33,578 nucleotides of DNA from Methanobacteriota archaeon (GTDB lineage: Archaea; Thermoplasmatota; Poseidoniia; Poseidoniales; Poseidoniaceae). Location: positions 1 to 33,578 of the forward strand of contig JAAZXA010000065.1 in NCBI GenBank assembly GCA_014240385.1, in the 5' to 3' direction. Below, in pieces: positions 1 through 33,578 of the stretch (position 1 is the first letter of the stretch; each line of letters opens with the position of its first letter). Below the pieces are notes generated by a model. That model was not told the DNA's origin, made no database searches, and saw only the letters and a program-made list of their open reading frames with translations. Position numbers and translations under genes: made by a program.

Positions 1-135
1 ATGAATCTCGATAAATGGGATGATGCATTTGAGGCTGGAATGTACGATGATGATGATGGGGAAGGAGTCGGTGCTACTTGCCATTATTGTAGTGGACAAG
101 GTTGTGCTCAGTGCAATATGACTGGCTCTTTGTGA
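1..135 (+). CDS. Tiny zinc-knuckle protein (44 residues, possibly partial)
   Basis: An open frame starts with ATG at the first base of the window and ends at TGA 133-135. It encodes 44 residues with an acidic N-terminal half, including a run of four aspartates. The C-terminal half has paired cysteines in a CHYC-x4-CAQC arrangement, resembling a single DnaJ-type CxxCxGxG zinc knuckle. No function can be assigned. Because the window begins at the ATG, a longer protein starting upstream cannot be excluded. The spaced cysteines and acidic composition favour a real gene over chance, but its length leaves doubt. Confidence 0.5.
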   Translation: MNLDKWDDAFEAGMYDDDDGEGVGATCHYCSGQGCAQCNMTGSL

Positions 136-188
136 GTCATTCGGCTTCATAATTTAGGGCTCTAAACCACCTTTGAATCAACTTTCAC

Positions 189-253
189 GGACGTAGTCCT
201 TATTACCCGTCAAGAGACGGTTCAAGACCTGATGGTGACGGCTAGTCAGCATC
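189..253 (+). other. Three consecutive hairpins in the smc leader
   Basis: Three inverted repeats follow each other just upstream of smc. GGAC pairs with GTCC (189-199, loop GTA). CCGTC pairs with GACGG (207-220, loop AAGA). GATG-g-TGAC pairs with GTCA-g-CATC (231-253, loop GGCTA). The last ends 14 bases before the smc ATG and just before a purine-rich GAGGGATAGGG stretch that could serve as ribosome binding site. Stems are short, so this may be chance. It could also be a structured 5' leader or the 3' end of the upstream transcript. Confidence 0.35.
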
Positions 254-267
254 ATTGAGGGATAGGG

Positions 268-3200
268 ATGCATCTAAAAGCACTGGAAATGGAAAATTTC
301 AAATCCTTCAAGGGAGAAGTCACTATTCCCTTAGACCGTGGATTCACCTCTATCACAGGACCAAATGGTTCTGGAAAGTCGAATTGTGGAGATGCGATTC
401 AGTTCGTTCTTGGCCCCCGTTCCAATAAAAGTTTGAGAGCAAATAATGCAAAAGACTTGCTTTTCAATGGTGGAAGCAGGAATAAGCCAGCCAAACATTG
501 CACTGTAACTCTCATTCTTGACAACCCTGCAGATAAAGAAGGACGCAGGAAGATGAGCGTTGATACTGCAGAAATACGTATGACCAGAAAAATCCGCTTA
601 ACTAAGTCCGGAAATATAGTTTCCACATATTTACTAAATAATGAAGAAAGTAGCCAGAAGTCATTCCGTCGCTTACTTGCTGAAACCAATGCTAGGGCAG
701 ATGGCTACAACATCGTCCTACAAGGAGATGTAACCAACCTAGCAAAGATGAGCGCAATGGCAAGGCGCAGGGTCATGGAAAATGTTGCAGGAATTACTTC
801 CTATGATGACGAAATCAAAAAAGCCGACCGACAAAAGAAACAGGTCGAAGAATACCTGGAACGCATTCAATTGCTTGAAGAGGAATTATCATCCCGAATG
901 AAGGACCTAAAGAAGGAGCGCGAAACAGCACTGAAATATCGCGACTTGCAAAACGAACTTGAGGTTGCAAAGACAACATTACTACAATCCACTTACCGTT
1001 CACGACATGAAGAAGTCGAATTCATTATCACCGAACAATCTCGCTACAATGAAGATGCTAGGAAATTAAAACAAACGATTGCAGATGGTGAAAAGGAGTT
1101 ATTGTCGATAGATGACCGACTAGCAGAAGTATCTCGGCAAATGGCAGAAGTGCTTGGAGAAGACAGCATAGAGATGATGGAACGCATCAATTCAATGCGT
1201 ATCTCCATCGACCGCAACAAAGACCGCATCAGCGATGCTGAAGAATCCATTGAAGAATCTCTTGAAGAGATTGACCGCATTCAAGATGATGAGAAAGATG
1301 CCGATGCTGCCCACAAAACACATCTAAGCGAAATTGAAAATGCGCGGAAAACTTCAGCAGATGCCGATATGTCTCTAAAACAAGCCGAAGAGAATGAGGC
1401 TGGAGCACGCAAGGCATTACTCGAAGGAGACCGACAAACCATTGAATTAACTCGAGCCCAAGGAAAGTCTATCGAAAAGCATCAGCAGATGATGGAAGTA
1501 GTTAGCGAGGCAAAGTTGGCTTGCCAAATGGAGATTCAAAAAGTCGAGTTAGTCGATGAACAATTAGCAGAAGCAGAAGAAAACTCTTCTGATCTAAAAC
1601 TTGCAGTCGATGAACTACTAATCGAGGGAGAAGAACTCGCCGAAGGAGATGCTGGTCAAGATAGAACGGCAATGGCTGGTGAATTAACAACTCTACAAAG
1701 AGAGGAAAACAAACTTTCAGAAGAGGCGAGGGCTGTCGAAAATAGACTGCGCGACACCGAGAGAAAATTGGTAGTAGCAAGAACTGAACTTGAAAGCCGG
1801 TCTGGCAGCAGAGATGGAATGGCGAGGGCTGTTCAAGCATTACTAGGTAGAAGAGATAGTGGCGAGCAAAAAGGAATTCTTGGTACAATCAGTGAAATGT
1901 GTTCACCAAAAGATTCGAGCCATGAAGATGCATTAGCAACTGCAATCGGTGGCGGTATGAATAGCATCATCGTTGAGAATGACCAAGTTGCAGCTGAATG
2001 TATTGGCTGGCTGCGTCAAAACCGTGTCGGCAGAGCAACATTCCTACCACTCAATAAAATTCAGGTTGGCAGAGCAAGCGGCAGGGCAATGATGTTGACA
2101 AGACAACCTGGTATCGTTGGTTTTGCTTGGGAAATGCTTGACCATGACCCACGAATTGAAACTGCAGTTCGTTATGTTTTACGAGATACTCTCATCGTTC
2201 AAGATTTGAGTACCGCTCGAAAAAATATGGGTGGGGTCAGAATGGTTACTCTTCAGGGCGGAGTTACTGAAGCCGGAGGAGCAATGGTCGGTGGAAGCAA
2301 GGTTCGCCTGAAGGTTAGTTTTGGTGGTAGAATCCAAGGGATGAACGAGGTTGACAAACTCGATGCTGAAGTTATTAGATTACAAATACTAGCAGACAAA
2401 GTATGCGACCAATTAACCGCATGCCGAAGAAAGCAGCAGGAACTGAAACAGAGAATTGACAATATCTCAGAAGATGATAGAAGCATGAGGAAGCGCCAAT
2501 GGAAAGAGGATTTGCGTCTAAGTGAGCAAAGACTTGCAAAAGCCACTGGCGTGGTTGTTGCGGTGAAAAAGAAATTAGAAACCATCGAGAAAAAGTGTTC
2601 TCAAAAGGAACAACAATTGGCGCGTGCTGAAGAAGCACTGAGAGTTTCCTCTCTGGCAAGAGAAGTTGCATCTGCAGCCTTGCAAGAAGTTAGCCCGCAG
2701 CACTTGCAACTCACTTTGAGGGAAGTTCAAGAAGTGCGTGTCAAGGAATTTGAAGACCAAGCAATCTCTAAGGCAATTATTGATGGTGGGGCTGAAAAAG
2801 GCAAGATTTTGCTCGAAAGAGTCGGCGAATTGAATTCTAGATGCTCACGCTTAGAGCAAGAAAATGCAGAGAGATTGAAAAATATCAAACTCTGGCAAAG
2901 TGAAAACGAATCAGTGGTTGTTGAATTGGCAGATGCCGAGGCCAACCATAGCCAGATGGCTGAAGAACACAAGGAACTCGAAGATGAACGACTGCGCTTA
3001 ACCGAAGAAAGAGCAACCATGCATGCCGGACTCACTCAAAAAGCAAATCATGCTGCAACTCTGTTAAAGAGAGCTGAGGAGTTCACCCTTCAGTTAGTCC
3101 AGAAGAAAGAAGCAATCGATGATTTATTGGATGAAATGATGACTATCGGCTGCGATGTGGCAGACGATAATGTTGCCCTTCCATCTGTCGCAGATGCAGA

Positions 3201-4137
3201 AGCCAATGCCAGAAAACTCGACCATCGATTGAATAAAATCGGAGATGTCAATATGTTGGCCATTGAGCAGTATGATATCACAGAAGCAAGGTTGAGTGAA
3301 TTAAAGCAAGATAACAAGACCTTGCAACAACGCCGCAAATCACTCATCGATTTGACCGATAGGCTGGAAAAACAGAGGAAGGCTCGCCTTCTTCACGTAT
3401 TGAAATGCGTAGATAAGAACTTCCGCGCAGTCTACGAAACTCTTTCAGGTGGAAGAGGCGAATTATTCCTCGAGAATCCAAAAGATCCTTTCAAGGCTGG
3501 ACTCTCAATGTGGTGCCAACCCAGTGGAAAGAGTTCAAAGTGCAAGTTGAGTCTATTATCTGGAGGAGAACAATCGATGGCTGCACTCTCCTTGATATTT
3601 GCAATTCAGGATTATGATCCAAGTCCATTCTACTATTTCGATGAAGTCGACCAAAACTTAGATGCTTTCAATGCAGAAAAAATTGCAAAGATGTGTAGAG
3701 AGCGCAGCAAGCAGGCTCAATTCATCATGGTCACTCTTCGTAAGGTTAGCCTACAACTGGCTGATCATCACATTGGAATCACCCATGCTGGTGATGGTTG
3801 TAGCCGTAGAATTGCAAACTTCGATAAGAAGAGGGCTATAGAATTAGGGGCTGCTGCATTGAAGGAACTAGAGAACGAAAAGAGCCTTGCAAAGGTTCGA
3901 GAAGGTTCGATTATCGATTCAAGTGGCTTGCCCAATGTCGATAATATGCCAACAACACCCGAAGAACTTCCATTGCCGTCCTCACTCGGAGGATTAGCCG
4001 AGAGGGCAGAAGAAATGGCCGAAGATATCGAAGAACACCAAGAAGTCCGCCGGCAAGTCATCGAAGAGACCACTACAGTTGAAATTACTGAACAACAAGA
4101 GGATGACCTTGACTTAGAAGGGCTACTTGAGGATTGA
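268..4137 (+). CDS. smc: Chromosome segregation protein SMC
   Basis: ATPase core of the SMC-ScpAB condensin, which compacts and organises chromosomal DNA. The N-terminal head has Walker A GPNGSGKSN at residues 31-39 and a Q-loop glutamine at 45. Long coiled coils flank a hinge at roughly 535-690, which includes the glycine-rich GGVTEAGGAMVGGS at 664-677. The C-terminal head has the ABC signature LSGGEQ at 1097-1102, Walker B with D1125-E1126 and a D-loop ending at D1132. At 1289 residues it exceeds the usual ~1180 because of an acidic, probably disordered tail after ~1190. That tail contains ELPLP (1233-1237) and GLAERA (1242-1247), motifs that recur in ScpB and in the AAA protein at 7581. 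It is first in the smc-scpA-scpB operon. The KSNCGDAI version of the head motif is, from memory, like Thermoplasma SMC. Confidence 0.97.
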   Translation: MHLKALEMENFKSFKGEVTIPLDRGFTSITGPNGSGKSNCGDAIQFVLGPRSNKSLRANNAKDLLFNGGSRNKPAKHCTVTLILDNPADKEGRRKMSVDTAEIRMTRKIRLTKSGNIVSTYLLNNEESSQKSFRRLLAETNARADGYNIVLQGDVTNLAKMSAMARRRVMENVAGITSYDDEIKKADRQKKQVEEYLERIQLLEEELSSRMKDLKKERETALKYRDLQNELEVAKTTLLQSTYRSRHEEVEFIITEQSRYNEDARKLKQTIADGEKELLSIDDRLAEVSRQMAEVLGEDSIEMMERINSMRISIDRNKDRISDAEESIEESLEEIDRIQDDEKDADAAHKTHLSEIENARKTSADADMSLKQAEENEAGARKALLEGDRQTIELTRAQGKSIEKHQQMMEVVSEAKLACQMEIQKVELVDEQLAEAEENSSDLKLAVDELLIEGEELAEGDAGQDRTAMAGELTTLQREENKLSEEARAVENRLRDTERKLVVARTELESRSGSRDGMARAVQALLGRRDSGEQKGILGTISEMCSPKDSSHEDALATAIGGGMNSIIVENDQVAAECIGWLRQNRVGRATFLPLNKIQVGRASGRAMMLTRQPGIVGFAWEMLDHDPRIETAVRYVLRDTLIVQDLSTARKNMGGVRMVTLQGGVTEAGGAMVGGSKVRLKVSFGGRIQGMNEVDKLDAEVIRLQILADKVCDQLTACRRKQQELKQRIDNISEDDRSMRKRQWKEDLRLSEQRLAKATGVVVAVKKKLETIEKKCSQKEQQLARAEEALRVSSLAREVASAALQEVSPQHLQLTLREVQEVRVKEFEDQAISKAIIDGGAEKGKILLERVGELNSRCSRLEQENAERLKNIKLWQSENESVVVELADAEANHSQMAEEHKELEDERLRLTEERATMHAGLTQKANHAATLLKRAEEFTLQLVQKKEAIDDLLDEMMTIGCDVADDNVALPSVADAEANARKLDHRLNKIGDVNMLAIEQYDITEARLSELKQDNKTLQQRRKSLIDLTDRLEKQRKARLLHVLKCVDKNFRAVYETLSGGRGELFLENPKDPFKAGLSMWCQPSGKSSKCKLSLLSGGEQSMAALSLIFAIQDYDPSPFYYFDEVDQNLDAFNAEKIAKMCRERSKQAQFIMVTLRKVSLQLADHHIGITHAGDGCSRRIANFDKKRAIELGAAALKELENEKSLAKVREGSIIDSSGLPNVDNMPTTPEELPLPSSLGGLAERAEEMAEDIEEHQEVRRQVIEETTTVEITEQQEDDLDLEGLLED

Positions 4138-4151
4138 AGGAGGGCGACAAT

Positions 4152-5339
4152 ATGCAGTCAACATTGTCCTCCCACTTCCTAAGGCAGGATATTATTGATA
4201 AATTGCTAGCAGGTGGTGAAGATGATAATAACGAAGCATCTCGCTATGCAAACCGTTTGATTGAAATCGCCCATGTTGAAGATTCAGAACATGCCGGACT
4301 CGTAGACCCATTCGATCGTTCAGTTGCCATCGTCTTTGAGTTATTCAGAGATGAAGACCTCGATGTCTGGAATGTTGACCTCTCACAATTCATTAAATTA
4401 TTTAGCGAGCGGGTGAAAAGGGAAGGCGAAAACATAGATCTTCCAGCCTGTGGTCGCCTTATTCGCTTAGCCTGGGAAGTTCTAAATGGTCAAGCATCAA
4501 ATCTTCTTGACCGAGCAATGCAAGTTGAAGAAGAAGAATTTAATGACCAAAACATGCATTGGGGCTGGGAAATGGAATATGATGATGATGAGTTTTCCTT
4601 CACAACAAATGTTCTCACTGGTGATGCTCAACCACAACTACCTTCCCTATTCAATGAAAGAATCCGCCGAGATGAAGGCAGGCAAGTAACTCTTGGGGAA
4701 TTGCTCTCAGCACTCAAGGATGCATGCGATGATGCTGACGAATTGAAGTTAAGAGATGAATATAGAATAAAACATGCCGAGGATGTCAAAGAAGCAATCC
4801 GTAATGTTGGAGCACGTATGCACGACGAAGATATGGATGGAGATATCAAACGTTGTTGGCAGGCAATGCGCACAGTTGCTACCAAAGGTGGAAGAAAAGC
4901 CGGTGATGATATTCCTGTAACTGCGGTGATTAGCCAATTGCGTGCAGACCTGTTAGAAGAATACGGTGAAGAAGTAGAGGGCCTAGATGGCGAGGCCAAA
5001 GTAACAGCCTTCATTTCCAGTTTATTCCTTACACACCGTGGCTTTGCTAAAGTTCACCAGAAAGTTGTGCCAAATGGCGAGGTATTCCTTAGTGACCGCT
5101 GGCAAGGCATCGAAGATTTCGATGAAGTCGTACAACGAATCAATAGTGAAAGGACTGCTTTGAAGAAAGTCAATCAAGCCAAATCAGGCGGACATGAGCA
5201 ACATGTCAAACAAATCGCAAATCGCGCAGCAGAAGCAGAACGAAAAGCGAAAAAACTCGCTGAAGCAGAAGCACAAGAATTGGAACAACAACCAGTTATT
5301 GAAATTACATTCACACAACAGCAGGAGGAGATTGAATGA
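4152..5339 (+). CDS. scpA: Condensin kleisin subunit ScpA
   Basis: Kleisin that bridges the SMC heads and recruits ScpB. The ScpA-type N-terminal region is recognisable: a PFDRSVAIVFELF helix followed by DLDVWNVDLSQFIKLF, matching the family pattern in which a short helix precedes an L-D-[IV] segment. The middle is acidic (DDDE runs) and the C-terminus is a charged helix rich in Ala, Glu and Lys. A TTG at 4134 would overlap the smc stop. I prefer ATG 4152 because AAGGAGGG at 4137-4144 sits seven bases upstream, giving 395 residues. The stop overlaps the scpB ATG (ATGA, 5336-5339), so translation is probably coupled. At 395 residues it is longer than bacterial ScpA (~250), and sequence drift is considerable. 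Position between smc and scpB adds strong support. Confidence 0.85.
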   Translation: MQSTLSSHFLRQDIIDKLLAGGEDDNNEASRYANRLIEIAHVEDSEHAGLVDPFDRSVAIVFELFRDEDLDVWNVDLSQFIKLFSERVKREGENIDLPACGRLIRLAWEVLNGQASNLLDRAMQVEEEEFNDQNMHWGWEMEYDDDEFSFTTNVLTGDAQPQLPSLFNERIRRDEGRQVTLGELLSALKDACDDADELKLRDEYRIKHAEDVKEAIRNVGARMHDEDMDGDIKRCWQAMRTVATKGGRKAGDDIPVTAVISQLRADLLEEYGEEVEGLDGEAKVTAFISSLFLTHRGFAKVHQKVVPNGEVFLSDRWQGIEDFDEVVQRINSERTALKKVNQAKSGGHEQHVKQIANRAAEAERKAKKLAEAEAQELEQQPVIEITFTQQQEEIE

Positions 5340-6034
5340 GTATTGAATTGGAAACACTTTTGGAAGCGACATTATTTGGAGCGGGGCGCTCAATGAATAT
5401 CGAGCAATTAGCAGAAGACCTTGAACAACAGATGTTAGACATCAGAGTTGCCCTACTATCTTTACAATCAACACTCAAAAGAAGAAAAGGCGGGGCCTTG
5501 CAACTAGCCGAAATAAATGGCCGTTGGGCAATCGAGGTCAAACCAAAAGTAGCAGCCCAAATGCCATGCAATACAAAAACTGATATTCCTGCAAAACTAC
5601 TCAAATCCGCCTCTCTTATCGCTTTCCATCAGCCAATGCTACAATCCAGATTAGTAGAATTACTTGGACAGAAAACTTACGACCACGTCAAACAATTAGT
5701 ATTTTTAGGACTTGTTGAACGTCGTAAAATGGGTAATACAAAGCGCCTAACAACAACTCGCAGATTCTCGGAAATATTCGGATGCCCACATACCGATAAG
5801 CGCAAGGTTAGAGCCTGGTTTAGAAGCCAAGCCGCTGGATTAGGATTGACTGAAGGGGGAAGTGAGCGACCAATGGCTCTGCAAGAAGAACAAACTGAAT
5901 TACCACTAGAGGGTGAAGAAGAGCCTTTCGAAGGGCTTGCAGAAAGAGCTTCTGAACACCAAGAAACTTTGTTCGAAGTAGACGCTGAAGAAGATTCACC
6001 CTCTCAAACTGCGCAGGATGCCATCAACCAATGA
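5336..6034 (+). CDS. scpB: Condensin subunit ScpB
   Basis: Tandem winged-helix subunit that binds ScpA in the SMC complex. The start MSIELETLLEATLFGAGRSM follows the family pattern of an E-x-LLFAAG segment opening the first winged helix. The second winged helix spans roughly 85-165, including LVFLGLVERRKMGNTKRL and the TRRFSEIFG segment typical of ScpB ends. From ~170 an acidic tail follows with ELPL (188-191) and GLAERA (200-205), nearly the same pair as in the SMC tail. It overlaps scpA by ATGA. Its last 39 bases overlap the 3' end of the convergent HMG-CoA reductase gene, so the two coding ends constrain each other. Confidence 0.88.
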   Translation: MSIELETLLEATLFGAGRSMNIEQLAEDLEQQMLDIRVALLSLQSTLKRRKGGALQLAEINGRWAIEVKPKVAAQMPCNTKTDIPAKLLKSASLIAFHQPMLQSRLVELLGQKTYDHVKQLVFLGLVERRKMGNTKRLTTTRRFSEIFGCPHTDKRKVRAWFRSQAAGLGLTEGGSERPMALQEEQTELPLEGEEEPFEGLAERASEHQETLFEVDAEEDSPSQTAQDAINQ

Positions 6035-7279
6035 TTGGGTTATTCTTTGGCCACTTTCATTTGCGACCTTAGCAACTTGTTCAACCTCATTTTCCATCGC
6101 CCCTGCACTAACTGCCATATTCTTGACATGCAGTTTCATATGTCCTGATTGGATTCCTGATGTTGCTAATGCTCTCATAGCAGCAAGATTTTGTGCCAAT
6201 CCTGCTGAAGCCATAACACCAGCAAGTTGGGCTGCTGAATCCACTCCTAAAATCGAGAGATTGGCTCGAGCCACCGGATGAACACTAATCGCTCCTCCTA
6301 CAATTCCAACTGCCAAAGGAATCTCGATGCTCCCCTGCAAGTTACCGTTCCTATCCTGTTTCCATTCGGTAATACTGCCGTACCTTCCTTGATGATGGGT
6401 TATCCAGGCGTGGCATGATGCTTCGACAGCCCTCCAATCCTGACCACAAGCAAGAGCAATCGATGAAATTGCATTCATCGTACCTTTATTGTGGGTAGTT
6501 GCCCTGAATGGATCAATCGAAGCAAATCTGTAGGCATCCAAAATCCTAGAAATAACTTCTAAACCTGATTCAAGACTTCCATCCATCGAGAGTTCTTCGG
6601 GGGTGAAGGTTGCTGTTGACCTCGCTAGTCTATGAACTGCTAAGTTTGATACAATCTTCAACCTTGCTTCACCACCTGTAATCTCTTCAACCAAAGGAGC
6701 GCATAATTCAGCCATCGTATTAACTGCATTTGCACCCATTGCATCCTTGCAATCAACGATAATATGGACAATTAACATGTCCTCAATAATTCTACATCTA
6801 ATTTGCTTGCATCCACCTCCCAAACTGACCATAGTTGAGGGTAGACTATTACAAAGGTCGATTATTTCTTGTGCTCTTGATTCTACAGCCTCTGATGAAG
6901 TCTTCAAATCCTCAATGCCAAGTAATTGAATCTGCCCTATCATCATTGATTCATCAACATCGGTTGAGAAGCCGCCATTGAGGTGGCATCTTTTTGCCAT
7001 ATTTGAGGCAGCTGCGATAACCGAAGATTCTTCTAAGCAAAAAGGGATGACGAAATTCTTGCCATCAATGATGAAATTTGTTGCAACTCCAACTGGTAGT
7101 GTCATCGTAGTATAGACATTCTCGATCATAGTATCTGCAATAGTGGAATTCATTCCCCCTCCAGATTCTAAGGCGGCAATATCTTCAGCACTCAAAGAAG
7201 CAATCTCTGCTAGTATCGAACGGCGCTCTTCAACAGATAATTGGAAGAAGCCTTTGAGCCGACTATTGTCCACAGCCAT
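5996..7279 (-). CDS. HMG-CoA reductase, class II (bacterial type)
   Basis: Interconverts HMG-CoA and mevalonate. In an archaeon this supplies the mevalonate pathway for isoprenoid lipids. The sequence aligns by eye along its whole length with the Pseudomonas mevalonii enzyme as I recall it. Recognisable blocks are ENVYTTMTLPVGVATNF (53-69), the catalytic Glu region CLEES (81-85), SLGGGC, VDCKDAMGANAVNTMAE, the catalytic lysine in THNKG (K265), aspartate in CGQDWRAVEA (D281) and the histidine in QSGHMKLH (H380). Its 427 residues match class II length. Class II enzymes are typical of bacteria and are known in Archaeoglobus and Thermoplasmatales, where lateral transfer has been proposed. Most other archaea have class I. 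It is divergent from the AAA gene at 7581 across a repeat-bearing intergenic region. Confidence 0.95.
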   Translation of the reverse strand: MAVDNSRLKGFFQLSVEERRSILAEIASLSAEDIAALESGGGMNSTIADTMIENVYTTMTLPVGVATNFIIDGKNFVIPFCLEESSVIAAASNMAKRCHLNGGFSTDVDESMMIGQIQLLGIEDLKTSSEAVESRAQEIIDLCNSLPSTMVSLGGGCKQIRCRIIEDMLIVHIIVDCKDAMGANAVNTMAELCAPLVEEITGGEARLKIVSNLAVHRLARSTATFTPEELSMDGSLESGLEVISRILDAYRFASIDPFRATTHNKGTMNAISSIALACGQDWRAVEASCHAWITHHQGRYGSITEWKQDRNGNLQGSIEIPLAVGIVGGAISVHPVARANLSILGVDSAAQLAGVMASAGLAQNLAAMRALATSGIQSGHMKLHVKNMAVSAGAMENEVEQVAKVANESGQRITQSLVDGILRSLRG

Positions 7280-7580
7280 GCAAATCCCGCTTCGTCCACG
7301 GGAGGCATCAACCTCAAGGTTTCGTTATCAATATGTGGCGGTTTTTTTCTATAGCAGCAGAAAGGTATTGTTTGTCTTTGAAATATTAACGCATTTAACG
7401 TATTGACTAATGCGTTAATGAAGCGTTAATCACTCGTTAATTTGTAAATACTCAGCATTGTTTCCTTTCAAAATGTTAATTTTAAGGCGCTTTGGTGACA
7501 CGATTGACGCATTCAACTAGTGCCCTAACGCATCATATCCTACTGAAGCCTTATGTGCCCACTTTGAGTTCGCACCATTC
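7280..7580. promoter_or_regulatory. AT-rich divergent intergenic region with iterated repeats
   Basis: This 301-base gap separates HMG-CoA reductase (minus) from the AAA/winged-helix gene (plus), so both promoters must lie here. It is AT-rich and holds the GCGTTAAT repeat cluster at 7385-7441 plus related words: TGACGCATT at 7505-7513 and TAACGCAT at 7526-7533. No open frame of note is seen. A clean ribosome binding site is absent in front of the plus-strand ATG, which suggests a leaderless transcript. The region could be an operator or a replication origin; the sequence alone does not decide. Confidence 0.6.
7385..7441. repeat. GCGTTAAT iterons with a perfect 11-bp inverted repeat
   Basis: ATTAACGCATT at 7385-7395 is the exact reverse complement of AATGCGTTAAT at 7409-7419. 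On the plus strand GCGTTAAT occurs at 7412-7419 and 7423-7430, and TCGTTAAT at 7434-7441, with starts exactly 11 bases apart (one helical turn). A further TTTAACG lies at 7394-7400 in the opposite orientation. Such helically phased half-sites are typical of cooperative protein binding, for example at an operator or an initiator-binding origin. They do not resemble the archaeal origin-recognition boxes I know. Confidence 0.75.
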
Positions 7581-9152
7581 ATGCAACCTGTTCGTCTTGA
7601 AGGACTACCCCCTCTAAGGGAGAACCCATTCAATGGGCGACCACTTGAGAAAAGTGAACATCATCTATTGGGTGGAAGAGATACCATCATCTCTTCCTTA
7701 ACTTCACTGATTAGGCAACGCTCAGCAAGGATGATTATTTTGAAAGGCGAAAGAGGAAGTGGTAGAACTTCCTTTATTCATGCCCTTGCTTCACAAACTG
7801 AAAAGCACCATTCATTCACATTGTTCCCAGAAGTCAACCATGTATCTCGCCTACTCGATGAAACTTACTCAATGTTAGTTGGTTTCGAAAGGCCAGCCCA
7901 TACCACTGCGATGATAGATCAAATGGTCAATGCCGTGGTTGGATTCCAAGGCCCTCTTCAATTATTGAGTTATGATTTCCCAAGTGCCTCTGGCCCACAA
8001 TTATGCAATGTCCTCCAAGGAATGAGTCCTGCATTAAAGCGACTTAAAGCCATGGTAATCATCAGTTTAACTCCCGAGCAAGAACAGGCTTTTTCCGAGG
8101 ACCTGTTAAACGAGTTTGATTCAATAATTGAACTAGAACCCATGTTCGAAGATGGCGTTAGAGAGGTAATCGAAAAAAGGGTCTCTTCAGTTTCCCGTCG
8201 GACCTGGAGTCCACAATCATCCTTTATTGAATCAATTAGAGAACTAAGTGGAGGACATGTTGGCCGCTTAATGAGAAAGATGCGGGACTTTGTAGATGAA
8301 TCACGCATGAGTGGCAGCCAAGTCGATTCTGTAGGAGAATGGCAAAATGAAGAAGAGCCAAGCAAGCAAAATGCTCACAGTACTTTTACTGATGGCGAAG
8401 CAGAAGAATTGGAAGAGGAGGATGCCTCTGATGTCGATTTCACCAGCAAGGAAATCTTTGAAGAACAAAATTTCTCTTTAGATGAACAAGAAGAACCACC
8501 CCTTCCGCCTGCTTCGATGACTGGCATCGAAAAAAGAAAAGCGCCTCAGCCTCAGACTCAATTACCAACAGGAATGTTTCGGTCTCTAGCAAAAAGAAAT
8601 AGAGATTCTATGTCTGATCCAGGGTTTGCAAATGTAGTAGAAAATGAAATGCCACCTGAACTCCCACTTCCAATGCACCAAGATGATGAAGCCGATCTAT
8701 GGATTGAAGATTCAGCTCCCTTGGTAGAAGAAGAAGTTTACACCCCCCTCCCTCCTGCTCAAAGTAATAACCTAGATTGGCAGCAATTACCTCAACCGCC
8801 TAGCACTGCAAATCCATATTCGGGACTAGCCAAAAGACTAGCAGGATTGACCCCTAAAAAACCGAGGTGGCAAAGTCAAAGCCTACCATTGAAAGTGGAA
8901 AAGTTGCGTGCTTTAAGTGACAATGAAAGAATTATTTTGGAAGTAGCAATACACCGTGAATTCTCCCCTTCTGATGAGGAACTTCGGAAAACTCTGTTCA
9001 TAAAGCGTCCACGGATGTCCCAACTTTCTAATGGCCTCTACCGAGCCGGCATCCTTCAAACTCGTCAACAAGGAAGGAGTCGCTGGTTTAGTTTGACAAA
9101 TGATGCGCGTGCCCAATTAGCGGCATGGGGATTATTGGAGGTGGAAGCATGA
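7581..9152 (+). CDS. Degenerate AAA ATPase with C-terminal winged helix
   Basis: Not a recognised named protein. An N-terminal AAA/Orc1-Cdc6-like domain (about 25-240) has a P-loop-like GERGSGRTS at 56-64 where Arg62 replaces the usual lysine. There is no clear DE Walker B: the expected strand reads QLLSYDF (127-133). A sensor-1-like KAMVIISLT strand and a sensor-2-like GGHVGRLMRK (224-233) follow. Residues ~245-435 form an acidic, proline-rich linker containing GIEKR, SLAKR (335-339), ELPLP (360-364) and GLAKR (415-419), echoing the SMC and ScpB tails. Residues ~437-523 look like a winged helix ending in an aromatic-rich wing (RSRWFSLT). It heads a plus-strand unit overlapping the next gene by ATGA. 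A DNA-binding adaptor linked to condensin or replication is inferred, not shown. Confidence 0.8.
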   Translation: MQPVRLEGLPPLRENPFNGRPLEKSEHHLLGGRDTIISSLTSLIRQRSARMIILKGERGSGRTSFIHALASQTEKHHSFTLFPEVNHVSRLLDETYSMLVGFERPAHTTAMIDQMVNAVVGFQGPLQLLSYDFPSASGPQLCNVLQGMSPALKRLKAMVIISLTPEQEQAFSEDLLNEFDSIIELEPMFEDGVREVIEKRVSSVSRRTWSPQSSFIESIRELSGGHVGRLMRKMRDFVDESRMSGSQVDSVGEWQNEEEPSKQNAHSTFTDGEAEELEEEDASDVDFTSKEIFEEQNFSLDEQEEPPLPPASMTGIEKRKAPQPQTQLPTGMFRSLAKRNRDSMSDPGFANVVENEMPPELPLPMHQDDEADLWIEDSAPLVEEEVYTPLPPAQSNNLDWQQLPQPPSTANPYSGLAKRLAGLTPKKPRWQSQSLPLKVEKLRALSDNERIILEVAIHREFSPSDEELRKTLFIKRPRMSQLSNGLYRAGILQTRQQGRSRWFSLTNDARAQLAAWGLLEVEA

Positions 9153-10189
9153 ACGTCAAAGAGAGCGGGTGGAATGTTGCTTGGTCATGGGAATCAGCAA
9201 ACAATGTAGCAGGCCTGTGCATGACAAACAAGGGAATCGCAGTAGCAACTGGACTCGAGATTATCCTCATTGATGATGATGGCTCAGCCCTGTGGAAATC
9301 TTCTCTTCCTTTCAGAACCTTTTCAATTGCAGTCGCTGAAGGGGTTTTGGGGGTTTTAGCAGGACATGGTTTTCATGTTCTCAAACTTGCTGATGGAACT
9401 CAATTACATGAAGGGAGAGCCACCAGTGGCGGCTTCTCTGACCTCCTTCCACGACCAGGAGGGGGATGGGTGTTAGCAGATAGAAAAGGGCACCTCCACC
9501 TCTTCAATACCGAAGGTCGTGGAATGAGAAGGCTACAAGCAGGAAATATTAGAAAACTCGTAGGTTGGTTTGACCGTGAACATTTACTCGTTCATGATGA
9601 AGAAGGACATATCTGCTGCATAAGAATGGTAGGTGAAGATTCACAAAGGCGAATTGAAGAACGTAAATGGAGTTGGTGCAGTAGACTTGAGGAAGGAAGA
9701 ATGATTCTTCAGGCAGCAGATGGAGGTATGTGGGAAGGAGTACCTCACCCATTCGGCTGGGATATTATCGATAGAGTAGAAAATGTGGTCATGGAACCTC
9801 TTGATGGAACTAGAGCAGTGGACGGCTGGTGGATATTGGGAATTAATGGGATATTATCACGAATTCCCCCTATAGAAGATGACTTTGTACTGGATGGGGG
9901 CGATATGCTTACCGGTGATGGTTCAACCACATTAGTTAGTTCAACTAGAGAAGGATTGTTGCGCTGGTGGGAAGCGCCTAATAGCGCATTAAAGAGAAAA
10001 AGAAGGGTTCAGTCGGAGGTTGCTCAAGCAAGAGAGGACCTCGATTGGGATAATCGCAAGCAGGTATTCCTCGCTGCTAGAGATGCAGAAGATAATGGGC
10101 AATTATCCAAGGCTGCTGAACTTTACCAAAAACTTGGCCGCAGTGAAGATGTTCGAAGAATCCTAAAATTGAAGAGAGAAGAGGTGTAA
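9149..10189 (+). CDS. Beta-propeller-like protein with helical C-terminal tail
   Basis: No named family is recognised. The 346-residue product is built of repeating short beta strands with Gly-Asp turns (for example LIDDDGSALWKSSL, VLKLADGT, HLHLFNTEGRG), typical of WD40 or PQQ-like propellers. The last ~60 residues are helical and charged, ending with a TPR-like segment AEDNGQLSKAAELYQKLGR. I start at ATG 9149 rather than the in-frame ATG at 9125, because GGAGGTGG at 9137-9144 is well placed and the start then overlaps the upstream TGA as ATGA. No signal peptide is seen, so it is probably cytoplasmic. Coupling suggests it works with the AAA/winged-helix protein, perhaps as a scaffold. Confidence 0.78.
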   Translation: MNVKESGWNVAWSWESANNVAGLCMTNKGIAVATGLEIILIDDDGSALWKSSLPFRTFSIAVAEGVLGVLAGHGFHVLKLADGTQLHEGRATSGGFSDLLPRPGGGWVLADRKGHLHLFNTEGRGMRRLQAGNIRKLVGWFDREHLLVHDEEGHICCIRMVGEDSQRRIEERKWSWCSRLEEGRMILQAADGGMWEGVPHPFGWDIIDRVENVVMEPLDGTRAVDGWWILGINGILSRIPPIEDDFVLDGGDMLTGDGSTTLVSSTREGLLRWWEAPNSALKRKRRVQSEVAQAREDLDWDNRKQVFLAARDAEDNGQLSKAAELYQKLGRSEDVRRILKLKREEV

Positions 10190-10191
10190 TC

Positions 10192-10485
10192 ATGGGAAAT
10201 GAACTCGTTAGCATCGAATTAGTCGAAAAATACCTCGAATTAACTAGACGCGCCAGAGAAAAAGCAACTCCGCTAGTCGAGAAAGATAGCGATGAAGAGT
10301 TGAGACTGCAAAGCATGTTGAGAATGGCTGATGATTATTCTCATGATGCAAAGCACTTCATGCTCAAGGGGGACTTGGTTCGAGCATTTGGAGCAATAAA
10401 CTACGCCCATGCATGGATCGACGCTGGAGTCAGAATCGGCTTGCTAGATGGGCACGGAGATGATGAACTGTTTACCTTGCCTTAG
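10192..10485 (+). CDS. DUF357 family protein
   Basis: This 97-residue, all-helical, charged protein matches the archaeal DUF357 pattern. The recognisable core is ADDYSHDAKHFMLKGDLVRA followed by INYAHAWIDAGVRIGLL, corresponding to the family's D-x-x-Y-F-x-x-KGD and YA-x-x-WLDAGVRLG motifs. Function is unknown across the family. It starts two bases after the preceding stop, downstream of GAGAAGAGGTG, and completes the plus-strand unit that begins at 7581. Its stop overlaps the end of the convergent HTH regulator by four bases. Confidence 0.85.
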   Translation: MGNELVSIELVEKYLELTRRAREKATPLVEKDSDEELRLQSMLRMADDYSHDAKHFMLKGDLVRAFGAINYAHAWIDAGVRIGLLDGHGDDELFTLP

Positions 10486-10949
10486 TTTGACAAGGTGTCC
10501 ATATGCTCACTTAATTTAGTTAGTCGCCCTAATTTTTCATTCATCCCTTTTAGTTGGGTCGCTGCCTTTTCTCTATACATTGATGTGGCTGAATAAAACC
10601 CTTCATTCATTGAATAGATGTGCTTAGGGCGTCCTCGATTCAAATTGGCTACCTTTTCAACCTGTATTATTCCATCACCTTTCAATCGAGCAATGCCTAT
10701 GCTCACTTCAGGTTGCCTTAATTTACATAACTTCTGTAATTCACTACTTGAACTCGGTCCATTGGTTGATAAAGCAATCATGATTTTTGCAGCAAAGCCA
10801 TGGACACCGAATTGTTGCAATAATTCTACCAACTCTGAAACGGCTTCAATGGATAATAGTGAGTACTCATTGGTAGGGGTTCGGCTACTGGTATTTATTG
10901 CCATCATGATAGTTCCAACTACATCTAGACTTAAACTTCGCACCGGCAT
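10482..10949 (-). CDS. Winged-helix transcriptional regulator (TrmB/ArsR-like)
   Basis: A predicted DNA-binding regulator of 155 residues. A winged helix-turn-helix spans about 40-115: IMIALSTNGPSSSSELQKL then QPEVSIGIARLKGDGIIQVE, with a wing carrying RGRPKHIYS, a pattern common in TrmB-like regulators. Residues 120-152 form a helical, probably dimerising tail. Ligand and targets are unknown. No ribosome binding site precedes ATG 10949, but TTTATTA lies about 30 bases upstream on the coding strand, consistent with a leaderless mRNA. An alternative start at the Met pair near residue 15 is possible. It is last in the minus-strand block, with its own likely promoter. Confidence 0.78.
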   Translation of the reverse strand: MPVRSLSLDVVGTIMMAINTSSRTPTNEYSLLSIEAVSELVELLQQFGVHGFAAKIMIALSTNGPSSSSELQKLCKLRQPEVSIGIARLKGDGIIQVEKVANLNRGRPKHIYSMNEGFYSATSMYREKAATQLKGMNEKLGRLTKLSEHMDTLSN

Positions 10950-10975
10950 GAGCCGGAAAAAAAGGAAATTGGCAC

Positions 10976-10982
10976 TAATAAA
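10976..10982 (-). promoter_or_regulatory. TATA-like box for the HTH regulator
   Basis: On the minus strand TTTATTA lies in the short gap after the PIN gene stop, centred about 30 bases upstream of the regulator's ATG at 10949. This is the usual distance for a TATA box driving a leaderless archaeal transcript. It would give the regulator expression separate from the aIF2-gamma/PIN transcript. Confidence 0.45.
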
Positions 10983-11354
10983 CTAATCCGTTGCTAGCCT
11001 GAGGCGCTTCTTGGAAACCACTTCAATGACGCGACAAGAATAATCTATCAAGCGCTTCTTTAATTCTCTATCAACTGTCAATACGGCGCAATTCCGGTGG
11101 TTTGCCATATCCACTAACTGATCATCAGTGTGATTTGTAGACTCTTCAAGTGCCATTATCAATTCAGCTTTTGAATAAATCAACGGCAACAATAAATTTT
11201 TCTTTTCTTTTGCTAAGTCATCTAACTCATGCTTGACGTTTTCCAATAATAATAATTGGAAAGGTCCGACTAAACCATTGAGTGAAGTGTCGATGTTGAT
11301 TCCTGAATCAACAATAGCGACCCACCCACAAGTATCAATGAGGACCTCTTGCAT
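10983..11354 (-). CDS. PIN-domain nuclease (Fcf1/VapC9-like)
   Basis: A 123-residue single PIN domain, a metal-dependent RNase fold. Acidic active-site residues are visible: D7 in VLIDTC, E43 in NVKHELDDL, D77-D78 in TDDQLV and D95 in VLTVDRELK, in the expected order and spacing. The gene lies 15 bases downstream of aIF2-gamma on the same strand. In many archaea a PIN protein of this type accompanies aIF2-gamma and has been linked to rRNA processing by similarity to eukaryotic Fcf1/Utp24. No antitoxin-like partner is adjacent, which argues against a toxin-antitoxin role. RNA processing is therefore the favoured but inferred function. Confidence 0.88.
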   Translation of the reverse strand: MQEVLIDTCGWVAIVDSGINIDTSLNGLVGPFQLLLLENVKHELDDLAKEKKNLLLPLIYSKAELIMALEESTNHTDDQLVDMANHRNCAVLTVDRELKKRLIDYSCRVIEVVSKKRLRLATD

Positions 11355-11369
11355 GGCCTTAGCCCCTTC

Positions 11370-12608
11370 TCAGCAAATTGAACCATGGCCAATTAGGCGC
11401 CATCGTGAGCCCACTCGGCGAGAAAAGCTAACTCTAGCCCCCTTATCTGCACAAATCGGTAGGCGCAACTTCATTGTTGTAATTCCCTTGTCCGCTTTTG
11501 AAACAATTCCGACGGTGGTTGCTGTTGCTACATTGACCATCAGCATTTCATTTCCTCGTAATGGGTGAATAATTTCTGGCTCTTCACCTTCTGAAGCAAC
11601 CATCTTCTTCATCAATTGTACTTTTACATTGATTGTGTCGCGGATTTCAGGTAAATCCCCTTTCTTTGCCACAACTTGACCTGAAAGATTGTCAGCAGTT
11701 GTTGTCATTGGGTCCAATGGAGTTGCCATCCCGCATAGTCCACCTGCATGCATCTCATCAAGTGAATTACCACCGCCTTGCATACTGACAACTTTTGTTT
11801 CGATAAGGTCCCAACGAACTTTTCCATCGTTCTCAATCTTTCGACCTGGGCCAATGACAACCTCATCACCAACCTTGAAGATTCCTTCAACAATGCTACC
11901 TCCAACTACTCCGCCCTTCAACTTAGATGGACGGGATCCAGGCCGGTTAATGTCGAATGAACGAGCCACGTGCATGATAGCGCGCTCCTCATCATCTCTT
12001 TCTGGAGTTGGAATAAATGCTTCAATGGCTGCGATTAATATGTCCAAATTAACATCATGATGGGCAGATACTGGAATAACGGGGGCATCTTCAGCGATTG
12101 TTCCTTTGAGGAAGGACTTAATTTCTGCATGTGATTCAAGTGCCCTTTCCTTTGTGGCCAAGTCAATTTTATTCTGCACCACTACAATGTTTTTTATTCC
12201 TGCAATTTCCAGAGCCATCAAATGTTCACGAGTCTGCGGCTGTGGGCAAGTTTCATTGGCTGCGACCATCAATAATGCACCATCCATAATGCTTGCACCT
12301 GTAATCATGATAGCCATCAGAGTCTCGTGACCAGGTGCATCAACAAAGGAAACTACTCGAGCCAATTCTTTCCCTACATCCTTGCCACCATCTGGGCGGC
12401 GGCCGGTTGCATAGTGCTGCCCGTCTGCAGTTTTGTAGAAAGCCGTGTCCGCATATCCGAGTTTAATGCTGATTCCACGCTTGCGCTCTTCAGAGTGGGT
12501 GTCTGTCCAAACTCCACTAAGAGCTTGGGTCAAGGTGGTCTTGCCGTGGTCGACATGGCCTACTAATCCAATATTGACTTCAGGTTGCGTAGGAAGTTTA
12601 CGACCCAT
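11370..12608 (-). CDS. eif2g: Translation initiation factor aIF2 subunit gamma
   Basis: GTPase subunit of aIF2, which brings methionyl initiator tRNA to the small ribosomal subunit. GTPase motifs from ATG 12608: GHVDHGKT at 17-24, switch 1 RGISIKLGYAD at 44-54, DAPGH at 90-94, NKID at 146-149, then the two beta-barrel domains. A longer frame opens at TTG 12641 overlapping the S6e stop, but ATG 12608 has AAGGGGA nine bases upstream and gives 412 residues, the usual length. The segment after switch 1 (about 55-82), which carries a cysteine zinc knuckle in many archaeal and eukaryotic homologues, has no cysteine here. It lies between S6e and the PIN gene, a typical archaeal arrangement. Confidence 0.96.
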   Translation of the reverse strand: MGRKLPTQPEVNIGLVGHVDHGKTTLTQALSGVWTDTHSEERKRGISIKLGYADTAFYKTADGQHYATGRRPDGGKDVGKELARVVSFVDAPGHETLMAIMITGASIMDGALLMVAANETCPQPQTREHLMALEIAGIKNIVVVQNKIDLATKERALESHAEIKSFLKGTIAEDAPVIPVSAHHDVNLDILIAAIEAFIPTPERDDEERAIMHVARSFDINRPGSRPSKLKGGVVGGSIVEGIFKVGDEVVIGPGRKIENDGKVRWDLIETKVVSMQGGGNSLDEMHAGGLCGMATPLDPMTTTADNLSGQVVAKKGDLPEIRDTINVKVQLMKKMVASEGEEPEIIHPLRGNEMLMVNVATATTVGIVSKADKGITTMKLRLPICADKGARVSFSRRVGSRWRLIGHGSIC

Positions 12609-12637
12609 GCATTCATTCCCCTTCAGTCCAAACTTAC

Positions 12638-13108
12638 TCAATCTTCAGTGGATTCATCACTACCGCCGAAAATATCGGCGAGGGCTTTGTTTCCAGCCTC
12701 GATGACCTTCAAGTTTAGCTGTCGGGTATCATTGGTGACCACATTGCCACGGAAGTTTCGGCGCATGCGCATTCCATCTTCTTTGTAGCGGTAGCGGTTT
12801 CCTTTCTTGTGAACAATTTTATGACCTTTGAATCCAGTTCCAGCAGTGATTAGAACTGATTTTTTTGCGCCACCTTCAAGATCACTGCGCATTGGTGTTC
12901 CGGTCTTATCAGAACCACCGGAAATTGTTAATTTATAGCCTGCAAGGGTGTTTTCCCCTTCCCCTACGAAGATACCGTCGACAACGTCGCCGATTTTCTT
13001 GCCAAGGAATTGATTGTAGTTACTACCTGATACCTTCAAGGCATAACTACGGCCATTATTTTCTGGAGCAGTATCGTTGATTACTGCCACGAATTCATTG
13101 TCTGCCAT
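12638..13108 (-). CDS. rps6e: Ribosomal protein S6e
   Basis: Small-subunit ribosomal protein of archaea and eukaryotes. The family core is plain: FLGKKIGDVVDG, YKLTISGGSDKTGTPMR, a Gly/Lys-rich GFKGHKIVHKKGNRYR and the RRNFRGNVVTNDTRQLNLKV segment. Its 156 residues are slightly longer than many archaeal versions because of extra N-terminal residues and an acidic tail (SDESTED). GGAGT lies about nine bases upstream of ATG 13108. It directly precedes aIF2-gamma on the same strand. Confidence 0.95.
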   Translation of the reverse strand: MADNEFVAVINDTAPENNGRSYALKVSGSNYNQFLGKKIGDVVDGIFVGEGENTLAGYKLTISGGSDKTGTPMRSDLEGGAKKSVLITAGTGFKGHKIVHKKGNRYRYKEDGMRMRRNFRGNVVTNDTRQLNLKVIEAGNKALADIFGGSDESTED

Positions 13109-13180
13109 GTAAAGGACTCCTATTGCAGCCGCCCGACTGTCGACTCCTATTTAGCCCCACCGCAACTGAAACGAAGGCTT

Positions 13181-14401
13181 TCAAGCCCGCAGCCTCTTCT
13201 TGATGAGTGGTTGAAGGCGTTTTTCAAGGTCTGCGGGAAGCATGTGTGGCATCGAAAAATGCTGAGTTCTCCCCCGCCCTTCATTCAACCTGTCTACTCT
13301 CGCAACCAATAAATCACACTCCTCAAATTGCTTCAAGTATTTCCATAAAGTGGTATGGCCACGAGGTGCTTGTTCAAACTCCTCGCAAACTACGCGATAT
13401 AGAGTTTCAACATCGCCGCTGGTAATTTCAGTACGGTTTTTCAATCTTCTACAAACTGCAGTCAGCAATATCATCGCATGTGTTGCCAATTCATCGATGA
13501 TGATTTCAACGTGGTTTCCTGCTTTCACCATGCTTGAAATTTGTACATCCGCTGGTAGCACTTCCGACCTGCCATCTAATTCAGCGGATTTGGCGGCAGA
13601 ATCTAACAAATCAATCACAACTCTAGCATCACCACTTGCAGCAGCGGCTTCAGCAATCAACAAAATGATTGATTCATCGATACTTGAGGGGGTAAAAGCG
13701 AGACTGGCTCTCTGTTTGGCAATTCCGAATAGACCCTCTTTATCATAACCCTGAATTCGCAAGTGGCGGCTTCTCCCAAAGCGTGAGATGACCGCTCCTT
13801 CAAAGAGGTCTAAGATTTGTTCTTGGCTGATAAGAATAAGTGAAAGAGAACCTGTTGAATCTTGGTCTTCATCGATTCTCAAAAGCCTATAGACAAGGTC
13901 ATCACCAGACTTTCTAAGAAGGTGGTCGGCTTCGTCGAGGATGATTATTATATGCGAAGATGATTGCTTTAGTAAGCGCCTAACACTCGCTAATATCTCA
14001 CCTACTCCAAGACCCCTATCAGGGTGTCCAGGGGACAAATACTGAATCACCCGCTGCATTACTTGAGTTGGCGAAGGGTTGTTTCTACAATTGATGTGCA
14101 ACCAGCGAATATTACGCTTTTCGGCGTGGTGGCGACTGATATCTTCCACGAAGCGCCTACTAAGAGCGGTTTTTCCAGAACCAACTGGGCCAGTAATCAC
14201 CGCCCGACCACTTGAATTAGGGTTTTCTAATCCCGCAAACATCGATGCTAATTCGATTAGTTGTTGATCTCGACCAATTAATTCGGAAGGCAGATAGTCA
14301 TAGCCTAACATCTCGGGATGCTGCAGGACCAAACCTGCGCCTATACGGTCGAGCCAGGATGACATGGCTTTGGGAGGTGACCGCCAACCGTTATTGAACA
14401 T
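13181..14401 (-). CDS. cdc6: Orc1/Cdc6 replication initiator
   Basis: AAA+ protein that binds archaeal origins and helps load MCM. Numbering from the longest frame (TTG 14446): IGRDQQL at 57-63, Walker A GPVGSGKT at 86-93, Walker B IIIILDEADHL at 166-176, sensor-1 strand LSLILIS with Gln in place of the usual Asn, an arginine-containing VISRFGRSRHLRI, and sensor 2 GDARVVIDLL at 272-281. A C-terminal winged helix follows. The 14446 start would be TTG. I give ATG 14401 but the start is uncertain. No origin-like repeats are seen in the short gap upstream toward Dph2. Confidence 0.92.
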   Translation of the reverse strand: MFNNGWRSPPKAMSSWLDRIGAGLVLQHPEMLGYDYLPSELIGRDQQLIELASMFAGLENPNSSGRAVITGPVGSGKTALSRRFVEDISRHHAEKRNIRWLHINCRNNPSPTQVMQRVIQYLSPGHPDRGLGVGEILASVRRLLKQSSSHIIIILDEADHLLRKSGDDLVYRLLRIDEDQDSTGSLSLILISQEQILDLFEGAVISRFGRSRHLRIQGYDKEGLFGIAKQRASLAFTPSSIDESIILLIAEAAAASGDARVVIDLLDSAAKSAELDGRSEVLPADVQISSMVKAGNHVEIIIDELATHAMILLTAVCRRLKNRTEITSGDVETLYRVVCEEFEQAPRGHTTLWKYLKQFEECDLLVARVDRLNEGRGRTQHFSMPHMLPADLEKRLQPLIKKRLRA

Positions 14402-14525
14402 AGCCTCAGTCTTACTGCCTTTCAGTGGTATTTTCAATTGATTCAATACATTGCAATCCTAGTTATCTAAGCGCGGCAACTGAATTGTGCCTACTTGTCT
14501 AGATGTCCGATTTCTTTCAAGCTAG

Positions 14526-15644
14526 CTAAGGAATCTCGTCAAATTGGTAGCCATGCTCCCATTTCTTCTCACCAAGCGCAACTTCCAACTCAAATGGAGT
14601 GAGCAGGGGTTTGTCATATTTGACAGAATCATCAATAGCGATTCTTGGACAAGCAGTATTTACAAAGGCATCAACTGGATAGAAATTAATCAGTTCTGGG
14701 TCAACATGCTCTAGGGCTAGTAAATATCCCTTTTTCCCATGACTTTCCAGCATTCTTTTCATGCGTAAAGCCAGTGAACGTCGCATCTGACCGGGCTTTT
14801 CACCGATGAGAATCCCGTACCTTTGTGCATCTTGGCACATCATGATAAGGCCAAAGCGCTGCCTCAGGATGCCCTCTACAAATCCCAAAGATATCTCTCT
14901 GGCCTCAGTGGTGTATGGGTCAAGCAAAGCCAATGGCTTCCCTGTATGCAATACCAGACCGATTGGATGGAAGTCTCCTGACCCGAGGAATAGGTAATGC
15001 CCGATATCATCATCGTCGCCTGAATAATTACACCCAAGTACTTGACCTGGGAATGATAATCTCTCACCACCGGTTGGAATCTTGACATCAAAACCTGCAC
15101 TCTGAAGTCTTTCTTTGAAAGTCTCGAGGAGGTGTAAATGTTGTATTGACCCTACCAATCCAAGTTTTACATCAGATAATGGAGCGACTCTTCCAACTGC
15201 ATCAAGGAACCTCTCTTTAGCCTCTTCATCACTTAAGTCACTATGTGTAGACACAATGTCCTCCTTGGATAATCTTTGGAGAGCCATCTCACGATGCTTC
15301 TCAATAATAGGAATGACTGGAGCAAGTTCTGGATCGCCATCATATGTGACTGGAATGAAGTGGGTTGGCATGCCAGAATCGATATTCATCTGGCTGTGTC
15401 CCATATGAGCAACCAATTCAACACCCATCATTTTCATCTTATGGTGGACCAAGTCACAGGCCCCAAAACATGGGTCTGCAGCAAGGATGACCTTGGCTGC
15501 ACTTTCTGTTTCGATGCGGTCCATCAATTCTAGAGCCTGAATTTTCAATCCCTCAGGCAGTTGAAGAGCGACTAATCGAGTGTCTTCAGCCTTCAACCTC
15601 TCGACTAAATCGCTAACTTGGAAGTCATGCCTATCAAGGTCCAT
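14526..15644 (-). CDS. dph2: Diphthamide biosynthesis enzyme Dph2
   Basis: Catalyses the first step of diphthamide synthesis on elongation factor 2: transfer of the 3-amino-3-carboxypropyl group from S-adenosylmethionine by a [4Fe-4S] enzyme. Family features are LQLPEGLK near 28-34, ADPCFGACDL (C59), the cysteine in VLGCNYSG (C205) and the C-terminal VNTACPRIAIDD (C332), giving the three cluster cysteines in separate subdomains. Length (372) fits archaeal Dph2, which acts as a homodimer. It sits between the phosphoribosyltransferase and cdc6 on the minus strand and has no strong ribosome binding site. Confidence 0.94.
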   Translation of the reverse strand: MDLDRHDFQVSDLVERLKAEDTRLVALQLPEGLKIQALELMDRIETESAAKVILAADPCFGACDLVHHKMKMMGVELVAHMGHSQMNIDSGMPTHFIPVTYDGDPELAPVIPIIEKHREMALQRLSKEDIVSTHSDLSDEEAKERFLDAVGRVAPLSDVKLGLVGSIQHLHLLETFKERLQSAGFDVKIPTGGERLSFPGQVLGCNYSGDDDDIGHYLFLGSGDFHPIGLVLHTGKPLALLDPYTTEAREISLGFVEGILRQRFGLIMMCQDAQRYGILIGEKPGQMRRSLALRMKRMLESHGKKGYLLALEHVDPELINFYPVDAFVNTACPRIAIDDSVKYDKPLLTPFELEVALGEKKWEHGYQFDEIP

Positions 15645-15680
15645 ATTGGGGCCGCACTATTGATTGCTGATGAACCCTAC

Positions 15681-16247
15681 TCAAAGGATGTTTATACAAT
15701 TCCCGTCTATTTCAACCTTCACAAGGCTAGAAATGTGCACTGAGTGCTTGCTAGCTATAGTCTGCATCTTCTCACCCTTTTCTACTACCACGATAACTTC
15801 ACTGACCTGAGCGCCGGTCTTTTCGACTCCAGAAAGGATTGCATCCAGAGTACCACCAGTTGATAGAACATCGTCGATTATCAAGATATTATCACCCTTT
15901 GATAAATCATTTAGATACATCTTTCCATGGCTATATCCGGTCTGCTGCTCGACCTCGATTTCACCCTCGAGCCCATAAGACCTCTTTCTCGCAACAACCA
16001 TTGGTAATGATTGCATCAAACATATCGTCGATACTAGGGGGAGGCCCATCGCTTCTATTCCAAGAATAAGGTCTACCTTGCTCCAATCAACTCTTTCGAT
16101 GATAAGATCGGCAACAGATCGTAATAAATCAGCATCAACCCTTGGTATGCCATCAGTTAGTGGATGAATAAAGTAGCAATAATCATCCTTCTTGATGATA
16201 GGAACCCCATCAAACGAAGCGCGTAAAAGGGCTAATCTCTCATCCAT
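15681..16247 (-). CDS. hpt: Hypoxanthine/guanine phosphoribosyltransferase
   Basis: Purine salvage enzyme transferring phosphoribosyl from PRPP to hypoxanthine or guanine. Matches archaeal HGPRTase: DYCYFIHPLTDGIPRV near the N-terminus, GIEAMGLPL, RKRSYGLEGE, QQTGYSHGKMYLN and the PRPP loop ILIIDDVLSTGGTL. A longer frame runs to 16328 and would overlap L10e. ATG 16247 is better because GAGGCGG precedes it by six bases and the 188-residue product has the family length. Adenine specificity cannot be ruled out from sequence alone. Confidence 0.9.
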   Translation of the reverse strand: MDERLALLRASFDGVPIIKKDDYCYFIHPLTDGIPRVDADLLRSVADLIIERVDWSKVDLILGIEAMGLPLVSTICLMQSLPMVVARKRSYGLEGEIEVEQQTGYSHGKMYLNDLSKGDNILIIDDVLSTGGTLDAILSGVEKTGAQVSEVIVVVEKGEKMQTIASKHSVHISSLVKVEIDGNCINIL

Positions 16248-16296
16248 GGAATACCGCCTCAATATGCGAGGGTAGGTGCTGACTGAACAGTTTTGC

Positions 16297-16836
16297 TCAA
16301 ACAAGACCCTTGACAAACTCGCCGCCACGCACCAACTTGGTACTGCATGGTGTTGGGAATTTCATCTTGGCCTTTCGTAATGCATCCTTGGCTTCTATGA
16401 AATTCTCAGGGTTGAATTGAATTGAAACTACACGCTGTCCTCGCTTTACACGAGCAGCTGTGCCGACGTTCTTTCCAAAAGCACAGCGCATACCTTGTGA
16501 TACACGGTCTGCACCGGCACCAGTTGCCTGCTTGTTCTCACGTAGTACTTGGTGCGGGAAGGTGTGAATTCGCAGAGCGTAGCCTTGGACACCGGCTGCA
16601 TTTCTGATTGTGGCATTAGCGATTACACGGGCTGCTTCCAGTGCAGTGTGGCGAATTTGGCATGCTTCTTCTGCATACAAATCCATTTGCATTTTGAATT
16701 CGCCGGTCTCCGCACCAACGCGGTTGCCGGTGTGGAAAGAAAGAATTCGGTTATTTGGAACCCCACCCATGTACTTGCGACGGGTGAATGCGGGTCCCTT
16801 GATGCGGCGGTACATCTTTGCTGGTTTACGTGCCAT
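16297..16836 (-). CDS. rpl10e: Ribosomal protein L10e (uL16 family)
   Basis: Large-subunit ribosomal protein of the L16/L10e family near the tRNA binding region. Recognised by MARKPAKMYRRIKGPAFTRR, YMGGVPNNRI, IRIHTFPHQVLRENK-type segment, AGADRVSQGMRCAFGK and the basic GTAARVKRGQRVVSI. An in-frame GTG at 16845 overlaps the GGAG ribosome binding site, so ATG 16836 with eight-base spacing is chosen (179 residues). Confidence 0.95.
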   Translation of the reverse strand: MARKPAKMYRRIKGPAFTRRKYMGGVPNNRILSFHTGNRVGAETGEFKMQMDLYAEEACQIRHTALEAARVIANATIRNAAGVQGYALRIHTFPHQVLRENKQATGAGADRVSQGMRCAFGKNVGTAARVKRGQRVVSIQFNPENFIEAKDALRKAKMKFPTPCSTKLVRGGEFVKGLV

Positions 16837-16926
16837 GCTTGCCACTCCGAGTGCCGGCGACCGCCCACCCTTATTTAATCAAAACGGAAAGAGCGGCGTC
16901 TGCTGTTTTCACGACTCTTGTTCTGT

Positions 16927-18207
16927 TCACCATCCACCGAGATGCCAATTATCGTAGAGTTTGAAGGCCATTGTTAGGAGCATTGTTGAGCCAATGAAGA
17001 GGAAAATCATGTCAGATAGCACCGATAAAGATTGTATCGAGTCTCGGACTGCAGGGTCCAATGTCGCCCTTTCTCCAGCAGATTTACCATGGAAGTGAAC
17101 TTCATCTCCAGCCTTAACTGCAAGTACTGATTCGAAGTTTACACCTTGTGGAACCTCAACGGTTTCACCTTCTGAATTTCCAGCTTCAAGGATTCCAACT
17201 CGCTGGGTATCAAGTTCGCCAGCAAACCAGATGGTGCCGCTATCATCCGCCACAGCAGAGGTGGAGCCAGGGACGCCATCAACGGTTGATACGCTGACTA
17301 ATGAATCAACTCGGACTGCCCCACTAGTGCCTGCTACTATAGCAATCCCTTCACCGCTTGAATCATCCAAAACAGTGTGGAACTTGCCGTTTTCACCGAT
17401 GTGAACAATGACCATGTCCATATTTACAGATTGATTTTTCTGGATCATATCCACGGCCACAATTAATCCTCTACTGGGAGGAGATGCTGGGTTTCTATCT
17501 CCGTCCGACCAAGAAGGGAATGAAGTAGTCAAACTACCAACTGCGAGTAATTCACCATCGGGTAGGCTCGTTAGTGAACTCAATTTCATCCCCATTTCCA
17601 GAGGAGTTGCCGCTTCAGAGATGGTGTCTGCGTTGAAATACCGAACAGTTGCTTGATTATTATCATCGCTAATTAGTAAGATTCCAGAGGTGCCATCATC
17701 GCTAACAACGTCCATGATACTCTGGCCATCTGTTGAATTTTCCCAGCCTGAAAGTGTCTTGGTAGCTAAGTGGGATGCTTGAGAGCATGGGTCATTGCAT
17801 GAAGCAATCCAGCCATCGTCTCCAACTACGAGCCATCCCGTATCCGTTCTTTCAACTGAATTAGTCAATTTATTGAGTATAACGGTCTCCTTATTCCCAT
17901 CTAATTTGATGATGGAATAACCTGTAGCGCCATCGACTATCGCTAATGCTTGTGTGCCGTCTTCATTCCAAGCGATGTCGATGAGGTTGTAGTCACTCAA
18001 AATTGGATTCAACTTGTAGCCTGGAATAACTTGGGCTTGAGTAATCAATGCGGCTCCAAGAACGGCAATTCCTACGAAAACCGCTATACTAAGCCATTGT
18101 CCATCATGCTCTTGCCTAGTCCAATGCTTGACTTTATCCCAAAATTCCACAGGCTCTTCTTCTTCTAAAGCAAAGTCTGCCTGCTCCTCCGCTGTGTCGT
18201 CGCTCAT
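16927..18207 (-). CDS. Two-helix membrane protein with external beta-propeller-like domain
   Basis: No named family is recognised. An acidic cytoplasmic N-terminus (1-37) precedes a membrane helix at about 38-58. A ~335-residue domain of short beta strands with Gly/Asp turns (GYSIIKLDGNKET, GWLVVGDDGWIASC, TSGILLISDDNN) resembles a propeller. A second helix lies at about 398-418, with a short tail. Topology would place the propeller outside the cell. One cysteine pair (SCNDPC) may form a disulphide. GAGGTG lies nine bases before ATG 18207. It is divergent from mutS and upstream of the L10e block. Confidence 0.78.
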   Translation of the reverse strand: MSDDTAEEQADFALEEEEPVEFWDKVKHWTRQEHDGQWLSIAVFVGIAVLGAALITQAQVIPGYKLNPILSDYNLIDIAWNEDGTQALAIVDGATGYSIIKLDGNKETVILNKLTNSVERTDTGWLVVGDDGWIASCNDPCSQASHLATKTLSGWENSTDGQSIMDVVSDDGTSGILLISDDNNQATVRYFNADTISEAATPLEMGMKLSSLTSLPDGELLAVGSLTTSFPSWSDGDRNPASPPSRGLIVAVDMIQKNQSVNMDMVIVHIGENGKFHTVLDDSSGEGIAIVAGTSGAVRVDSLVSVSTVDGVPGSTSAVADDSGTIWFAGELDTQRVGILEAGNSEGETVEVPQGVNFESVLAVKAGDEVHFHGKSAGERATLDPAVRDSIQSLSVLSDMIFLFIGSTMLLTMAFKLYDNWHLGGW

Positions 18208-18388
18208 GGGCCTCGCACCTCAACCGATGATGCAAGGTTGAAGACTTTGCCCCAGCGAAGAGAAAAAAAATGATGTCTGAGAATGAGTCAACAACCTGTC
18301 GAAGGGACCTATTCTGCGATTTGTTCAAAAACCCCATGCAACGTCTGATGTCGTAAGCGCGATGGTTTTGCTGGCGAGGTGAGAATAA

Positions 18389-21049
18389 ATGGCTAAAGTT
18401 GGAATGATGGACCAGTATATGGAGATCAAGAAAGCCCACCCCGATACAACCTTGTTTTTTCGCATGGGGGATTTCTATGAAATGTTCCACGAGGACGCAG
18501 TTACCGCCTCGGAAGTCCTCGGTCTTTCACTAACTAGCAGAGATAAAAAAGCATCAGAACCTATTCCAATGGCGGGATTTCCTTGGCATGGTTTGGAAGC
18601 CCAGTTACGCAAGATGTTGAGAGCTGGCCATAAGGTCACTTTGGTTGAACAAAGTGAGCCTGACCCTGGAAGTAAATTGATGAATCGAGCCGTAACAAGA
18701 GTCTACACCCCTGGCTCTCTATACGAAGAAAGCCTCATTGGAAGCGAGGAGAGTGCAGTTCTTGCCAGCCTTATTTGCTCAAAAGATGCTCTTGGTTGTG
18801 CGATTATTGATAGTTCAACCGGAGATGTTCAAGCCTTCGAGTTTAGAGGCGATGATAGATGGACAAGGCTGCTCGATGAATTACTCAGAGTTTCACCTCG
18901 TGAATTGGTATTAGGCAAGAAAGAAGCAGAAGTAGCCATGGTCGGTCAAGTCATTAGCCAACTTGGCGAGGTTCCAGTTAGCCAATTTGAATCTCCCGCC
19001 AAATCAAGGCTTCAAGCCCTAAAGAACAGCATGAAAGCCTCTGACTTAGGCCATGTTGACCTTGACCGCAATCCTTTGGCAATGCAAGCAGCCGGCCTTG
19101 CAACAGACTATCTTTGCAGCCTTCATTTGAGTGAAGAAGTATCTATTCGAGATATTAGCATCATGGAGGAGGATGATGGTTTAGTGCTGGATCAAACAAC
19201 TATTCGCAACCTCGAAGTTACTTCAACATTATCTGGTGAAAAGGAAGGTTCCCTCTATCATGCACTTGATTCAACCAAAACTTGGATGGGAAGGCGGAGG
19301 TTGAAGGCTTGGATGCTTAGGCCATCAACTGACTTAGATACTATAGAAAAGCGCCTTGATGCGATAAGTGCAGTAAAGAGGTCAGCCCGAAGGTTAGCCG
19401 AGATCCGTCAATCACTGCAAGGTTTGAGAGATATGGAAAGGCTCTCTACTCAATTGCAATATGGCCGCTCAAATGCTAGAGACTTGGTTGCCATCATGAA
19501 CTGTCTACTAAGGATGCCACCGCTGCAAAAAGCGGTACTGGAAGCCAATGATGCGATGTTGAATGAATGTGCAGATGGCCTTGATTCATTGGCTGACCTA
19601 TGCATAGACATCAATTCAGCATTGAAAGATGAGCAAGGGCTGACTATCAAAGAAGGTGGAATGTTTAGAGATGGGTGGAATGACGAACTGGATGGTCTCC
19701 GACAAAAAGCGAGCGGTGGCAAGGATTGGATTGCAGAATTTGAACAAGAACAGCGTAATGAATTAGGGATTCCGTCTCTGAAAGTACGTTATAACCGGCA
19801 AATTGGTTGGTATATCGAAGTAACCAAAACCCATCTAGAAAAAGTACCAGAGCATTACCACCGCAAACAAAGTATGCTAAATGCTCAACGCTTCACTACT
19901 GAGGAATTGAAATCATGGGAAGATATTATCCTCAATGCAGATAGCAGATGTAACGACCTTGAATTCCGCTTATTCAAAGAACTACGAAGCCAAGCCATGT
20001 CTAGAGCAAGAGAATTATCAGATGTCGCAATAAAGGTTGCAACAGTAGATGTCTTGGCAAGTCTTGCTGATATAAGCAGGCGCAGAGGATGGGTTAGGCC
20101 AGAACTGAATGAAAGCCTTGACATGGATATTATTGAAGGGCGACATCCGGTCCTCGACATGCAGGATGGTTTTGTTCCAAATGATACTTGTTTCAATTCC
20201 AAGCGCACTTTTATTCTGATAACTGGCCCAAATATGGGTGGAAAATCAACTTACCTTCGCCAAACAGCGCTAATCACAATCCTCGCCCAGATGGGCTGTT
20301 TTGTCCCCGCAAAGAAAGCCCGTATCGGTATCGTTGACAGAATATTCACCCGTGTTGGTGCAAGTGATGACCTGAAGCGAGGTCGTTCAACATTTATGAT
20401 GGAGATGATCGAAATGGCTCATATCCTGAAAAGGGCAACACCGCGTAGCCTTCTTCTCCTCGATGAAGTTGGCAGAGGTACCTCTACATTTGATGGGCTA
20501 TCACTTGCTTGGGCAATATGTGAAGATATTACAAACCGTCTCAAAAGCCGTTCATTATTCGCAACCCATTATCATCAACTTGTTGGACTTGAAGATGAAG
20601 CAGAAGGCTTGGTCAACGTCCATGTCAAAGTAGCAGAAGTCGACGGGGGCCTTAGATTCCTGCACAAAGTTGGTGAAGGCCCATGCGATGATTCATTCGG
20701 CATTCATGTAGCGGCACTCGCCGGCATGCAAGCGCATGTTGTTGAAAGGGCTAGAGACCTGCTAGTATTCCTCGAACAACAAGCAAAAGGGGCAAAGGCC
20801 GGAGAAGGAAGCCAACCTGGGAAAAGGGAAACTGGTCAAAAATCTATCATGGGCTGGATGCTCCCCCAAGACAAAACTGTGGAACCATTGCTACAAGACC
20901 CGACTCCAATTATCACAGAAGCAGAAAAACGCGCCTTGGAACACCTTGCACTAATCGAACCAGACCACCTTTCGCCAAAAGAAGCACTAGATGCACTATA
21001 CCGTTTACGAGACCTAATTCAAGGACGCCACGAATTAATGCAGGAGTGA
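18389..21049 (+). CDS. mutS: DNA mismatch repair protein MutS
   Basis: Recognises mismatches and starts repair. The N-terminal mismatch-binding motif GDFYEMF (F29-x-E31) marks a MutS1-type repair protein rather than MutS2, which lacks it. Lever and clamp domains follow. The C-terminal ATPase has Walker A GPNMGGKST at 613-621 and Walker B with D692-E693, continuing as VGRGTST. The length of 886 is close to bacterial MutS. GAGGTGAG precedes ATG 18389 by about six bases. mutL follows after four bases, so the pair is an operon. Many archaea lack MutS1/MutL and use NucS/EndoMS instead; a bacterial-type pair suggests acquisition. Confidence 0.97.
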   Translation: MAKVGMMDQYMEIKKAHPDTTLFFRMGDFYEMFHEDAVTASEVLGLSLTSRDKKASEPIPMAGFPWHGLEAQLRKMLRAGHKVTLVEQSEPDPGSKLMNRAVTRVYTPGSLYEESLIGSEESAVLASLICSKDALGCAIIDSSTGDVQAFEFRGDDRWTRLLDELLRVSPRELVLGKKEAEVAMVGQVISQLGEVPVSQFESPAKSRLQALKNSMKASDLGHVDLDRNPLAMQAAGLATDYLCSLHLSEEVSIRDISIMEEDDGLVLDQTTIRNLEVTSTLSGEKEGSLYHALDSTKTWMGRRRLKAWMLRPSTDLDTIEKRLDAISAVKRSARRLAEIRQSLQGLRDMERLSTQLQYGRSNARDLVAIMNCLLRMPPLQKAVLEANDAMLNECADGLDSLADLCIDINSALKDEQGLTIKEGGMFRDGWNDELDGLRQKASGGKDWIAEFEQEQRNELGIPSLKVRYNRQIGWYIEVTKTHLEKVPEHYHRKQSMLNAQRFTTEELKSWEDIILNADSRCNDLEFRLFKELRSQAMSRARELSDVAIKVATVDVLASLADISRRRGWVRPELNESLDMDIIEGRHPVLDMQDGFVPNDTCFNSKRTFILITGPNMGGKSTYLRQTALITILAQMGCFVPAKKARIGIVDRIFTRVGASDDLKRGRSTFMMEMIEMAHILKRATPRSLLLLDEVGRGTSTFDGLSLAWAICEDITNRLKSRSLFATHYHQLVGLEDEAEGLVNVHVKVAEVDGGLRFLHKVGEGPCDDSFGIHVAALAGMQAHVVERARDLLVFLEQQAKGAKAGEGSQPGKRETGQKSIMGWMLPQDKTVEPLLQDPTPIITEAEKRALEHLALIEPDHLSPKEALDALYRLRDLIQGRHELMQE

Positions 21050-21053
21050 TTTC

Positions 21054-23033
21054 ATGACACTTCACGCAACAAATGATCCACCCCGAATCAAGCAACTAGA
21101 TGATCGAACTATCGGTTTCATCGCAGCAGGGGAAGTAGTAGAACGACCTGCTCAAGTTGTCAAAGAATTACTCGAAAATAGTATTGATGCAGGCTCAAAA
21201 AGCATTACAGTCGAACTTCTTCGTGGAGGTTTTGATTTAATTTCGGTGATTGATGATGGAAATGGGGTAATCAAAGAGGATTTGCCATTAGCTTTAGTCC
21301 GCCACGCAACAAGTAAATTGCAAAATGAAGCAGACCTTGAAGCCATAAATACCCTTGGATTTAGAGGGGAAGCGCTGGCTTCTATAGGAATGGTAAGTGA
21401 ATTAATCGTCGCTAGTAAGGCAAGAAAGAGCGGCGAAGATAATGGTTGGACAATATCAATGAAAGATGGTGAAATAAGTGGTATCAGCAAGTGTGGAATG
21501 CCGGAAGGATGCAAGATTGAGGTCAAATCAATCTTCAAAAATCAGCCAGCACGGTTATCATTCCAGCGCCGACCATCAACCGAGAGCGTGAAAATCCTCG
21601 AAGTTGTTGTGAAACAAGCATTAGCCAACTCAGAAGTAAGAATTAGGCTCATTAGCGATGGTAAAATACTGCTCGAAGCACCACAAGCCGAAGACCCTCT
21701 TGACCGACTATACGATTTACTGGGGGCGCAAACTTCACGATTACTCGAACTAAGGTCGCCACCAAACGACATCGAAGCACCTGGTGAAGAGAATTGGAGT
21801 GGATGGATCTCCCCTCCTGATATTAGTCGAAGCAAAGGCGATGAAGTACATCTTCTAATCAATGGAAGGCCAGTAGGAGCCCAACCATTCCAAGCGGCGA
21901 TTAGGAGAGGGTATCATACTCGATTGATGGTTGGCAGGCACCCAGTCTGCGTTATCAGCCTTGAAATCCCTCATGATGAAGTCGACGTCAACGTCCATCC
22001 AACAAAGCGTGAAGTCCGCTTGAAAAATTCATGGCGAGTCCTCGAACGTCTTGAAAGAGCGATTATGCATACACTATCAACTACACCAACCGATACTGAA
22101 GTCGATGATGCATCACCACTTTCTGGGCTTCCTAGAATAACTTCAAAGCCACAAGTTAGTGATATAGAAAAGAAGAATGCACCGTCATGGGTGCAAAGTG
22201 CATCTACTCCGGAACTCGTTCAAGTAGACCTCGAAGGCAGCAAATTAGAAGAACAATCCAAACCAAAGCCAAAAGCAAGGCCGATTTCAGAATCACCGGT
22301 AAAACAAGGTACATTAACAGGCATGGACGAAACACCAATCGCCCCTGCCCTTTCGTCCCAAGAAAGGGCACTGCATCGGTATTCAGCAGTTGGTGAAAGC
22401 GAAAGTCCATTGGATGAAACAGAATTAGATTCAGGATTTAGTGAACAAATCCCTGAGTTAGTACCACTCAGCCAATTCGCAGATTCATACATATTGGCCC
22501 AAGGCGAAGATTCACTCTACATCATTGACCAACACGCCCTTCATGAACGTATTCGCTATGAACGACTGCGACATGGTTTGGTATCTTGGAACCCTCAGCC
22601 ATTGATTGAAACCATCAACATTGACCTTAGCGTGGTTGAATCTGCTGCCGCAAGCCAATTTAGTGAAAGATTGAATGAAATCGGCATCACATTCCAACAA
22701 AACGAAGGCGAATGGAGCCTTTCATGTGTGCCTATGATTCTGGCAGGTGATAAGAAATTGACCTCCTTCGTTCATGATCTATTGTGCGAATTAGCTGAGG
22801 CTGGAAGTGAAGGACGACTTGATGCAGTGGAAAACTTGCAGAACCACATTGCTTTCATGAAATCTTGCAGAGGTGCTGTAAAAGCAAACCAACGCCTCAA
22901 TATTGCAGAAATGAGGAGACTGCTTGATGACATGAGGAGGATATCAAATCCATGGGCTTGTGTTCATGGTAGACCTACTGTGCTAAAGTTAGAGGCTGAT
23001 GCTTTGGACCATCATTTTGGTAGGCATGGATGA
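21054..23033 (+). CDS. mutL: DNA mismatch repair protein MutL (endonuclease type)
   Basis: Acts after MutS to nick the strand. GHKL ATPase motifs are intact: KELLENSIDAG with E41 and N42, DDGNG at 67-71, and GFRGEAL at 102-108. A disordered linker spans ~340-460. The C-terminal domain carries DQHALHERIRYE at 492-503, the metal-binding endonuclease motif DQHA-x2-E-x4-E that is absent from E. coli MutL. A SCRGAVKAN segment and CVHGRPTV near the end follow, also typical of nicking MutL. AGGAG lies upstream of ATG 21054. It is coupled to mutS. Confidence 0.97.
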   Translation: MTLHATNDPPRIKQLDDRTIGFIAAGEVVERPAQVVKELLENSIDAGSKSITVELLRGGFDLISVIDDGNGVIKEDLPLALVRHATSKLQNEADLEAINTLGFRGEALASIGMVSELIVASKARKSGEDNGWTISMKDGEISGISKCGMPEGCKIEVKSIFKNQPARLSFQRRPSTESVKILEVVVKQALANSEVRIRLISDGKILLEAPQAEDPLDRLYDLLGAQTSRLLELRSPPNDIEAPGEENWSGWISPPDISRSKGDEVHLLINGRPVGAQPFQAAIRRGYHTRLMVGRHPVCVISLEIPHDEVDVNVHPTKREVRLKNSWRVLERLERAIMHTLSTTPTDTEVDDASPLSGLPRITSKPQVSDIEKKNAPSWVQSASTPELVQVDLEGSKLEEQSKPKPKARPISESPVKQGTLTGMDETPIAPALSSQERALHRYSAVGESESPLDETELDSGFSEQIPELVPLSQFADSYILAQGEDSLYIIDQHALHERIRYERLRHGLVSWNPQPLIETINIDLSVVESAAASQFSERLNEIGITFQQNEGEWSLSCVPMILAGDKKLTSFVHDLLCELAEAGSEGRLDAVENLQNHIAFMKSCRGAVKANQRLNIAEMRRLLDDMRRISNPWACVHGRPTVLKLEADALDHHFGRHG

Positions 23034-23141
23034 TAACACAAATGGTAGCGTAAGTAATGACCCGATAATGAGTGAGCCGTTAGATTGTTTGGGCCTTGAC
23101 CGGGGATAATTTGAATACCAAATGGCAAATCAATCAATTTA

Positions 23142-23987
23142 ATGGGCGCTAATAATCGATTCATCGCTCCAGGAGTTACTATCTTAATCGCGATTGTACT
23201 TTACATGGTTTCCCAAGCACCATTTGGTGGGTATGAAGAGGGAGATACAGTAAAAGATGGGGACCTCGTTTTCTTTCTTTTGTTGCAATGCTTATCAGTA
23301 ATAACCTGCTTTGTTGGTGTTATACTTCTCGCATATGCCCTAGGAAAACCAAGAGAGAGAATCGATGTGTCAATGATTATGCAAGATATTTCCAATCCGG
23401 CCATCACAAAAATACCTATTATCAAACATTATGGTGATTCAAAAGCCCAAGGGTACGGGTCAATGATGCTTCTTTTGAGTTTTGGTGCCGTAATCATATC
23501 CATATTATTAGCCATAGCTGCCATCCTTTCTTCTTTGGGTGGCGGATTAGGATTCTCCGGAGGAACATGCGATGAATCTTGTGAAACAACTTGGGATTTA
23601 GCAGTTTATAGTTGCGTAGGTGGAATAATAATTTTCATTGCGGGACTAATCACAATAGCGCGACCTTGGGCATGGTTTTTTGGAGATGAACAAAAAGTAG
23701 TCGTAGTTCAACAAAAAACAGTCGCCATACCCCAAAATGAGCCAAATCAGGAGGTTTTATCTTCGTTTACGGTTGTACAACTGAAGGAGAAACTAAAGCA
23801 GAAGGGGTTGCCGGTATCCGGCAAAAAAGAAGATTTAATCGCACGTCTAAAAACAGGGGAAGTTGCACAAAAAACAGACGAGAAAAAAATTCACAATTGT
23901 AGCAATTGCCAGCAGGTTCTGAAGGTACCTGTGGATTATGAGGGGCGGATAAAGTGCCCCACTTGTGATACGATTTCTACCCTCTGA
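23142..23987 (+). CDS. Four-helix membrane protein with SAP domain and zinc ribbon
   Basis: Membrane helices are predicted at about 9-26, 42-67, 107-130 and 155-180. A cytoplasmic part follows with a SAP-like helix-loop-helix at ~205-240 (FTVVQLKEKLKQKGLPVSGK then EDLIARL) and a C-terminal zinc ribbon with C253, C256, C272 and C275. An external CDESC pair lies in the loop between helices 3 and 4. SAP domains usually bind nucleic acid. No function is known for this combination. There is no ribosome binding site before ATG 23142, but GATAATTTG about 33 bases upstream may be a TATA element for a leaderless mRNA. Confidence 0.8.
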   Translation: MGANNRFIAPGVTILIAIVLYMVSQAPFGGYEEGDTVKDGDLVFFLLLQCLSVITCFVGVILLAYALGKPRERIDVSMIMQDISNPAITKIPIIKHYGDSKAQGYGSMMLLLSFGAVIISILLAIAAILSSLGGGLGFSGGTCDESCETTWDLAVYSCVGGIIIFIAGLITIARPWAWFFGDEQKVVVVQQKTVAIPQNEPNQEVLSSFTVVQLKEKLKQKGLPVSGKKEDLIARLKTGEVAQKTDEKKIHNCSNCQQVLKVPVDYEGRIKCPTCDTISTL

Positions 23988-24033
23988 TCGGCACGCTGAA
24001 AGCCCATTACACTGAAAAATCCAAAACTTGCCG

Positions 24034-25257
24034 TTATTTCATTTGCACAAGTTTCGAAAACTCAGGCCAAGAAACTCGATAGCAACCAGGCGAATCTAAC
24101 TCAGCCCCCACTTTAGTGGCTAAAACTGCTGCAGTCATGAACATCCTGTGGTCTCCAAAACAAGCAACGATCTCAGTAGGTACTGCTACTTCCTGACCTC
24201 CTTCCATCCTCAAACCATCGGCTGTTGCCTCGGCTTCCAAACCAAATGATTTCAGCATTTCAACTGTTTTTTCGATTCTATTGGACTCCTTGTACCGAGC
24301 ATGGGCAACACCGGTAATTTCTCCACCAGTTTTCAAACACATCAAGGCTGCAATAGGCGTAATCAAGTCATTTGCCGTACTAAGGTTGATTTTTCCTTGG
24401 ATTTGAGAATCCAACACTTCAGGGTAGAGGAGGTCTTTAGTATTGAGTTCTATAGGAATATCACTTGCATGCAGATGATTGAATAAATGTATAAACGCCA
24501 ATAAACTTGAATCAGCAGGGATTTTGACCTCGCTTGGTGGATTCACATTCCATTTATTCAGGGTATTACTGAATTCAGGCATTCCACATTGTTGGCCGAC
24601 TTGTTTACTCAATTCTCCATGGGCTTGGCTAACTTGCTTTCCTGTTGTTTCAACTTGGGTTTCTTGATTCAATGAATGTGAGGCCAGAATCAATGCTGAT
24701 AATGGCTGACTGCTCATTGATACATCGACTTTGACTGATGAATTACTGATTGGTCCTTTGATTAGAAGCGGTAAGAGTTCGGGACCACTCCCTTGGCTAA
24801 CTTCAACCCCTAAATCCCGCAATAATTGTACAATAGGTGAATGATCTCTTGCTCTTAAGTTTGCATCACCATCGAGCATGACAGGTTCTGCTAAGGATGC
24901 CACTTGAATTGCTAAAAGGCGTAAGGCTGTTGCTGAGTTTCCACAATGTAAAACGCTGATTGGTCGCCTAAAGACCCCCCCCCGCACTTGCCAACCATCA
25001 CTGCTGGGTTCAATTTTCGCTCCCATTTGAATCAGGCAGCGGCGCATTGATTCTGCATCTTCTCCTGGAATGCCTTCAAATCGAAGCATTGTTTTCTTCT
25101 CATTGAGGGCTGCCATCATCGCCCATCTGATTAGGTGACTCTTTGATGGGGAAAGGGGTGGTTTTGCCATAGGGTTATCTTCTATAGGGAGGATAAGTGT
25201 TGTTTTGAGAGGGTTATTTGGTCCATTTGAAGGGGACCATTTTCTCAAGGCCCTCAT
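24034..25257 (-). CDS. aroA: EPSP synthase (3-phosphoshikimate 1-carboxyvinyltransferase)
   Basis: Sixth step of the shikimate pathway: joins phosphoenolpyruvate and shikimate-3-phosphate. Family signatures: PSKSHLIRWA with SKS at 38-40, CGNSATALRLL at 105-115, DGDANLRARDHSP at 129-141, SSQPLSALILA and CFGDHRMFM near the C-terminus. At the position of E. coli Gly96 the sequence has Ala109 and the following Pro is Leu, a pattern seen in glyphosate-insensitive enzymes. ATG 25257 with GGTGG six bases upstream is preferred to TTG 25263. It is coupled to moaA upstream. A run of nine C (24975-24983) lies inside the gene. Confidence 0.94.
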   Translation of the reverse strand: MRALRKWSPSNGPNNPLKTTLILPIEDNPMAKPPLSPSKSHLIRWAMMAALNEKKTMLRFEGIPGEDAESMRRCLIQMGAKIEPSSDGWQVRGGVFRRPISVLHCGNSATALRLLAIQVASLAEPVMLDGDANLRARDHSPIVQLLRDLGVEVSQGSGPELLPLLIKGPISNSSVKVDVSMSSQPLSALILASHSLNQETQVETTGKQVSQAHGELSKQVGQQCGMPEFSNTLNKWNVNPPSEVKIPADSSLLAFIHLFNHLHASDIPIELNTKDLLYPEVLDSQIQGKINLSTANDLITPIAALMCLKTGGEITGVAHARYKESNRIEKTVEMLKSFGLEAEATADGLRMEGGQEVAVPTEIVACFGDHRMFMTAAVLATKVGAELDSPGCYRVSWPEFSKLVQMK

Positions 25258-25259
25258 CT

Positions 25260-26327
25260 TCAACCACCGATGTAAGACATCTCTACTTTATCGGGTTTTG
25301 AATGGTTTGAATTACGCAATTCAGAATATCGGTCATCTCTCTTTTGCCAAATATTGATTATTTCTTGTTGGAGTTCTTGATCTGAGATTCCCGAGCGAAC
25401 CAATGGCAATAGGTCATGGCCAGAAGATGAGAATAAACAGGTGTACAATTTTCCATCAACAGAAAGGCGAGCACGACAACAATCTCCACAGAATGGTTGA
25501 CTGACTGATGTAATGAATCCGATGTTCCCTTTTTGGTCTAGATATTTCCAGCGCTTTGCGACTTGTCCTGCTGATTCTGAATCTATTTTGCTGATTGGGT
25601 ATTTTTTAGAAATTACCTGAATCATTTCCGCGGCTGTCATAACCTCCTCCATTTTCCACTCATTAGTCGTGCCAACATCCATGAATTCAATAAAACGTAA
25701 TTCAACTTCAGTACCACGGAAATGTTCAGCTAGTGGTAGTAATTGTGCCTCGTTAACTCCTTTTCTGATTACCGCATTGACCTTAACTGGAAGTCCGGCT
25801 TTGATTGCTGCTTCGATTCCTTGATGAACAGATGAAATTGAAATATCTGTATCTGAAATTTGGGAAAATATCTCTTCATCAATTGCATCAAGGGATACCG
25901 TAACTCTCGATAATCCGGCATTTGCTAGAGCCTCGGCGTGTTTAGGCAATAGTATTCCATTGGTGGTCATGGCAATGTCGATGTCTGGACCAAGCGCAAG
26001 ACGAAGCATGGCTACAAATTCAGATACATCGCGTCTCAATAGCGGTTCGCCACCAGTAAGTCTGATTTTTTGAAGGCCAGATTTACTTAGAGCGACTGCT
26101 GTTTTGCACATCTCCTCATAGGACATTATCATTTCACGAGGTAGGAAATTATGGTCGGGACCAAATAGTTCTCTTGGCATGCAATATGTGCATCTTAGAT
26201 TGCATCTATCTGTAACTGAAATACGCAAGTCCTGCAATGGTCTCGAGAAAGTGTCGAGAAGCGGCAGAGAGCGGACAGATGGCACGGGCCTTGCGTGGCA
26301 TAACTTACTGTTCAATGTACGCACCAT
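25260..26327 (-). CDS. moaA: GTP 3',8-cyclase MoaA (molybdenum cofactor)
   Basis: Radical SAM enzyme starting molybdopterin synthesis from GTP. The N-terminal cluster motif is CNLRCTYC (C42, C46, C49) followed by LTGGEPLLRRD for SAM. The C-terminal cluster is CxxC-x13-C with C280, C283 and C297, binding GTP. It ends in MSYIGG, the double glycine typical of MoaA. ATG 26327 gives 355 residues; a TTG at 26339 is an alternative. It is followed within one base by aroA. No other molybdenum cofactor gene is in the window. Confidence 0.96.
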   Translation of the reverse strand: MVRTLNSKLCHARPVPSVRSLPLLDTFSRPLQDLRISVTDRCNLRCTYCMPRELFGPDHNFLPREMIMSYEEMCKTAVALSKSGLQKIRLTGGEPLLRRDVSEFVAMLRLALGPDIDIAMTTNGILLPKHAEALANAGLSRVTVSLDAIDEEIFSQISDTDISISSVHQGIEAAIKAGLPVKVNAVIRKGVNEAQLLPLAEHFRGTEVELRFIEFMDVGTTNEWKMEEVMTAAEMIQVISKKYPISKIDSESAGQVAKRWKYLDQKGNIGFITSVSQPFCGDCCRARLSVDGKLYTCLFSSSGHDLLPLVRSGISDQELQQEIINIWQKRDDRYSELRNSNHSKPDKVEMSYIGG

Positions 26328-26345
26328 TAGGTACTGCAATCTAGT

Positions 26346-26828
26346 TCACTCTTTGATCATGAATGTAGTGATTACTGATTCAGTATTTTCGTAAAACAAA
26401 GTTACTCTCCAGTTCCCTTCATTAAGGTGATGGTGGGCACTATTGAGGACGAAATAATCTCCTTGAGTGACCGTATAACCTGCATCTGCATCGATAAATG
26501 ATGAATGGGAGCCTACCATCCCATAGACATCTGCTTGACCTGCCCAGATAACAACTGAACTCAAATTTGCCGTCATTGGAATCATTGTCAACCTAACCTT
26601 TGATGGGTCGAGTGGCTTATCTAAGTGGGTGAATGTAATGATATGGTGGCCGTTTGACAATTCTGCAATTGATACACCTCCCCGTGGGCTGATTTTATCC
26701 ACTGAACCAAATGCACCTTGGAACATCACGAAGACCATGCTAGTCAACAATACCGTGATTGCTAAAAGAAGAACTGTTGCGATAACTGGGCTAACTGCCT
26801 CTTCATCTGCCTCAAGCCCCCTCTGCAT
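26346..26828 (-). CDS. Archaeal type IV pilin-like protein
   Basis: 160 residues beginning with a short charged leader (MQRGLEADEE) and then AVSPVIATVLLLAITVLL, the hallmark of the archaeal pilin N-terminal domain: class III signal peptide cleaved by a prepilin peptidase, then a hydrophobic helix that packs in the filament core. The rest is a small beta-rich domain with surface residues. It could form a pilus, or be a FlaG/FlaF-like subunit, but no secretion ATPase or platform gene is in the window. Its start is 117 bases from the KaiC gene start chosen on the other strand. Confidence 0.88.
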   Translation of the reverse strand: MQRGLEADEEAVSPVIATVLLLAITVLLTSMVFVMFQGAFGSVDKISPRGGVSIAELSNGHHIITFTHLDKPLDPSKVRLTMIPMTANLSSVVIWAGQADVYGMVGSHSSFIDADAGYTVTQGDYFVLNSAHHHLNEGNWRVTLFYENTESVITTFMIKE

Positions 26829-26945
26829 CAGATGCGCGTGGGCACTGCTCCCCCTTCAATCAACCGCTTCAGACAACCCCTTAGACAAGCAACACCAACA
26901 CAGCCTTCTTCAACCACCCACGCTGTCGGCCAACCGGTTAACATC

Positions 26946-27725
26946 ATGCAATCCACTTCCTACACCCGTGACAGATGCGTCACAGGAGTTCATGGATTGG
27001 ATGAAATCCTTCGTGGTGGGATTCCATATGGTTCTACTGTACTGGCTGCAGGAACGTGTGGAAGTGGTAAAACTACGCTCGGAATGGAATTCTTAGTAAG
27101 AGGGGCAACAACAGGGGAAGCCTGTGCCCACTTCACTGCAACTGAACCATCTGTAAAACTGCTTGAGAATATCCGCCAGTTCCCATTCTTCGATATGGGG
27201 ATGGTAGATAGTGGTCTGATAAATGTCTTTGATATGGATGTTCTATATTCTTGGCTTGGGCTTGAAAAGGCCTCATTCGACCTCGAAGATGTTCACGCAT
27301 TAATCAAGGCAATAACCGATATTGTCAACACGATAGGGGTGACTCGCTTAGTCATCGATTCAGTCACCACCCTTTGTTATAAGATTAAGAGCGAACAGTT
27401 GATTCGGGATTTCCTCTTTACATTGGGGAAAAAACTGGCAACTCTTGGCTGTACTACTATTTTGATTTCTGAAATTACCTCTGCAACTGAAAATGCGCAT
27501 TGGTCTTCATTCGGAGTGGAAGAAGCAATTTGTGACGGAATCATTGTCATGGGAGATGTGGAAAGAATGGGCCATCTATTGCGTTTCCTTCAAGTTGTAA
27601 AGATGCGTGGAACATCTCATAGCAGAGCAAAAAATACTCTTGAACTAACTCCGCTTGGAGTAATGCTAACACCGATGCTGAAATGGGGCTCAAATGTAGA
27701 CAATAAACAAGGAGGGTGGGGTTGA
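26946..27725 (+). CDS. KaiC/RAD55-family ATPase (active member of trio)
   Basis: RecA-superfamily KaiC-like protein. The domain opens with CVTGVHGLDEILRGGIPYGS, then Walker A GTCGSGKTT at 36-44, a TATEPS segment with a candidate catalytic Glu, and Walker B LVIDS (D138), ending in a KMRGTSHS-type region typical of KaiC. The frame extends to ATG 26832, but those 38 extra residues are low-complexity Pro/Thr/Ser and would leave three bases before the divergent pilin. ATG 26946 is therefore preferred, though no ribosome binding site supports either. Archaeal relatives include FlaH and other signalling ATPases. Partners are probably the two downstream paralogues. Confidence 0.85.
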   Translation: MQSTSYTRDRCVTGVHGLDEILRGGIPYGSTVLAAGTCGSGKTTLGMEFLVRGATTGEACAHFTATEPSVKLLENIRQFPFFDMGMVDSGLINVFDMDVLYSWLGLEKASFDLEDVHALIKAITDIVNTIGVTRLVIDSVTTLCYKIKSEQLIRDFLFTLGKKLATLGCTTILISEITSATENAHWSSFGVEEAICDGIIVMGDVERMGHLLRFLQVVKMRGTSHSRAKNTLELTPLGVMLTPMLKWGSNVDNKQGGWG

Positions 27726-27727
27726 AA

Positions 27728-28309
27728 ATGGAATTAGATCAACGTATCGCAGAACAATTGACTGAGGTCTCATTGAATAGTTCGGTCCAAGTTAGGTGTG
27801 GCACATCCAATGCATTCATGGTTACCGCTAGTGTCATAGTCCCATTATTACATTCATTTGAAATGGGAGGAGTATACATTTCTGCAAGCCGAGGAGCGGC
27901 GGAAACAATTGATGCGCTCGAAGCTCTTGGGCTGTCAACTGAACACATTCACTTCATTGACTTAGTTTCTTCAGGATTCCTCGGAGGTACTGAAGTTGAG
28001 CACAAGAATATCTCATTCGTAGATTCTCCAATCATGCTTGAAAGCGTCTTACTGCGCACCCTTTATCATTTGAGAACAACGGATAATGAGAGGAACTTCG
28101 TATTTTTAGACAGTGTCAATGCGTTAGCGATTTACAATGAAGAAAGAATGCTTGCTGAATATCTTCATACTTTCATCAATACATTTAGAAATCGTGAAGT
28201 TCTAACTGTTATTCTAAACGTTCCAGACCAAACTCCACCAAGTGTCTTGGCAAATATGGATCTTTATTGCACAGATCTAGTTGACAGGGGACAGGTAGTC
28301 ATACATTGA
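27728..28309 (+). CDS. KaiC-like protein with lost P-loop (second of trio)
   Basis: 193 residues with the layout of a RecA/KaiC fold but no phosphate-binding loop. Where Walker A is expected the sequence reads CGTSNAFMV (24-32) without GK[ST]. A Walker B-like strand FVFLDSVNAL (D128) is kept. It is therefore probably unable to hydrolyse ATP. Start is ambiguous: GTG 27716, TTG 27722 or ATG 27728. AAGGAGG at 27709-27715 is well spaced for TTG but 12 bases from ATG. It overlaps or abuts the previous gene, so it is co-translated. Likely a pseudoenzyme partner of the upstream ATPase; this is inference. Confidence 0.82.
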   Translation: MELDQRIAEQLTEVSLNSSVQVRCGTSNAFMVTASVIVPLLHSFEMGGVYISASRGAAETIDALEALGLSTEHIHFIDLVSSGFLGGTEVEHKNISFVDSPIMLESVLLRTLYHLRTTDNERNFVFLDSVNALAIYNEERMLAEYLHTFINTFRNREVLTVILNVPDQTPPSVLANMDLYCTDLVDRGQVVIH

Positions 28310-28318
28310 GGCGATTAA

Positions 28319-29128
28319 ATGGCATCCAAAGATAATTTAGTATTCGACTCCGATGACGAAGAATATTTCGGTGAAGCAGGGAGTTTTGGTGTTCCAAAAT
28401 TCGATATTGAGATGCGCGGAGGTATCCCCAGGGGTTTTACAGTCGTGTGTATCGTCGAAACTGGCGCTGGTGCTGAATTATTCGCTAAACAGTTTTCATC
28501 GCCTGCTGAAGAGCCAGAAAATACACTTTATGTTTCAACTTCAGAGTCGGCCAAGGAAATTCTTCGTGTGTTCCATAAATATGGCTGGCCAGATGACATC
28601 AATGTCCGAACTATTGGAGAAGAATACAATGAAAGGGTACTGGAAAAGGAATTGCAGGCCAGCCGGTACAGACTACAGGGTTTTGGCATGAAAGATATTC
28701 AGACTTTGGCCCAAACTAGATTCGTAGATGATGAATCAGATGATTTCCTAACCGAATTAACAAATGAAATAATGACATTAAAGCCTTATTTCAGAGCCGT
28801 TGTTGACAATATGGATTTCTTCTTTCAAAGGAATGACCATTCAAAAGTGGTCTCAATGCTGAGGATGATGCAAGCCCACACTCAGATGATGAGAGGATTG
28901 TTATTGATGACAGTAAGTAAAGATACGATAACAAAAGCAACTGAATCTGAAATCTCAATGATCGCTGACATGGTCCTTCGGTTCGAAGTATTCATGGTCG
29001 GAACAGAATTCGAAACTCGAATGGTTATCAAGAAATTTAGAAATGCACCTGAGAATTTGGCTGTCATCACCTACCGTGTGACTCCAGAAGAGGGTATCAC
29101 TCCAGAGACAGTACAGCGTATTGCTTAA
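28319..29128 (+). CDS. KaiC-like protein with lost P-loop (third of trio)
   Basis: 269 residues with an acidic N-terminal extension (DSDDEEYFGE) and then a KaiC-like opening, FGVPKFDIEMRGGIPRGF. The P-loop position reads ETGAGAELF (47-55), lacking the GK[ST]. A Walker B-like strand AVVDNM (D163) and a C-terminal MVIKKFR segment match KaiC relatives. Probably non-catalytic. GAGGCG precedes ATG 28319 by six bases. It ends the trio and is followed by an oligo-T tract. No named family is recognised. Confidence 0.82.
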   Translation: MASKDNLVFDSDDEEYFGEAGSFGVPKFDIEMRGGIPRGFTVVCIVETGAGAELFAKQFSSPAEEPENTLYVSTSESAKEILRVFHKYGWPDDINVRTIGEEYNERVLEKELQASRYRLQGFGMKDIQTLAQTRFVDDESDDFLTELTNEIMTLKPYFRAVVDNMDFFFQRNDHSKVVSMLRMMQAHTQMMRGLLLMTVSKDTITKATESEISMIADMVLRFEVFMVGTEFETRMVIKKFRNAPENLAVITYRVTPEEGITPETVQRIA

Positions 29129-29176
29129 GCAAGAAACAAATTACTATTGTCAGTAAGTCAAAAGTGAATGTGGCTG

Positions 29177-29183
29177 TTTTTTT
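29177..29183 (+). terminator. Oligo-T terminator after the KaiC-like trio
   Basis: TGGCTG followed by seven T lies about 50 bases after the last stop of the trio, in the short convergent gap with the lamin-tail gene. Archaeal RNA polymerase terminates at such T tracts without a strong hairpin. Confidence 0.5.
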
Positions 29184-30267
29184 AATCGCCAGGTGTTGGT
29201 GAACTTTCGGCATCCCACGAATCGGTATCCATCGGCTCGCCACCATTCCACACTAAGCTGCTGCCAGTAGGTAGGGTCCAAGTGGTATCCCACTCGACTT
29301 CCATCACCATCTTCTCCCCTACGTTATTCCTATTTGCATGAGTTAATTGTAATCTTCCGATGCTGTCCCCTAATCCCTCAATCGCTCCTACTCCCAATAG
29401 TCCAACTGTTGAGCCGTCATAGATCCAACTTGCATTACCCGCTTCTTGAGAAGGAGGATGTCCACTCAATAATACATGGGCTCCACCAGGGATTGTACCG
29501 TTTTTGAAAAGCACCGAGGCTGTACCGTAACCAGGAGTTGATCTCTCTACACCCCAGCCTTCCATCTCTACAGCAAAGCCATTTGGATTATACAACTCGA
29601 TCCATTCAGGTCCACCATCAGCGGGCCTCGGAATAAATTCAGAAATTTCAATTTCGGTAAAACCTCGATACCCATCATGGACCTCAAGGGTCACCCTTAC
29701 TTTTTCATCATTCAAAGAAAAACTTCGGCTTGCGGTTGCGCTATCTCTTGCTTCACTTCTTGGTGTACCATCATCAAATAGCAGCATTCCTACTCTATTT
29801 TGGTCATCGGATTCGATGACTTTTACCATTAATCTAATATTCACATTACTGTCTAAACCAATTCCATTAGTTAGTTGGTATTCAGTTACATTGGATAATG
29901 CAGCCAACTTTAATGCATCTATTCCTCCTGACGAGGAAAGTAATCCCGGTAATACATCACCTTGTGCAAGGATTGAAGATGGAACGAGGTGCCAATCAGT
30001 GGTCGCATTATTCAATTGCCTCGTTTCATTAACAATTGGAGTGAACCAACCAGTTGAATCTGTGAGCATCGACAAACCGCTAACTGCGGCCTCATCAAGG
30101 CGGTCGGTGGTAGGATCATATGGCCCAAGTGTCAATTGGGCAAGGGAAAGGAAGGCAGTTACAATCATCAAAAACAAAACAAACGCAGTGAGGAATTCGA
30201 TGACTGCAGTCATCGCCGAATCGTCCTCTCGCAGATTTGTTGCGACGACTACTGAACTACTCTGCAT
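29182..30267 (-). CDS. Membrane-anchored protein with lamin-tail domain
   Basis: A 361-residue protein. A short leader (NLREDDSAM) and hydrophobic helix at 20-45 (AVIEFLTAFVLFLMIVTAFL) resemble a pilin-type or anchor segment. A beta-rich extracellular region follows. At ~203-300 lies a lamin-tail domain: ISEFIPRPADGGPEWIELYN, the MEGWGV strand and a GGAHVLLSG turn, the usual LTD blocks. Several Asn-x-Ser/Thr sites are present. The frame extends to GTG 30327, but ATG 30267 has GAGGAGG four bases upstream. It is divergent from the large surface protein and convergent with the KaiC trio. Confidence 0.8.
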   Translation of the reverse strand: MQSSSVVVATNLREDDSAMTAVIEFLTAFVLFLMIVTAFLSLAQLTLGPYDPTTDRLDEAAVSGLSMLTDSTGWFTPIVNETRQLNNATTDWHLVPSSILAQGDVLPGLLSSSGGIDALKLAALSNVTEYQLTNGIGLDSNVNIRLMVKVIESDDQNRVGMLLFDDGTPRSEARDSATASRSFSLNDEKVRVTLEVHDGYRGFTEIEISEFIPRPADGGPEWIELYNPNGFAVEMEGWGVERSTPGYGTASVLFKNGTIPGGAHVLLSGHPPSQEAGNASWIYDGSTVGLLGVGAIEGLGDSIGRLQLTHANRNNVGEKMVMEVEWDTTWTLPTGSSLVWNGGEPMDTDSWDAESSPTPGD

Positions 30268-30410
30268 TGCCCCTCCTCGGGCTATGCTGAGCGCGACTCC
30301 ATGATGAGGGTTGGGTTTGTATTGCACTCCATAATTAGTGTATTACAACAACACTGTGACAACATGCACAACCGATTGATATTTGAGGAACCGATGGAAG
30401 GAGTGTAGTG

Positions 30411-33383
30411 ATGTATGGTGCGTCCGCGACGAATGCCACCTCAATAAATGGCAGAAAAAGTGCACTGAGTATTGTAATTCTAATGCTCTTTTCCCTTTTT
30501 GCAGGAGTTCTTTCTGTTCAAACAGTTGCTGCAGCAGCCGCAGGTGATTTGGCACTATCTTCCCCTGAATCACCACTTGAAAATGGAAACTATTCTAGAT
30601 ATGATTCAATTCCAATGGAAATTGAAGTTTGGAACAAAGATATTGTCCCCTTATCTGGTTCAAGGACTATCAGATGGTATGCTTGTTCTGGAGATCATGT
30701 GGACTCAGGTTGCCCAAACCAAGGCCGCTCAACTGGTATCTCATCAGTTGCAGGAATTGGAGTAAATGAAAAGGTGCTCGTCTCCTTCCCAACTCCATTC
30801 TATCCTGATGAATCAGAAATAGGAATCCACACTGTTGAGTTCCTATTTGAGGAATTTGACTCTAATGATGATGATGACATTATCCGATTCAATTTCTGGA
30901 TAGCAGAGGAATTATTCGATATTGTCATGGATGATGAACATGATATGCGGCCTGCAAATTCAACCTTTGCAATTTATGAAGATGAATATGTCTACAATTC
31001 TAATACCGATTATCCAATGTATGCCAAGGGAGTATCCAATAATTGTGTTGGCTGTACTTTCGATGTTGAAATGGGATGGAGGCTTGTGACTGATAATGGT
31101 AGTATTGTGGCCGAGAATACAACCAATATCTCTGATTTCTCTGAGTGGGGTCAACAATACTTCAATCGAAGCCTACCAAACTTAAGTTCCCCAGAAACCG
31201 GAAGGTTCACCTTGCAAATCGGTGTTTTCAATTCAACTGCCGAAGATGCAAATGGCAATCCAAGTTCAGACCTAAATTTATTCAATGATATTATAGAATA
31301 TGAAGTCGTCTTCAACAACAATATTGATTTGACAATCGAGAGTATGTATCCTGACTACAAATATGATAGTTTGGAATATTATTACGGTAATGAATCAGTT
31401 GCTGTAGAGGTTGTAAATAATGGCAATATTTCTTCAGAAGAAACAACCTTATTCCTCGAATTATTCCTTAGTGACTCTTCGCCTGCAGAGATACCATGGG
31501 AATGTAATCTGCCCGTATTATTTCCACGTCAGTCCTACAAATGCTTGTTTGACCTGACAGTTATCGGTGATTACATCTTAAATGCGAGTATAACAACTAC
31601 TTTTAGTTCTGGAGATGATGAGAACGGAAATGATAACTGGCTTTACGAACAAATCACGGTTGTCGCTGGAGGTCTTACTCCTTCGATTACTTTGAACCAC
31701 GTATCTGGGTCTTATGATACTGGAGATACTATCGAATTAGTTGGACAAGTGGGTACAACCGCCGCTCAACCACTGAATTACTCTTGGTGGCTTGCTGGGA
31801 TTATTCCCAAAGGTACTGGAAGAGTATTGTATCTTCCAGCCACGGACTTAGGAATGGGGGAGCACGATCTGCAACTTCGTGTTGTTGATGCACTTGCAAA
31901 TGTTGCTAGCAGTAGCCGTAAGATTACTATTTACAATCGTACTGCATTAACAGCAGAACCTATTGCCAGTGGTGAGGCTTTGACAACCTCAAATGCTATA
32001 CTTCAGTATCATCAAGAATTACCACGCTTGAATATTGACTATAACTTACCTCGTAATATCAGTCCTTTGATGTTGTTTGAGTTTGATGTAATAAGTACAG
32101 ATGAAAATAAACCTGACCCGCAAGCGCAGGACATCAATTTACAATTAAATTTCTCTTCATTAATCCCTGATTCAGTTCCTCATGATACTCTTCAATTACT
32201 TCATTTAGACTCTTTTGAAGGTGGTTTTTGGAATGAATTAGAATTTCCAGATGAATTTATTTCATACAATAATGATTCATCAAACCTCAGTATTCGCAGT
32301 GGAGGGAAATTCCTGCTCACCGGCGCTTTACCTCCGATTGAAGTGAAAGCTGAAGGTATTAATGTCACACAATTACCAGGGGGATATATTCGATTAGACT
32401 TTGTACCTTCAGGGGATTTAGAAAATGTCTATTTCAGTGGCTGGAAAATTATGAAGAGGGTTAATGACAGAGATGTACCAATGCGCCATCCTGATAATTC
32501 AACTGAAGAACAAGAAACCGAGTATGAAAGGTTGTATTATGTTGCGGATTTGGCCGCTGAAGAGGCAGTTTGGTTTGATCCAAAACCGCTGGATGATGGT
32601 TTTTGTGCTTCTTATGCAATCGTTCCTTTCGACCGTCAAGGAATAACAGATTGGCAGAGAGGTAACATCTCCGGCTGGCAAGGAAGTGGTCTTCCGGACA
32701 TGGCTTGTGGAGATTCAATACCCCCATATAGTGGAGTAACTGGGCTTTCCGCTAGTTATCAATATCGTAACGAAACAAAATGCTACAATGATTACCAAGA
32801 TTGGGATATGTGCTATGTGGTTAATGTGACTTGGAATTGGCCAAGTACCTCGGAATTGTTGAGGTTCAACCTTTACAGACTTGAAATAATGCCGAATGAA
32901 AGCATGAATTTTACATTTATGGAGCCCTTAGCAGTTAACCTCTCAGGAGTGGCAGGGAGCAGTGGATATTGGAATGAAACTTCGTTCGATGGCATCCTAC
33001 CTAACCACACATTCTTCTATGTACTCGCGCCTATTGATGAGGTTGGGAATATAAATCTTCAACCAGGAACCGTTAGTGCTTCTTTCACAAAAGTTAGGAT
33101 TGAAAATGATTTTTGGAAATATAATCAGCATGTCATCCCAGTTCCACCACCCCCTGAAGAGCCTCCATATGGTATCGAATACCTTGGAGAATTGAAATCG
33201 TGGATGGATGATTCACGCTTCCAAACTATTGGTCTGACCGCTTTAGCAATATTTGTTATCAATCTAATAACCTTGCCAATCCTACTCCAGAAGCGCAAGA
33301 AAATTAAAGTCAAGATTGCAAAACAGAACCCTGGTAACGATGAGGATGAATTAGAAGACGATTTAGCCGGATTCTTCACCTAA
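30411..33383 (+). CDS. Large surface glycoprotein-like protein with C-terminal anchor
   Basis: 990 residues, no named family. An N-terminal signal peptide (hydrophobic segment around SIVILMLFSLFAGVLSV then a run of alanines) is followed by repeated beta-sandwich modules: a CARDB-like domain at ~300-400, a PKD-like module at ~424-510, and a fibronectin-III-like region near 790-900 with cysteines. Many Asn-x-Ser/Thr sequons suggest N-glycosylation. A membrane helix at ~938-960 and a basic, then acidic tail close the protein. GGAAGGAG lies seven bases before ATG 30411; an adjacent GTG at 30408 is less likely. Probably an S-layer-like or adhesin-type surface protein. Confidence 0.85.
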   Translation: MYGASATNATSINGRKSALSIVILMLFSLFAGVLSVQTVAAAAAGDLALSSPESPLENGNYSRYDSIPMEIEVWNKDIVPLSGSRTIRWYACSGDHVDSGCPNQGRSTGISSVAGIGVNEKVLVSFPTPFYPDESEIGIHTVEFLFEEFDSNDDDDIIRFNFWIAEELFDIVMDDEHDMRPANSTFAIYEDEYVYNSNTDYPMYAKGVSNNCVGCTFDVEMGWRLVTDNGSIVAENTTNISDFSEWGQQYFNRSLPNLSSPETGRFTLQIGVFNSTAEDANGNPSSDLNLFNDIIEYEVVFNNNIDLTIESMYPDYKYDSLEYYYGNESVAVEVVNNGNISSEETTLFLELFLSDSSPAEIPWECNLPVLFPRQSYKCLFDLTVIGDYILNASITTTFSSGDDENGNDNWLYEQITVVAGGLTPSITLNHVSGSYDTGDTIELVGQVGTTAAQPLNYSWWLAGIIPKGTGRVLYLPATDLGMGEHDLQLRVVDALANVASSSRKITIYNRTALTAEPIASGEALTTSNAILQYHQELPRLNIDYNLPRNISPLMLFEFDVISTDENKPDPQAQDINLQLNFSSLIPDSVPHDTLQLLHLDSFEGGFWNELEFPDEFISYNNDSSNLSIRSGGKFLLTGALPPIEVKAEGINVTQLPGGYIRLDFVPSGDLENVYFSGWKIMKRVNDRDVPMRHPDNSTEEQETEYERLYYVADLAAEEAVWFDPKPLDDGFCASYAIVPFDRQGITDWQRGNISGWQGSGLPDMACGDSIPPYSGVTGLSASYQYRNETKCYNDYQDWDMCYVVNVTWNWPSTSELLRFNLYRLEIMPNESMNFTFMEPLAVNLSGVAGSSGYWNETSFDGILPNHTFFYVLAPIDEVGNINLQPGTVSASFTKVRIENDFWKYNQHVIPVPPPPEEPPYGIEYLGELKSWMDDSRFQTIGLTALAIFVINLITLPILLQKRKKIKVKIAKQNPGNDEDELEDDLAGFFT

Positions 33384-33431
33384 TTTGAGAACCGATGGCT
33401 TCATGACAGGGTCGTCGGTGGTCGGGCCACT

Positions 33432-33517
33432 GCGATGATCGCATAGCCTGGCCATTGCGCCGGATTGCTAATCCGGTGGGTCTACCCACGGGAGTTCGAA
33501 TCTCCCTCATCGCGCCA
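33432..33517 (+). tRNA. tRNA-Ser(GCU)
   Basis: Acceptor GCGATGA (33432-33438) pairs with TCATCGC (33507-33513), discriminator G, then encoded CCA (33515-33517). The anticodon stem CCGGA/TCCGG encloses TTGCTAA with anticodon GCT at 33467-33469. A long variable arm (TGGG/CCCA type) identifies a class II serine tRNA. The T arm GGGAG-TTCGAAT-CTCCC is canonical. No intron is seen. Confidence 0.95.
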
Positions 33518-33578
33518 TGTGTAAAAACGCGACACTGAACCGCTATACGTGTGTAGAAAAAATAGGGTGTTTTTGCGG

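Follow-up and report, generated by a model that had tools for sequence, protein, structure and literature searches.

What does a tight cluster of three KaiC-like genes do when only the first of them encodes a complete P-loop, and how is it connected to the pilin gene beside it? The question is raised by a stretch of 33,578 nucleotides (contig JAAZXA010000065.1, hereafter the window), which is contig 27 in a genome bin from the Poseidoniales (Marine Group II) with a completeness of 83%. The three genes are termed K1, K2 and K3. In the initial annotation they were read as a complex of one ATPase and two pseudo-ATPases, possibly an undescribed system for the control or assembly of a surface structure.

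Gene content of the locus

All three genes are encoded on the plus strand. K1, an active-type KaiC-family ATPase, occupies positions 26946–27725; its longest open reading frame is 26832–27725, and the start methionine conserved throughout the family lies at 26946, both the start and the motifs being conserved in 42 orthologs. K2, a short P-loop-less relative of KaiC, occupies 27728–28309 within a longest open reading frame of 27716–28309, with the likely ATG at 27728. The nearest named match of K2 is in a Candidatus Poseidoniales MAG and is 99% identical. K3, a full-length P-loop-less protein similar to KaiC and ArlH, occupies 28319–29128. The trio had been placed from position 26346 onwards, which is instead the boundary of a minus-strand gene for a PilA-type pilin (26346–26828; Pilin_N, 37.9 bits); the trio itself begins with K1.

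The pilin gene is divergent from K1 in the window's genus. On the other side of the trio, a membrane protein with a lamin tail domain (LTD; 39.7 bits) is encoded on the minus strand at 29182–30327, and its N-terminus has a pilin-like look, by inspection only. Adjoining it is a gene for a large secreted or surface protein (30408–33383, plus strand), which is conserved in most Poseidoniales loci with homologs that are 27–37% identical; a domain search matched it to no known family. The trio is inverted relative to its flanks in this genus, loci L006 and L007 being arranged alike, and this inversion accounts for the opposite-strand position of the pilin and LTD genes in the window.

One motif-complete ATPase and two P-loop-less relatives

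K1 matches the Pfam family KaiC (PF06745) at 176 bits, above the curated cut-off of 26.6. It is a protein of about 260 amino acids with a single KaiC domain, unlike circadian KaiC, whose chain has two. Its P-loop, GTCGSGKTT (27051–27077, plus strand), is invariant in the alignment, with the lysine and threonine present in 42/42 sequences. In loci read across about 20 families, the Walker-B aspartate is conserved in 42/42 and the catalytic glutamate in 39/42. The motif KMRGTSH (27600–27620, plus strand) corresponds, by alignment to solved KaiC, to residues K224, R226 and H230, which in KaiC contact the ATP of the neighbouring subunit. The lysine and histidine of this KxRGxxH motif are present in all 42 sequences and the KxR arginine in 38.

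The observation that only the first gene keeps GSGKTT holds across the orthologs: the P-loop is present in 42/42 K1 proteins, in 0/44 K2 proteins and, in intact form, in 0/35 K3 proteins, a distribution by which the loss of the P-loop in K2 and K3 is judged to be ancestral. A Walker B-like strand without a phosphate loop, also noted at the outset for K2 and K3, was seen again, and the Asp-Ser pair of K2 (28109–28114, plus strand) is invariant in all 44 orthologs. Judged by sequence, K1 is a member of the KaiC family and K2 and K3 are inactivated relatives of it.

K3 also passes the PF06745 cut-off, at 53 bits, and reads GAGAEL where the P-loop would be. Against the NCBIfam ArlH equivalog it scores 55.7 bits, under the 215-bit cut-off of that model. 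The former P-loop region, ETGAGAELFAKQ (28457–28492, plus strand), contains an invariant Lys-Gln pair (window 28475–28492 and orthologs) five residues past the lost P-loop lysine, as seen from the ortholog alignment and motif counts. Among the 35 K3 proteins examined, only four have lysine at the P-loop lysine position, never followed by serine or threonine; the Ser/Thr position is occupied by glutamate in 31 and by aspartate in three. The K3 proteins of loci L186, L192, L202 and L224 (families f3 and f12) retain the lysine within GSGKE or GAGKE, which would represent an intermediate stage of P-loop loss. Further along the chain, the motif KFRN (29033–29044, plus strand) aligns with KMRG of K1 in a profile comparison and is the equivalent of the KxR contact of KaiC. 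Its lysine is found in 32/33 and its arginine in 28/33 sequences, and KxRN is nearly always kept.

In K2, the former P-loop position reads GTSNAF (27800–27817, plus strand), and in the profile comparison with K1 the chain ends just before the position of the KxR motif. The window K2 alone matches PF06745 at 13.8 bits (E = 0.04), which is under the curated cut-off. Its relatives match more often: 28/32 reach KaiC and 21 reach DUF7090 at E ≤ 0.01, and one matches DUF7090 above the cut-off. When family profiles built from phylum-wide alignments were compared, K2 matched K1 with a probability of 93% over 167 columns; with Poseidoniales-only alignments the probability was 0.2%. Since one of the control genomes, that of Haloferax volcanii, also gave a DUF7090 match, the K2 family may reach outside Thermoplasmatota.

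Whether the second and third genes might have other folds was addressed with predicted models. That of K3 is of modest quality (pLDDT 69) but matches FlaH and KaiC with E values of 1e-12 to 1e-9 (FlaH, 2.6e-12), and its KaiC/FlaH fold is secure. The model of K2 (pLDDT 72) had KaiC as its best Foldseek hit (E 0.01, TM 0.31), which is not significant, and it was set aside as proof of the fold. The model being too weak, the assignment of a KaiC-type fold to K2 rests on the sequence profiles.

Gene order and distribution

A profile search detected K2 in 144/244 Poseidoniales genomes and in 15/22 genera, namely every one of the 11 genera in family f1, plus g15, g17, g19 and g22 of family f2. Among the same 244 genomes, no convincing K2 was detected in the other seven genera; a match in g20 at E = 1e-3 contained three stop codons and was discounted. 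The distribution of K1 equals that of K2 in a sample of 116 Poseidoniales genomes. All 20 long Poseidoniales loci carry the genes for the LTD membrane protein, K1, K2 and K3 in this order on one strand. The K1–K2 and K2–K3 pairs mostly overlap or lie no more than about 12 bases apart, with gaps of up to 29 and 50 bases in one locus.

Across Thermoplasmatota, the K2 profile found matches in 144/293 sampled genomes and in 73/138 genera, making K2 a phylum-wide family. Gene-by-gene examination of 40 loci, drawn from about 20 families, with separate profiles for K1, K2 and K3 showed K1 ahead of K2 in nearly every case and K3 next in about 30. Families f30, f37, f38 and f22 have a PilA-type pilin after K2, at the usual place of K3. 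K2 has no adjacent K1 in loci L197 and L220 of family f7, and in L220 it adjoins a pilin and genes with the look of potassium uptake. The LTD protein is also found upstream of K1 in f20, and in f13 and f20 the gene for a protein with a MetOD1 domain separates K2 from K3. A search for the three-gene order in other Thermoplasmatota, suggested with the initial annotation, thus found the genes linked throughout the phylum. The view of the trio as a fixed and tightly spaced unit of one ATPase and two P-loop-less homologs is upheld by all 20 Poseidoniales loci and by most of the 40 others. The order of K1, K2 and K3 and their near-zero spacing are not due to chance.

Loss of K3 and erosion of K1

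When whole genomes were searched with the K3 profile, those examined from f30, f37, f38, f22 and f7 yielded no K3 ortholog. The best match in these families was about 50 bits, compared with 300–381 bits in K3-bearing genomes. The K1 proteins of f30, f37 and f38 have kept the P-loop, but at least one of three other residues (catalytic glutamate, Walker-B Ser/Thr and KxR arginine) has been lost from every copy; where K3 is present, these residues are intact in 35/35 loci. The catalytic glutamate of K1 is likewise lost in additional f30 loci. Because this erosion coincides with the absence of a K3 ortholog in all three families, K1 and K3 seem to be functionally coupled. Families f30, f37 and f38 form a single clade (UFBoot 100), so the erosion of K1 with loss of K3 counts as one event. 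Family f22 is an exception, having no K3 and a K1 with intact motifs.

Association with type IV pili

In eight families (f1, f2, f7, f22, f30, f37, f38 and f42) the unit has a PilA-type pilin as its neighbour, and no pilin is adjacent to the trio in about 10 families, f24 included. The link to pilin genes is therefore recurrent, with adjacency in 8 of about 18 families, but it is not universal, and pilins are not always linked. Adjacency in several separate lineages is estimated to be far above chance, most genomes in the pilin test carrying only 1–4 pilins. Being encoded with pilus genes, as KaiC pilus regulators are, applies to the trio in these eight families and not in all. Apart from pilins and general ABC-transporter-like genes, no neighbour family recurs in more than four families.

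The Poseidoniales provide a second line of evidence. A Pilin_N gene was present in 5/5 trio-bearing genomes tested and in 0/8 trio-less ones, counts that come from a non-random sample, as the genomes were partly picked for adjacency already seen. A pilus ATPase of 412 amino acids, accompanied by a split platform of two small membrane proteins, was found in all 15 trio-bearing genera and in 0/7 others. The pilin family of the window occurs after K3 on the same strand in g10, g17 and g19, and in genus g7 a gene of this family overlaps the pilus ATPase gene at its end; the pilin thereby ties the trio locus to the pilus ATPase locus. The Poseidoniales without the trio have small genomes and may have shed it, the pilins and the ATPase in the course of a wider gene loss, and the shared ancestry of these lineages weakens the co-distribution as evidence.

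Two further features of these regions were observed. The window's pilin adjoins moaA and aroA (24034–26828), as it also does close to the pilus ATPase in genomes G002 and G027, and aroA and mutL remain near the pilin in g17 and g19; from its recurrence, this neighbourhood looks old. At locus L071 (positions 1–16158; genome G000, contig C15), the 412-amino-acid ATPase and the two platform proteins are encoded behind a 128-amino-acid protein and two genes that are RPA/OB-fold-like by inspection, and a giant RCC1/FG-GAP-like adhesin gene comes after the ATPase and platform genes. The split platform recalls that of the CdiP pilus of Cuniculiplasma (PMC12448462).

Proposed mechanism and alternative explanations

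On balance, the evidence tips slightly towards a heteromeric assembly of the KaiC/RecA type, in which K1 as the ATPase and K2 and K3 as pseudo-ATPases act on type IV pili. K1 would bind and hydrolyse ATP, and K2 and K3 would have structural or regulatory roles. A mixed assembly is the simplest reading of the motif pattern, in which K1 is complete, K3 has only the KxR motif and K2 has neither this motif nor a P-loop. K3 would most likely pack beside K1 and offer its KxR motif to the ATP of K1, tuning the activity of the latter. K2, with neither motif, could cap the assembly, connect it to a partner or carry its output. Like ArlH in the archaellum, the unit would work from the cytoplasmic face of type IV pilus systems and, in response to a signal, would gate pilin assembly or pilus activity. 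The MetOD1 protein encoded inside the f13 and f20 loci fits such a signal input, MetOD1 being a domain of archaeal response regulators (PMC5847659).

We infer a physical complex, the contact of K3 with K1 in trans, and the control of pili. The model is supported by the fixed linkage, the conserved motif losses, the erosion of K1 where K3 is missing and the recurrent pilin neighbours. Counted against it are the families in which no pilin is adjacent, the restriction of the erosion to one clade, the intact K1 of f22, the occurrence of K2 beside a pilin with no adjacent K1 in f7, and the weak model of K2. A narrower version is offered only tentatively: that the three proteins make up a heteromeric ring of one active and two dead subunits, with a design like that of Elp4-Elp5-Elp6, in which the Lys/Arg of K3 reaches the ATP of K1 in trans, and that this ring governs the type IV pili of Thermoplasmatota.

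Several of the same observations bear on other explanations. The trio might be a general signalling hub, in which a KaiC-type switch works with a pair of inactive adaptors and the output is not specifically pili; the pilin neighbours would then be one of several outputs or a chance relic of old gene order. The many trio loci with no pilin nearby and the MetOD1 proteins within two loci point in this direction, as does the proposal that KaiC homologs are archaeal signalling hubs (cited in PMC5847659). Such a hub is nevertheless rather doubtful when set beside the recurrence of pilins in eight families, their tracking of the unit in Poseidoniales and the scarcity of any other widely shared neighbour. 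It is also improbable that the three genes are merely co-transcribed, with K2 and K3 as nucleotide-independent regulators working outside a K1 assembly. The persistence of K2 by a pilin with no adjacent K1 in f7, and the loss of K3 while K1 and K2 remain, would suit such separate action; near-constant order and spacing would not, nor would the eroded catalytic residues of K1 in the K3-less clade.

An accessory role in the archaellum, with K3 as a degenerate ArlH-like subunit that works with ArlI, would agree with ArlH/FlaH being the best NCBIfam and fold match of K3. Flagella genes, reported for all MGIIa and roughly half of the MGIIb genera (PMC6461757), also have a distribution similar to that of the trio. 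The archaellum operon, however, lies at another locus with its own P-loop-containing ArlH-like gene, and the trio is outside it. ArlI orthologs occur in the trio-less genera g14 and g21, and none was found in the trio-bearing g17 and g22. This mismatch and the separate locus weaken the archaellum explanation, which is considered unlikely. An assembly of K1 with K2 and K3 that acts on type IV pili remains the preferred reading.

Comparison with known systems

What appears to be new here is a fixed, phylum-wide trio of one active member and two dead ones, together with the link between K3 presence and an intact K1. The literature already contains KaiC ATPases in the neighbourhood of pilus loci (2016; PMC4858521) and inactivated KaiC domains, termed iKaiC (Makarova 2017, cited in PMC5847659). 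The suggestion of an undescribed system therefore does not extend to these two elements. It does stand for the fixed trio, of which no description was found in the papers examined. Two published accounts of Poseidoniales genomes that report flagella genes make no mention of KaiC. KaiC-like proteins have been proposed as the main signalling hubs of archaea, few of them with a known partner, and the trio is a definite candidate partner set for a KaiC-type protein, conserved over a phylum. From the division of motifs, the ATP-binding member and a possible activator can be predicted. The control of pili by KaiC paralogs also becomes testable in planktonic archaea that rank among the most abundant at the ocean surface.

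The archaeal KaiC hubs and iKaiC proteins (DUF7090, DUF7504) resemble the trio in combining active and inactivated homologs, pilus loci and signalling domains; the fixed three-gene order is the feature that sets the trio apart. ArlH/FlaH, the closest relative of K3 to have been characterised, is likewise a single-domain KaiC-like protein that serves a type IV pilus-like machine. It binds ATP without hydrolysis and stimulates ArlI, the archaellum motor (PMC8978795). Unlike the trio, in which ATP binding is assigned to K1 in company with two P-loop-less paralogs, ArlH itself keeps the P-loop. CirA of Haloferax volcanii, a KaiC-like regulator of archaellation and cell shape that affects motility, resembles the proposed role of the trio, and pilin genes are among those changed in a cirA deletion; no P-loop-less partner proteins are reported for CirA in the available text of that account (PMC13286277).

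Some related genes were seen in the Poseidoniales. A fourth KaiC-like protein (locus L072, 9475–10227; genome G000, contig C66) is encoded in the same genomes as the trio and is about 25% identical to K1 there and about 30% in relatives. The FlaD/E marker PF04659 was found in 0/244 Poseidoniales genomes and is of no use as an archaellum marker in this group; an unnamed gene for a 277-amino-acid protein occupies the FlaC/D/E place in the Poseidoniales archaellum operon (locus L074, 12715–13548).

Outside the KaiC family, Torsin-LAP1, from the unrelated AAA+ family, offers a mechanistic analogy only. LAP1 is a partner without nucleotide motifs that activates the ATPase and has a strictly conserved arginine (PMC4358337). 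The design of the trio also recalls Elp4-Elp5-Elp6, in which three different RecA-like paralogs form a heterohexameric ring (PMC10018365, PMC9634574), although that ring serves tRNA modification. PAXNEB (Elp4) matches 12/18 K3 proteins (best 7.8e-9) and Iki1 (Elp5) matches 10/32 K2 proteins (best 6.5e-4), and these matches are not specific, since the single members viewed fall under the cut-off and K1 matches Elp4 as well. No Elongator chain was among the PDB sequence matches listed. If the mixed ring is real, archaea would have a RecA-like ring of three paralogs, most of them inactive, as in the Elongator complex of eukaryotes.
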